Assembly: GCF_032118995.1 (NCBI RefSeq)
Contig: NC_092665.1
Coordinates: 11,078,512 to 11,142,511 of the forward strand
Source: Asterias amurensis
Taxonomy: Eukaryota > Echinodermata > Asteroidea > Forcipulatida > Asteriidae
Direction of reading: 5' to 3'
DNA: 64,000 nucleotides
This document shows positions 1 through 64,000 of this stretch, piece by piece. The notes beneath the pieces are model-generated. The model worked only from the letters and a program-made list of their open reading frames with translations, had not been told where the DNA came from and searched no databases. Positions within the stretch are counted from its first letter, which is position 1; each line of letters begins with the position of its first letter. The position numbers were made by a program, and so were the translations under genes.

Positions 1-135
1 GACTTTATACGGAGTCGAAAAGAGACGCATTTGACACCTTTTTACAGTTGTATACCATTCTAAATAATATTAAAGCAGCACTTCAGAAACATTCATGAAC
101 TGGACACTTCACAACAGAAGCTGGAAAACTTTTTC
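1..135 (+). repeat. dispersed repeat, copy 1 (partner at 26221-26370)
   Basis: The window opens inside a dispersed repeat. The stretch from the first base to the segment before the first MITE matches 26221-26370 closely in the same orientation, including the phrase GGAGTCGAAAAGAGACGCAT and a shared stretch on AAAGCAGCACTTCAGAAAC. No reading frame is conserved between the copies, so it is a repeat rather than a gene. The family is not recognised. Confidence 0.7.
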
Positions 136-244
136 GGAATTGCCACACTGTCTTCCTTGAGTCCAATGCAGTGTGGAAGCAGAAAGCATCAATCCAACAT
201 TAAACATTTAAACTTCCTTCCTTCTTTAACTAATATCTTTTTAA

Positions 245-764
245 AGGTACTGGACACTATTGTTAATATTACTCAAAATAGAGGTTGCATGAAACCTTAC
301 CTACGTAACGAGCAATGTAGAGTTGTTGCTAGTATAACAAGTTGTGAGAAACAGCTATAACTCTGAGGTAAACGTGTTCTTTGAGAAAGAGGTAATTTCT
401 AACTTAAATATTAAAAGACTTAGATGCTTCATTTCGAGACCGCCAAATCTAATTCTGAGGTTTCGAACCAACGCGTGGAAAATTACTTCTTTCTCGAAAA
501 CTACGTTACTTCCAGAGTGAGCCGTTTCTCGCAATGTGTTATACTATCAACATCTCTCCATTGTTAATAACTATTTTGAGTAATTACCAATAGTGTCCTG
601 TGGTGGATTTCACAAAGGTAGTCCTAACTTAGGCAATGCAAAGAGATAGGACTGGTCTAATAGGACCAGTAACTCATCCTTACTTAGGACTGGTCCTATC
701 TCTTAGCATTGCCTAGGACTAGTCCTAAGTTAGGACTACCTTTGTGAAATCCACCCCAGTGCCT
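245..764 (+). mobile_element. MITE-A copy 1 (TTAA target), carrying a nested MITE-B
   Basis: It is flanked by TTAA on both sides (241-244 and 765-768). The left end reads AGGTACTGGACACTATTG and the right half carries the inverse of the family's usual left arm, so this copy is a fold-back variant. The right terminus is split: ...AATAGTGTCC stops at about 600 and resumes as CCAGTGCCT after 755 because another inverted-repeat element sits between. TTAA target sites with AGG/RGG ends fit the Kolobok superfamily; no transposase is present. Confidence 0.75.
602..755. mobile_element. MITE-B, palindromic, nested in MITE-A copy 1
   Basis: This is a near-perfect hairpin. It starts GGTGGATTTCACAAAGGTAG and ends with the reverse complement. 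The arms are built of short repeats of CCTAACTTAGGACTAG type. Related copies lie at 50252-50439, 24645-24825 and, degenerate, 916-1047. It is non-coding. Confidence 0.8.
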
Positions 765-915
765 TTAAAGGAACTAGACTCTTTTAGTAATTACTTAAAA
801 TATTAGCATAAACAACTTATGCATAGGTTGGGATATACCTACTATCTGACAAAAGCCTTCAGTGAATATACCAAAGAAGGATTGGTATCTGACTTTATTA
901 CCAAACGTGTCTGGG

Positions 916-1047
916 GGTCGATTTCACAAAGAGTTAGGACTAGTCATAACTCAAGACTAGTCCTAAGACATATTACAAACTTAAGGCTAGCCTTAGTTAG
1001 GACTAGAAATACTCGTCCTAACTCGAGATAAGACTAGTCCTAACTCA
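916..1047. mobile_element. degenerate MITE-B-like element
   Basis: It begins GGTCGATTTCACAAAGAG and consists of imperfect GTTAGGACTAGTC and GACTAGTCCTAAG units in both orientations, as in MITE-B. The right terminus (GTGAAATC) is not visible, so the end is approximate. Confidence 0.55.
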
Positions 1048-1376
1048 GCCTTCTTTTCACTTCAAAAAGATAAACAAAAATGACTAGTGAATAAAAAAAG
1101 CAGATGAATTGTAAAGCAAACTCTTTGATTCCAAAAGGGAATTCGAAGTTGGGTGGCAACTTTAGTTCTTGTTCGGAAGATCAGTTTGGTTGTAGCTCGG
1201 TGGTGGTAGCTGAACTGTGTTGTCTCCTTCAGCAGCGCCTCCAGCGGCAGGCATGACTTAAGGGTAAGGAGTATACTCGGTAAACAAAAATTAATAAAAA
1301 ACACTGGTGTGACAGTAAACAAAATAAAAGATTAAAGTTAATGTGAACAATTAGTTATCCTGTTACCACCCCTCCA

Positions 1377-1630
1377 CTGGGTGCGTTCGTTTATCTTCCC
1401 TGGGCCGACCCCGGTCTGCCCCCGGTGCGTTCGAATAGCTTTGACGTCATTCCAGGGGCTCACCCGGGTCAGCCCCCAGTGCCCTGCTTGTGGAGTGGGC
1501 TTGGGGGTGACCCGAGGTGCGTGCCGTTACCACGAGAGGGCGAGTGTGATCGTTCGATTAGCTCTTGTCAGGGGCTCACCGAGTGAGCACCGCGGGGTCG
1601 ACACAGGAACGCTAACCGAACGCACCCACT
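1377..1630. mobile_element. TIR element with GGGTGCGTTCG ends
   Basis: The left end GGGTGCGTTCG and the right end CGAACGCACCC are inverted repeats, each bordered by ACT, a possible 3 bp target duplication. The interior is GC-rich compared with its surroundings and contains a CAGGGGCTCACCCGGGTCAG motif. Related copies occur at 32557-32765 and, partial, at 61488-61570. The open frame across it is not conserved and it looks non-coding. Confidence 0.6.
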
Positions 1631-1920
1631 GTTTTTGTTTTGTTTGTGTATGTTAACATTATGCTAAGTCTGCTGCCACCAAGCGTCCCAAAAGTCTCCC
1701 ATAAAAAGGTCATCATGGCTGTGTTTACGGCTTGGTGACGGCTACTGCATAAACACTTACGATTGTGTGGGGGAGCTACGAATTGTGGATGTGGGCTGAC
1801 ATTGTAAGCGCCCATTGGCGTAGCTGGTAGCTGTGGACTGATGTTGTATGCCCCCATTGGCGTAGCTGTCGTTGTAGTATAAACCTGCAAATTAAAAACA
1901 ATTTCAGAATTAGCTTTGAC

Positions 1921-1995
1921 CGTTAAAGCCATTGGACACTTTCGGTAAACAGTATTATCCAAAGGCCCACACTTCGTGTATCACATGACAACTTA
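1921..1995 (+). mobile_element. MITE-D, truncated (left end only)
   Basis: It begins TTAA-AGCCATTGGACACTTTCGG and continues through CCACACTTCGTGTATCACA, the same order as the terminal region of the complete MITE-D at 23582-23940. The rest is missing. Confidence 0.65.
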
Positions 1996-2077
1996 TATAT
2001 ATAAAGCTAGACATTAGGTGTTTGAAAAATCAAAACAAAAATGCACAATGAATTTTATAAGTCAATACACAAAATAA

Positions 2078-2094
2078 CCCCCCCCCCCCCCCCC
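2078..2094 (+). repeat. poly-C tract
   Basis: A run of 17 consecutive C residues in an otherwise AT-rich stretch, followed by a C-rich, purine-poor segment to about 2150. This is a simple repeat of uncertain length. Confidence 0.9.
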
Positions 2095-2509
2095 ATTCCC
2101 AGCCCAAATGTATGTCTTTGCCCATCGGCCCCCCTTGCCCCTCCCCCACCCCAATTTAAATGTCTGGTATGCCACTGATTGCATATGATTATATTATGAC
2201 CAAACAGATCATCAGTTTCATGACCTGTTGTATTTGTATGTATGAGATCCAGGGTCTCGTGTAATCATGTTTTTAAATCTGAAAAAAAAACCATGAAGCT
2301 TAATTTCTGTATGTGTCAAAATGGACTCAAAGTACACCACAACAAACCTTTGTTAAGTGGTTGAACTTGGTAATAGCGTCATGTGAACCGAGTATTCCAG
2401 GTGTACTTGGGCCAGTTAGCATTTAATGTGTACACAATCTGTGTTAGGGACTTAGGGTAAAACCAAAATTAATTCCCAATGCAAATTTAACATAGTTGCG
2501 GTACCGTAC

Positions 2510-2700
2510 CCACTGCTTAAACTTAGGATTCGAACTGCCTCTAGCCTCTAGGCAATCTCGGTGGTCTAGTTGGTAATAAGACACTGCTCTAGACCCTAGA
2601 ATTGCCAAGGTCGTGGGTTCGAATCCCACCCGAGTAGTGTGCATGTTGTTTTTTTCACAGGACTCGAAAAGTACTGGGTATACAGTGCTATTACACACAT
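2510..2700 (+). mobile_element. tRNA-derived SINE, plus strand
   Basis: It contains an A-box-like TGGTCTAGTTGG near 2580 and a B box GGGTTCGAATCCC near 2620. The spacing is tRNA-like but the acceptor stems do not pair as in a functional tRNA. A related copy lies in inverse orientation at about 6560-6730, sharing the ATAGGATTCGAACTG(C/T)CTCTA and CGAGTAATG/CATTACTCGG segments. I read it as a SINE head and body rather than a tRNA gene. Confidence 0.6.
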
Positions 2701-2746
2701 TGGTGATGTAAGGGTCAAAACCAAAAATTTTACAAGGCGTGGTTAA

Positions 2747-3125
2747 AGGCAGTGGACACTATTGGTAATTACTCAAAATAATTACTAGCATAAAACCTTT
2801 CTTGATTACGAGGAATGGGGAGAGATATAGTATAAAACATTGTGAGAAACGGCTCCCTCTGAAGTAATTTAGTTTTCGAGAAAGAACTAATTTTCTACGA
2901 ATTTGATTTCAAGACCTCAGATTTAGAATTTGAGGTCTCGGAATCAAGCATCTAAAAGCACACAACTTCGTGTGACCATGGTGCGACAAGGGTGTTTTTA
3001 TTTCATTATTATCTCGTTGGACGACCGATTGAGCTCAAATTTTCACAGGTTTGTTATTTCATGCATATGTTGAGATAGTCTTGAAGAATAGTCTTTGACA
3101 ATATTACCAATAGTGTCCACTGTCT
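2747..3125 (+). mobile_element. MITE-A copy 2, full length
   Basis: TTAA at 2743-2746 and 3126-3129 flanks AGGCAGTGGACACTATTGG on the left and GTGTCCACTGTCT on the right. The interior carries the family hallmark AAACGGCTCCCTCTGAAGTA and a short palindrome around GAGGTCTCGGAATC. No coding capacity. Confidence 0.85.
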
Positions 3126-3477
3126 TTAAGAGGCTCTACTAGAAACCAGAGGCATTGGTACATTATGCTAACAGTCGTATAAGACAACAGATCGAGAAGG
3201 TCTCTTACACCAAGACTAATCCAAATGGGAGAGTCCATACTCCGTGGAAAGTCACCCAGTCGACGTGTTTGGGGCAGTTATATGACTCGAAAATGGAGTG
3301 ATATACCCAACAAAATGGTTATTCGTATGAATATTCGGGTTTTTCTCACAGTGTTGATTGTTTGTTTGCAACAGCCAATCTCTCCCGTATGAACATTGGT
3401 TTGACGTCTATAAATATGCATGATTCGGTAACTCTAGTTGGCACTACTTATCTCAGTAGTCATTGTGAAACCAGCGA

Positions 3478-3540
3478 TTAGTCGGATTCGAACCCATAAC
3501 CTTCGGATTTCAAATCCTGCAGTCTAAGCCTACCAGTGGT
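3478..3540 (-). repeat. tRNA-like fragment (SINE head)
   Basis: Read on the minus strand, it has a B-box-like GGGTTCGAATCCG and upstream AGACTGCAGGATTTGAAATC, resembling the anticodon and T arms of a tRNA. The 5' half and acceptor stem are not convincing, so it is probably a SINE fragment. Confidence 0.4.
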
Positions 3541-4093
3541 CAATAAAACTATTGTCCTGCGTCCATGTTTCAGGTCTGAATAATTACCAACCATCCAGAA
3601 CCCTGTTTGCTGCCAAATCAAATCATTTATTTCAATCATCTACAGTCTTTTGATTAGTCTATGGGGTTTAGATACGCCCATTTATGTTAATAAGCCAACA
3701 TTCGTCCCTGGTGAAAAGTTCATCTTTGGACGGACCGCACACACCTTGGCATAGAGTGAAGTTACGGAACGACAAGAAAGAAGCCCACGGTAACATATCC
3801 CAAGGGAAGCTGAACAGTGACGACGTAACTGTAAAGAGGGTACATTTTCGATAATCAATTTAAGTCAGAGTTATTTCAAAGAACGATTTGAGAATGCAGA
3901 AGGGTATATGAGTGATTATCTTCTAAGTTAGCTATAGTTTGCTTTACGATGTCGAGTTTGCTTTGATTGTCATTGACTCGCAGATACAGCAGTCTTGATT
4001 GGGAGAAGAACTTACTATGAATCCACCGACGCCATCACACAACAGGGGAGGAGACGGTGGTTCTGGTTACTGGGGCAGACAGCTTAGATAAGC

Positions 4094-4266
4094 TTATGTA
4101 GAGCCCCCGACGTTCTTTAGGAATTTGTCCACATGTCCCTTGAAAGTGTTCACACTTGAAGCTTCAATTGCTTCTCTAGGGAGAATGTTCCAGTAGTTTA
4201 CCACTCGCTGGCTAAACCAAAACTTCCTGAGGTTGAGGTTTGATCTTGATTTGAACAAGTCAGCGA
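4094..4266 (-). pseudogene. non-LTR retrotransposon RT C-terminal remnant
   Basis: On the minus strand, about 56 codons are open to a TAA at 4094-4096. The core is FSQRVVNYWNILPREAIEAS followed by VNTFKGHVDKFL, the typical end of the reverse-transcriptase ORF of CR1/L2/jockey-like elements (QRVVNYWNxLP...SVNxFKxxLDKF). No catalytic RT motifs lie upstream, so it is a short 5'-truncated relic. It belongs to a different lineage from the RT element at 58057-59857, whose C-terminus is of the PRLWNGL type. Confidence 0.7.
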
Positions 4267-5640
4267 GTCCAGTCTGAACCGTGTTCTTACCAGCTGCGCT
4301 GAAGGACAGTCTATTTCAACAAGGCAGATTTTAGTTCTTACAGGTAAGTAATTCATTCTCAAGACCAACCTTTTGAAAACACCCGAAAAATTATGGTATA
4401 TTCCACATTATTTTCATAATTATTGTGTGGTGTCGCTTTGTACGTTCAGCGGGATAGACACGCAAATACGAATCTATTAAATCTGTATTATTTCAAAGTT
4501 GCTTTAATTTCGGAGTTACTTCTCCGCCCAGATTCTACGGTTTGGTCTTCGACCCACCAAACCCTAAGTTCAATGCCAAGTAAAGCAAGGTGTTGTTATA
4601 CACACCAGCTTTATTACTGATTTTATTCAGTCGGTCTTTTGTTGATGAGTTGGAAACAACGTATCACACATTCAATGTGAATAGTTTACAATACTCAGTG
4701 AGGACGATGCTTTTATCGTAAGTGAAAACGGTGTGGGTTTAAATTCTAGATTGCACCAGTGGTTGGGATGTACATGCCTTTTGAAGAGAGAAAGTTTGTG
4801 AATTTGAAGATGTGTATTATTGTATTATTCTACACGTTATTTTATATGGCAGTTTCCCTACACACTTCATTACTATGCCTAATGCATTTGTCATCACTCT
4901 ATGTGAAATCACTGCCTGTTGTATCTCTTTCTATCAATCCAAACAAATACAAACGTAGTTCCTTTTAGCGTAAGCCAATGAACACAAAACCTATAAAATG
5001 TAAGTGACGTCAATATGACGTCATTATAGTCAAATTGCAAGGTTCTAAACATTTTTTAATACATTTTTTGTGGTTTTTCCCTCGTGGTGTAGTTAATTAA
5101 ATTTGAAGTCTGTTGTACATTTTTTTAAATTGCTTTCAACGATGTGGACCGTTTTAGCAAATGTAAGGTGTTTATAAAGGTTAAGTATGACGTCATTAAA
5201 TACTCGAACGCCCTCTAGCGTCGCTAACAAAACCAGTTCAAACTGTATTTTTAAGTTGATGTATGTTGCTAAAGTAAATAGACACCCATGCGTTGTAAGT
5301 TTGGATTTCATGATGCCACTACGTGTCACATGACATCACGATCTATGAATTACCATTAAATCGCTATTAAAAGTATTGGTTTGCCTTTGGTGTTCCTGCA
5401 GTGTGTGCAGTGGTGCTGAATGCACCATACCTTGTAAACCCTTATTGGTCTCATGAATCAAAGACTGTTTTTCATTTTTTTTTGATATAAAATAGTGTTG
5501 TTTGTTTAAGCACCTTCAGTACCGTATTGGTTTATCTAATGCACAATAAAGACAATTAATTAATTATTAATCCTACCACCCGGGCTTTTTAAGGGACATT
5601 CCCGTTGGCATTGTGCAATCACAGTTACTTCATTTTTTTT
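4267..5640. other. stretch without recognisable gene
   Basis: AT-rich DNA with short unsupported open frames only. Several TGACGTCA-like words occur (around 5010, 5020 and 5190) but without spacing or gene context that would support a regulatory call. Confidence 0.5.
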
Positions 5641-5699
5641 TTTTTTTTTTTTATTGGTACTTATGTGCGTTAGCCAGTTGACATATCCTTTGTGATGTA

Positions 5700-5890
5700 A
5701 ATTTGAAGAAAAACATGATGAGCGTGGTGTACGTGCGTAAATCGTTTTGGTTTATAATACGCCCAGGGACTTTCTCGTCCCTGGTAAAAAAAAAAAATCA
5801 ACTTTGGACCACCACACCTTGGCATAAAGTTGCTTATTGTTATTGTGCCCACGCAAATGGACATGGACTTGTAATCCTGAAATAGTAGTA
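5700..5890 (+). repeat. dispersed copy of the 7.1-7.8 kb tandem repeat
   Basis: It shares the GGTGT(A/G)CGTGCG...CGCCCA...CCCTGGTAAAAA...CTTTGGAC...GGCATA order with the three tandem units at 7128-7770. Weaker copies are at about 3650-3790 and 8330-8380. Confidence 0.6.
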
Positions 5891-6136
5891 GGTTTCTTAT
5901 TCAGGAGATGACAAGTTTTACAACAATCTTCTATGATTCTATTCGGTCTTGAGTTGGAAACAACCGTGTCACACTTTGGATGATACTAATTCTATGTTTT
6001 GCTTTTCGAAGAGTGAGGGAGAGGGTGTGTATATAATATACACACTTATTATTATACATGTGTATTATTATTATACAATTATTACATTACATATTTATAG
6101 AATAGACAGTTGCCCAAACTCCATTTATGGCTAATG

Positions 6137-6437
6137 CATTGTCTTCAAAGTTGGTGTATCTCATCATATGCATGACAATTTGAGCTCGATTGGTCGTCGG
6201 AGTTGCGAGATAACTATAAAAAAAAAAAATAAACCTCAAATTCTAAATCTGAGGTCTCGAAATCAAATTAGTGGAAAATTACGTCTCTCTCTCGAAAACT
6301 ACGTCACTTTAAAGGGGGCCGTTTCTCACAATGTTTTATACAACCTCTCCTATATCAACCTCTCCCCATTACTCGTTACCAAGTAAGGTTTTATGCTAAT
6401 AATTATTTTGAGTAATTACCAATAGTCTCCAGGATCT
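6137..6437 (-). mobile_element. MITE-A copy 3, inverse and truncated
   Basis: The inverse of the family consensus is seen in order: TGGTGTATCTCA, GAGGTCTCGAAATCAAATT, GGGGCCGTTTCTCACAATG, and TATTTTGAGTAATTACCAA, ending at TAGTCTCCAGGATC. The terminal 10 bases of one end and the other terminus are degraded. Confidence 0.7.
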
Positions 6438-6559
6438 TCAACGTGAAATCACTGCCTGCTTTATCTCTTTATATCATTCAAAACAAATAAAGCGGATGTG
6501 TTAAGTTTGCATCGGGGATAAAGAATATTCATTCTATTTTTTACCCATATACACCGATG

Positions 6560-6730
6560 TGTGGTTGGCACTGTATACTCTGTACTTTCCAGAGTCATGC
6601 GAATAACAAAAAATCTCAGGCATTACTCGGGTTGGATTCGAACCCACAACCATTGCAATTCTAGAATAGTGTCTTACCAACTAAACTAAATTTTACATAT
6701 TACTATAATGTTTGCGAGCCATGCCAAAAT
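6560..6730 (-). mobile_element. tRNA-derived SINE, minus strand
   Basis: This is the inverse copy of the element at 2510-2700. The B-box complement GGATTCGAACCCACAACC is at about 6630, followed by the A-box region TTACCAACTAAACTA. It is diverged and not a functional tRNA. Confidence 0.55.
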
Positions 6731-7127
6731 ATAGGATTCGAACTGTCTCTATAGCTACCGGGCAATCTCGCTGAATGTGCCGCACCTTTTAAACCATAAT
6801 TGGTCTCGTAAATAATACTAAAAAAAACTGTTAAAAAATTGTATAAAATGTTGTTGTTTGTTCTAGCACCTTCAGACCGTTGATGCACTATTCAGACTAG
6901 GTCAATTAGTTAACTATTAATCCCACCACCCGGGTTTTTTAAGGGACTTTCCCATTGACATTGTGCAATCTCACAGTGACTTCGAGTGTTTTTAAGGTAG
7001 TTATTTGCGTAAGACAATTTACAAAGCCTTTGTAACGTTATCCTGAGGTAAAAGGTAGCTACTCAGGGATCACACCACGCACCCTGGTTTTTAAGGGACT
7101 TTACCCCCTTAATGATATAAATCTACA

Positions 7128-7770
7128 ATGAGCGTGGTGTGCGTGCGCAAGTCTTTGGGGTTTAGATACGCCCATTTATGTCAATTAGCCACCGTTTCGT
7201 CCCTTGTAAAAGGCTCATCTTTGGACTGCCACAACTTGGCATACACAGAGTTCTTAACATTGTTATTTGTGCAAACTAATGGACATAACCTTTGCAATAT
7301 AAATTTGAACTAGAATGTAGCTTTTTTCAGAAGGGGATTAAAACAAAAAAAAATCTACAACAATATTTTAAAGGGTGGTGTGCGTGCGCAAGTCTGTTGG
7401 GTTTAGATACGCCCATTTATGCTAATAAGCCCACATTCTTCCCTGGTAAAAAGTTCATCTTTGGACTGTCACACCTGGGCATAGAGTTCCTAATATTGTT
7501 ATGTGCGCAAGCCAACAGACATTAACCGTTGTAATCCTGGGAGATGATAAACAAAACAAGTCTACCAACAACAATATTTTAAAGCATGGTGTGCGTGCGC
7601 AAGTCTTTTGCGTTTAGATATGCCCATTTATGCTAATAAGCCATCTTCGTCCCCGGTATAAATAATAATTTTTAAACCACCCTTCTAGGCATAGAGTTCT
7701 GAATACTTTTATGTGCGAAAGAAAATGGATATACTCTTTGTAATGTTATCCTGAATTATAACACCCCTTG
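7128..7770 (+). repeat. tandem repeat, three units of about 210-250 bp
   Basis: Three head-to-tail units start near 7130, 7373 and 7585. Each holds GGTGTGCGTGCGCAAGTCT, then TTTAGATA(C/T)GCCCATTTATG, a CCCTGGTAAAAA-like word, CTTTGGAC, GGCATA(G)AG and a TGTAAT(C/G) end. The short frames inside the units are not conserved at codon level, so this is a non-coding minisatellite. Confidence 0.75.
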
Positions 7771-8262
7771 CAAGTATTCTGCCTGCTCATTGGTTTAGAG
7801 CGCGTCACATGAAATGTCTTAGTTTTGCTAGACGACGGCCGTGTGATAGTGCGTCGGTTTGCCATGCGCTAGTCCGAAGACTAGCACACGGCGCCGTGCG
7901 CTAGTCCGACAGACTAGCACACGGCGTGCAGTACCCAGACGTCCGTTGCGTGTACGAGGATGATAAATTAATAGTCTGTAACCATTTCGGATTGCACGAC
8001 ACTACATGCAACACAATAAGTAAAAGTGTTTGCAATCTGTATTCGCGTCGTCCGTGGATTGTAGCATTCAGGTCTGTAACTTAATAATAATAGTACAGTA
8101 TTTAGAAATGTTTGGGGTGTTATAAAACAAATATTGACTGCTTTTACTCGTGCAATGGTTAAAAACTATGACTCCCTCGGTGATCCCCGGAGCGTTCTAT
8201 TTTCCCTCGGGAGTCATAGTTTTAACCATAGCACTCGAAGCAGTCAATATTTGTATACTAGT
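7754..8262. repeat. composite inverted-repeat region
   Basis: ATAACACCCC at 7756 and its inverse GGGGTGTTATAA at about 8113 bracket a segment with short GTGCGCTAGTCCG/AGACTAGCACACGG palindromes (7860-7930). Directly after lies a strong hairpin: CAAATATTGACTGCTTTTAC at about 8128 is inverted at about 8240, around ACTATGACTCCCTCGG. It is probably two neighbouring or nested MITEs. Confidence 0.6.
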
Positions 8263-8384
8263 TTATAGGTCTTTTTCAGGAGAGGATCGATAAACAACAC
8301 AAGTTTACAACAATCTTCTATAAACTTGTTTTGTTACTCATGTACGTGAGCAAGTCTTTGGGGTTAAGATACGGGGCCATGTAT

Positions 8385-8635
8385 ATTACAGGAACACATT
8401 GCCTTGGATCGGTCGAGTTGGTCCATGAAAAACGTTTGAAACCCTTTGTTGTGAAAGCATTTGAACCGTTTGTTATGAAATCGATGTGATTAGAAAACCG
8501 TTTTAAAAGTAGAATAATATAATGATCCACACAATATGCCTCTAAGTGCATGGTTTTCCCTTTACTTGGTGAACTAAGACTGTCGGCCATTTTATGGAGT
8601 CAAAAACTTGACTCCAAAAAGGGGGGAATAAAATA
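8385..8635 (+). mobile_element. MITE-C, half element
   Basis: It starts AGGAACACATTGCCTTGGAT, the family terminus, and runs through the TGATCCACAC and GGTTTTCC landmarks to the TGGAGTCAAAAACTTGACTCC turn near 8600. The second arm is missing. The 90-residue minus-strand frame here is created by the repeat and also occurs in part at other copies. Confidence 0.65.
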
Positions 8636-8827
8636 AAGTAAAATGAAATACAATTTAAAAAATAAATAAATGAATAAGTAGGAAATGTGAATTGCAATCT
8701 TGTCAGCATAAACCGTTTTAAGAAATTTAATTACAAAATTATATTGAGTTTTACTAAAATTACTTCAATTTTCAGAATATTGAGTAATGATCTTTCTTCA
8801 GTGATTACTTCCCAAAGCGCCGCCAAC

Positions 8828-9064
8828 ATGTCTCAGCCATCTTTAAAACAGTGGTATGAAGACCGGAAGAGGTTAAGGGTCGTCTATGATCATTCCAGGG
8901 CAAAACCGGTAGAAAGGGAAGAACAAAATCAAGAAGAGTAGACAGGCAGCTTTCAAGTCTGCATTAGCAGAGAGGACAAAGCCATCGGGACAGCATCAAG
9001 ACACCAAGACGAACACGTCAGATTCATCATTGGGCAACGAACAATGCGGAGCACAAGGAAATAG
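8828..9064 (+). CDS. NLR gene 1, putative first coding exon with a frame break
   Basis: A start codon opens 37 codons (MSQPSLKQWYEDRKRLRVVY, then DHSRAKPVER...) that end at TAG 8939-8941. From about 8912 a different frame (+1) is open to a good donor (GT at 9065) and encodes a basic, Ser/Thr-rich stretch (KSRQAAFKSALAER and on). That frame ends two bases into a codon, which the next exon at 9386 completes exactly as Arg. Dropping one base near 8910 would join the two halves. So this is either a coding exon carrying a 1 nt indel (mutation or assembly error) or an exon whose true start or splice I have not found. No homologous domain recognised. Confidence 0.4.
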
Positions 9065-9385
9065 GTACCGTATATTGCATTCACTCAAACAATATCGAAA
9101 GTAGAGGGTGTAGGCCTATTATGGAGTTTTCAAGAAGTTCCAAGCTCCATGAGCCCAAATACTACATTTCTGAGGGGAACTGATTGAACGATTGTTTTGA
9201 GACAAAAATCTTTGTGTTATGATGCTAAAGTTCCTTGAGCAAAATGTTTTTCAGCTCAACTGCTTTACGCAAGTTTTTTTATGACCTTGATTTAAATTCA
9301 AATACGAACAAAATATCTTTATTGTCTACAAGCAGTGAATGAGGTATTTCATGAAAACATCCAATTCTAATTCTCATCTCTACAG

Positions 9386-9584
9386 AGACGAAGCCTCATC
9401 CCATAGAAGCAAAGACACTCATCACATGATACAGATCTTTATCAAGACGCCCATCAACCACAAAACCCTCTGTCTACGACTCGATCATAAAACAACCGTC
9501 TCTGACCTGAAAGACACCATTCACAGGAAGTTGGCCATTCGTCCCGCATTGCAAAATCTGTACACAAACAACAAAAGGTTTAAG
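9386..9584 (+). CDS. NLR gene 1, ubiquitin-like domain, first half
   Basis: The exon begins after a TCTCTACAG acceptor and ends in phase 0 at GT 9585. It encodes a ubiquitin-fold N-terminus, starting MIQIFIKTPINHKTL about 14 residues in, followed by LRLDHKTTVSDLKDTIHRKL and a YTNNKRFK strand. This lines up with the ubiquitin order QIFVKT-x-GKT...VEPSDTIENVKAKIQDK...LIFAGKQL. An upstream in-frame ATG at 9339 lies before the acceptor and could serve as an alternative unspliced start. As a domain in an NLR it would act in protein-protein contact rather than be conjugated. Recognition is by eye. Confidence 0.7.
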
Positions 9585-9940
9585 GTATTGGTCTACGTAA
9601 AACTAATTTTGATTTATGAACCATTCACCTTTGCATTTATAAATTTGTCTAAATGAATCACCATGGTTCGTTTTATCACACTTCAGGGAAGGGACAAGAT
9701 GGGACCAAGAGTTGTTTTCACAAAGGTTACTAAATGGAAAAACAAATACTGGATGGTTACAACGACGGCTCGTATTATATCTTGAAATAAATTATGAAAA
9801 GAAAAAGTTGATCTGCGAAGATATAGAACAAGAATGAAACACGTACTGAAAACATAACGGAAGTAATCCAAGCAGAGAATTAAAAATATCATCGTTTATA
9901 TAAGTTTTGTTAAAGTTTCTTTCCCCCTTTATTTTCCCAG

Positions 9941-10037
9941 TTGTGTGACGCTTTGACTCTTCTTGATCTTGGCATTAAACCGGAGACAAACATTGATCTA
10001 ACACTAGCAGAAGGTTTGCTTGGTGGCGCCCCAGCAC
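9941..10037 (+). CDS. NLR gene 1, ubiquitin-like domain, second half
   Basis: The acceptor is TTCCCAG and the donor GTGAGT at 10038. Entry is phase 0 and exit phase 1. It encodes LCDALTLLDLGIKPETNIDL then TLAEGLLGGAPA. This matches the last third of a ubiquitin fold ([23 protein letters not shown]), including a terminal Gly-Gly in GLLGG. Translation continues past the Gly-Gly into the Death exon, so it is an integral Ubl domain and not a precursor with a free end. The exon is too short to appear as an isolated open frame but agrees in phase with both neighbours. Confidence 0.7.
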
Positions 10038-10728
10038 GTGAGTTTTTCATGACGTGTCAGTCTTTGTGTTGTTTTTCTCCACACAGTGAAATGAAATTCG
10101 TCTTTGTTTACACCTTTTAATTGATTGATTATCAATAAAATGAAACTAAGGAACATTTAACCTAACGAAATCTCAAATTCAGTGACATTATTTTTTTTTC
10201 AAGCTGCATTTGATTTTTCATAATATTATTTGTTGTCTTTTGTATGAAACAATGATGCAACATGGCTATGATAATTGAATGATTTTTATGGTGTTATGAT
10301 CAATATCCTTGGTTATTGTGTCATTTTGTAAGCTATAATTATAAGAAGTTCTTACACTTTGGATAATGGGGACAACTTCCGGTTAACAAAAATTCAGCTG
10401 AAACTTCCTTGAACGACTATGCTTTTTGTGCAAGGAAGTTGGTGGGATTGAGCAGATAACGTTCAAGAACCAACGTTCATAAGATGGAAAATGAATCTTT
10501 ACATTAATATGAATTCCAATCCCTGTTGATTATTTTGTTTTTCCAAAATGTTTTTTTTTTTTTTGCCAAAAGATCAGCAGCAGATCAGACATTTCTGAGA
10601 CATGCATTCTTACACGTAACTGTATTTGAGAAGGACATTAATCTCATTAAGAAGGTCTGAAGGGGAAGCTTCCTGTATAAGATTGTTCATTAGTGTTTTA
10701 TTCTCTAAAATGTTTTGGCCTGGAGCAG
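10038..10728. other. intron between Ubl and Death exons
   Basis: AT-rich intron, about 690 bp, with long T runs. No repeat family or internal exon recognised. Confidence 0.6.
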
Positions 10729-10980
10729 TAGACGAGACATTCCGACGGACTTTAGCGGTAAACCTCGGCAAGGACTGGCAGCAGCTCGCAGTCAAGCTTA
10801 AGTTCAGACCAGCAGAGATTGGCAAGTTTGAACGTTTCGCTGAGAGCAACCCAGAAGAACAGGCTTACACGATGCTAGTTTCTTGGTGGAGCAAGCAGGC
10901 TGATGACAGAGAAGCGGTAGAATGGTTGAGAAGTGCTTTGGCTCAAATAGGTCGTCGAGATTTAGCTGCAAGGATCCCAG
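10729..10980 (+). CDS. NLR gene 1, Death domain exon 1
   Basis: This exon enters with two bases completing the codon left by the Ubl exon and leaves in phase 1 at GTGAGA. About 83 codons encode a six-helix Death-fold pattern: DETFRRTLAVNLGKDWQQLA, KLKFRPAEIGKFE, EQAYTMLVSWWSKQADDREA, VEWLRSALAQIGRRDLAARI. Landmarks are GKDWQQLA, AEI, LVSWW and the LxxALxxIGRxDLA end. It would mediate homotypic assembly of signalling complexes. A close paralogue lies on the minus strand at 63385-63639, with one extra residue (SEQQADD against SKQADD). Confidence 0.85.
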
Positions 10981-11110
10981 GTGAGAATATGGTTGGATTA
11001 TCTTCTTTTTTTTTAAATATGAAACACTATAATCGTCTCTCTGTAGAAAAAGGAATACGTGCACAATGTTTTGTTTTATTCTTACATGAATACAATATTA
11101 TTGATGACAG

Positions 11111-11209
11111 GTTACGAACCCACATCCCCAAGAGCAGGTGTATCAGATACCGATGAGATGAAACAACGAATTCTTGAGGCAGACAGGACTGATTTGCCAC
11201 AAACCTCAG
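11111..11209 (+). CDS. NLR gene 1, linker exon 1 (33 codons)
   Basis: Flanked by AG and GTAAAC, phase 1 in and out. It encodes GYEPTSPRAG, then VSDTDEMKQRILEADRTDLP, then QTSG. It lacks the NKGKSP insert seen in the next copies. First of a tandem series of exon-plus-intron units. Low complexity, Ser/Pro/Asp rich, likely flexible. Confidence 0.7.
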
Positions 11210-11348
11210 GTAAACATTCCAAACATGAACTAATACGTTGAAACAAGTAAAACGTCACGGCAGGCAGGTTATTTTGTAGTAGTGGCATTTTATTTTGTTA
11301 GGAAGATTTTACGATAAAAACCTTTGTGTGTTGTCATACTTATTGTAG

Positions 11349-11468
11349 GTTACGAACCCACATCCCCAAGAGCAGGTAACAAAGGGAAGTCACCAGATGC
11401 ATCAGATACTGATGATAAGAAACTACGAGTCTCTGAGGCAGACAGGACTGATTTGCCACAAACCTCAG
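11349..11468 (+). CDS. NLR gene 1, linker exon 2 (40 codons)
   Basis: Acceptor TTATTGTAG, donor GTAATC, phase 1-1. It encodes GYEPTSPRAGNKGKSPDASD followed by TDDKKLRVSEADRTDLPQTS and G. The front part equals the pre-Death segment of the Death exons at 12441, 13857 and 62418. The rear part (ADRTDLPQTSG) resembles their last helix (GRADLVELISG). Confidence 0.75.
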
Positions 11469-11589
11469 GTAATCCTTCCACTCTTGAATTATGTCAGCAT
11501 TTAACGTTAAAACAAATTGCGGCAGGCATGTTATTTTATTAATAAGATTTTACGATAACACCCTTTATGTGTTGTCATTCTTCTTGTAG

Positions 11590-11709
11590 GTTACGAACCC
11601 ACATCTCCAAGAGCAGGTAACAAAGGAAAGTCGTCAGATGCATCGGGAGTTGATGAGAAGAAACTACGAGCCTCTGAGGCAGACAGGACTGATTTGCCAC
11701 AAACCTCGG
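11590..11709 (+). CDS. NLR gene 1, linker exon 3 (40 codons)
   Basis: Acceptor TTCTTGTAG. The last codon before the donor GTAAAC reads TCGG where the other copies have TCAG, which weakens the donor slightly. It encodes GYEPTSPRAGNKGKSSDASG then VDEKKLRASEADRTDLPQTS and G. The spacing from exon 2 is 241 bp, the period of the array. Confidence 0.75.
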
Positions 11710-11826
11710 GTAAACCTTCCAATCTTGAACTATGTCAGGAATACGTTGAAACAAGTAAAGTTGCGGCAGGTATATTAAATTACTTATAAGATAAAACTCT
11801 TTGTGTGGTTGTCATTCTTTTTGTAG

Positions 11827-11853
11827 GTCATGCACCCCACTCCCGAAGAGCAG
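11827..11853 (+). CDS. NLR gene 1, truncated linker mini-exon (9 codons)
   Basis: The array unit here has lost about 130 bp: exon sequence GHAPHSRRAG runs straight into downstream intron sequence (CTTCGCGGCAGGCATG). The internal GCAG-GTAACA just downstream would act as a donor. It would make a 27 bp exon that is still phase 1-1, so the reading frame is preserved if used. Whether it is spliced in is unknown. Confidence 0.4.
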
Positions 11854-11936
11854 GTAACAACAAACTTCGCGGCAGGCATGTTTTGTTAGTAAGATTTTAC
11901 AATAAAACCCTTTGTGTGTTGTCATTCTTCTTGTAG

Positions 11937-12074
11937 GTTATGTACCCGCATCCCTAAGAGCAGGTAGCAAGAGGCAGTCACCGGAACATCGGTCAACATC
12001 CGATGCATCAGGTATTGATGAGAAAAAGTTACGAGTCCCTCAGGCAGACAGGACTGATTTGCCACAAACCTCAG
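11937..12074 (+). CDS. NLR gene 1, linker exon 5 (46 codons)
   Basis: Acceptor TTCTTGTAG, donor GTAAAC, phase 1-1. It encodes GYVPASLRAGSKRQSPEHRS, then TSDASGIDEKKLRVPQADRT, then DLPQTSG. It carries the longer SKRQSPEHRSTS insert seen in the Death exon at 12441. Confidence 0.75.
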
Positions 12075-12191
12075 GTAAACCTTCCAATCTTGAACTATGT
12101 CAGGAATACGTTAAAACAAGTAAAGTTGCGGCAGGTATATTAATTTACTTATAAGATAAAACTCTTTTTGTGGTTGTCATTCTTTTTGTAG

Positions 12192-12323
12192 GTCATGCAC
12201 CCCACTCCCGAAGAGCAGGTAACAAGAGGCAGTCACCGGCACATCTGTCTGATGCATCAGGTATTGATGAGAAGAAACTACGAGTTCCTGGGGCAGACAG
12301 GACTGATTTCCCACAAACCTCAG
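12192..12323 (+). CDS. NLR gene 1, linker exon 6 (44 codons)
   Basis: Acceptor TTTTTGTAG, donor GTAAAC, phase 1-1. It encodes GHAPHSRRAGNKRQSPAHLS, DASGIDEKKLRVPGADRTDF and PQTSG. Last of the linker series; the next unit in the array, 249 bp on, is a Death exon. Confidence 0.75.
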
Positions 12324-12440
12324 GTAAACATTCCATTCTTGAACTATGTCAGGAATACGTTGAAACAAGTAAAGTTGCGACAGGTATATCAATTTACTTA
12401 TAAGATAAAACTCTTTGTGCGGTTGTCATTTTTCTTGTAG

Positions 12441-12768
12441 GTCATGTACCCCACTCCCGAAGAGCAGGTAGCAAGAGGCAGTCAACGGAACCTCAGTCAA
12501 CATCCGATGCATCAGGTATTAATGAGATGTTAGGAGTCGTAGCTGAGAATATTGGAAAAGATTGGAAGCAACTCGGGACATCTTTAGGCATTAAAGCTGC
12601 ACAGATTGACACATACCCAATTGACCAACCAAATGACGTCAAAGAGCAGATCAAATGCTGCGTGATTGGGTCTGGAAACAAACAAGCCAAAAGGAGTCTG
12701 AAGATGGGTTGATAGAGACGCTTGTCAAACTCGGCCGTGCTGACATTGTTCAAATGTTACATTTGTAA
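12441..12768 (+). pseudogene. NLR gene 1, damaged Death exon (frameshift, donor lost)
   Basis: It enters in phase 1 after TTTCTTGTAG. It encodes the linker GHVPHSRRAGSKRQS and a Death domain start (INEMLGVVAENIGKDWKQLG, IKAAQIDTY). After VKEQI about 4 bases are missing relative to the paralogue (EQIFRMLLDWF), and the frame runs to TGA at 12710-12712. In the shifted frame the rest of the domain is readable (MLRDWVW...EDGLIETLVKLGRADIVQML) up to TAA at 12766-12768. The donor present after the last Leu codon in sister exons is gone, replaced by CATTTG. If included it would end the protein after one and a half Death domains. Confidence 0.8.
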
Positions 12769-12882
12769 AATCACACCTTGTTGTTGCTCATGTTTGTCTC
12801 CAGTGAACATAGTGTCGTTGCCCCTTGGCTTACCAGTGAAAATTTTCAGCGACATGTACATCTTTCATTCAGTTCGAATTAA

Positions 12883-13418
12883 AGTCACCTCGAAAAAAAA
12901 AAAAATCTTCAAACATTAGAGCACATGTTAATGAACAAGACAATAATTGTTTGAGTAATCGTTTGTAACGATTTATATGTTTAAAAAATAGATAAAGTTG
13001 TTTTGGGGTGACTACGCCTACCCCTTTTGTGACGTCAATCGAGGCAGACTTTTCCTCGATCGAGCATTGAACACACATACGTGCAAGTACATGCAAGTCC
13101 TAGTAGTGAGTTTGTACGTTTCGAAAAAAGGTTTAATTATTGCATTTTTCCGGCAATGTCGACTACGTATATTGCTGCTGGAGGCAACTAAAATGGGGTC
13201 AGCTTGCAAAGTGGTCCGGTCCGACGTCTTTTCCAGCGCCGTTGTGCTTCAAATATCGCGCCTCGATTGACGTCACGAACAGCGCCCTCTCGGGTCGGGC
13301 CTACTTTTAAATTTGTTAATAAAATGGAAACTAAATTTTTAGAACCTTAGTTAACTGTTTATTCAAATTTTTCAGTGCCAAAAGCTTTATTTTGACAAAA
13401 TACCACTTCAAGGTGACT
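12883..13418. mobile_element. MITE-E copy 1 (TTAA target), in a gene 1 intron
   Basis: TTAA lies at 12879-12882 and 13419-13422, with inverted ends AGTCACCT / AGGTGACT. The interior shares GAGGCAGACTTT, TTTTTCCGGCAATG and the GACGTCA words with the copy at 34424-34917. It lies just 3' of the damaged Death exon. Confidence 0.75.
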
Positions 13419-13520
13419 TTAAGTAAGCAAAACTTTATCGACTAAAATGCAGACCAGATGTATTATTTTATTGATAGGATTGAATACAACGCAATTTCTG
13501 GTTACTTTTTTCCCTTAAAG

Positions 13521-13781
13521 ATCATGCACGTATTGATGAAAAGTTGTTACTAGTCCTATCTAGGAAGATTACTAAAGGTTGGAAGGAACTAAGCATAACT
13601 TTAGGCATTGAAACTGCACAGATCGACACATATGCAGAGAACTACCCAAATGTCCTCAACGAACAAGTCTTCAGGATGCTACTGGATTGGTTTAGAGGGC
13701 AACCAAACAAAGAGGCGGCGGAAGACGGGCTGAAGAAGGCGCTTTAAGAAATCGGCCGGGCTGACGTTGTCAGTATATTAG
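13521..13781 (+). pseudogene. NLR gene 1, Death exon with in-frame stop
   Basis: Acceptor TTCCCTTAAAG and donor GTATAT at 13782 are intact; length 87 codons, phase 1-1. The Death domain reads IDEKLLLVLSRKITKGWKEL, ETAQIDTYAENYPN, LNEQVFRMLLDWF and EDGLKKAL. Then comes TAA (13745-13747) where the sister exon at 13857 has AAA (KKALKEIG), followed by EIGRADVVSILG in the same frame. So a single A-to-T change cuts the last helix. The pre-Death linker is also absent (only DHAR precedes IDEK). Including this exon stops translation before NACHT; skipping it keeps frame. Confidence 0.85.
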
Positions 13782-13856
13782 GTATATGCTTTATTTTAAT
13801 AGGATTTTTGATAGGATTGAATGAAACAAAATTTCTGGTTGCTTTTCTTCTTTCAG

Positions 13857-14195
13857 ATGATGCACACACATCCCAAGGATCAAGTGTGATAGACGAAGTT
13901 CACTGCAGGCAGCTAAAGGAACATCAGTCAATACCCGAAATACCAGGTATTGATGATAAGTTGTTACGAGTCGTAGCTGATAATATTGGAAAAGATTGGA
14001 AGAAACTCGGCACTTTTTTAGGCGTTACAGCTGCACAGATTGACACATATGTAAATGACTACCCGAGTGACCTCAACGAACAAGTCTTCCGAATGCTCCT
14101 GTATTGGTGGTGTAGACATGAACGGGAGGCGCCTGAAGACGGGTTGAAGAAGGCACTTAAAGAAATCGGTCATACTGAAATCGTCAGCAAATTAG
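13857..14195 (+). CDS. NLR gene 1, intact Death domain exon
   Basis: Acceptor TTCTTTCAG, donor GTATGC, 113 codons, phase 1-1. It starts with a linker (DDAHTSQGSSVIDEV and on) and then a full Death fold: IDDKLLRVVADNIGKDWKKL, GTFLGVTAAQIDTY, NDYPSDLNEQVFRMLLYWW, EDGLKKALKEIGHTEIVSKL. Signature points are GKDWKKLG, AAQID, EQVFRMLL and the LKxALKEIG end. It is the only undamaged copy directly upstream of the NACHT exon and hence the most likely Death domain joined to it. The nearest relative in the window is the minus-strand exon at 62098-62418. Confidence 0.85.
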
Positions 14196-14432
14196 GTATG
14201 CTTTATTTTAAAAACCTGTAAGTTTCCCTTTTACTTGAAAGTTGAAATAAAACGACCCATTCCATAAAGTTATTCCTCTGTTGGCAGTTCACATGTTGTA
14301 TCGTAAAATCCCTGGCTTCGCGGCAGTTCAGGCTGTATGGTTTCTGACTGGCACCCCTGAGCTCAGGTTTTAACAGAATAGCGAGACCACCAGATTTTAA
14401 GACCTAAATTGAAGACCTAATATTTTTTTCAG
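14196..14432. other. short intron before the NACHT exon
   Basis: This intron has donor GTATGC and a long T run ending TTTTTTTCAG. No internal feature seen. Confidence 0.7.
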
Positions 14433-17400
14433 GTGAGATGGAGCAGCCCTCAAAGAAGCTGGCAAAGAATTTGGTGAGGCGTTACAAGGAGACGTTGAAA
14501 GTGAACACACATCCTACAGTTAAGCGTCTAGCTCGTGATATGAAAAATTTTTATGTAAGTTTAGAACTTTTGCAAGAAACAAACCAACCTGATAATCCAC
14601 TCATATTGCAGTCTGGTTTAATTAAGGGAAGACATGAAACAGATCACACAATGCACATTGACATTGAAGGCGAACACGAGCCCGATAAAACCCAAACAGA
14701 GTATAAGAAAATTCCTCTCAAGTCATACGAAGACATGTTGAGCTTGGATAAGAACAGAATCCTAATCACTGCTGAAAGTGGGTATGGTAAATCAACGCTT
14801 CTAAAGAAGATAGCTTATGACTGGGCTGTTTTACAGAGTGATACTCAATCGACCCGCCAAAAACAAGAGTCGCCTCTGTCAAAGTATGAACTCGTCTTTT
14901 TGTTGGAAATAAACAATATGGAGGCAAAGTTCAACATTACGGATGAAATATCTTCTCAAATAATATTGCTTGAAAAAGAATTTGGGAAAAAGAGTCTTGA
15001 AAATTATATGACTCAAAACCCAGAGAAGGTTCTCATCCTTCTTGATGGAGCAGACGAAATCTCATTTGAGAAACTTGAAAAGGCAAAAGAATACTTCAGT
15101 GTAAACAACGTCCTCTCATTCAAGTCGCTTATACACTGTAAGACGATTGTAACAAGTCGTCAATCTACGGCTCTTAAGTTACTGACTTGCAATCCAAATT
15201 TCACACGAGTGAATATAAATGGATTCGATGACAAAAATAAGAAAGAATATATCCGCAAATTCTTCTGCAACCATGATCCCCAACATCATGATCGAGTATT
15301 TTCTGAAATAAATAAGTCGGAAACATTGCGCAGTTTAGGGGAGATTCCTCTGTTTCTTTGGCTGATGTGTTCGTCATTAACACCTGCCAAAAGTCGATTA
15401 CCTGACAGGATTACAGAACTTCTTATTGACGCAATCAGCATAATCCATAAGCAAAAGATGAGCAAGGAATGGAAATCAGACATCCATAAGAAAATAACCG
15501 AGAAGGGGTTTAAAGAGCTGGTGGTCAAACTTGGGCAGGTTGCACTTGAACGTTTGGTGTTAAAAAGCCATGCACAAAATTCCTTCGCAGTTTCAGAGTT
15601 TGATTCAGAAGACCTTGTCAGTTTGGGATGTGAGGTTGGCTTGCTGACCCGAGTTCAATTCATGCACGGTATAGAAGAGGTTGAACGAGTCCATTTCTAC
15701 CACATTATATTCATGCAGTATTGTTGTTCCGTTTACCTGTCTCATATGGTAGAGTCAAATCCTGATAAATTCAACGAGTACATGTCAAAATTACTAGCAG
15801 GTGATGTAGACAGAATTGGATACTTACTCCGTTTCTGCAGTGGGGGTAACAGAAAAGCTGCAGAATGTGTTATAGGACTGACCAGAAAACACCTTTCAGA
15901 TTACAATAAAAACACTCCCGTTGAATGTGAGAGGTATGTCTGTTTACATAAGATAATGATGCTGGCTTTGTTTGAAGCCAAGCTTGGTTCGACTGTAAAA
16001 ACCCTCGCGATGGATGAGTGGGTACGATTCCCATATGAGCTGAAAGGAGAAGACCTCTTGGCTGCACATTATTTCATTCAAAACCTACCAGAACGATTCA
16101 GTCTTCATCACGTTTCTGATATAAATACATTGTGTCAAGGAACAACCGATTTTGATATTGTAGAACAAATAATGGCTAGAACAAGGTGTGATTTATCATT
16201 ACAAGTAGTTGGAGTCAACATGAACGACAAGATTCAACAACTCAACAACATTTCTGCATTTGTAACATCACTCACGTTAAGAGATTGTCAGTTAAGCTGT
16301 GTCTCTGTCCCTCAACTTTTTGAGTTATTTCAATCAGCTGCCAAGTTGAAGAAAGTGTGCTTGGTGGGAAACAACTTGCACGGTTTGAAATCAGACCAAA
16401 TACCTCACATTTCTTCCTTAGAGGTTTTGATTTTGGATAGATGTAAGCTTACGAAGGATGACATTGGGCCAGTTTTCTCCATCATGGCTGCTGCAGGTAG
16501 TGTAACGACACTTGCTCTAAGTGACAACGATCTCCATGGTATTAAGGGGGACCGGATGACTGCTGTTTCTTCCTTGAAGGAATTGCATCTAAACGCGTGT
16601 GGTATACAGAGTGATGATATTGGGTCAGTTTTCTCCATCATGGCTACTGCAGGTAGTGTAACGAGACTTGCTCTAAAGGATAACGATCTCCATGGTATTA
16701 AGTGTGAACAGATGACCCCAGTTTCTTCCTTAAAGGAGATGCATCTATACGCGTGTGGTATAAAGAGTGACGGTGATGTTGGGTCAGTTTTCTCCATCGT
16801 GGCTGCTGCAGGTTGTGTAACGAGACTTGTTTTAAAGGACAACGATCTCCATGGTATTAAGGGGGACCAGATGAGTGTTGTTTCTTCCTTGAAGGAATTG
16901 CATCTATACACGTGTGGTATAAAGAGTAATGACATTGAGTCAGTTTTCTCCATCGTAGCTGCTGCAGGTAGTGTAACGACACTTGCTCTAAGGGACAACG
17001 ATCTCCATGGTGTTAAGGGGGACCAGATGACTGCTGTTTCTTCCTTGAAAGAATTGCAACTATACGCGTGTGGTATAAAGAGTGATGATATTGGGTCAGT
17101 TTTCTCCATCGTGGCTGCTGCAGGTAGTTTAACTAAACTTGTTCTATCGCATAACGATCTCCATGGTATTAAGGGGGACCAGATAACTCCAGTTTCTTCC
17201 TTGAAGAAATTGGAATTTTACTCGTGTGGTATACAGAGTGATGACATTGGGCCAGTTTTCTCAATCGTGGGTGCTGCAGGTAAAGTAACTGAACTTTTTC
17301 TAAAGGATAACGATCTCCATGGTATTAAGGGGGACCAGATGACTGCTGTTTCTTCCTTGAAGGAACTTTATCTAGACGCGTGTGGTATAAAGAGTGATGA

Positions 17401-20400
17401 TATTGAGTCAGTTTTCTCCATCGTGGCTGCTGCAGGTAGTGTAACGAGACTTGTTCTAAAGGACAACGATCTCCATGGTTTTAAGGTGGGCCAGATAAGT
17501 CCTGTTTCTTCCTTGAATGGATTGCATCTTTACGCGTGTGGTATACAGAGTGATGATATTGGGCCAGTTTTCTCCATCGTGGCTGCTGCAGGTAGTGTAA
17601 TGGGACTTGTTCTTAAGGATAACGATCTCCATGGTATTAAGTGTGACCAGATAACCCCAGTTTCTTCCTTGAAGGAATTGCATCTGTACGCGTGTGGTGT
17701 TAAGAGTGATGACATTGGGTCAGTTTTCTCCATCGTGGCTGCTGCAGGTAGTGTAATGGGACTTGTTCTAAAGGATAACGATCTCCATGGTATTAAGTGT
17801 GACCAGATAACCCCAGTTTCTTCCTTGAAGGAATTGCAACTATACGCGTGTAGTATAAAGAGTGATGATATAGGGTCAGTTTTCTCCATCATGGCTGCTG
17901 CAGGTAGTGTAACGACACTTGTTCTAAGGGACAACGATCTCCATGGTATTAAGGGGGACCAGATGACTGCTGTTTCTTCCTTGAAGGAATTGCATCTATA
18001 CGCGTGTGGTATAAAGAGAGATGATATTGGGCCAGTTTTCTCCGTCGTTGCTGCTGCAGGTAGTGTAACGAAACTTGCTCTAAGGGACAACGATCTCCAT
18101 GGTATTAAGGGGGACCAGATGACCACAGTTTCTTCCTTAAAGGAGTTGCATCTATACGCGTGTGGTATAAAGAGTGATGGTGATGTTGGGTCAGTTTTTT
18201 CCATCGTAGCTGCTGCAGGTAGTGTAACGACACTTGCTCTAAGGGACAACGATCTCCATGGTATTAAGGGGGACCAGATGACTGCTGTCTCTTCTTTGAA
18301 AGAATTGCAACTATACGCGTGTGGTATTAAGAGTGATGATATTGGGTCAGTTTTCTCCATCGTGGCTGCTGCAGGTAGTGTAACTAAACTTGTTCTAACG
18401 GATAACGATCTCCATGGTATTAAGGGGGACCAGATAACTCCCGTTTCTTCCTTGAAGGAATTGGAATTTTACTCGTGTGGTATACAGAGTGATGACATTG
18501 GGCCAGTTTTCTCAATCGTGGGTGCTGCAGGTAAAGTAACTAAACTTTTTCTACAGGATAACGATCTCCATGGTATTAAGGGGGACCAGATGACTGCTGT
18601 TTCTTCCTTGAAGGAATTTTATCTAGACGCGTGTGGTATAAAGAGTGATGATATTGAGTCAGTTTTCTCCATCGTGGCTGCTGCAGGTAGTGTAACGAGA
18701 CTTGTTCTAAAGGACAACGATCTCCATGGTATTAAGGGGGGCCAGATAAGTCCTATTTCTTCCTTGAATGGATTGCATCTTTACGCGTGTGGTATACAGA
18801 GTGATGATATTGGGCCAGTTTTCTCCATCGTGGCTGCTGCAGGTAGTGTAATGGGACTTGTTCTAAAGGATAACGATCTCCATGGTATTGAGTGTGACCA
18901 AATAACCCCAGTTTCTTCCTTGAAGGAATTGCATCTGCACGCGTGTGGTTTAAAGAGTGATGATATTGGGTCAGTTTTCTCCATCGTGGCTGCTGCAGGT
19001 AGTGTAATGGGACTTGTTCTAAAGGATAACGATCTCCATGGTATTAAGGGGGACCAGATGACTGCTGTTTCTTCCTTGAAGGAATTGCATCTATACGCGT
19101 GTGGTATAAAGAGTGATGATATTGGGTCAGTTTTCTCAATCGTGGCTACTGCAGGTAGTGTAACGACACTTGCTCTAAAGGATAACGATCTCCATGGTAT
19201 TAAGTGTGACCAGATAACCCCAGTTTCTTCCTTGAAGGAATTGCAACTATACGCGTGTAGTATAAAGAGAGATGATATAGGGTCAGTTTTCTCCATCATG
19301 GCTGCTGCAGGTAGTGTAACGACACTTTTTCTAGAGGATAACGATCTCCATGGTATTAAGTGTGACCAGATAACCCCAGTTTTTTCCTTGAAGGAATTGC
19401 AACTAGTCGCGTGTGGTATAAAGAGTAATGACATTGAGTCAGTTTTCTCCATCGTGGCTGCTGCAGGTAGTGTAACGACACTTGTTCTAAAGGATAACGA
19501 TCTCCATGGTATTAAAGGGGACCAGATGACTGCTGTTTCTTCCTTGAAGGAATTGTATCTATACGCGTGTGGTATAAAGAGAGATGATATTGGGCCAGTT
19601 TTCTCCATCGTTGCTGCTGCAGGTAGTGTAATGATACTTGCTCTAAAGTATAACGATCTCCATGGTATTAAGTGTGAACAGATGACCCCAGTTTCTTCCT
19701 TAAAGGAGTTGCATCTATACGCGTGTGGTATAAAGAGTGATGGTGATGTTGGGTCAGTTATATCCATCGTGGCTGCTGCAGGTTGTGTAACGACACTTGT
19801 TTTAAAGGACAACGATCTCCATGGTATTAAGGGGGACCAGATGACTGCTGTTTCTTCCTTGAAGGAATTGCATCTATACACGTGTGGTATAAAGAGTAAT
19901 GACATTGAGTCAGTTTTCTCCATCGTAGCTGCTGCAGGTAGTGTAACGACACTTGCTCTAAGGGACAACGATCTCCATGGTATTAAGGGGGACCAGATGA
20001 CTGCTGTCTCTTCTTTGAAAGAATTGCAACTATACGCGTGTGGTATTAAGAGTGATGATATTGGGTCAGTTTTCTCCATCGTGGCTGCTGCAGGTAGTGT
20101 AACTAAACTTGTTCTAACGGATAACGATCTCCATGGTATTAAGGGGGACCAGATAACTCCCGTTTCTTCCTTGAAGGAATTGGAATTTTACTCGTGTGGT
20201 ATACAGAGTGATGACATTGGGCCAGTTTTCTCAATCGTGGGTGCTGCAGGTAAAGTAACTAAACTTTTTCTACAGGATAACGATCTCCATGGTATTAAGT
20301 GTGACCAGATGACTGCTGTTTCTTCCTTGAAGGAATTTTATCTAGACGCGTGTGGTATAAAGCGTGATGATATTGAGTCAGTTTTCTCCATCGTGGCTGC

Positions 20401-20905
20401 TGCAGGTAGTGTAACGAGACTTGTTCTAAAGGATAACGATCTCCATGGTATTAAGTGTGACCAGATAACCCCAGTTTCTTCCTTGAAGGAATTGCATCTG
20501 TACGCGTGTGGTTTAAAGAGTGATGATATTGGGTCAGTTTTCTCCATCGTGGCTGCTGCAGGTAGTGTAATGGGACTTGTTCTAAAGGATAACGATCTCC
20601 ATGGTATTAAGGGGGACCAGATGACTGCTGTTTCTTCCTTGAAGGAATTGCATCTATACGCGTGTGGTATAAAGAGTGATGATATTGGGTCAGTTTTCTC
20701 CATTGTGGCTGCTGCAGGTAGTGTAACTAAACTTGTTCTATCGCATAACGATCTCCATGGTATTAAGGGGGACCAGATAACTCCAGTTTATTCCTTGGAG
20801 TACTTGAATTTGACTGATTGTGGTCTGCAGACTGATGATTTAAGGTTGCTATCAATGGCCCTGAACATGGAATGCCATGGTTCTCTTCTTCGTAGACCAT
20901 TTTAG
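14433..20905 (+). CDS. NLR gene 1, NACHT plus giant LRR exon
   Basis: A single 6.47 kb exon enters in phase 1. Residues are counted from Met at 14438 (2155 residues). Residues 1-100 form a basic helical lead. NACHT: Walker A GYGKST at 115-120, Walker B VLILLDGADEI near 198-208, sensor TIVTSR at 236-241, then a winged-helix part with GEIPLFLWLMC at 301-311 and HIIFMQYCCSVYL at 422-434. From about residue 610 it is all leucine-rich repeat, with 28 tandem units of 52-53 residues, each a pair of ribonuclease-inhibitor-like LRRs. NLRs of this kind are cytosolic sensors that oligomerise through NACHT; the ligand here is unknown. No signal peptide or membrane segment. The C-terminus stops about 18 residues short of the two paralogues, whose ends read GSVLYxPPxTF and on. 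The internal ATG could also start translation without the upstream exons. Confidence 0.92.
16440..20810 (+). repeat. 156 bp coding tandem repeat, 28 units
   Basis: The word NDLHG recurs 28 times. The distance from the first GAT (16529) to the last (20750) is 4221 bp, equal to 27 periods of 156 bp plus 9. The extra 9 bp come from three units with one added codon (SDGDVG instead of SDDIG). Blocks of units are themselves repeated: units 2-4 resemble 21-23, and units 4-8 resemble 12-16 and in part 23-25 (shared EFYSCGIQSDDIGPVFSIVG, then the GKVTxLFL signature). This indicates repeated unequal exchange. Confidence 0.93.
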
Positions 20906-21229
20906 GAGATCCTTTGTCGTGTTGAGCTCCTTCGTTTTGTTAAAGCTCAGTCGGAGTTCATAGGTTGGCCTAGCCCTATATAGGACTCTTCCTATGTACA
21001 CAGATACAATACGAAAGTGTAAGACCACCAGGGCTAAGGTTGGCCATAAATCGAGCCAATTCGTAATTTTGTCTTCACCGTGGGCTTGCATTGTAACGTG
21101 ATTCGTTGTTTGGAGGCTGGGTCACACAAAACTATAGCTCTCAAAACCTCCGAACCCGTCTCTTAAAAATCTTTGAAGATTTTCCAAAGACGGGTTTGGT
21201 CTGGCTATAGAACGTATAACTTTCGCCAA
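20906..21229. other. 3' flank of NLR gene 1
   Basis: Just past the stop the sequence still aligns in part with the C-terminal codons of paralogues (GAGCTCCTTCG against GAACTGCTTCA), so the last coding stretch decayed into 3' UTR. No AATAAA is seen until about 22130 and 22490. Confidence 0.5.
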
Positions 21230-21528
21230 AAAATGGTATAAAACATTGTGAGAAACGGCTCCCTCTGAAGTAACATAGTTTTCGAGAAGGAAGTATTTTT
21301 CCACGAATTTGATTTCGAGACCTCAAGTTTAGAATTTGAGGTCTCGAAATCAACCATCTAAAAGCACACAACTTCGTGTGACAAGGGTGTTTTTGTCTTC
21401 CATTATTATCTCGCAACTTCGGCGACCAATTGAGCTCAAATTTTCACAGGTTTGTTATTTTATGCTGTGTTGAGATACACCAAGTGAGAAGACTGGTCTT
21501 TGACAATTACCAATAGTGTCCACTGTCT
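21230..21528 (+). mobile_element. MITE-A copy 4, left-truncated
   Basis: It carries TATAAAACATTGTGAGAAAC, the GGCTCCCTCTGAAGTAAC block, the GAGGTCTCGAAATCAACC turn and the right end GTGTCCACTGTCT-TTAA. The left terminus is missing, replaced by unrelated sequence. Confidence 0.75.
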
Positions 21529-21539
21529 TTAAACTCTGG

Positions 21540-22740
21540 TAATGATTTGGGTCTCTGTAAGCGGGATGGACGTGCTTCAAACGGACCCGGTCTATTTTAT
21601 ATGTACACAAAAAGTACACCCAAACGACGCCCGACAGTACACATCTGTATAGTATGATCCAATACGGCAATTCCGTTCGTAGTACGTCCTTCTCATTTTA
21701 AGTAAATTGCCACTCCGTCTAATTGCAGGACGGGATGGTCGCCCACGAACATTTTGAGCAAGCCCTTAGTTCGGGAGGCACCTTCTAGATAAAACCCGTC
21801 CGAGTCCGAGTCCAAATAGACCTTAAAACGTTGCTACGTCTGCTCCGTTTGCACAAAGTTTAAGCCCGTTCAGCTACGTTTTTCAGAACGTAGCGAAAAC
21901 GAGTTAGGTGTGATGTGGGGGTATAAAGTACTTGCCTTTTCCCGTTCAATACGATTAGTAGCGACACTAGTAATATTAAATTGAAATCTATCGTAAGCAC
22001 AATTATTAGTTGTAACAAAAATTTACGCAAATTGGGCCCTTTAAAGGGTGGCTGCAGTTTTTTTGTTTTGTTTTTTTCATTTAAACGATAAAACATGACT
22101 TTTTAAACCTGAAATAATTTTTTTATTTATTTTAATAAATGCGCAAGTATTTTAAAAATGGTTTTCAAGAGATTAGGGGAACCCACCCCGCCCCTAAAAG
22201 GGAGCCTTCATTTGCATAAACTTGACGTCATGTCGGTAACCCGAGCCGTCGGGCCCCCTCGCTGTGTGCATATAGAGACGTGTGCACAGTGTGGCATGGT
22301 ACCTAGGCGCGTGTAGTTAGGGACCAGACTCTTTTTGCCGACGATATGTTTGAAATCCCGACATGACGTCGATAGTAGGGGGCGGTAACAATCCACAAAA
22401 GGGGGGGCATGACTTATTCGCTAATTACGCAAGTCAGATATGTCGGGGATAAACAAAACGCAAATTATTCATGTTCAATACATATATCAGAAATAAATGA
22501 CAGCAAAATTAACTTTTTTATTTTAATTCACTGCAGCATCCCTTTAAACAATTGAAAAATCTCAAAAATTTTCAGCTTTGCAGCTTAATTGTGTATGATT
22601 ATTGTCTTGTATAGTTTTGCTAAAATGTTTATAAATTGCATACATACAGCAGATAAATTCATACAAAGTACGCACAAACAACACAACTTTAACGTTGATA
22701 GTAACGTAGACAATTATGAAGAAACATTTTATGAATGATT
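21540..22740. other. intergenic, no gene; weak hairpin at 22221-22375
   Basis: No coding support. An inverted pair, CTTGACGTCATGTCGG at 22221 and CCGACATGACGTCGATAG ending near 22375, flanks a GC-richer 110 bp segment and may be a small MITE. Two AATAAA-like words at about 22132 and 22491 could serve as poly(A) signals but lie more than 1.2 kb from the gene 1 stop. Confidence 0.45.
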
Positions 22741-22747
22741 GTGTTAA

Positions 22748-23118
22748 AGGCAATGGACACTATTGGTAATTACTCAAAATAATTATTTGCATAAAACCTG
22801 ACTTGGTAACGACTAATGGGGAGCTGTTGACTGTAGAGAAAAGGCTCCCTCTGAAGTGACGTAGTTTTTCGAGAAAGAAGTAATTTTCCACGAATTTGAT
22901 TTCGAGACCTCCTATTTAGATTTTGAGGTCTTGAAACCAAGCATCTGTAAGCACACAACTTCAGGTGACAAGGGTGTTTTTTTTTTCATTATTATCTCGA
23001 AACTTCGACGACCAACTGAGCTCAAATTTTCACAGGTTTGTTATTTTATGCATTGTTGAGATACACCTATAGAGCGAGAAGACTGGTCTTTTGACAATTA
23101 CCAATGTGTCCAGTGTCT
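22748..23118 (+). mobile_element. MITE-A copy 5, full length
   Basis: TTAA at 22744 and 23119 borders AGGCAATGGACACTATTGG and GTGTCCAGTGTCT. The interior landmarks are all present. Confidence 0.85.
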
Positions 23119-23581
23119 TTAAATTATCGTAAGTTTTTTTGAACACGTATTTTGTATGTGTGGGGTTTGGCGGGATTGGGTTGGGACGGTGTGCACTTCT
23201 TTACAGTTGTGTCAATTTTGTTTGGCAATGAAAATAATGTGAATAAATTGTGTACACTTCTTAGCTTGCATCATGCAAGCATTGATGTTTTACACATGAA
23301 GCATGTTCTTGCAAACAATTTGACATTATAAGAGATGTTAGGGTTAAAAACCGAAATTAATATTAATATAGCATTATTTCACATCGAGGACAATGAAGTC
23401 AATATAATTATTCAACCACACATGTATAATTCGCTAGATAAAGATTATGGCGTTGACTAGATATTTTCTTTTTGAAAATATATGCTATAACTGGGACTAA
23501 CAATGTTTTTTTCAAGGAGATGGTACAAAAATATGAGTTTCTGACATTATCTCAGCCAAGTATGTCGATATAATACGTTAA

Positions 23582-23940
23582 AGCCATTGGACCCTTTCGG
23601 TACAGAAAAAAAAATCACAGATTTACACATAATTTACAGGGTTTACAGAAGGTAATGGTGAAAGACTTCTCTTGAATTATTAGTCCATGGAATGCTTTAC
23701 TTTTTGAGAAAACGGTAAAACAATATAAATTCTCGTTAGCGAGAATTACGAATTTATTTTAAACACATGTCATGACACGGCGAAACGCGCGGAAACAAGA
23801 GTGGGTTTTCCCGTTATTTTCTCCCGACTCCGATGACCGATTGAGTCTAAATTTTCACAGGTTTGTTGTTTTATATATAAGTTGTGATACACGAAGTGTG
23901 GGACTTGGACAATACTGTTTACCGAAAGTGTATAATGGCT
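23582..23940 (+). mobile_element. MITE-D, full length
   Basis: The left end AGCCATTGGACCCTTTCGG follows TTAA at 23578. The right end, the inverse of AGCCATTATACACTTTCGG, precedes TTAA at 23941. The interior includes GAGAATT palindromes and ACACGAAGTGTGG. Partial copies lie at 1921-1995 and 44510-44582. Confidence 0.75.
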
Positions 23941-23944
23941 TTAA

Positions 23945-24249
23945 AGGAACACGTTGCCTTGGATCGGTCGAGTTGGTCTTTGAAAAGCGCTTGAAACCAT
24001 TTGTTATAAAATGCATATGATTAGAGAGATATTTTAAAGGTAGAATATAATGATCCACACAAGTATCACTCGAAATTGCGTGGTTTTCCTTTTAACTCGT
24101 CGACTAACACGGTCGGGCATTTATGGGAGTCAAATTATTGACTCCCATAAATGGCCGACCGTGTTAGTTTGCAAAGTAAAAAGAAAACCACGCAAATTCT
24201 AGGCAAATTTGTGTGGATCATTGTTTTCGATCCAAGGCAACGTGCTCCT
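23945..24249. mobile_element. MITE-C, complete hairpin
   Basis: AGGAACACGTTGCCTTGGAT at the left is inverted at the right end (ATCCAAGGCAACGTGCTCCT), with TTAA at 23941-23944 and 24250-24253. The centre is TGACTCCCATAAATGGCCGA and its inverse, giving an almost complete fold-back. Its left TTAA is the right TTAA of MITE-D. Confidence 0.85.
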
Positions 24250-24644
24250 TTAAAACTGTTGTTTTTGTATTTACTTTTGGAACATATACTATTTTTCGAA
24301 TCTCCAAAATGTTAACAAATCAGCTATTAAAGGTATAAGACCTTCTTTTTTACACCTTAATTATATCTCATTGGAATTGAGATAGCAAAATGTTACTTTA
24401 ATTATAACAATTTAAATCCACAAGGATAAAGAAATGCATTGGTTTTACGGAACCCGTAATTCCAATGGATACATTGATTCCGTTATTAGATAAACCTGCG
24501 ACTGTAGTTGTTGTTCGTGGAAGTTAAGTTATTGTTGTTGCTCATTTACTTTTCTCTCAGTGTTTTGTCTTGCATACAACGTTTGTTTTGTCTGCCCTTC
24601 ACTGTATCATGGCCAACTTTGTTGACCATGATAATTAATGACCC

Positions 24645-24825
24645 GCCGTCGATTTCACAAATTAAGAGTTAGGACTCGTCTTATATCTCGAGTTAGGACA
24701 AGTAACTCGTTCTAACTTCGGATTAATCTTAAGGTCTGCATGCTATAACAGTGTAGGGCTGGGACTCGTCCTATAAGTCATTAGATTAATCCTGAACTAG
24801 GAAGAGTTTTGTGAAATCGACGGTG
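24645..24825. mobile_element. MITE-B-like element with CCGTCGATTTCAC ends
   Basis: CCGTCGATTTCACAAA on the left and TTTTGTGAAATCGACGG on the right are inverse. Between them are GTTAGGACTCGTC-type units in both orientations. Confidence 0.75.
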
Positions 24826-24919
24826 GTCTTATGTGTGCTTTCTTTAATCCTCTGCCTTTTGATATTTTGTATATATTGATTTGCTCAACAAAGATTGATT
24901 AACAACATCCCATTTTGTT

Positions 24920-25900
24920 TGCCTTTTCAAATTAATTGTTTAACTTCAATTGAGTTCTGAAAGCAGTTTCGTGGAAATGAGCTCAGTCTGGATACATGCT
25001 CTTCAAGTTTATTGTTATTTATTTATTTTAAACTTACTGATATCAATCTTTGTTGGCAGGGTAAGGCAAAAAACAAAAAAAAAAAACCACACTGTCATCA
25101 AAGCGATGTGCACTACCAGACCCCGCCAACAATGGCATACATCATGTATATAGTAATGTAAACAATTAAAGCTTTAATATAGCCTGGTTGAATAAGTTGA
25201 TTTTTTATGACATATGACTTGTGTAAAATGAAGATAACATTGTGTAAAAAAGTATTACATGCAATAATTAAACATTGATGTATGCTCTCTTTGTTAAAGG
25301 CAGTGGACACTAATGGTAATTACTCAAAAATAATTATCATCATAAAACCTCACTTGATTGCGAGTAATGGGAAGAGGTTGATAATATAAAACATTGTGAG
25401 AAACAGCTCCCTCTGAAGTGACGTAGTTTTCGAGAAAAAAGTAATTTTCCACGAATTTGATTTCGAGACCTCAAGTTTAGAACTTGAGGTCTCGAAATCA
25501 AGCATCATAAAGCACACAACTTCGCGTGACAAGGGTGTTTTTTCTTTCATTATTATTTCGCAACTTCGACGACCGATTAAGCTCAAATTTTCACAGGTTT
25601 ATTATTTTATGCATATGTTGAGACACACTAAGTGAGAAAACTGGTCTTTGACATTTACCAATAGTGTCCACTGTCTTTAAAACTGACATTGATTGATTAA
25701 ATTAATCATAGACCAATTGAAAATTGTACTCTATAATATGACATCATTTCTAGAAAAGCTAAGAGTGTAGAATAGTAACGAGCATTTTTAGATGCGCAAA
25801 GCTCCGTTTATAATTCACGCGAAAACAAAATAAGACGCGAATTTAGCGTATCGTCATTCTCTTTCATGACGCAATAATCTCGACGCGAGAAAAATTCCCA
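24920..25900 (+). repeat. segmental duplication P, copy 1 (contains MITE-A)
   Basis: Matches 35500-36090 in the same orientation through CCTTTTCAAATTAATTGTTT, the AAGCAGTTTC...GCTCAGTCTGG block, CTTGTGTAAAATGAAGATAA, and GAGCATTTTTAGATGCGCAA. The only large difference is a MITE present here and absent there. Non-coding in both. Confidence 0.85.
25298..25676 (+). mobile_element. MITE-A copy 6, full length, with a paralogous empty site
   Basis: It is flanked by TTAA at 25294-25297 and 25677-25680. Ends are AGGCAGTGGACAC and GTGTCCACTGTCT. The duplicated flank at 35853-35856 has one intact TTAA and no element, which defines the borders and shows a precise TTAA target duplication. Confidence 0.92.
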
Positions 25901-26220
25901 TTACTTTTGCGTCGGGTACGAACCGGGCTTAATTTTCAAACAATGTTGTATTATTTATTGTAAATATTTTCTCTTCTAAACCAATTTTAATGTCTCAATG
26001 TTTCAATTGTCACATTGTGTTTTTTTTTCTTCGCCTCAAACTCACTGTCTTTGTACATTGTTATCTGTAAATAATTCGACCCTTGGTCGCCACATGGGAA
26101 ATTTTCTTTTTGAAGAATAAACCACTAATGAATGAATGAATGAACAAGTAACATTGCAAGCTCTCTCTCTAGGGCCTATTATTTATTTGTCCTCCACCCC
26201 TTATAGTAGCATTCGAAAAA

Positions 26221-26370
26221 GACTCTATACGGAGTCGAAAAGAGACGCATTTGACACCTTTTTACAATTGTACCATAATAACAGTGGTCTTAATAATATA
26301 AAAGCAGCACTTCAGAAACCTTCATGGACTAGACAGTCCAGAGAAGCTGGAAAACATTTTCCATTGCGAT
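26221..26370 (+). repeat. dispersed repeat, copy 2 (partner at 1-135)
   Basis: GGAGTCGAAAAGAGACGCAT, ACACCTTTTTACA and AAAGCAGCACTTCAGAAAC match the left edge of the window. Copy 2 has about 20 extra bases in the middle. Confidence 0.7.
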
Positions 26371-26510
26371 CGGATTTTCCATTGTAAATCTGTGGATATT
26401 GTGATGACGTTTTGGAGCCAGGTGCGCAGTGTAAACAAATGATATGCAAATGACGAACATTAATATTCATTGCACCACACGCCATCTCCAAAACGTCATC
26501 ACTTGCCAAC

Positions 26511-26759
26511 AGGGCCCAATTGCACAGCGTTGCTAAACACACAACTTTGCTTTAGCATGAAATTTCTTCCTTGATAAAAACAGGATTACCAACCAAATTT
26601 CCATTTTTATTGCATATTGCTTAATACTGGTATTCAGCTGTTGTTTGCTTATCCTGAAACCACGTGGAAATTTAGTTGGTAATCATGCTTTTATCACAAT
26701 GAATAAATTTCATGCTAAGCAAATTTTTGTGCTTAGCAGCTCTATGAAATTGGGCCCAG
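26511..26759. mobile_element. MITE with GGGCCCAATT termini
   Basis: GGGCCCAATTGCACAGC near 26513 and its imperfect inverse ending AATTGGGCCC at 26758 bracket a hairpin: AAATTTCTTCCTTGATAAAA and TTACCAACCAAATTTCC pair with TGGAAATTTAGTTGGTAAT and the TTTTATCACAATG stretch downstream. Non-coding. Confidence 0.7.
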
Positions 26760-28698
26760 GATCATCAGGATAGGCATGTCAACCACACCCTTTGGCACAG
26801 AGCCAAGAGTGTGGCGCAGAGCCAAGAGTGAGGAGCGGAATGCATTTAAAGACAAGCAAACCACAGCGAGGCAGATCCAATGCAAGCTGAACAGTGTGAT
26901 GGTGGTTTGAGGTGGATGAGGATCATGAACAAATGATATAAATAGATGCTTTTGAAATCAAACAATACGAAAGAATTTCCCGACATATGTGAGAACGCAG
27001 AAGAACCATACCGCATATAACGGGTGAAGTTCAGAGCTACACGTTTGCTCTACATGGTATATCGGACTATGAACACGGCACATGAGTATTTATTCAGTCA
27101 GTCGCCAGACTAGTTAGAAAGCAGTATGACAACATTTGAGCTTACAAGGTTGATTCAGTATTAGAGAAGAACACCTCTCCTTTCTTGTCAGAATCATTAC
27201 CAGACGCCGATTCAGAGACGGGCCGTATACATGTACAATGGGAGTTTTTAGTCTTGACAGGCTAGGCATGTTTACAGGTAGGTGACATTCTCATGATCAC
27301 ACTTAAAAATACACTCAATCGTCATCCAGTTGTTTACGTTTTGTGACAATTGTGTTTGTTAAAAGCTGAGCAAATGCTTACTACCTCTTGTTTTGGGAAC
27401 GGTTCGACTGTTTTAATTATAATGTATGAAAGTTTATTTTCAAAAGGTGGTCACGATTTTGAGATATCTGAGCGAATAATGTCCCAGCATAAAGAATAAT
27501 CCCTAATGGGAATACACATAGAAGCGTCACTGCAGTGACGATTTTCAGATTTGTGCAGAACCGTAAATAACACACGTTCTTTGTTCATACAACAAACCAA
27601 GTAAATCGTTTGTTTCATTAATTAAATAGAAGCCTTGAAATCTATTTATAATCATATGACTCGATGTTTTTATTCATTGAAATTTTTTTTAAGTGAAATT
27701 CAGCAAAGTTCACGACTTGACATTTTCGTTCAAGCAGGTCATTTTAAAGTTTTTGTTTCAATCTTTGAGTAACATTTTGTTTTATTCCAAAACCTTTAAC
27801 ATTTTTTTTTTATTCCCAAAACTTCAATTATTGGAAAACATAGCTGAACAACAACGTTGGATAGAAGCCCTCAAACCCCTCAGAGACTGTAAAGAGTAGG
27901 CTGTGCCATCTTGTTTTTTCGCCCCTCCATAAAATCGTCGGAGGAGTGACGCCAAGTCATGTACTTCCAAATTCTCAACGCTTGGATTTTCACCCACACT
28001 CTTACACCAATCTGGAAGTAACTGACGTACAAAAATTAGTTTGAATAATAATAATCAAAAGCAGAAAAAATGAGCACAGTATTATGGCTTTGTCAGCCTA
28101 CCGAGATACTAGTACACAAACTTCAAATAAAACAGGCTTGTGAGACTTCTTATTTAGGAGAACACAATAGCTTTATTTAGTAACTAAGTTACGTAAGTTA
28201 AAACTTACGTAACTTAGGTAAATTAAGGACGGAGACTCCAACCTGCCAGACCAGGCTAACGGCTACTGGCGATCATAGGCCGCACCCTGGTTTAAGTGCT
28301 ACCCCGTACCTAATTAGTATTCATAATATTACTACGCCATCATACGAAAAGTAGTCCCATAACAACAGGAACATCTTCTGTTTTAATTTAGAAAAAAACA
28401 TTGCCAATTTTTACCCATCTTCTCTGGGGCATAAATTTTAATTATATTTTTTTGTAAAAAATTATTTCAAATGGAAATAAAATATGCCTGAAGGTAAATA
28501 TTGACCCTAACAATAATTTTGTTTGCAGTGGAAATTGTTTATAGGCGTATAGTGAAAACAAAATTTACCCATCCCAAGATAAAAATTTAGTTTATAGTAA
28601 ACTGCAATTGCTCTTAATACATATAATACAAAATGACAACAATTAAGATTTGTTTATATATTTACCTCGTATGATTCTTACATCCCACGCCGTTACGT
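26760..28698. other. intergenic, no gene recognised
   Basis: AT-rich. A 145 bp segment (27600-27745: GTGAAATTCAGCAAAGTTCA and flanks) is a partial copy of duplication Q found at 36195-36625 and 49225-49605. A short palindrome ACTTACGTAACTTAGG lies near 28190-28220. Nothing here resembles the NACHT or Death part that gene 2 lacks. Confidence 0.5.
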
Positions 28699-30399
28699 AT
28701 GCCGTTCCCTTTTCGTTCTCTTCTCCTTCCAATGTTGGTTTTCTCCATCGTGGCTGCTGCAGGTAGTGTAACGAAACTTGGTCTAAGCGATAACGATCTC
28801 CATGGTATTAAGGGGGACCACATAACTCCAATTTCTTCATTGAAAGAATTGCATCTAAACGCGTGTGGTATACAGAGTGATGATATTGGGTCAGTTTTCT
28901 CCATCGTGGCTGCTGCAGGTAGTGTAACGACACTTTTTCTAAACGATAACGATCTCCATGGTATTAAGGGGGACCACATAACTCCAGTTTCTTCATTGAA
29001 GGAATTGCATCTAAACGCGTGTGGTCTTCAGAGTGATGATATTGGGCCAGTATTCTCCATCGTGGCTGCTGCAGGTAGTGTAACGACACTTTTTCTAAAG
29101 GATAACGATCTCCATTGCATTAAGGGGGACCAGATAACTCCTGTTTCTACCTTAAAGGAATTGCATCTATATGCGTGTGGTGTCAAGAGTGATGATATTG
29201 GGCCAGTTTTCTCCATCGTTGGTGCTGCTGGCAGTGTATTAAAACTTAAACTAAAGGATAACGATCTCCATGGTATTGAGGGGGACCACATAACTCCTGT
29301 TTCTTCCTTGAAGAAATTGCTTCTATGCGCGTGTGGTATACAGAGTGATGATATTGGGTCAGTTTTCTCCATCGTGTCTGCTGCAGGTAGTGTAATGAGA
29401 CTTGTTCTACAGGATAACGATCTCCATGGTATTAAGGCGGACCAGATAACTCGGGTTTCTTCCTTGGAGGAATTGCTTCTAGTGAAGTGTGGTATACAGA
29501 GTGATGATATTGGGTCAGTTTTCTCCATCGTGTCTGCTGCAGGTAGTGTAATGAGACTTGCTCTAAAGGAGAACGATCTCCATGGTATTAAGGCGGACCA
29601 GATAACTCGGGTTTCTTCCTTGAAGGAATTGATTCTAGCGGAGTGTGGTATACAGAGTAATGATATTGGGTCAGTTTTCTCCATCGTGGCTGCTGCAGGT
29701 AGTGTAATGAGACTTGTTCTACAGGATAACGATCTCCATGGTGTTAAGGCGGACCGGATAACTCCTGTTTCTTCCTTGACGGTATTGTATCTGTACGCGT
29801 GTGGTCTACAGAGAGATGATATTGGGCCAGTTTTCTCCGTCGTTGGTGCTGCTGGCAGTGTATTAAAACTTAATCTAAAGGATAACGATCTCCATGGTAT
29901 TGAGGGGGACCACATAACTCCTGTTTCTCCCTTGAAGGAATTGCTTCTATGTGCGTGTGGTATACAGAGTGATGATATTGGGTCAGTTTTCTCCATCGTG
30001 GCTGCTGCAGGTTGTGTAACGACACTTGTCATAAAGGATAACGATCTCCACGGTATTAAGGGGGACCAGATAAATCCAGTTTCATCCTTGACGGACCTGC
30101 AGCTGTTGAAGTGTTCTCTACTGAGCGATGATTTAAACCCACTTCTGTCCACTGTGGCTGCTGCAGGGAGCATAAAGCGTGTTTGGCTCAAAGGAAATAA
30201 TCTACGTGGTATGAGGGGAAACCAGATAACCGCTGTTTCTTCGTTGAAGTTCTTGAGTTTGACTGATTGTGGTCTGCAGACTGATGAATGTAGGGCACTT
30301 GCAATGTCCCTGGGTATGGTAACAAGGGGTTCCGTTCTTTATACACCACCGTCCACTTTTTACGAACTGCTTCAATTTGTTGAACACTTTCCTGTTTAG
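28699..30399 (+). CDS. NLR gene 2: LRR-only frame, 5'-truncated
   Basis: 566 codons are open without interruption. The first 14 codons are non-LRR and come from unrelated upstream DNA. From VFSIVAAAGSVTKL onward it is the same 52-residue LRR unit as in gene 1. Nine NDLH(G/C) units are followed by a divergent capping pair (GNNLRGMRGNQITAVSSLKF) and the end GSVLYTPPSTFYELLQFVEH-FPV. No NACHT, Death or Ubl coding sequence lies in the preceding 8 kb on this strand. It may be a decapitated duplicate, the terminal exon of a gene whose other exons I cannot see, or a free LRR protein. The absence of any stop over 1.7 kb argues that truncation is recent or the frame is still used. The start is uncertain. 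Confidence 0.7.
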   Translation: MPFPFRSLLLPMLVFSIVAAAGSVTKLGLSDNDLHGIKGDHITPISSLKELHLNACGIQSDDIGSVFSIVAAAGSVTTLFLNDNDLHGIKGDHITPVSSLKELHLNACGLQSDDIGPVFSIVAAAGSVTTLFLKDNDLHCIKGDQITPVSTLKELHLYACGVKSDDIGPVFSIVGAAGSVLKLKLKDNDLHGIEGDHITPVSSLKKLLLCACGIQSDDIGSVFSIVSAAGSVMRLVLQDNDLHGIKADQITRVSSLEELLLVKCGIQSDDIGSVFSIVSAAGSVMRLALKENDLHGIKADQITRVSSLKELILAECGIQSNDIGSVFSIVAAAGSVMRLVLQDNDLHGVKADRITPVSSLTVLYLYACGLQRDDIGPVFSVVGAAGSVLKLNLKDNDLHGIEGDHITPVSPLKELLLCACGIQSDDIGSVFSIVAAAGCVTTLVIKDNDLHGIKGDQINPVSSLTDLQLLKCSLLSDDLNPLLSTVAAAGSIKRVWLKGNNLRGMRGNQITAVSSLKFLSLTDCGLQTDECRALAMSLGMVTRGSVLYTPPSTFYELLQFVEHFPV

Positions 30400-30419
30400 A
30401 TAAGCAAGCAAATTTCCTT

Positions 30420-30570
30420 GAGTGCAAGGATCTCTCACAGAAGAAGCAAGAACATTGAGCGCCCAGCTTGCACATTGTGTATCGGATGTGACTTATTTAA
30501 TGCTAACAGTAGGCCCCAGAATGTTATATGGCTTTTGCCAAACTTGAGCAGCAGCGCTATTAGCCTGAAA
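30420..30570 (+). repeat. gene 2 3' flank, shared in inverse with gene 3
   Basis: The segment with GCGCCCAGCTTGCACATTGT, TCGGATGTG and the AGCAGCGCTATTAGCCTGAA block matches 51830-51960 read on the minus strand, directly after the gene 3 stop. This shows that the LRR ends of genes 2 and 3 were duplicated together with their 3' flanks. Confidence 0.75.
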
Positions 30571-31047
30571 TCACACGGTAAACACAATATGCATTCACTT
30601 GAATACAAGAAGAAAACACAAGAAAGCTACACAAGTCATTGAGCTGCTGTCCACACAGTTAGCTAATAACAAGCCAACACTATTGCTCACGCAAAACTTT
30701 ATCAGCCAAAAGCATATGTCGTATTCGTGCTTTTAATCAAGTATCATCGTAAATTTTTATACAATTTTTGCGGAGTTACACTAAGTTCTTGTTTTTCTTA
30801 TTTCTCCTCCCTTGAATTGTCAAAGAATCGTTCTTCCAAGTAAACCGCCCAGGTCATACACAAACACAAGGCAGTGAGTTGAATGCACTGATGGGTAAAA
30901 CTCTTTGCCCTAATCAATTCCGCCCCATTGAACTCCCAGGGTGAATACCAATTCGAGGACCAATGAAAGCCCCTGTGTTATGTGACATTTTGGCGATGCA
31001 CACATTCTAAATTTATATATTGCATCTCTGTGGATATGGGAGACTAT

Positions 31048-32552
31048 AGCCCTATTCACACTAAAGGTATTTCCCGGGAAATACCCGGGAATTGTTAGTC
31101 GATCCGTTCACACTACAAAACATTTCCCGGGAAATAACATTTTCCCGGGAAATAATTTACCCAGTTAAGGGGTAGGGTTAAAGGAGTTAGCCCCGGGGAA
31201 AAACGTTTTTCCCGGGAAAAGCAGCTAGTGAGAACGAAAGCGGGTTTAACTTACCCCACCTTTTGCTTCTACTGTGTTGAGATGTCATTAATCTCGAAAG
31301 GTCACAGACGTCAAAAATAGCGCGCCAAATAATTCGCGTGGTAACAATAGCCCTTTTTTGTTTTATCCTTCTGAAAGTGTTTACGTTTAGGTACGAAAAT
31401 AAAAGTGAATTACATCTGTAATTTACAAATAAATATATGAATTGAAAAAATTGACCACGTGAATGGAATAGGAATAGAATAAATAGTTGGCGTGAACAAG
31501 CTTCCTTCTCGTACACACGCCATGTGTGTATGGTATTTCTTAATGCATGTATACTTGGGCGTTGATGGACTTTTGTTGTCCAGAGTCAGATTTGAGTTCT
31601 TCGATCGACATTGCTGTCTACCACCTGACAGTAAATATTTTAGTGCAATCTGTTGCTCAATTTCTTACAATGGGTAGAAGTGACCGATGGAGTGATGATG
31701 AAATTTTGAAACTGGTTGCATTTTTGGCCGACGATGCAGTCCAAAAACAGCTAGATGGGCATATAGGCCTACAAGAAACGGGAAAGTTTTCTGCCTGCGT
31801 GAAGCTGGATATTAACGGACCCCTGCCCATTGCAGATAAAAACAGAAAAACTTGGGAAAAAAAGACTATAGGTCGGTATGATAATAGTTTTGTTTTTCAA
31901 GGCCTAAATATTTTCTATTGCATAAGTGTTCTCCTGCAAAAACATTTTTTTTTTGAAGAAACATACATTTAAAAGTCTTTATGAAGCCATGAAAAAATGC
32001 TAGCCAATATAGGGCTAAAGCCTATTCCGTGTTCTTTCTTTGCATGATGGGAAAACAGCACTGTTGATGTTGGAAGGGAAGAATGCTTCTTTTTCTTTCT
32101 ACTGCTATTGTCAGATTGTGCAAAGTTGACCATGCGGTATTTTTTTCTATAAAACCTTTAACTATCTTGGCCCTAACATCATGGACATTATTATACAATC
32201 CTTCGAAAATGCCATTCAGAAAATTTCTAGGCCTTACCCCAGGGTTGATTCCCTTAACCCTGCCCCTGAGCAGGGTTAATTATTTCCCGGGAAATTCCCG
32301 GGAGTATTTTTGTAGTGTGAACAGATCAACTATAGTATGAACAGGTATAGTGTGAACAGGTAAAAATTGAGATGAATGCCAACACAAAACCTCTGGGTAA
32401 AACACGGACACAAAAGTCCATTCAATTACAGTTCTCAAAAGAAAAATTGGGATAGTGAGAACGGTTGCTGGGGTGGCGGTGGGGTTAAAAACTCCCGGGA
32501 TTTGCCCGGGAGTTTATTTCCCGGGAAATGGCTCTGTAGTGTGAAAATGGCT
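31048..32552. mobile_element. 1.5 kb TIR transposon with CCCGGG-rich subterminal repeats
   Basis: The left end AGCCCTATTCACACTA and the right end (inverse of AGCCATTTTCACACTA) are inverted. Both are followed by repeats of TTTCCCGGGAAAT. Similar motifs recur internally at 32270-32360 (TAGTGTGAACAG). A short ORF with a Myb/SANT-like start lies inside (31670). No catalytic transposase is visible, so it is a partial or decayed element. A PIF/Harbinger origin is possible, because those encode Myb-like proteins, but is unproven. Confidence 0.65.
31670..31975 (+). CDS. small ORF, Myb/SANT-like start, inside TIR transposon
   Basis: From the ATG at 31670 about 100 codons are open, starting MGRSDRWSDDEILKLVAFLA. 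The Trp-x-x-x-E-x-x-x-L spacing (RWSDDEILKLV) resembles the first helix of Myb/SANT-like domains carried by some DNA transposons. The later part (KTWEKKTIGRYD) is followed by a possible donor (ATAG-GTCGGT at about 31870), after which the frame looks non-coding. So this is probably the first exon of a transposon DNA-binding protein. The family call is tentative. Confidence 0.4.
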
Positions 32553-32556
32553 TTAG

Positions 32557-32765
32557 AGTGCGTTCGAATAGCTTCCCTGGTTCGACCCCGGTCTGCCCCC
32601 GGTTCGTTCGAATAGCTTTTACGTCATTCCAGGGTCTCACCCGGGTCAGCCCCAAATGCCCTGCTTGTGGAACGGGTCATTTGGGGGCTGACCCGAGGTG
32701 CATGACGTCACCACGAGAGGGTGAGTGATCGTTGGCTTAGCTCTTGTCAGGGGCTTCACCCCCCA
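32557..32765. mobile_element. second copy of the GTGCGTTCG element
   Basis: It starts GTGCGTTCGAATAGCTTCCC and shares CGACCCCGGTCTGCCCCCGG, CTCACCCGGGTCAGCCCC, CCCTGCTTGTGGA and CACGAGAGGG with 1377-1630. The right terminus is decayed. Confidence 0.65.
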
Positions 32766-33960
32766 TGCATTCAAAATTCCTTGAGACGGAACAATTCTGT
32801 CTTTAGAATTTTCATACGGAAACCCTTTGTTTTCCTAATTCTATTGTGTTCTTGGTCTCAATAAGACATTAAATATGAAATTAGTGTTTGAAGACGCGCT
32901 TTGCCACAATTTTAATGTGCAGTGTGAAAGCTGAAATTAATGTCAAGCGTGGCAGACAGTCTGTGTGTGACAGACAGTAGCGCGCGTTTGGATTGTAAAC
33001 ATCTCTAGGTTCGGATTCGAAGGTAATATTAATTATATTTTCTATGATTCATTGAAACTATCAGAACGTCTCGATTACGATAAATGGGTGAGGACGCAAA
33101 ATAATAAATCCTAATAGTTTTGGTATCATTTTGAAGTAGTAATAAGTATTGTACACTTTGTTAAATTTTCCACTGTTTCAAGGGAAGCTATATTATTTGT
33201 TTATTAAGATAAATGGGCAAACTCAAATATTGAATGCATACTATATTATTAAGCAGTAATAATATATTAAGTAGTAATAAGTATTGGACACTCTGGATTA
33301 TATTTTTCTCAGATGTAAGGGAAGCTATTGTTAGTTATAAGATAAATGGGCGAAACCCAATCTAGAATGCTAAATACTATATAACTATTATATTTTTAAT
33401 ATAAGTGGTATTATTTAGAATAGAAGTAGTATTGAGCACTCTGGATTATATTTCCCATGTAGATTCAAGGGAAGCCATATTGATAGTGGAGATAAATAGG
33501 CGAACTCAAATATAGAATACTATATAGTTTGTATAATATCAATACCATGACATCATTTAGATGTAGTAATAATATACACTCATGATTAAATTTTAAACAC
33601 AGATTCAAGGGAAGCTGTAATAGTTGTTAAATGGGCGAACTCAGAGAATGCTAAATACTATATTGATTTTTATATTATCAATATTAGTGGTCTGATGCAT
33701 AAGCAGTAATAAGTATTGGACACTTTTGTTTGTATTTTCTACAGATTCAATGGAAGCTGAATAATTTTGTTGATTAAGGTTAGTGGGTAAACTGTAATAA
33801 AGAATGCTAAATACTACACAGTCGCATATATCAATGGTATCATTTAGAGGTAGTAATAAAAAAAAAGTAGTGGACACTCTTGGTCATATTTTCTACAAAT
33901 GAAATGATTCTGCAGTTAGAGAACGCAGTTAGAGAACGCGATAAAGGATTATTTTATTTC
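32766..33960 (+). repeat. minisatellite block (unit about 130-160 bp), inverse partner at 50470-51340
   Basis: Units each contain AAGGGAAGCT, TAAATGGGC(A/G)AACTCA, AATGCTAAATACTA, and GTAGTAATAAGTATTGGACAC, repeating near 33180, 33309, 33470, 33607 and 33750. The block before it (32800-33000) and the units match 50470-51340 in inverse orientation (AGACACGCTTTGCCAC, AAGAATGCTAAATACTAT). It forms the outer part of the inverted duplication around genes 2 and 3. Confidence 0.7.
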
Positions 33961-34423
33961 AGTTGCCGAAGTTATGAACTTAACCAAAGAATTATATTGA
34001 GAATTTCTCCCATCGGTTATTTATATGTTGTGTTATGTCTTTTTTAGTGTTATGACACTATCTTTATTTCACCATTAGTACGGTACGTTGTGTTTGTTAC
34101 AATATTATTTTTGCTAAATAACCTTAATTTTTGAACATTAAATTTGTCAAAATGTTAGCGTCTCTCCCGTGCTATGCAGCTTTCAAACCTATAGGCAGCC
34201 TCTAAAAATGCAGCAGGCGGGACGGTAAGCATGTTGTTGTTATGAGATGGCCTTAAAGTTGCATCATTGTAATAGTACCGTTTTAACTTCAAGATTAAAC
34301 TTTTCATTTTGCTTGTCTCTTTTATGAAATCAACATGTATTATTTTCACATCGATATCGTCTTTTATTTGAAAAACTTCTTACGAATAATTCTTTACAAT
34401 AGAGCTGAGGGCGCTAACATTAA

Positions 34424-34917
34424 AGTCACCTGGAAGTGGTATTTTTTCAAAATAAAGCTTTAGTCACTAATATAATGTGTTTTGATGAGTGGAATGTGAA
34501 TAAACAGTTAACCAAGGTTTTAAGAAATCAGTTCTTATGTTATTTACAAATTTAAGAGTAGACCCCCCACCCGAGAGGGCGCTGTTCGTGACGTTAATCG
34601 AAAATATTCTTGGGGTTTTTTTTCCGGCAATGCCGTCCAGGTGTATTGCTGCTGAATGCAGACAAACACTATTTGAAACGTACCAACTCACGACTTGGAC
34701 ATACATGTACTTTGCACGTGTGTTTACTATACGCATTGCAGGCAAAGTCTGCCTCGATTGACGTCACAAATGGGGTAGGCGGAGTCAGCCCCATACAACT
34801 TTATATATTTTTTAAACGTATAAATCGTGACAAACAATTACTAAAAAATATTGTTTTATTGTTCGTAAGCATATACTCTTATGTTTGAAAGAAAAAAAAT
34901 TATATTTCCAGGTGACT
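34424..34917. mobile_element. MITE-E copy 2 (TTAA target)
   Basis: TTAA flanks at 34420 and 34918, with ends AGTCACCTGG / CCAGGTGACT. Related to 12883-13418. It keeps a 43-codon frame from ATG 34630 that begins MPSRCIAAECRQTLFETYQL, a THAP-like zinc-finger start with C-x4-C spacing. Confidence 0.8.
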
Positions 34918-34924
34918 TTAAAGA

Positions 34925-35500
34925 TTGTAATTTTATTGATGATATTATCTTCTTAATACACAATATCCCCAAGGATTTAAAATACTATAATGAGTTTGCA
35001 AAGCAAAACAAATTTATAAAAGAAATGTGCGAACAATTTGCATCAGTAGTGCATATATAGGAAACTTATCCGACCCGGATTTTATCACAGAGTTAAATCT
35101 CGTTCTTGATTGGGCCTTATCCGCACTCAGGCGGCTGTGGCTGTGTCTGTTCCTAAGGGTGTTGCTAAGGCAAGCCTACTTTCCAACGCGTAGTAATAAT
35201 GGTGATCCGGCCACAGCCACAGCCGTAGGCCACCCATTCGGAAACGGAATATATCTGCAAAATAATTACATATTATCTGCAACATTTTTGCCTTGCAAAA
35301 ATGGGTCACCAGCCAAAAACCGAGAGTTTGTTCCTGACTGGTATCCCTTGAGTTACCTTTTCAAATTTGTTTGTTAATATTGTTACCTGAAAGTAGTTTC
35401 ATGAAGCGGAGCCCAGTGTAGTTTCTGCTGAGCGTAAAAAGGGCTATTAGAAAAACCAGTAGGGCCTATACGTCAATTTATATTTACTGTATCCCATTAT
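34925..35500. other. no gene; short inverted repeat at about 35133-35225
   Basis: GGCGGCTGTGGCTGTG near 35130 is inverted as CACAGCCACAGCCG near 35212, a possible small hairpin element. The overlapping open frames on both strands are not supported. Confidence 0.4.
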
Positions 35501-36090
35501 TTGCCTTTTCAAATTAATTGTTTAACTTAAATTGTATTCTTAAAGCAGTTTCATGAAAATTAGCTCAGTCTGGTTGCATGCTGTTCAAGTTTAGTTTTAT
35601 TAATTTATTTTAAACCTACGAACAACAATCTTTGTTGGCAAAAAAAAAAAAAAATTGTCAACAAAGCGATGTGTCCTACTAGACCCGCCAACAATGGCAT
35701 ACATGTATATAACAATATAGAAAATAAAAGCTTTAATGTAGCCTACTTGAATAAGTTGAATTATAATGAAATATGACTTGTGTAAAATGAAGATAACATT
35801 GTGTAAAAAAGGATTACATGTAATTATTAAACATTGATGTATGCTCTCTTTATTAAAACTGACATTGATGGATTAAATTAATCATAGACAAATTGAAAAT
35901 TGTATTCGATAATATGACATCATTTCTAGATAAAGTTTAGTGTGTAAAATAGTAACGAGCATTTTTAGATGCGCAAAGCTCCGTTCACATTTCACGCGAA
36001 AACAAAATACGACGCGAATTTTGGGTGACGCAATAATCTCTACGCGAGAAAAATTCACATTGCTTTTGCGTCAGCTATGAACAGGGCTTG
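35500..36090 (+). repeat. segmental duplication P, copy 2 (empty site)
   Basis: Same order as 24920-25900, with CTCTCTTTATTAAAACTGAC at 35844-35863 where copy 1 holds MITE-A. The 3' part also matches (GAGCATTTTTAGATGCGCAA, CTCCGTTCACATTTCACGCG). Confidence 0.85.
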
Positions 36091-36194
36091 AAATGTGCTA
36101 AATCAAACAGCTACCTGAGCGGAATGTTTTCAACGGAAACAATATTTAACTTGTTTATAATGCACTTGTTTACCATTTTGTGTACACTTCTGAA

Positions 36195-36625
36195 TTGTTC
36201 GTAATCATCGATTAAAAAATCTGGCCCCAACCTAAAGGTTTTGAAAAACTAAAAGCACTTATGCCGTTTAAGGCGCGAGTCAAAGGACAATGCCGCTGAC
36301 ATCATGTCTGGGAGTTTGCTTTGTTATACCTCCACGCTGCAACAAAGCGGCTTTACAAATTGGAACTCCCAACTATGACGTTTTGAGAGTGATTACGTAA
36401 TTGGGCTTTTCGCATATTTTTTTTTTTTTTTCCTATTCTTTAGTGCGCCGTGTGTTTGTATTTACTGTATGTATACACGCTGTGTACGGCAACTCTCAGA
36501 AAAGCGCTGGATAAGGGCATTAGAAATTATTGGTTTTTTTTTACACAATTGAAATCTATTTATAATCATATGACTCGATTTCCTTATTCTTTGGAAACAT
36601 TTCAAGTGAAATTCAGCAAAGTTCA
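36195..36625 (+). repeat. segmental duplication Q, copy 2
   Basis: Shares AAAAATC(T/A)GGCCCCAACCT, the GTCAAA...GACAATGC...GACATCATG block, CGCTGCAACAAAGCGGCT, GCTCCCAACTATGACG-like and GAATTCAGCAAAGTTCA words with 49225-49605, same orientation; partial copy at 27600-27745. Non-coding. Confidence 0.75.
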
Positions 36626-36629
36626 TAGT

Positions 36630-36855
36630 CTTAGACTATGGTGGTTGATATTGGATAGTGTACTACGCGCAGTTGTAAATCGCCAAAGCGCGCCCGCCAC
36701 GGTATGATTTAGTTAACTGGCTTGAAATCTAGACTATACTGGCTACCATGCTTGCCAGTGTAGTCTAGATTTCAAGTCGGCCATTCAACTAAATCATTTA
36801 CAAGTGCGCGTAGTACACTATCCAATATCAAGCACCATAGCCTTGGGCCAAGACT
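36630..36855. mobile_element. hairpin MITE with AGACTATGGTG... ends
   Basis: The arms are strongly inverted: GTTGATATTGGATAGTGTAC on the left pairs with GTACACTATCCAATATCAAG-CACC on the right, and TTGAAATCTAGACTA pairs with TAGTCTAGATTTCAA around the central CTGGCTACCATGCTTGCCAG. Confidence 0.75.
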
Positions 36856-37188
36856 AACGTCCGGCCTGTTAGCGCTTCTTTTTTTTTTCAGGACAGATAA
36901 GGCCAATTGGCATTATGGGCTATTTTCGGTTATGTGTACGTATACATAATGTGGTGAACGAATACCACAACAGGGGCAGACAGAGTTTGCTTGCCATACG
37001 GGTGTGCGGCACCATAATGTAGCCCGAGCCCTAAATGTAGCCCTAAACATGCCCTAAATGTAGCCCGGACCTAAATGTAGCCCCAATCATGTACCTAGAT
37101 GTAGCCCGGACCTAAATGTAGCCCCAAACTTGTACCTAAATGTAGCCCGGACCTAAATGAACTTAACCACAGACATGACACTACTGCT

Positions 37189-37505
37189 TATGGTGTTCCA
37201 AAAAAGACACTTCGCGTCGCCGTCGCCGTCGCCGTTGCCTTCGCCATCGCCGTCGCCGTCGCCCTCGCCTCCGGACTTTCGAGGGCGCTGTTTCACTATC
37301 CTGCACAGAGCTGTCCAAATATTTAAAGATGTAAGGGGCCGAGGGCTGCGACGGCGACAGCGTCGGCGACTGCGACTGCGACGGCGACATTGACGGCGAC
37401 GGCGACGGCGACTGCGACGGCGACTGCGACGGCGACTGCGACGGCGACGGCGATGGCGACGGCGACGGCGACGGCGACGCAAAGTGTCGTCTTTGGAACA
37501 CCGTA
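37189..37505. mobile_element. hairpin element with GGCGAC hexamer arms
   Basis: The ends TATGGTGTTCCAAAAAAGAC and GTCTTTGGAACACCGTA are inverted. Next come arms of CGTCGC on the left and GGCGAC/TGCGAC on the right, about 70 and 130 bp. The middle is a unique 80 bp spacer. Because the repeat is a multiple of three, all frames are open and give Ser-Pro, Arg or Ala-Val runs, which I do not regard as genes. Confidence 0.75.
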
Positions 37506-37509
37506 ACTG

Positions 37510-39875
37510 CTAGATATCCGTCTGTGGATGTTCAAGCTATGATCTAAGATTTACTTGAACTGGGGACAAGTACATTGCGTTCTTGCATTGTCCGACACCG
37601 CCCCCCCCCCAAGACACACATCAACCACCACCAACATTCCGGATGCTGCGGTCTCAGGACTCGTTTCGGTTTAGGTAGTAAGGCAGATGACTCCTGGTGT
37701 CGAGTGCATTTAGCGGTAGTTTGCTCAGTCCCAAACTGCACTATCAACTGTGAAACTATATGGCGAATTAATATTTCTTTGTCGTTGCTCTTTTGTCTGT
37801 ATATTCAAATGTTAAGACTTGCGAGTTAGGTATAGCCTTAAAATCCTTTACTTTTTGTCATTTTTTTTTTTTGTCCTTTTTTTATATATTTTTTTATATA
37901 CTATTATTACTTTTATTATTATTCTTCTCATTATTACGAGACCCCACATAAACCCACCCTGTTAGCAGCTGTTGCTTTTATCTGCACTGCGAACAGTTAT
38001 TATTTAAACACTTTAATAGACCGATTGCATTACCAATGTTTTCATGTGATCACGTGACCTACATTGGGTATTGAAAAACACAGTTACACAGTAAAGACAT
38101 GGGAAGACTCGTACCGTTGGACCATTATTGGCTGGTTTTTCGCTAAATAACCCTTGACTTAAAACGAAGCCCTTTTTGTAAATTTGAATGTTGTGATATT
38201 GATTTAAATCACATTTGCTGTTTGATCTTTCCAGTAATCTACTACAAAATGCTCACGCGCCGTTAGCGTTGTGCACAGCATCAAGTTGGGCTGCCATAAG
38301 GGAGATTACGAAGTTGATCCGACTCATAGTTGACAGCTACCCCTTCCAATCAAATAGTTTGAGGGTGAAAAATAAAGGAATTTGCAGCTCCTTATTTAAA
38401 TTTTTATGAAAATATTGACAGCAAAATCATTACAATTATGGCAATGTAAAACCCCACTTTCCGTGCACAATCACATGGCATCGTGTGAACATTCTCGTGA
38501 AATTTCTCCTATTTGGTGTAACTGTGTTTACCCATTACTGGCATTGTTCAGCCACCGGTAAGGTCTCATGTTACAAATCCCGGAATATTCTTCAGTGGTT
38601 TCGAGAATTGAGTCTTTATTGAACAACAAATTGCAACAGTAATCATGTCTTTTTAGCGCACGTTTTATGCCATGTTTGTTTACATATAATAACACCCACA
38701 ACAGGTCACGTGACGCACGGAGCGCAATCGGTCTATTGAGTCCAGTTTATTATGCATGTTTTTTATTTGAAACGAGTCAAACAACTCGCCCTTACATTCA
38801 TTGTAGCAATCATAGTGTGTAAGGGGAGAAGCGAATCATACATGTAGCTGTGTATCCGACCATCAGATGAGACAAGTGTGAATTTTTTTTATTTTATTAG
38901 ATAAGTGCATCTTTACACAGAGTTTTACTATAGATGGGCAGGCGCCGTTTGTATGATGGTGCGGGTAGGAAACGAAAATGGGTAGAGAATGCAGAGGTTG
39001 ATGAAAAAACGCATGTTTTTGGTGTGGTCCCTGGTAGTAAAGCATCCCTTGATTGCTTGGACGTTGCTTTTGGAGCTGTCAATACGGTGGTTAATACTGC
39101 ACTTACTATCTTTGATTTTTTTATATATCTCCACGTAAGAAACGGAGTGTGGGTTTATTAGAGATCGATCATTGGTGGTGGTTTGCAATCTTTTAAAAAC
39201 ACAACAACTGACAGACCATTCAACATTATATTGTGTGTAGGGGAAAGAGAATAACGTGTAGCCCTTGTGCAATCAGACTATAAAGACGAGACTGTATATG
39301 TGACCAAAAAACAACATTTTGATGATTTTGTAGAATAATAAGCACCGTAAAGAGTGTTTGTAGGAGGACACGCACAAACAAAAATGAAGTAATACCGGAA
39401 CGCACTGAAATTATGTCCCTTGTTAATGGAGAATCATGTAAATTAAAGCTAGGGTTTTTGTTTGCATTCCCTTTTTTTATTTTTTTCCCTGTGTAACCTT
39501 ATGAAAAGGCGCTAAGTAAGTGGTATTACTATTATTAGTATTTTATTATAGGCCGGGGCCCAGTTTTAATGCCTATATGCTTCAACCAAACTCTGCCCAC
39601 ACAACCACCATGTTCCGCTTATTGTGCAAGCACTGAAAAATCTGTGCAAGCTTCAATTCAAATATTACATACGATGAGTTTCCCCGCAAACAAGCAAAAA
39701 TATCCCTGCTAAGCTGTGAAATATGCTTTATGTATATATCCGCGCTTATTAAAGTGTCAATTATTTACCTACTTTACATGTTTGAAGTGTAGGCCTTACC
39801 AAACCTACTTACAGAGCAACATGTCATGGTTTTGATAACCACCAAACTTTGCGCTTACGATCACCATTTTCCGCT
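37510..39875. other. no gene recognised
   Basis: AT-rich interior of the 5.2 kb element. Short frames only, none with a recognisable domain. Simple T and TTA-rich runs lie at 37860-37930. Confidence 0.5.
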
Positions 39876-39879
39876 TTAA

Positions 39880-40221
39880 AGGCAGTGGACACTGTTGGTA
39901 ATTACTCAAAATAATTATTGGCATAAAACCTTACTTGGTGACGACTAATTGGGAGAGAATGATGGTATCAAACATTGTGAGAAACAGCTCCCTGTGAAGT
40001 GCTATAGTTTTCGAGAAAGAAGTAATTTTCCACGAATTTGATTTCGAGACCTCAGATTTAGACAAGAGTGTTTTTTCTTTCATTGGTCATCGAACTTGCG
40101 AGATGCAAGTTCGATGACCAACTGAGCTAAGATTTTCACAGGTTTGTTATTATATGCATATGTTGAGATACACCAATTGTGAAGGCTAGTCTTTGACAAT
40201 TACCAATAGTGTCCACTGCCT
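39880..40221 (+). mobile_element. MITE-A copy 7
   Basis: TTAA at 39876 and 40222; ends AGGCAGTGGACACTGTTGG and GTGTCCACTGCCT. The central region has lost part of the GAGGTCTCGAAATC turn and gained a CATCGAACTTGCGAG palindrome. Confidence 0.85.
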
Positions 40222-40599
40222 TTAAGTGCAAGAGCGGAATATAATGTGCGAGCTTGGAAGCCCACATTTCGCTTGACTTAAGCGTATAATTCACCACTTC
40301 TGCTAAGCACTGAATATTTGCTTACAGAGCAGAGCATGACAATGAGCCCTTTCGCACAAGAATTTTTATGAAGCAAGTTCCCATCATGATAGACCTGGGT
40401 GACTAGTGAAATTTACTACTCGACTAGTCGCACCGCAAACCCATTTACGACACTTGTCGAGATAAATTTTGGATCCTCAAGATTTGTGCCGCATTGTGTC
40501 GCACGCGCAATATTAACTAGACATTAAGTGTTTGTGAACAAACACGAAGCTGTTCAGTGTTGTTTTGAATGGATTATGTGCTTCATTGCCAAAGGAATC

Positions 40600-42015
40600 A
40601 CTAACTGGAAAAAGGTTATTCAAATCAGTTGTGTAGTTGTGATATATTTGTATGTTCACACTTCCGTTTGTCCGTAAGTAAAGGTCAATATGGCCTCACA
40701 GCTACCAAAGACTAATATGCAATGCCCAAGGAGTGTATAACTGAAATAGCTTAAAAATTGGTTGTGTATGTATTGATATATGGTCCCACTTCCGGTTGAC
40801 CCTGAAGTAAATGTCAACCTGGGGTCACCGTTTTTCAAAGTAAGTATTTATTGCTTAGAGTATATAACTGAAAAAAAGTTTGATCATTGGCTGTGTACTT
40901 TTTGAGATATGGTCCCACTTCCGGTTGACCCGGAAGTAAAGGTTAACATGGGGTCAAAGTTGTTACAAATTTTTGATGCACAAGGAGTCTATAAATGAAA
41001 ACAGCTTGAAAAACGGTTGTGTAGGTCCCACTTCCGGTTTAACCATAAATAGAGGTAAACCTGGGGTCACGCCTTTTAAAGTTTATTTTTAATGCCCCAA
41101 AAGTCTACAAATGAAAAAAAATGAAAATCAGTTGTATATATCTTGAGGTCAACGTGAAGTCACGGTTTTTCACATGTTAATATTTTATGCCTAAGGAGTT
41201 TATAATTGAAAAGAGTTTGAAAATCTGTTGTAAATTTCTTGAGATATGGTCCCACTTCCGGTTGACCCGGAAGTAGAGGTCAACTTGAGGTCACGGTTTT
41301 TCACAAGTTAATATGTTATGCCTAAGGAGTTTATAATTGAAAAGAGTTTGAACATCTGTTGTATAGTTCTTGAGATATGGTTCCACCTCCGGTTGACCGG
41401 AAGTAGAGGTCAACTTGAGGTCACGTTTTTTCACAATTTAATATGTTATGCCTAATAATAATAATAATAACCGTATTTATAACGCGCCTTTTGCCAAAGG
41501 ATACAAAGCGCAAGGTTTTATTGCAAGGAGTGGGGCGAATTTTGAGATATAAGACCTAATCATTAAGCACCATGTAATGGTTTGGCTTCTCTTTTCGATA
41601 AGTGCACTGGGTTCTTTTACATGCGTTTACACAACACATGGGACCAACGGCTTTACGTCCCATCCGAAGGACGAAGCAATGGTTATGTGTCTTGCTTAAG
41701 GACACAAGTGTCTCGGCTGGGGATTCGAACCCACACTCTGCTGATCAGAAACACCAGAGTTTGAATTCGGTGCTCTTAACCGCTCGGCCACGACACTCCC
41801 TAAGGAGTTTATAATTGAAAAGAGTTTGAAAATCTGTTGTATAGTTCTTGAAATATGGTCCCACTTCCGGTTGACCCGGGAATAGGGGTAAACTTGAGGT
41901 CACTGTTTTCAAAATTAACCTCCATCCCCCAAGGAGTCTGTAACTACAAACAGTCTAAAAATCGGCCTTAAACTTCTTGAGATATGGTGCTTCAAAGATT
42001 GTCTAAAGATCGGCT
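40600..42015 (+). repeat. satellite of about 120 bp units
   Basis: About nine units share GAGATATGGTCCCACTTCCG, then GTTGACCCGGAAGTAGAGGT, CAACTTGAGGTCACGG, and AAGGAGT(T/C)TATAA(T/A)TGAAAA, near 40640, 40785, 40910, 41020, 41150, 41245, 41370, 41850 and 41980. The palindromic core CTTCCGGTTGACCCGGAAG is the best conserved part. The array is split by a SINE. Confidence 0.85.
41453..41803 (-). mobile_element. tRNA-derived SINE inserted in the satellite
   Basis: On the minus strand it starts GTGTCGTGGCCGAGCGGTTA, a Leu/Ser-type tRNA head with A box TGGCCGAGCGG, and has B box GGGTTCGAATCCCC. It continues through a core with CACAAGTGTCC/GGATGGGACGTAAAGCCGTT to a 3' end ...GGCGCGTTATAAATACGG-(TTA)n. 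The interrupted satellite word CCTAAGGAGTTTATAA shows the insertion point, with CCTAA repeated on both sides. Confidence 0.8.
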
Positions 42016-42781
42016 AATTAAATACTCATGTCGTTCCGGGCTACATCTAGGTACGTGTTTGGGGCTACATTTAGGTCCGGGCTACATTTAGGCACATGTT
42101 TGGGGCTATATTTAGGTCCGGGCTACATTTAGGCAAATGTTTGGGGCTACATTTAGGTCCGGGCTACATTTAGGCAAATGTTTGGGGCTACATTTAGGTC
42201 CGGGCTACATTAAGGGCTCGGGCTACATTATGGTGCCGCACATGCGGGCCACACCTTTGCATGTGAGGTACAGAATGATGAGAAGACCACGGTAATAAAT
42301 ACAACTGGAAACTGACCAGTTTGGCGATGTAATTGTTATCATTTATATAAACATTTAAACAGGACAATAACAATGTTATAAAAAAAAATTAAAAAATGAA
42401 CGCAGGAGTGAGGGCCTTTGTTTGTGTCTTCAACGCTAGCTACAAATTTGCTTATTATCCTGAACATGGTTTCATTTCATCATGGAGGAAGTGGACTGTA
42501 TGAATGATTCCTGAGTTGAGTTCAGCGGCAGTTAGGAGCCCTTTACAGGTAAGTGGAATTCTCATCATGACCATCCATTACAAATACCCAAAACGCTTAT
42601 TTAAACAACTTTGCTGTGAGCATAATGTACACAAGTTCGTAGTAAGTTACCTACACACGAAAAACTGTGGTCAAAAGAAAAAGGGAACTGGAAACAAAAT
42701 TCTATATTTTTATACCGTCAGTAGTGAGCCGAACTTGGTCGAAAGGACAAAATTTCCTTTAGAAGGGAAGGTACACGTTCA

Positions 42782-43138
42782 ATAATTGTCAAAGACCAGT
42801 CTTCTCACTTGGTGTATCCCAATATAAGCATAAAATAACAAACTGAAAATTTGAGCGAAATGGGTCATCGAAGTTGCGAGAAAATGATGAGAAAAAAATC
42901 ACCATTGTTGGACGAATTTGTGTGCTTTCAGATATGAAAAGTATTTTATTATTTTAGTGACAAAAAATTCGTGACATAAAAAAAAACCGTGCAATTTCGA
43001 GGCATGTTTGTGTGGATATGTATATTCTGCTTTTAAGTTATCTATCTAACCATATTATGAATGTTTATTATAACAAACGGTTTCGAACGCTTTTCAAAGA
43101 CCCGAACTTGCCCGATCCAAGGCAACGTGTTCATTTAA
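42782..43138 (-). mobile_element. composite of MITE-A-like and MITE-C fragments
   Basis: 42782-42925 is the inverse of the MITE-A right half (GTCAAAGACCAGTCTTCTCA, AATTTGAGC, GTCATCGAAGTTGCGAG). 42960-43134 is a MITE-C arm (GTGTGGAT, CTTTTCAAAGAC, GATCCAAGGCAACGTGTTCA-TTTAA). Confidence 0.6.
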
Positions 43139-43139
43139 A

Positions 43140-44185
43140 TATGCGTGTGTAGTTTTGGGGTTTTATTTCCGGTGGAAGTATTTTCTTTTTTCCCCTGCCA
43201 AAATAACTTATCTGGGATATTCGATAACGCGAGGTGCGAGGTGCGAGGTGAAAGATTTTGAACATATCTTATGCAATGATCTTATGACAACTCCCTTGTA
43301 ATTGTGTAAACTTGCAACAATAACATATTAAGCATTTGAAACCCATTGTCCAGGATAAAATATATCTTATGTCGTTCTTGGTCGCTCCGGCACTTAAATT
43401 TGAGAAACGCCGGATAGTAATGTTTTTTTTACCCGCGATGTTTTTACTGAATATGCATGAAACCAGATACCGACCGACCCGATCGAATGTTGATCACCAC
43501 GCGTTGCTTCTTTTCCACATTTTTCATTTTAGTCGGCTATGTTCAGGGATTAAAAGGTCTGCAATCCTACCCTTAACAAATTACTCATCACATTTATGCC
43601 CTGGTTAAAGTAATAATTTCATTTTTGAACAGTAATCTGATAAAAATTATTATTATGCGCCACCACTTTCGCAAAACAAAGGTGTATCTGTAGGTTCTGG
43701 GTTTGCCGCCTCCTTATTCATGGAATTTGCCGCCCAGTGATGAAAAGTAGGTAGCACCGCCTGTAATGTTCTCTTTTCAACCACGTCCGCAGCATTACTA
43801 TTTAAAACAAAAACCTTTGCTGACATATTGATTATGTATTAAGTGGGACATTTTTCATAAATACATAGAACAGTATAGTATATAGATATCGATGACGTCT
43901 TTAATCGCATGGCACTACAACATAGTTGGACCTTTCACCGTAATATTATTGCTGCACTAATTATTTAAAATTAAGATAGACATTTATTTATTTAATATAT
44001 TTTCTTCACAACTATCCTATGGGTAAAAGCATAATTTATGATTAAAAGCCAGTTTTTTTAAACCCTTATAAAAAACCTACATGTATTCCTCTACAGAACC
44101 ACATTTTCTTTTAAACAACATTACTTTCAATCCTTCTACTGTAAAAATTTGTACAAGGCTAAAAAGTGCTGCCCCTATAAATACT
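43140..44185. other. no gene recognised
   Basis: AT-rich. A tandem GCGAGGTGCGAGGTGCGAGG word at about 43230 is the only distinct feature. Confidence 0.5.
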
Positions 44186-44187
44186 AA

Positions 44188-44262
44188 TGGCACCGTGGTC
44201 TAGTGGTTAGACTTCGGAAGCTTGCAGTCACAAGGTTGTGAGCTCGGAAACCCAGGCTAACT
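44188..44262 (+). repeat. tRNA-like sequence (probable SINE head)
   Basis: CACCGTGGTCTAGTGGTTAG gives a good A box. The B-box region GGTTGTGAGCTCGGAAACC is degenerate and the acceptor stem does not close, so it is not called a tRNA gene. Confidence 0.45.
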
Positions 44263-44509
44263 GTTATTTTCACAATGCCCATATAATATACTGTCATCTG
44301 GTTACGAATCACAATTATTGACCGATTTTTGCAGTTAGTAATTATAGGCGATACATTTATATGAATCATAAGTGCTTAAAAAGTATGTTTTTCTTTTAAA
44401 TTTATGCATAAAGAGGCTTGATTTTTCACCCCCGGCCCCTGGACCCCACCCAATAAATTGGTTACAGCCCCCCACCCACAAACATAATCCTATGTGCCCC
44501 GTTGTCTAA

Positions 44510-44582
44510 TATAGAAGTTGTGATACACGAAGTGTGGGCCTTGGACAATACTGTTTACAGAAAGTGTCCATTGGCTTTAAGG
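44510..44582 (-). mobile_element. MITE-D, truncated
   Basis: TTGTGATACACGAAGTGTGG then GACAATACTGTTTAC and the terminus GTGTCCATTGGCT-TTAA, as at the right end of 23582-23940. Confidence 0.65.
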
Positions 44583-44583
44583 C

Positions 44584-45060
44584 CGATCACTACTCAACAA
44601 CGTCAGTGCAACTTACGTTTTATGTCATATTATAGGTCATCATAACGTTCGCTTTGGTAACGCCAGTATTTATACTTCATATTGTAGGTCACATAACGTT
44701 CGCTTTCTGGGTAACGCCAGTGTTTAGTCAAGCGGACGATGCATGCAATGTGCGCTGGGCAGATCGTTTGTCAATCGTCTTATCCCAGAACCAGTATGAA
44801 GGGGAGCTTGGGCTGGTTACTTATCAATGCAATTTCAGTGCAGCTTTAAACGTTATATGTCATACGTTCGCTTAGGTAGCGTTTCATGCTACGAACTATT
44901 CATGCTAAACGTATGACGTCTGCACGTACGTACCTGACGTGGAAAATTGTAACTTCACGTATGATGTATTAAAACGTAAGATTTTAACAACACAATTTTT
45001 CTGACGTTCACGCTAACGTTTTAAGTCGCGTAACGTGCAGCTAAACTTATGACTCAAATT
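44584..45060. repeat. ACGT-rich region with many partial palindromes
   Basis: Words such as CATAACGTTCGCTT, CGTATGACGTCTGCACGTAC, and GCTAACGTTTTAAG recur in both orientations. It may be a decayed inverted-repeat element; no ends were found. Confidence 0.35.
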
Positions 45061-45931
45061 CGATTTCCAATTGACATGAAACTGTGTCAAAATTACGCAG
45101 AATACGAGTCAGAAACGTGGTCCGGTTGTTTGGAGTGTACTGTGTGTACGATTTTTGGCTTTGGAAGTAGTTTGCATCATGTCAGCTTCTTCGGGTTACG
45201 GACGGATGGGGGATTTAACCGAGTCGTTGCGTCCGCATTGGACTTTCTGGCTCAGTTAAACTGACCTGGTCAATCTTCCTAGGCGCCATTCGGGTCGGGT
45301 AAGTTACCTGGGAGGAAAACTTCCTGAGCATTGGACTTAAAATGGGTAAGTTACCCATTGGCTCGGTTAGTTTACCCAAATTAAGTCCAATGTGAACAGG
45401 GCTGTAAAGCCATCTGACTAAAGAACCGATTCGTGCATTAATTCTCAAATTCATTTTTTTTTTAGAATAATATTAACACAAACCTTTTTTTTTTCGGAGG
45501 ACATTATTTCTCAAATTGGCGGTAAACTGTAAACAGCTGCAGTTCTTCTCACCAAGTAATGGATACTTGGAATATTTACATATATGACCGTACCTTTCAC
45601 TCAAGTAAGCCAAGTTCGCGATAAAGTTCGAATACCTCAATTCAATAAATAATGTTTTTGTTAACTTGTTTAGAGAAACAAACAATCGATAACGTATACA
45701 AATTGGTTATAAGAACAGCCAGATTGACGTGTGATTTTTTAAGTATTTAATACGCGGTATATGGTTTTATTCTTAGTTTTAAAATCAACAATGATATCTA
45801 AGTTTTCACCAAAAGAAGTTATACTTCCACAGTGCAAAGTTTAAAAATCTTACTTATACCTAAGTTACCAAACATGATCAAACTTAATGTTCTTCTTATG
45901 TGGAATTTTTTCCCCCGTCAATAATGAATAG

Positions 45932-46194
45932 TCCACTAAATGATGTGTGGGTAGGTGTTGGCTTCCACGATCTACGCGAAACGGCGGCAGATGGCGCAAC
46001 TATCATCACAGGCCAATGGATAAAACATGACAAATTTGACCTTACGGGATCAGCAGACAACGATATCGCACTCATCAAGCTGGACCAACCTGCAGTACTC
46101 TCAAACAGGGTGCAGCCCATTGCAATTGTGAGTGCTGACAGTGATGTTGCGTGGGGAACCGATATATTGATCAGCGGCTGGGGAAAACTTAGTC
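45932..46194 (+). pseudogene. trypsin-like serine protease, exon with catalytic Asp
   Basis: Bounded by AATAG and a strong donor GTAAGT at 46195. The frame reads PLNDVWVGVGFHDLRETAAD, TGQWIKHDKFD, NDIALIKLDQPAVLSNRVQP and WGTDILISGWGKLS. This is the middle of an S1A peptidase, with the active-site Asp in NDIALIKL and the GWGKLS turn. The exon with the catalytic His (usually TAAHC) was not found upstream and no signal peptide is visible, so only part of the gene is here. Confidence 0.8.
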
Positions 46195-46222
46195 GTAAGT
46201 GTTAACTGGACCAATTCATTTT

Positions 46223-46470
46223 AGGTTAAAGACACTAGACACGTTTGGTCAAAAATGTCAAAGATTTCAGTATTCTCACTTTGTGTATTACAACATAGTG
46301 CATAAAATAATAAATCTTTTGAAGTTTTGGGGTCGATTGGTAATCGAAGTTGCAAGAAAAAAATGAGAGAAATAAATACCCTTTTGCCTAAATTTGTGTG
46401 CTTTCAATTGCCGCAAAAAGGCTTCATGCCTGAAGTCTTTTAATATTGTGAGACTTAAGAGTCAGTTCAG
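46223..46470 (+). mobile_element. MITE-A-related element in the protease intron
   Basis: Starts TTAAAGACACTAGACACGTT, continues GTCAAAGA(C/T)...ATTCTCACTTTGTGTAT, TTTGGGGTCGATTGGTAATC and GAAGTTGCAAG, the MITE-A inverse order with a different end. The right border is unclear. Confidence 0.55.
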
Positions 46471-47049
46471 GTAAATAGTTGACATAGTTGCTCACGGTCA
46501 AAAAATGATTTTTTTTTTTATACTTTGTGGGTGGAAGGGCCTTGGGGTGCAAGTAAACAAAATTGCATTTTCAATTCCAAATATAGCCCGTTGCCATGGT
46601 TACGGCTCATTTTGTGTTTTGGCCATTTTAGGCCGATTTGGGGGTCTGAAAAACTGGTTTTTAGCTCATATTTACAACTCCACCCCACCAAAATGCAAAA
46701 TTATTTCAAAAAAGCTAGTAAATCACTACAAAGTATCATCCTTGGCCTTCCTTGAGAAAAAAAATTAATGCTTTAAACATCACCCTTATGCTATTTTTGC
46801 ATCATGCATTACAGTGTGTTTTTAGAACTTGCAAAATCGCAATTTTTACCCTATGTTTGGACCCCAAAATGTCAACTTGCCAGGGGTCTCAGAAAATGTT
46901 GACTTTCAAAATGACGCTGAAGTAATTATTCTTATTTATTAATGCAAACAAAATGACCAGCATGCAACAGTAGCTGAAAGGGTCACTTAAACAGTTGTAA
47001 AAAGCTACTGTTTAAATAGTTGAATAAGTTTCTTGTGTTTTGTCTGCAG

Positions 47050-47238
47050 CATGATAGCGGTGGCTCTGCCGTCATTAATTATGACGAGAATATGCACACG
47101 AATGGAGTGACCTTAGCAGGGATCGTAAGCTGGGGCTTTGGATGTGCAGACCCCGTCTACCCAGGCGTCTACACGCGCATATCAAAGTACTGTGATTGGA
47201 TAAGTAACATGTCGGAAGGTGACGTCGCTTGCTCTTAA
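47050..47238 (+). pseudogene. trypsin-like serine protease, last exon with catalytic Ser
   Basis: After TTTTGTCTGCAG the frame opens [14 protein letters not shown], then [34 protein letters not shown] and ends at a stop after GDVACS. The DSGGS (usual GDSGGP) holds the active-site Ser, and IVSWGxGCA...PGVYTRxSKYxDWI is the standard C-terminus. The roughly 45-50 residues between GWGKLS and DSGG, with three conserved Cys and the S1-pocket residue, are not found in the 855 bp between the exons. The locus is therefore incomplete, or has lost an exon. Confidence 0.8.
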
Positions 47239-47363
47239 ATCTATCTCCTTTTTTTCTTCAATAAGTCATCCGGGTTCCTTTTTGAAGACTACTTTGACTT
47301 AGGTACCTTCAGTAAAAGCGTGTGCTTTTGTCAGACGGAGCCTAGCCCGGATTCGACGCTTAA

Positions 47364-47693
47364 AGGCAGTGGAAACTATTGGTAATTACTCAAAATAATT
47401 GTTAGCATTAAACCTTACTTGATAACGAGTAATGGGGAGAAATGGATAGTATTAAACAATATGAGAAACGGCTCCCTCTGAAGTAACGTAGTTTTTAAAA
47501 AGAAGTAATTTGCATCTAGCATCTGAAAGCACACAACTTCCTGTGACACCGGTGTTTTTTCTTTCATTATTGTCTCGTAAATTAGACAACCGATTGAGGT
47601 CAAATTTTCACAAGTTTGTGATTTTATGCATATGTTGAGATACACCGAGTAAGAAGATTGATCTTTGACAATTACCGATAGTGTCCAGTGTCT
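47364..47693 (+). mobile_element. MITE-A copy 8, internally shortened
   Basis: TTAA at 47360 and 47694; ends AGGCAGTGGAAACTATTGG and GTGTCCAGTGTCT. The GAGGTCTCGAAATC turn is deleted. Confidence 0.8.
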
Positions 47694-47699
47694 TTAAAC

Positions 47700-49224
47700 C
47701 GTGATTTTGAAAATGAACAAGGAATCGCGTGTAATTTACTGGAACTGCTTTTTGTAATTTCTCTCGAACAGGCTGGTCCTGGAGAGAGCACAATATAAGT
47801 TCAACAAATTATTTTAATAAATTATGGGTAAAAGACAAAATTAACTATCTGTTTCAGTTGAATTGACTTTATTGGTTAATCACTGGTCAAAGACCAAAAC
47901 AGTTACACTACGGCCGCCAAAACGCACCCAGACTGATGGATACACTATTATGTTACAATGAATTAACAGTATTATGTCATATAAGTTTAGAGGTATACAA
48001 CCTACATACAATCAATGGGTTTAAAGACCGTATATGGCGCTGTCCGTGCACGTCTAACTAAGAGTGACGTCACAACCACGACCATTTGGTCGGCAAGGGA
48101 AATTTTAGCCAATGAGCAAAAGCTTTCGCATGACTTTTGTTGCAGATACTTGTTACTGACAATGAATGAGAAACAAGTTGTCAATTTTTTGTGATCGTAC
48201 CATTAAGAAAAGACTTTCAAAAGAATCGCCACCATCAGTAAAACTCCCAAATTAGTATAAAGACGGATAGGTTGGATACAATTTTTCTGTATACAGCAAT
48301 GTGAATTGGGGACTTTTAGGACGCTTGGTGGCAGCAGACTTACAAGGTAAAAACCATTTTTCTCGGTAATGGATGCGTCCTAGGAACTACGTTAAAAAAG
48401 CCAAAACATCTGACGTCACACTTCGTGAATAACGCCAGGGAGTGAACTTTAGCCTAGGTCAATCCCGGTCCATTTGCAACTTTCACATATATGCATAAGA
48501 AGACGACCGCAAGTGCATCTGGCAAACGTAAACTTGAACAAATCAAAAAACAGATATGGAAAGACTACGTCACATGCACGTGTTTATCCAATGGAATCAT
48601 TGTATCCAATGAAAGCACTGGTTCTGAAAAACAAGTACCTGCAAGTCTTTATCCTGCTTGCGGATAAAGACAGGGGCCCAGTATACGTACACAATGCAAA
48701 TTTACCTTGTTTAAAGTCTGCTGGTACCTTAAGTCTGCTTGTACCTTGTTAAGTCTGCTGCCACCTAGCGTTCAAAAGTCTCTCGTTAAATAAACGCAAC
48801 AATTTTAAAATATATTTACTGTTAAATAATGTTCCATTTACCGCAAATCTTGACTTTAAATAAAATTGTGAAAATAATTCACCGATTGTCTCAAAACTTT
48901 TGTTGTTGTTTTTGTTTTGTTTTTTAAAATGATTCTAAGACATTTGATTCAACTCAGGAATCCACGATATCTTATTCAACAATGCTTTAACATTTCATGC
49001 TAGTGTCACCATTTTATTTAAGGCACATGCTCTCTTAAAGGTTTACTACATCATCGGCAGGCATAAACAAAATTAGATTACTTTCTTGACTTAAAAGGTC
49101 ATAATGCATTTTTCCACCATGGAATCGTCCTAGGAACTACGTTAAAAAAGCCGAAACATCTGACGTCACACTTCGTGAATAACGCCAGGGAGTACTTTTG
49201 GATGTAATTTTGATATGTGTATAG
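47700..49224. other. no gene; 75 bp direct repeat at 48366-48445 and 49125-49200
   Basis: CGTCCTAGGAACTACGTTAA...AAACATCTGACGTCACACTT...CGTGAATAACGCCAGGGAGT occurs twice in the same orientation about 760 bp apart. The intervening segment includes a GTCTGCTGCCACC(T/A)AGCGT word also found near 1670. The direct repeats could be termini of a small element or a duplicated target, but no coding part is seen. Confidence 0.5.
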
Positions 49225-49605
49225 TTTTTGTATTTATCGACTAAAAAATCAGGCCCCAACCTGAAAAACTTGATAACTGAAAACACTTCTGCTGTTGACG
49301 GCGCGCGTCAAAATGACAATGCTTTGACGTCATGTTCTGGAGTTTTTTGTGTTTCTTTTTCATACATCCACGCTGCAACAAAGCGGCTATACAAATTGGA
49401 GCTCCCAACTATGACGATGAGTGATTACGTAACGGAGCTTTTCGCGAATCTTACAGAAAAGCGCAGAAGAAGGCTATTCGAAATAATTGTCTTTTTACAC
49501 AATTAAAATCTATTTATAGTCATCATTTGACTCGATTTCTTTATTGATTGAAAACATTTTAAATGGAATTCAGCAAAGTTCACGACTTGAAAATTTCGTT
49601 CAAGC
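49225..49605 (+). repeat. segmental duplication Q, copy 3
   Basis: Matches 36195-36625 in order and orientation (CAGGCCCCAACCTGAAAA, CGCTGCAACAAAGCGGCTAT, GAATTCAGCAAAGTTCACGA). Confidence 0.75.
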
Positions 49606-49680
49606 AGGTCTCTAAATCCTACGACAAAAATCCACATTTTCTCGAGAAATATCAATTACCAATGATGCATTTTCCCTTAA

Positions 49681-50058
49681 AGGAACACGTTGCCTTGGAT
49701 CGGTCGAGTTGGTCTTTGAAAAGCGTTTGTAACCGTTTTTTATAAAATGCATTTGGGTAGAAAGATGTTGTAAAAGTAGAATACAATGATCCACACAAAC
49801 ATGCCTCGAAATTGCGTGGTTTTCCTTTTACCTTGTCGACTAACACGTCGGCCATTTATGGGGGTCAAAATTTTGACTCCCATAAATGGCCGACCATGTT
49901 AGTTCGCACAGTAGAAGGAAAACTACGCAATTTCGAAACTTGTGTGGATCAATGTATTCTACTTTTAAAACATCTTTCCAACCATATGCATTTTATAAAA
50001 AACGGTTACAAACGCTTTTGTTTTGACCAACTCGTCCGATCCAAGGCAACGTGTTCCT
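49681..50058. mobile_element. MITE-C, full-length hairpin
   Basis: TTAA at 49677-49680 and 50059-50062; ends AGGAACACGTTGCCTTGGAT and inverse. The centre TGACTCCCATAAATGGCCGA is as at 23945-24249. The right TTAA also begins the following MITE-A-like fragment. Confidence 0.85.
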
Positions 50059-50062
50059 TTAA

Positions 50063-50251
50063 AGATACTGGACACGTTTGGTGATCATCAAAGACCAATA
50101 TTCTCACTTTAAGTGTATCCCAACATATGATGGAAATATGAAAAAAAACTCAAAAATGACGTTACTTCAGAGGGAGCCGTTTCTCAAAATGTTTTATACT
50201 AACAACAGCTCCCCATTGCTCGTTACCCAATAAGTTGTTATGCTAAGTGTG
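50063..50251 (+). mobile_element. MITE-A-related fragment broken by MITE-B
   Basis: AGATACTGGACACGTTTGG, then GTCAAAGA-like, GGGAGCCGTTTCTCAAAATG and TGCTCGTTACC of the MITE-A inverse arm, ending where MITE-B begins. Confidence 0.6.
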
Positions 50252-50439
50252 GGTGGATTTCACAAAGGTAGTCCTATAACTTAGGACTAGTCCTAGGCAA
50301 TGCTAAGAGATATGACTGGTGCTAAGTTAGGACCAGTAACTCATCCTAACTTAGGACTGGTCCTATCTCTTAGCATTGCCTATAGGACTAGTCCTAAGTT
50401 AGGAGTCCTAACTTAGGACTACCTTTGTGAAGTCCACCC
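50252..50439. mobile_element. MITE-B, near-perfect hairpin
   Basis: GGTGGATTTCACAAAGGTAG and its inverse at the right end, arms of TCCTAACTTAGGACTAG units; nearly identical to 602-755 and, like it, embedded in MITE-A sequence. Confidence 0.8.
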
Positions 50440-50469
50440 CAGAGTCTATTGTATCAGTAGACTTTCGTG

Positions 50470-51340
50470 GAGTAATGAGCAAATTTATATAGCAAAACAA
50501 AACTTATTCGACACTGGTAATTGCTAAAATAAATGTTAGTTTCCTTTTCCTTCACTATTTCCGGTGTCTCCTCTATTGACTCGTTGCTGGTTTTCTGTGA
50601 GCCTTGTTGAAGCATAGTATAAGTTTCCTAAAAAAAACACCACTGATATTGATAATATAAAAACTAAGTATTTACCATTCTATGTTCGAGTTTGCCTATT
50701 TATCTTCAACAAATAAAGCTTCTCTTGAATCCGACGAAAACATTGTACAGAGTGTCCAATACTTATTATACTTCTAAATGATACCACTGATATTACTACT
50801 GTACAAACTATATAGTATTTAGCATTCTTTATTTCACTTCGCCAATTCATATAAATAAACACATAATATATATACCTTCACTTGAATCTGTGGAACACAT
50901 AACTAAGAGTGTTCAAAACGTATTACTATTTCTTAAAGATACCACTGACTAAAAACCATCGACTTCCAAAATATACCACCGATATTGAAAATAAAAACTA
51001 TTAGTACTGTTTATTTTGCACTCACCCATTTATCTCAATCGAGAAATTACTATAGTTTCATTTCACCTACGAATCCCAACCTATTATTATTTAACCAACC
51101 TCAAACGCGCTTAACTGTCTGGCACACACGTGCATATAGGCACGAGCGGAGAACCTGAACAACCGATTCTTTGTCACACTTGACATTAATTTTGGCTTTC
51201 AAATTGCACGTGTAAAGCTGTAGTGGCAAAGCGTGTCTTCAAACGCTGGTTTTTTTTTAATGAGTGCCTTAATGAAACCATGAAACCGAGAACAAAACAG
51301 AAACAGAAGAAAAAACGGTTTTCATAGGAAAATTCTAAAG
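50470..51340 (-). repeat. inverse copy of the 32.8-34 kb minisatellite block
   Basis: Read on the minus strand it has AAGCGCGTTTGAGG, GATAAATGGGTGAG, GTAATA...TTGGACACTCT, GATTCAAG(T/G)GAAG and AAGAATGCTAAATACTATAT in the same order as 32900-33900. Fewer units are present. Confidence 0.7.
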
Positions 51341-51996
51341 ACTGGATTGCTCCACAAAAGAGTCCATGTGTGTTCTTAGTACAGGAACAAAAGAAAGAAC
51401 AGTAGGGCCTGTATGTCTCCGCAGAGATGCAACAAACAGAATGGATGCGTCGCCAAAGTCACATCACACCATAACAGGAGCTTTCATTGATTGGGAATGG
51501 TGATGGGTATGGAGTCAATGGCACTACATAAAAAAAGGCAACGAGCTAACCCAGTGCATCCAAGTGTTTGTGTAAGGTATATCCGGGCGGAGAACCTATG
51601 AACTACCGAGTCTTTGACAATTCCAGGGAGGAAAGATTCCAATAACAAACAAATCACTGTAAACAGCACTTATGGTGACTCCACCCCGATACTCAACATT
51701 TCTGTCAGTAGTTAACCACAGCGAAGGGTCAACGAAAGAAGGTACTTTACTACCGATTACTACCTCGTCTACCAGGTTACCATGACTGTAGGTAACTACC
51801 TAACCCCATCAAATCTGAAATGTCTTGTGCTTACCGTGTGATTTCAGGTTAATAGCGCTGCTGCTCAAGTGGGCAAAGTCGTACATTGCAGGGCAATAGC
51901 AATAATGAACACATCCGATTCACAATGCGCAAGCTGTGCGCTTAATTTCCTTGCTCTATGGGAGAGGCTTGCACTTTAGCAAATTTGCTTGTTGAA
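51341..51996. other. 3' flank of NLR gene 3
   Basis: 51830-51960 is the inverse copy of the gene 2 3' flank (30420-30570). The rest shows no coding support. Confidence 0.55.
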
Positions 51997-54496
51997 CTAA
52001 TCAGGAAAACAATTAAAAAATTCAAGCAGCTCTTCGAAAGTGGGTGGTGGTATATAAAGAACGGAACCCCTAATTAGCATATTCAGGGACACTGCATACG
52101 CCTTCAAGGCTTCATTCTGCAGACCACAATCATTCAAATTCAAGAACTTCAACGAAGAAACAGGAGTCATCTGGTTTCCCTGAATACCACGTAGATTATT
52201 TCCATTGAGCCAAACCTCATGTATGCTCCCTGCAGCAGCTACTGTGGTAAGAAGTGGATTCATATCATCACTCTGTAGAGAACACTTCACTAGATACAGT
52301 TTTATCAAGGAAGAAACAGGGGTTATTTTGTCGACCTTAATACCGTGAAGGTTATTTTTGGTTAGAACAAGTGTCGTTACACTACCTGCAGCAGCCACGA
52401 TGGAGAAAACTGACCCAATATCATCACTCTGTATGCGCTTATATACAATTCATTCAAGGAAGAAACCCGAGTTATCTGGTCCGCCTTAATACCATGAAGA
52501 TCGTTATCATATAGAACAAGTGTCGTTACACTACCTGCAGCAGCCACGATGGAGAAAACTGGCCCAATATCATCACTCTGTATACCGCACGCGTATAGAT
52601 GCAATACCGTCAAGGAAGAAACTGGAGTTATCTGGTCCGCCTTGATACCATGAAGATCGTTTGTGTGTAAAAACAGTCTTTTAACACCACCTAAAACAGT
52701 CACAATGGAGAAAACTGACCCAGCATCATCTTTCTGTAAACCACACGTGTATAGATGCAATTCCTTCAAGAAAGAAACACGTGTTATCTGGTCGGCCCTA
52801 ATACCATGAAGATTGTTATCCTTTAGAACAAGTGTCGTTACACTACCTGCAGCAGCCACGATGGAGAAAATTGGCCCAATATCATCACTCTGTATACCGC
52901 ACGCGTATAGATGCAATACCGTCAAGGAAGAAACTGGAGTTATCTGGTCCGCCTTGATACCATGAAGATCGTTTGTGTGTAAAAACAGTCTTTTAACACC
53001 ACCTAAAACAGTCACGATGGAGAAAACTGACCCAACATCGTCACTCTTTATACCACACGCCCATAGATGTATTTCCTTCAAGGAAGAAACTGGAGTTATC
53101 TGGTCCGCCTTAATACCGTGGAGATCGCTGTATTTTAGAACAAGTTTCGTTACACTACCTGCAGCAGCCACGATGGAGAAAACTGACCCAATATCATCAC
53201 TCTGTATACCACACGCGTATAGATACAATTCCTTCAAGGAAGAAATTGGAGTTATCCTGTCCCCCTTAATACCATGTAGATTGCTGTCTTTAAGAACAAG
53301 TTTTGTTACACTACCTGCAGCAGCCACGATGGAGAAAACTGACCCAATATCATCACTCTTTATACCACACGCGTATAGATGCAGTTCCTTCAAGGAAGAA
53401 ACTGGAGTTATCTGATCCGCCTTAATACCATGGAGATCGTTTTCGTTCAGAATAAGTGTCGTTACACTACCTGCAGCAGCCACGATGGAGAAAACTGACC
53501 CAATATCATCACTTTGTATACTACACGCGTATAGGTGCAATTCCTTTAAGGAAGAAACTGGAGTTATCTGATCCGCCTTACTACCACGGAGATCGTTTTT
53601 GTTTAGAACAAGTGTCGTTACACTACCTGCAGCAGCCACGATGGAAAAAACTGGTCCAATATCTTCACTCTGTATACCACACGCGTCTAAAATCAATTCC
53701 TTCAAGGAAGAAACTGGGGTCCAATATCTTCACTCTGTATACCACACGCGTCTAAAATCAATTCCTTCAAGGAAGAAACTGGAGTCATCTGGTTCCCTTT
53801 AATACCATGAAGATGGTTATCCTTTAGACAAAGTGTCGTTACACTACCTGCAGCAGCCACGACGGAGAAAACTGGTCCAATATCATCACTCTGTATACTA
53901 CACGCGTATAGATGCAATTCCTTCAAGGAAGAAACAGGAGTTATCTGGTCCCCATTAATACCATGGAGATCGTTGTTCATTAAAACAAGTTTCGTTTCAC
54001 TACCTGAAACAGCCACGATGGAGAAAACTGACCAAATATCATCCTTCGTCAGCTTACATCCATCTAGTATCAAGAACTCCAATGAAGAAATACTAGGTAT
54101 CAGGTCTGATTTCAATCCTTGCAAATTGTTTCCATTCCATTTCCATAAACTGTCTTTAATTTGGTAGCTGATTGAAATATCCTGAAAAGTTCAGGGACAG
54201 AGAAACAGTCTAACTGACAATCTCATAACGTAAGTACTGTTACAAATGTAGAAATGGTTCTGAGTTTATGTATCTGCTTGTTCATATTGGCCAACTGATA
54301 AATCACACCTCGTTCTAACCATTATTTGTTCCATGAGTTCTAAATCGGTTTGTCCTCGACACGTAATCTTTAAATGTGAAACATAATGCGGACTAGATCG
54401 TTCTGGTCGGTGAATGAAATAATGTGCAGCCAAGAGGTCTTCTGCTTTCAGCCGGTATGGGAATCTTACCCACTCATCCATCACGAGGGTTGTTAC
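51997..54496 (-). pseudogene. NLR gene 3, LRR region with several frameshifts
   Basis: Minus-strand reading resumes at the transposon border with TTLVMDEWVRFPYRLKAEDL, matching gene 1 from about residue 525. The linker and first LRR (54130-54270) are frame-broken. Then come three open blocks: 54124-53702, 53705-52377 and 52398-51997. Two breaks are clear. A 65 bp tandem duplication at 53653-53783 is not a multiple of three. A loss of about 7 bp near 52430 turns YACGIQSDD into YISAYRVMI. About twelve 52-residue LRR units and the usual capping end (RGSVLYIPPPTFEELLEF) are present. Without correction no full NLR can be translated. Confidence 0.9.
53653..53783 (-). repeat. 65 bp tandem duplication inside the LRR
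   Basis: GGTCCAATATCTTCACTCTG through CCTTCAAGGAAGAAACTGG occurs twice back to back with no mismatches seen, at a distance of 65 bp. It spans neither a whole LRR unit nor a multiple of three, so it shifts the frame. Perfect identity points to a recent event or an assembly artefact. Confidence 0.85.
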
Positions 54497-57400
54497 CAAA
54501 GATTATACAGCGCCGCAAGGCGCAAGATGCGGAACTCGGGCTGAAATGTGAAATCCCACTGGACGCCATTTCGGCAAGTAACTCTTTTGATACAACAGTA
54601 GATCAGTGCAGTTCAGTGCGGACAACGACCATTCCTATCAATCAGTCAGTGCGCAAGGGTCAGAAAACCCCTTCATTTCATTTGTTAGATATTCATGACC
54701 GTCGCGGCTATGAATATATAATGAGCTCGGAGGACGCATTTTAAAAAATCCAATTCGGGAGTATTAAATACTATAACAGACAAAAACGTTCATAAAACGG
54801 AGTAATAATGTTTTATCTCCTACAAAAATTATTTCATAATTTTATGTATCCAAAAATAAGAAATATGAGACAAAAAACATTACCCTCTTTGTGCAGAAAT
54901 AATGGTCTTCAAAAACGTCATCTTTTTAATATTTAACCAAATTGTGCAGAAGAATTTTATAGATGGACTGTTAGGTAAACTATTGATGTAGTCTTTCGCT
55001 GTATTCGTTATTTCCAAGGTAGCTCGAAACAGTCAAGTTCACCAAAAGAATCCGTCTCCGTCAGCGTGACCCATCAGAATCGAGAAATCCGCCATGTCTC
55101 GCTTGTAAAATGAGAGCCCACACGTGATTGGTCAAAACATGGACCATGCTCAATGTCCTATGTAACTAGTGTAACCAATCAGCTGCTGTGTAAGGAAACG
55201 CTAGTCATTTGCCTAACGTTTCCGTATACTTCAGTCATGTCTGGTTCCCTACTTCAAACGTTACACTGATTAATGCGGTGTTGGGTAAACATTGAGGTAC
55301 CTGGCTTTTCAAAGGATTGTGCATTTGTCTAAAAGGGATTCGTTTAAAGAAGGTCTGCCGTACAATGGCTAAATCCATTAAAATTATTTTTTTAAGCTTT
55401 TTAATATGCCATTCCACCGAAAATAGTAGTAGATATTCGCTGTGGTTTATACCTTGATGAAAGAAACACTATTGCATTTCAAGGGTCCACCATTACTTGC
55501 CCATTTTCATGCTTTTATTCTGTGAGGATTGGTCAATTGTTAACAACATATTTTTTATTAAACACTGCAACATTCTTTTCTTATTTCATTTATTAATTTA
55601 TTTATTTGATTCTTTCAGCTGTAGGAATGTCTCATGCAGTTATCCACATTTTCCTTTACAGAGTCTTAATTATTTAAATAATTGTTTAATGCTAGGTCAG
55701 CTCAGAGAAAAATTACAAAAAAGTTGTTACAGGAACACCCAGGTATTAGGAGATCTGTAAAGATATAAAGTGGAAATTATACTTTCTAATTCAACTAGTT
55801 TCTTATTTTCCCTATTATCTATAAATATCACAAGCAACTTGCAATACAACATTAAGTACTATTTTTGTCTGCCAATGATATTGATTAAAATAATGTAATT
55901 TATCTTGATGGGAACCCTGTAAAGCAATGATTGAACAATGCTTACTCTTTATCTTAAAGTTATTGTACAATACTATTGGCAAAGATCTTTTCGTTGAAAA
56001 GCTTACTGGTCGTTAAGTTCACATTTGAACTATATTTTCTGTCTCTGATCTGAAATGAAGGTTCACACTTCCTGCGAATGTCAATGCGATACCAATGTTG
56101 ATATCAAAAGTTCACAAATAACTTGCAGAGGTTGAATTGTGCGAATATTGCATTGTGCAAATATCGCAACGAAAACAGAGTTGTGATGTAAAATTCAAGT
56201 AAAATCCATATCGAATTCACATTCGCAGTAAGTATGAACCAGGCTTAAGACTTTAAACTTTAAATTAAAAAAATATTCAGAAATATAAATTCACAAGCAT
56301 GCAAAAGTTTCAACTCAATTCGGGGTCTGTTAGCTTGAGGAAAAAAAAACCAGCAAAACATTTCATTTAGTACGAGGTACTAAAGTATCTTGTAAGAAGG
56401 TACGAAGTGTCCAAGGTACGAAGAGTCCCATAGTCACTTCGTACCTTGCAAAGGTACGAAGCGTCTAGGGTGCGAAGAGGCAAAGGTACGAAGTGTCCTG
56501 ACACCTTTCATCTCGGAAGACTGTTATTTGACCCATCCAAGCCTAGCGATACCAACTACATCTCTGAGCACGGCATTCCCGAACAGTCATAATTACAACA
56601 CCCCGTAGAAATCTGGCTGGGTTACAACATCAGGAAGAAACCAGTCAATGTTCAACTTCACGTTCTCCGACAAGTACTTTGTGACGGAATTATCCAAAAG
56701 CTAGAAACAACGGTAGGTCATCAAGGGTAGGCCTGAGTTTTGGAGGGAAAAAAAGTATCATAAGATTTTAATTTTACATTGTTTAGATCCCATCATATAG
56801 TTATTTAAAAAAAGGTTGACAGAAATAACCAGGCTAATTCTCATTGTATATGGACCTAAACTGGGAGCACTGTACTCCGTAGCACGCTAATATAAGGTTT
56901 GCGGTATAAACACATCCGGTTATTAAAAATTTAACTTTGTATAATAAGATGACAACTAACATGACTAAAGAAACAAATATATTAATGCAATAAAACAAAG
57001 TGCAAGTTGAAGACAAAAACTTGTGTATTGTAAATATCATGTCCAAAATAGCCTAGAACTGTCACTGACTCACTGTGTAGTACGAGCATGGAGGGTCTAT
57101 TTCTTCCTCCATGGTATAATTATAACAATGTTTAAAGTTAAACCAGGTCCCTACTAGTACTACTTTCTGATATTTAAAAAAATGTTTTATAAATACATGC
57201 CACGACGACGACGACGAAAGACAAAACAACTAAACAGCAGCCCCAGAAAATCGTGTTTACTGTGACGTCACGCAACAATGAGTGCCGCAACAACGGAGAA
57301 ATTTGTGATTTCTCGTGAAATTACGAGGCCGAAAACACGACAACGGTTGAACGTGCAGAAGTGAATGTACCATCAATAGGACCAGAAACCCTTCGTCTAC

Positions 57401-57873
57401 CATAATATCGACCTCATTTGTCTCCATTATGCTCGAAACAGTCAAGTTCACCAAAAATGTGAGGCTATTCTTCGAAAAGTGTGAAAACTTAAGTACACTT
57501 CAGTTGAAAATATAAATGTCTTAGAGGGGTTAAATTCGGTAAAAATTGGGTTCTAAATCTTCGTTAGATTGTCGAGAAGGCTACTCACCCCACCATGTTG
57601 GTCTAACTCCGACGGAAATGTACTTCCCATCGGTTTGAAGGAGCAGTGTCGGAACGCTCGCATTTTCACGCGAAATCTCGAAGGGGTCCGAGGCCAGCTC
57701 TCGCTGCAAATGAAATCGAGCGCTATGCTTCATTATCGAGCACGGTGCGCACGGACTGCAATGGGAAACAAAACATTCACTTGCTGAAATGGCGCCCATG
57801 CGTATTTCACGTTCCAATAATAGATAAAGCTTCAGTTCCTCATCTTGCGCCTTGCGGCGCTTTATAATCTTTG
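54497..57873. mobile_element. 3.4 kb DNA transposon in gene 3, 8 bp target duplication
   Basis: The termini CAAAGATTATACAGCGCCGC (left) and its inverse at 57834-57873 pair over about 40 bp. GTTGTTAC flanks both sides (54489-54496 and 57874-57881), and removing the element plus one copy rejoins the NLR reading frame (LGSTV-TTLVMDEWVRF). An 8 bp duplication is usual for hAT elements, though P and Merlin types also make 8-9 bp. No transposase is recognisable, so this copy is non-autonomous or decayed. Inside, AGCTCGAAACAGTCAAGTTC-like words occur in direct orientation at about 55021 and 57430, and GGTACGAAG(T/A)GTCC repeats at 56395-56510. Confidence 0.85.
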
Positions 57874-58056
57874 GTTGTTACAGTCGAACCAAGCTTGGCT
57901 TCAAACAACGCCAACATCATTATCCTGTGTAAACAGATATACCTCTAAAATTCAACAAGAGTTTTCATTGAAAACTGAAAGGTGTTTTTTTGTCAGTTTT
58001 ATAACAAGTTCTGCCGCTTTTTTGTTTCTCCCGCTGCAGAAACGGAGTAAGTATTC
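57874..58056 (-). pseudogene. NLR gene 3, middle fragment between two insertions
   Basis: The minus strand reads EYLLRFCSGRNKKAAELVIK, then LTKKHLSVFNENS, collinear with gene 1 residues 462-492 (GYLLRFCSGGNRKAAECVIG). After Asn-Ser, a 2 bp loss relative to gene 1 brings a TGA, and a further in-frame TAG arises where gene 1 has GAG. The remainder is readable at nucleotide level up to the transposon border. Confidence 0.9.
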
Positions 58057-59857
58057 GATTCCTTTTATCTCTCATCATCTGGCTCATATCTTTAATCTCT
58101 CTTTTCTAAGTGGATCTGTACCTTCTAATCTTAAGATTGCCTAGGTTACCCCTGTCTTTAAATCTGGCGATCGCCATGATTTGTCTAACTATCGTCCTAT
58201 TTTTGTTCTTCCATGTTTTTCAAAAATATTGGAAAAGCTTATCTATAAGCGACTTTTCAAATTTCTTTCCCAATTTCATCTTCTTTGTGACCAGCAGTTC
58301 GGTTTTCGGGCCAGTTCCTCTACTGATATGGCTCTGATCCAACTTGTTGATTCTCTTTCAAATTCTCTTTCTGATAAGCTATCTTCTATTGGTGTTTTAT
58401 CGATCTTTCCAAAGCCTTTGATACTATCAACCACTCTATTCTTCTTTCTAAACTTAAACATTACGGCATTAGAGGTGTCTGTCACCAGTGGTTTGTTGAT
58501 TATCTTAATAACCCCAAACAGTTCACCTCTATCAAACAATCGTCTTCTTCTCTCAAAACAATTCATCATGGCGTGCCTCAAAGTTCTATTCTTGGTCCTC
58601 TTCTTTGTCTTATATATGTTAACGATCTTCACTGTTCTTCTAACACATTGTCCTTTATTCTTTTCGCTGATGACACTACTATTCTTTCGTCTCATACTGA
58701 TTTTGATTCCCTGGTCAGTAACCTCAATACTGAGCTTACTAAAGTTTCTTCCTGGTTCCAAGCCAACTCTCTCAACTCTAGTAAAACCAAATACATGGTC
58801 TTCTCCAGGTCTCAAGATTTGTGTGGCAGTGGAACAGTCAAAATTAATGATACTGCCATCAGTAAAGTCCACTGCACAACATTTGTGGGTGTTACCATCG
58901 ATGACAAACTTTCCTGGTCCAACCACATTACTTCCGTTTCCAAAGTCATCAGCCGAAACACTGGTGTACTTTCTAAGCTCCGCTCCTTTCTCCCATCTAC
59001 CACTCTATTTTCTCTTTACAATACTCTCATTTTCCCCTATCTGAACTACTGCAACATTGTCTGGGCACGCACAAGTACTAACAAACTTAAATCTCTTATT
59101 ACCATTCAGAAAAGGGCTACTCGCATTTGCACACTTTCCCATCCTCGTGATCACACAGCACCCTTGTTTGCCAGGTTACACACACTAACAATCACCAATC
59201 AACAATTAATAAACTCCAAACTGGTATATTAATGTTCAAATATACCAATAACCTTCTTCCTCGCACTTTCTCCTCATATTTCACCTCTAGCGATATTCAC
59301 CATTACCATACTAGATCACATAATAACTACTATATCCCTCTTGCCCGCACATCATTCTTAATGAACACACTTCGTTTCTATGGACCTCGTCTATGGAATG
59401 GACTCAGGCAATCTGTGAAATCAAAGTCCTCTGTTGGCCGATTTAAAACCGCTTTCAAAAACCATCTTATCTCCCAGTATATAGCATAGTTTACAAGTAC
59501 ATTTGTTTTTTGTCTTGGTTTAAATGTGCTTTATTTTGCTTGGTACCTCTTTTATTAACCGTGTCGTAATGTTGCATAAGTCAGTCTGATTTCTACTACA
59601 GTTTATGTCCACTCCGTTTGTTTGTCTGGTTTTGTTTCATTGTTTTGTTTTGTTTTGTTTTGTCTTTTGTATTTTTTTTTGCTTGTTCTTTATTGTTTAC
59701 TTAAGTCTATTTTTGTTTGTTTAAGGCATTCCGTTTATAAGCTTCGGCTTCCTGGGTTATGCCTCCACGTATTAGTTTTATTGTATCTATTGTTTTGTTT
59801 TCTTATTAAGTGATTACCCTTTGTGGAAATAAATGTTCGTAGAATTGAATTGAATTG
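58057..59857 (+). mobile_element. 5'-truncated non-LTR retrotransposon in gene 3
   Basis: Inserted on the plus strand, antisense to the NLR. It starts abruptly inside the reverse-transcriptase frame and ends with the microsatellite tail (GAATT)n just before host sequence AATTCTTTCTACGTCGCC. A simple-repeat tail instead of poly(A) and the RT type suggest the CR1/L2 group. Host bases on the two sides fit together without a clear target duplication. The NLR NACHT exon is collinear with gene 1 across it. Confidence 0.85.
58070..59489 (+). pseudogene. reverse transcriptase of the non-LTR element, broken
   Basis: Domains in order: the fingers motif VTPVFKSGDRHDLSNYRPI at 58146 on, then a frame change, then FIDLSKAFDTINHSIL, then QSSILGPLLCLIYVNDL, the catalytic FADDT near 58660, and the thumb/C-terminal part ending PRLWNGLRQSVKSKSSVGRF. 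Lesions: a TAG at about 58141 just before VTPVF, a 1 nt shift near 58395, and a stop at 59230 before the last block. The N-terminal endonuclease part is absent (5' truncation). It cannot produce an active enzyme. Confidence 0.9.
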
Positions 59858-61236
59858 AATTCTTTCTACGTCGCCGTCTAACAATTTTGACATGTGATCA
59901 TTAAATTTGTCTGGATTAGACTCTGCCATACGACAAAGGTACACGGAACAACAAAACTGCATGAATATCATGTGGTGGAATCGGACTTGTTGAACTTTTT
60001 CTATACCGTGCATGAATTGCACTCGGGTCAGCAAGCCGACTTCACATCCAAAATTGACAAGGTCCTCTGAATCAAACTCTGAAACCGCGAAGGAATTTTG
60101 TGCGTGGCTTTTTAACATCGAACGTTCAACTGCAACCTGCCCAAGTTTGGCGATCAGTTTATTAAACCTCTTTTTGGTTATTTCCTTAGAGGGATTGGAT
60201 GTGCAATCTTTGCTCTTCTTTTGATAATAGAATACATTGATTGCGAGACGAAGCAGTTCTGTAATCCTGTCAGGTAGTCGACTCTCAGTCCTAGTTAATA
60301 ACGAACACATCAGCCAAAGAAACAGAGGAATCTCCCCTAAACTTCGGAGTGTTTTCGACTTACTTATTTCAGAAAGAACATGACCATGATGTTGTGAATC
60401 ATAGTTGCTGAAGTATTTACGAACATATTCTTGCTTATGTGTGTCATCGAACCCAACTATGTTTACTCTTGTGAAATCTGGATTGCACTTCAGTAACTTA
60501 AGCGCCGTAGACTGACGACTTGTTACAATTACCTTACATCGTTTAAGCAACTTGAATGAGAGGACGTTGTTAACACTGAAGTCTTCGTTTGCCATTTGTA
60601 GTCTCTCGAATGAGATTTCGTCTGCTCCATCAAGAAGAATTAGAACTTTATCTGGGTGTTGTGTAACGTAATTTTTAATATTTGTCTTCCCAAACTCGTT
60701 TTGAGACAATATTTGAGAAAAAACTTCATCCGTTATGTTGAAATTGACCTCCATTTTGTTTGTTTCCAACAAAAAGACGAGCTTATACTTTGACAGAGGT
60801 GACTCTTGTTTCTGGCGGGTCGATTGAGTATCACTCTGTAAAACAGCCCAGTCATAAGCTATCTTCTTTAGAAGCGTTGATTTACCATATCCACTTTCAG
60901 CAGTGATTAAGATTCTGTTCTTATCCAAGCTTAAAATGTCTTCGTATGACTTGAGGGGAATTTTTTTATACTCCGTTTGGGTTTTATCGGTCTCGTGTTC
61001 GCCTTGAATGTCAATGTGCATCGTGTGGTCTGATTTATGTTTTTCCTTTACTGAACCAGACTGCAATATGGTTGGCTGATTGGGTTGGTTTGTTTCTTGC
61101 AAAAGTTCTAAACTTACATAAAGTTGATCCATATCGACAGCCATATCCTTGTATGTAGGATGTGTATTTACTTTCATTGTCTCCTTGTAATGACTCGCCA
61201 AAGTTTTACCGCACGCCTCGATGTTGCATGGTACAT
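59858..61236 (-). CDS. NLR gene 3, NACHT exon (interrupted 3')
   Basis: The acceptor is TTATGTTACAG on the minus strand; entry in phase 1 gives DVPCNIEACGKTLASHYKET, matching the gene 1 exon start. Residues counted from Met at 61201: Walker A GYGKST at 104-109, Walker B VLILLDGADEI near 186-196, sensor VIVTSR, then GEIPLFLWLMC, and HHMIFMQFCCSVYL. Open throughout, with no damage up to GDVERI, where the retrotransposon begins. If transcribed into the insert, translation would add about 35 antisense-derived residues and stop at 59735, giving a Death-NACHT protein without LRRs. Close to gene 1 (most residues identical by eye). Confidence 0.88.
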
Positions 61237-61487
61237 CTGTAACATAAATAGTAAGATATTACTTGCTGTACCTGATTTAGAGTAGGAGCAATGGTGGCGA
61301 GCAGGAAGGGGGTATCCTAGACTGTGCCCCTGTCTTTATCGGCAAGGATAGGTCCATGCCGCTAGATCCATTTATTCCATTGGGTACAATGATATCATTG
61401 GATACGTGCAGTGACATGAGCTTTCCATAGATGCCCACAGTACACTGCTGTCACGTCCACAATAGAATTTCACTGAGTATCTCTGGG

Positions 61488-61570
61488 TGCGTTCGATTAG
61501 CTTCCCATGGTCGACCCCGCGGTGCTCACTCGGGTGAGCCCCTGCCATGAGCTAATCTATGTGAAATGCG
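61488..61570. mobile_element. GTGCGTTCG element fragment in a gene 3 intron
   Basis: GGGTGCGTTCGATTAGCTTC at the left and GACCCCGCGGTGCTCACTCG, GAGCTAAT at the right equal the termini of the 1377-1630 element with the middle deleted. Confidence 0.55.
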
Positions 61571-61579
61571 GGTAGGTCA

Positions 61580-62097
61580 AAGGTGAATATACACGCCGGT
61601 CTCGAGAAAGGTCTCTGTCGTTATTCACAAGACTCGAAGTGTGACGTCAGATGTTCGCGCTTGGGGTATTCCAACTCCCTCCTCCTTCCCAGAGGTTTAT
61701 GAAAGTACTATGGGATTGTATTGGTTGAAACACATTAAAATCAAATTGATTAAAATGGCTATAAAAACATACGTCAGTGGCAAAACTTTTTATCTGATTT
61801 CTGAGTTTGGAAATTATATTTTAAACTTAACTTTTTATTTTTGTTTTACTTTATTCTTCTTCAGAGTATCTTATAACAAAATAGTACACTGCAAAAAGCA
61901 CTGAAATGGCCTTGTTTAGGACCAGAAATGCACCTCATTTTGCCGCTGCAAGTATAGCTTCTAATTATTTTTGATTTATTTCAATGGTACCCCAACATAT
62001 CCAAACAAGGATGTACACGCCGTTGACAACTGGACCAGCAAAACCCGTTTTTTGGGGGGCAGACATGAGCAAAACAAAAAATGAATGATTTAAATAC
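61580..62097. other. gene 3 intron, no further feature
   Basis: AT-rich intron sequence between the Death exon and the NACHT exon. One unsupported plus-strand frame (61641-61904). Confidence 0.55.
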
Positions 62098-62418
62098 CTG
62101 ATATTAACTCAACCAAGTCAGCACGGCCGAGTTTTGAAAACTCCTCCTTCAACTCGTCTTCAGCTTCCGCTTGGTTTTCTTTGTTTCTGAACCAATCAAG
62201 GAGCATCCGGAAGATTTGTTCTTTGAGGTTACTCGGGTGGTCGTTTTGATATGTGTCAATCTGTGCAGCTTTAATATCCAAATAAGTGCCAAGTTGCTTC
62301 CAGTCTTTTCCAATGTACTCGGAAAGGCGTCGCAACTTCTTCTCATTAATACCTGGTGCATTGGACGTTGCCGTTGACTTCCTCTCGATACCTGGTTTTG
62401 GGGACGGGGGTGCATGTC
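62098..62418 (-). CDS. NLR gene 3, intact Death domain exon
   Basis: Acceptor CTTGTTGTAG and donor GTATTT on the minus strand, 107 codons, phase 1-1. Linker HAPPSPKPGIERKSTATSNA, then Death fold INEKKLRRLSEYIGKDWKQL, KAAQIDTYQNDHPS, NLKEQIFRMLLDWF, EDELKEEFSKLGRADLVELI-SG. It shows what the damaged gene 1 exon at 12441 looked like before its deletion (EQIFRMLLDWF). It would join in frame to both neighbouring exons. Confidence 0.88.
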
Positions 62419-62482
62419 CTACAACAAGATTTGTAACAAAGTCAAGTATACAGTTACTCATCACTACAATAAGTCTCCTTAA

Positions 62483-62540
62483 AGGCAGTGGACACTATAA
62501 GTAATTACTCAAAATAATTATTAGCCTACAAAATGGTGGC
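62483..62540 (+). mobile_element. MITE-A left end, cut by a fold-back element
   Basis: TTAA-AGGCAGTGGACACTATAAG and TAATTACTCAAAATAATTAT are followed directly by the fold-back element; the rest of the MITE is not seen beyond it. Confidence 0.6.
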
Positions 62541-63290
62541 CCTGAAGGGACATCGCACATTTGCGATATCGCAAATATCTTTGCAAATATTTGCGATGTC
62601 ACAAATATTTGTGCAAATATTTGTGACGTCGCAAATATCTTTGCAAACATATGTGATGTCGAACATTTTATCGCATACCTTGTCGCATACTTTGTCGCAT
62701 AGTTTGCCTATTTGTGGCGAGAAATTTTTCAAGAGCCTAAAGGGTTGTTTGAGTTCCACCCTTCATTCCATTAACATGTACACACGGGTGGATAGTCGGA
62801 TACAGTCCGCGCGTGTTTTTTTTTTATGCCATTACAACTTGCACTAGTTAGTTGTAATGGCATCAAACAAACACACGCGCGGACTGTATTGACTCAACTT
62901 CCTTAGCCGGCCTGTGTTACCGCTGCGCTGTGTACATGGTAATGGAATGAAGGCTGGAACCCAAACAACCTTCAGTCTAGGCTCTTGAAAAAATATCGGA
63001 CACAAATATGCAAACTATGCGACGCAGTATGCGATCAAGTATGCAATAATATTTGCGACATCACAAATATTTGCAAAGATATTTGCAAAGACATTTGCGA
63101 CATCGCAAATAATCTGCAAAGATATTTGCGACATCACAAATATTTGCAAAGATGGTTGCACATCGCAAAGTATTTGCAAAGATATTTGCAAAGATATTTG
63201 CGACATCGCAAATATCTGCAAAGATATTTGCGACATCGCAAATATTTGCAAAGATATTTGCGACAACATGTGTAAACTCTCAGGGATATG
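62541..63290. mobile_element. fold-back element with GCAAATATTTGC tandem arms
   Basis: About 300 bp (left) and 430 bp (right) arms are inverted around 62845. Outer parts are tandem units built on GCAAATATTTGCGA(T/C)(G/A)TC. Next comes TTTTTCAAGAGCCTA..GGTTGTTTG, then CATTCCATTAACATGTACAC, the GACTACAGTCCGCGCG-like word, and the core ATGCCATTACAACT / AGTTGTAATGGCAT. The ends CCCTGA(A/G) are inverse. Sits in the intron between the two Death exons of gene 3. Non-coding. Confidence 0.8.
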
Positions 63291-63384
63291 TCGAATAACC
63301 GTCAGATTGTTAGGGTTTAGAGCCAGATCAGCCATTTATATTTATTTTATCTAGTTTCCAATCTAGTTTCCAAGTCCAACAAAC

Positions 63385-63639
63385 CTGGGATCTTTGCAGC
63401 TAAATCTTGACGATCTATTTGAGCCAAGGCACTTCTCAACAATTCCCCCGCTTCTCCGTCATCAGCTTGCTGCTCACTCAACCAAGAAACTAACATCTGA
63501 TGAGCCTGTTCCTCTGGGTTGCTCTCAGCGAGACGTTCAAACTTGCCAATCTCTGCTGGTCTGAACTTAAGCTTGACTGCGAGTTGCTGCCAGTCCTTGC
63601 AGAGGTTTACCGCTAAAGTCCGTAGGAATGTCTCGTCGA
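63385..63639 (-). CDS. NLR gene 3, Death domain exon 1
   Basis: On the minus strand, acceptor GGAAGAACAG and donor GTTTGT; two entry bases, 84 codons, exit phase 1. It encodes DETFLRTLAVNLCKDWQQLA, KFRPAEIGKFERLAESNPEE, QAHQMLVSWLSEQQADDGEA and LLRSALAQIDRQDLAAKIPG. It is the paralogue of 10729-10980, about 85% identical by eye, with one extra Gln and with GKDW changed to CKDW. Its Ubl exons, if present, lie beyond the right edge. It lacks an ATG of its own, so it is only seen by homology. Confidence 0.88.
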
Positions 63640-64000
63640 CTGTTCTTCCGGCAAGACGTTTTTAGAAAGTAAAAAAAAAACTTCTGAATATTAAAAAAAA
63701 TGACATCAGAGGATTCTTCTTTATCAAGACAGTTGTAACAAGTTTCGCCGTTATTTTACGGACTTTTCATAAATGCAAATATTAATTTTGCTAATTAGCG
63801 TAAACATTTAAAAATCAAACAAAACAGAAACATTAAAACACAAGCAAATCCAGATAATTGCAAAAACAGCAACCAAAACAAAACACCGTAGCAATAGGAG
63901 GAAGTGACAACAATTTAAAAGTAAAAACCATAGAATGGACTAAAAACCCTCAAAAGCCAAAATAAAACTGGTACAGATAATAGCTTTTAAAACAATGAAG
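63640..64000. other. upstream intron of gene 3, to the window edge
   Basis: AT-rich, with no exon seen. In gene 1 the Ubl exon lies 690 bp before the Death exon, so the corresponding exon of gene 3 would fall just outside the window. Confidence 0.6.

Follow-up and report, generated by a model that had tools for sequence, protein, structure and literature searches.

Ubiquitin-like exons ahead of the Death and NACHT-LRR exons in a multiplied receptor gene family of the sea star Asterias amurensis

The window analyzed here is a stretch of 64,000 nucleotides of the Asterias amurensis genome (assembly GCF_032118995.1, contig NC_092665.1, positions 11,078,512 to 11,142,511). It carries a NACHT-LRR receptor gene on the forward strand (gene 1) and, at its far end on the reverse strand, exons of a second member of the same family (gene 2); the exons, in positions of the window, are as follows.

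8828..9064, + strand: gene 1, upstream coding exon for a basic N-extension; no Pfam match, frame-broken here
9386..9584, + strand: gene 1, exon 1 of the ubiquitin-like domain (Ubl), first half of the beta-grasp; in-frame ATG at 9426
9941..10037, + strand: gene 1, Ubl exon 2; ends in GLLGG-APA, phase 1 donor GTGAGT
10729..10980, + strand: gene 1, Death1 exon; 50.1 bits, acceptor common with gene 2, alternative start 10726
11111..11209, + strand: gene 1, linker exon 1, phase 1-1
11349..11468, + strand: gene 1, linker exon 2
11590..11709, + strand: gene 1, linker exon 3
11937..12074, + strand: gene 1, linker exon 4
12192..12323, + strand: gene 1, linker exon 5
12441..12768, + strand: gene 1, Death2 exon; frameshift, end approximate, intact in sister copy C18:11065k
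13521..13787, + strand: gene 1, Death3 exon; in-frame TAA at 13745-13747, ends approximate
13857..14195, + strand: gene 1, Death4 exon; 47.0 bits
14433..20905, + strand: gene 1, NACHT-LRR exon; NACHT 58.2 bits (cut-off 26.7), LRR_8 209.6 bits
59738..61258, - strand: gene 2, NACHT exon, shortened and adjoining a reverse-transcriptase ORF
62096..62344, - strand: gene 2, second Death exon
63383..63640, - strand: gene 2, Death1 exon

Gene 1 displays the features of an NLR, namely a NACHT domain, LRRs that follow it C-terminally within one exon (an array of 27.8 units of 156 bp, 16457-20797) and a Death-fold before the NACHT. Ubl exon 2, Death1, the five linker exons and Death4 each end in phase 1 and lead into the NACHT-LRR exon; the phase matching from Ubl to Death to NACHT-LRR described in the initial annotation of this DNA is thus kept throughout the chain. 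That annotation placed a single Death exon between them: the exon is present (Death1), but gene 1 has four, Death1 and Death4 being open and Death2 and Death3 broken by a frameshift and a stop, respectively. It also began the gene at the Ubl exons, which is too far downstream, as the upstream coding exon at 8828-9064 is conserved in the sister genes. In gene 1 this exon is one base longer than in the sister copies and its frame is therefore broken. With damage in the first exon, Death2 and Death3, the window gene may be a decaying copy; its joined product was built with the Death1 start at 10726, omitting Death2 and Death3.

The Ubl exons of gene 2 lie immediately beyond the window edge, at C18:11142849-11143358. 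No start codon is found between the in-frame stop and the Death domain in its Death1 exon, which consequently requires an upstream exon. Death1 was also considered as the first coding exon and rejected; an ATG lies directly ahead of it in gene 1 and is absent in gene 2.

In a Pfam profile search the joined Ubl exons of gene 1 matched PF00240 with 33.1 bits (cut-off 25.4, E 4.9e-8), so the two short exons passed the HMM check proposed when they were first read as a ubiquitin-like domain. Exon 2, which gave no match to this profile alone, extends the same alignment, since exon 1 alone scored 25.3 bits; as a control, 1348 joins to phase-0 acceptors across the window were compared, and the one at 9941 gave the best ubiquitin continuation (score 35, runner-up 31). 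Other copies scored 33.3 and 36.4 bits (C2) and 27.3 bits (C14) against the same cut-off. The Ubl family profile matched single ubiquitin chains in PDB with E ~4e-11, and hhalign aligned it to the genome's own ubiquitin with a probability of 97.8 (E 7e-13, 36% identity), the alignment running through the GG; an NCBIfam search returned no family. Core hydrophobics, at the positions generally given for ubiquitin, are kept at 15 of 15 sites in five of six representatives and at 14 of 15 in the other. We infer from these matches that the Ubl would fold as a ubiquitin-type beta-grasp. The Gly-Gly with which the fold had been said to end is there (GLLGG), but the chain does not end with it and continues into APA and the remainder of the protein. 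The ubiquitin-like exons ahead of Death-NACHT-LRR are thereby confirmed as real, and their extent is larger than previously stated.

Genome searches recovered at least 26 Ubl exon pairs; all genome-wide counts are lower bounds, the best-scoring candidates only having been taken. Among the matches listed, 21 of these pairs have a NACHT match downstream on the same strand within 25 kb (20 of them within 10 kb) and none has one on the opposite strand within 10 kb; the remaining five have no downstream NACHT match, and one of these has its Ubl exons 8.5 kb apart. Seen from the other side, a Ubl lies upstream of 21 among the 58 NACHT matches listed. The C18-type query matched the C2 copies only weakly, and C14- and C2-type queries were therefore added, one yielding C2:9675k plus exon 1 of both C14 copies and the other no further pair. 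The 12 closest copies (C18-type) have Death1 in 11 cases, and in 10 of the 11 read the N-exon and both Ubl exons are open, with lengths modulo 3 of 2, 1 and 1, the exception being the window gene; sister gene C18:11065k has an open frame in every exon up to NACHT. The Death tally took in the 13 Death1-like matches among the 45 listed; the remaining 32 include no match on C2 or in the vicinity of the C14 Ubls. By eye, N-exons of the C18 clade seem akin to those of the C2 clade, a YDHS stretch being common to both, while tblastn of the N-exon (E up to 1) gave no link between these clades. C14 carries two Ubl copies, and the one that was searched lies ahead of a TRADD-N/SAMD9-like gene.

At the level of predicted gene structure, this comparison establishes that the Ubl is encoded by coding exons 2 and 3 in a family of NLR genes which has multiplied in this genome, and that the C18-type order is N-extension, Ubl, two or three Death, NACHT and LRR.

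Pooled dN/dS values were 0.288 for the Ubl, 0.123 for Ubl exon 2 and 0.549 for Death1, and in 11 copies the first intron diverged by 23.5% vs 4.2% for the Ubl exons; by these estimates the Ubl is under purifying selection. Identity between Ubl lineages is 35-72%. All 26 copies, which stand for about five lineages rather than 26 independent ones, keep GL[LM]GG, and the residue that comes next is small in each (A, T, G or C) and Pro in none. Four of the last five columns of the tail are invariant in six representatives, a modest result (P 0.016) under random placement of invariant columns. The C-terminal tail of ubiquitin sits outside the fold, so folding does not account for the conservation of the GG tail. 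In the same six representatives the Ile44 patch is lost (I44 to Y, V or S; V70 to T, R, Q or S; L8 to I, P, S or G) and the Ile36 patch is retained (I36 and L73 in 6/6); Arg72 of ubiquitin is Gly in 6/6, depending on the alignment, and two extra residues lengthen the tail relative to ubiquitin.

Could the Ubl and the receptor be two neighboring genes, with an NLR gene lying behind a small gene for the Ubl? The Death1 acceptor is indeed weak (rank 106 of 472, on a general consensus splice matrix), and by eye a read-through past Ubl exon 2 would yield a short Ubl protein. Nevertheless, the Ubl-NLR block has been duplicated as a unit at many sites on C18, C20, C3 and C2, the phases match, the donor GTGAG follows the Ubl in 12/12 C18-type copies, and Death1 of gene 2 needs an upstream exon. 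We regard this arrangement as hardly tenable, since comparative genomics finds the Ubl exons travelling with the NLR block; the single Ubl-Death-NACHT-LRR gene of the initial annotation is instead strongly supported by the joint duplication, the splice sites and phases conserved in C18-type copies and the purifying selection. Also very improbable is that the Ubl was fused once and has been carried along with no function of its own. Tandem duplication alone would multiply such a passenger, but the low dN/dS beside diverged introns, the lack of a stop in the Ubl of any of the 12 C18-type copies and its retention both across such divergent lineages and on another receptor class stand against it.

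The remaining readings give the Ubl a role. Ubls inside large proteins are mostly uncut docks, those of Parkin, HOIL-1 and TBK1 being examples, and in the same way the Ubl could stay on the receptor, bind ubiquitin-binding proteins, E3 ligases or kinases and couple the Death platform to ubiquitin signalling. This is possible and agrees with the kept fold core, the I36 and L73 residues and the purifying selection; however, the L8/I44/V70 patch is absent from the six representatives, and to our knowledge integral Ubls as a rule do not retain the Gly-Gly that is kept here in 26/26 copies. Ordinary docking is disfavored because of these two features. Proteases activate NLRP1 or CARD8, and a further reading takes Ubl-LxGG as bait that a microbial deubiquitinase or papain-like protease would cleave, thereby altering the N-terminus and triggering the receptor. 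That several receptor lineages conserve LxGG with a small residue behind it, and that the module occurs on both NLRs and a SAMD9-like gene, would suit such a decoy; against it, no FIIND was detected when the NACHT-LRR exon and the N-terminal product of gene 1 were scanned with Pfam, and conservation is higher in the Ubl than in the Death domain, whereas bait domains tend towards fast evolution. We consider it decidedly unlikely.

We tentatively propose, at somewhat less than even confidence, that the Ubl is a processable unit acting through its conserved GL[LM]GG tail on a Death-type NLR; processing or reading through the GG tail appears more likely than a plain dock, and Gly-Gly followed by an extension, as in processed Ubls, is found in 26/26 copies. 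The LRRs would sense, the NACHT would oligomerize and the Death domains would recruit adaptors, as in other Death-type NLRs, while a deubiquitinase-type peptidase would recognize LxGG and split N-extension-Ubl from Death-NACHT-LRR, either while the protein is being made, as happens with ubiquitin fusions and FUBI-S30, or as a regulatory step. The cut would set the amount or activity of the receptor and may release a small modifier. The change of R72 to G and the longer tail would be obstacles to canonical activation by E1 and perhaps also to the fit of a peptidase. The Ubl, formerly suggested to recruit ubiquitin-pathway partners, may rather be cut or read by them. Rather unlikely is the broader scheme in which shuffling has brought a detachable unit, N-extension-Ubl-GL[LM]GG, to two classes of STAND receptors (NLR and SAMD9-like), their state being set by deubiquitinase-type cleavage, as host control or microbial tripwire, that releases a receptor-born modifier.

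Invertebrate NLRs are numerous and their signalling mode is little understood. A Ubl under selection, with an enzyme-readable Gly-Gly, upstream of so many NACHT matches in one genome allows the position of a cut, its product and the partners to be predicted; if true, the receptor's own sequence would link NLRs to the ubiquitin system, and if the detachable-unit reading holds, an immune receptor would double as a ubiquitin-like precursor. The presence of the module on a SAMD9-like gene as well points to shared control.

Ubiquitin fusions with ribosomal proteins and FUBI-S30 share with this family the beta-grasp profile and a GG followed by another protein; they differ in that the Ubl is here on a receptor, with an N-extension ahead, R72 changed to G and the Ile44 patch lost. 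A FUBI origin of the Ubl was rejected despite similar tails, identity being 34-41% to ubiquitin vs 27-32% to the genome's FUBI, the latter approximate for a sequence joined by eye. Ubl searches of the genome (E up to 1) matched ubiquitin though not the FUBI gene, and the S30 that follows the Ubl in FUBI-S30/FAU was not found after it, the two S30 matches sitting at C1:18118471-18119134. As to SAMD9/SAMD9L, the likeness lies in one of the C14 Ubl genes, whose large exon matches PDB SAMD9 (E 7.9e-93), and the difference in the Ubl and TRADD-like N domain ahead of that exon; neither is known in front of human SAMD9.

In the available parts of the published accounts (PMC8913654, PMC2575513, PMC12909245), Death- or DED-NACHT proteins are described from sea urchin, amphioxus, sponges and the sea cucumber Chiridota, with Death, DED, CARD, Ig and others among their domains and only one LRR-bearing NLR reported in Chiridota; a Death-fold ahead of NACHT and expanded gene families are common to them and to the sea star, and the Ubl-Death-NACHT-LRR order was not found in those parts. 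Earlier work very likely already depicts an NLR with a ubiquitin domain, as the legend of Fig. 2 in an account of the sponge Dysidea avara lists UBQ (ubiquitin) among NLR domains, with no Gly-Gly statement in the portion of that account available (PMC12909245). Likewise, what is available of the account of TRADD-N expansions in marine invertebrates (PMC8195603) yielded no Ubl with Death-NACHT-LRR and no discussion of processing; it does name Ub among the joined domains and echinoderms among the expanded lineages, and the C14 gene described here fits these expansions.

The joined ubiquitin-like (Ubl) exons of the plus-strand NLR, which connect in phase 0 and encode 85 residues from the ATG at 9426, matched PF00240 (ubiquitin) with 33.1 bits (E 4.9e-8; curated Pfam cut-off 25.4), so the ubiquitin-like domain proposed in the initial annotation is borne out by HMM search; its Death domain likewise, as Death1 and Death4 passed the Pfam cut-offs, together with NACHT and LRR_8. 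Ubl exon 1 by itself reached 25.3 bits, just under the same cut-off, and exon 2 by itself had no Pfam match; as a control, every phase-0 acceptor join that the window offers, 1348 in number, was scored as a continuation of ubiquitin, and acceptor 9941 ranked first. Splice sites were also ranked with a general consensus matrix over the 472 AG and 404 GT within 8001-15000, placing the acceptors of Ubl2, Ubl1 and Death1 at 1, 7 and 106, and the donors of Ubl2 and Ubl1 at 3 and 46. Joined from ATG 9426, the gene is open over 2643 residues; this model leaves aside both broken Death exons, as well as a short candidate at 11827. Features of this region and further along the window are as follows.

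8828-9064 (+), additional coding exon ahead of the Ubl (N-exon)
9386-9584 (+), Ubl exon 1
9941-10037 (+), Ubl exon 2
11111-12323 (+), five linker exons, all phase 1-1, resembling tandem copies of the Death-exon start
16457-20797 (+), 156-bp LRR unit repeated 27.8 times with 87% matches, read as a recent sensor expansion or conversion
28675-30399 (+), 574-aa LRR-only ORF with the same repeat type as this gene and no Pfam NACHT
45888-46205 (+), trypsin-domain exon, 44.4 bits

The window by itself does not show whether Ubl and NLR form one gene, as the second, minus-strand NLR gene runs out at the window edge. The Death1 exon of that gene shares acceptor and phase with its plus-strand counterpart and lacks a start codon in the stretch from an in-frame stop to the domain, thus an upstream exon is needed; a genome search located its Ubl exons directly beyond the edge. 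A reverse-transcriptase ORF (58378-59232, plus strand; RVT_1, 67.1 bits) lies inside this gene near the point where its NACHT exon stops, and the gene looks disrupted by a non-LTR element; its intron at 62560-63270 contains tandem and inverted repeats.

The assembly (491.5 Mb, 23 contigs), in which the window occupies C18:11078512-11142511, contains 58 NACHT matches. Using the window Ubl as query we recovered 12 close exon pairs (ten on C18 and single pairs on C20 and C3; C18-type) and a diverged set on C2; queries of C14 and C2 type raised the total to 26.

C18-type, 12 pairs
C2:4.77-5.03 Mb, 10 pairs
C2:9675k, one pair
C2:19112k, one pair
C14, two pairs

These copies are not independent events and occupy at least six separate genomic places. 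A same-strand NACHT match lies downstream within 25 kb in 21 of the 26 (20 within 10 kb), none has an opposite-strand NACHT within 10 kb, and a Ubl lies upstream of 21 of the 58 NACHT matches. The five remaining pairs are both C14 copies, C18:10962k, C18:12825k and C2:5025k, the last with 8.5 kb between its two exons. Death1 accompanies 11 of the 12 C18-type copies and was absent within 10 kb of the other 14. At the sequence level, co-duplication of the Ubl with the NLR gene is firmly indicated. Two Death-NACHT genes at C16:13484863-13496307, having Death1-like exons 46-48% identical and no Ubl match, may be relatives that lack the module.

All 12 C18-type copies share the splice sites of the two Ubl exons and keep ATG 9426, where translation could start. 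In 10 of the 11 copies read, the N-exon and the two Ubl exons form open frames whose lengths modulo 3 are 2, 1 and 1 (the C20 locus stops short of the start and was excluded), the window gene being the lone exception by one extra base in its N-exon. In a sister gene at C18:11065k every exon up to NACHT is in open frame and three Death exons are intact; with the anatomy of the N-exon and Ubl, these frames indicate a C18-type order of N-extension, Ubl, two or three Deaths, NACHT and LRR. The order Ubl-Death-NACHT-LRR first proposed therefore stands by comparison, except for its single Death exon, since the window gene has two open and two broken. In two C2 copies (L061, L036) the Ubl is preceded by a reading frame that resembles the N-exon by eye, a link that tblastn did not recover, and the C2 and C14 copies examined lack a Met directly ahead of IQIF. 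In L059 and L061, also on C2, a frame of 371 or 630 residues follows the Ubl and precedes NACHT; these frames contain no Pfam domain above cut-off, and no Death was found in them or by tblastn. The structure of the Ubl-NLR family is, on this genomic evidence, well established.

On C14 (L062, 15892500-15902400, minus strand) the Ubl is followed first by a TRADD-like N domain, at 27.4 bits against a cut-off of 23.7, and then by a frame of 1655 residues that matches SAMD9 with E 7.9e-93, so that, by adjacency in this one copy, the Ubl unit would be carried by two receptor classes, NLR and SAMD9-like. The frames of the other C14 copy are alike by eye.

Pooled pairwise dN/dS was 0.288 for the Ubl (12 copies; exon 1, 0.383; exon 2, 0.123), 0.549 for Death1 (11 copies) and 0.219 for the N-exon (9 copies, leaving out the window gene, with 10962k and C20 missed by the search pattern); copy pairs are not independent, thus these values are descriptive. 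Compared over one set of 11 C18-type copies, C20 being omitted for its long intron, first introns diverge by 23.5% versus 4.2% for Ubl exons. Constraint on the Ubl sequence is clearly indicated.

Against the PDB, the Ubl family profile matched single ubiquitin chains at E ~4e-11; the best 60 of 328 matches are ubiquitin, ubiquitin fusions and engineered variants, the affilins among them. Alignment by hhalign to ubiquitin of the same genome gave E 7e-13. At what we take to be the ubiquitin core, hydrophobic residues occupy 15/15 positions in five representatives and 14/15 in one. The Ile44 patch is lost, I36 and L73 are kept, R72 is replaced by G, Lys27 is retained in 6/6, and Lys48 and Lys63 are not retained in this alignment of six. 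The tail GL[LM]GG, evidently conserved, occurs in 26/26 copies (C2:9675k from its printed reading frame); the next residue is A, T, G or C.

Folding and processing of the Ubl, and signalling by the receptor, are what we infer from these features. We tentatively favour GG-dependent processing of the Ubl over docking, because the needs of the fold do not explain why a tail that lies beyond it is conserved, and because Gly-Gly is as a rule missing from integral docking Ubls yet is kept throughout here; a docking domain is accordingly a somewhat less probable reading, at roughly one chance in three by our estimate. The boldest variant, a microbial tripwire, seems improbable.

In the parts of the open-access literature searched, the order Ubl-Death-NACHT-LRR was not found, and the passages found of a sea urchin paper contain no ubiquitin-like NLR. 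The nearest precedents in those parts are a Dysidea avara NLR figure legend naming UBQ (PMC12909245), TRADD-N proteins with Ub among the joined domains (PMC8195603), a Chiridota NLR list, an Ig-NACHT receptor of sea cucumber, an amphioxus report, and sacsin, which carries a Ubl and whose paralogues carry Death (PMC3710099). By identity, the Ubl described here is closer to ubiquitin (34-41%) than to the FUBI of its own genome (27-32%).
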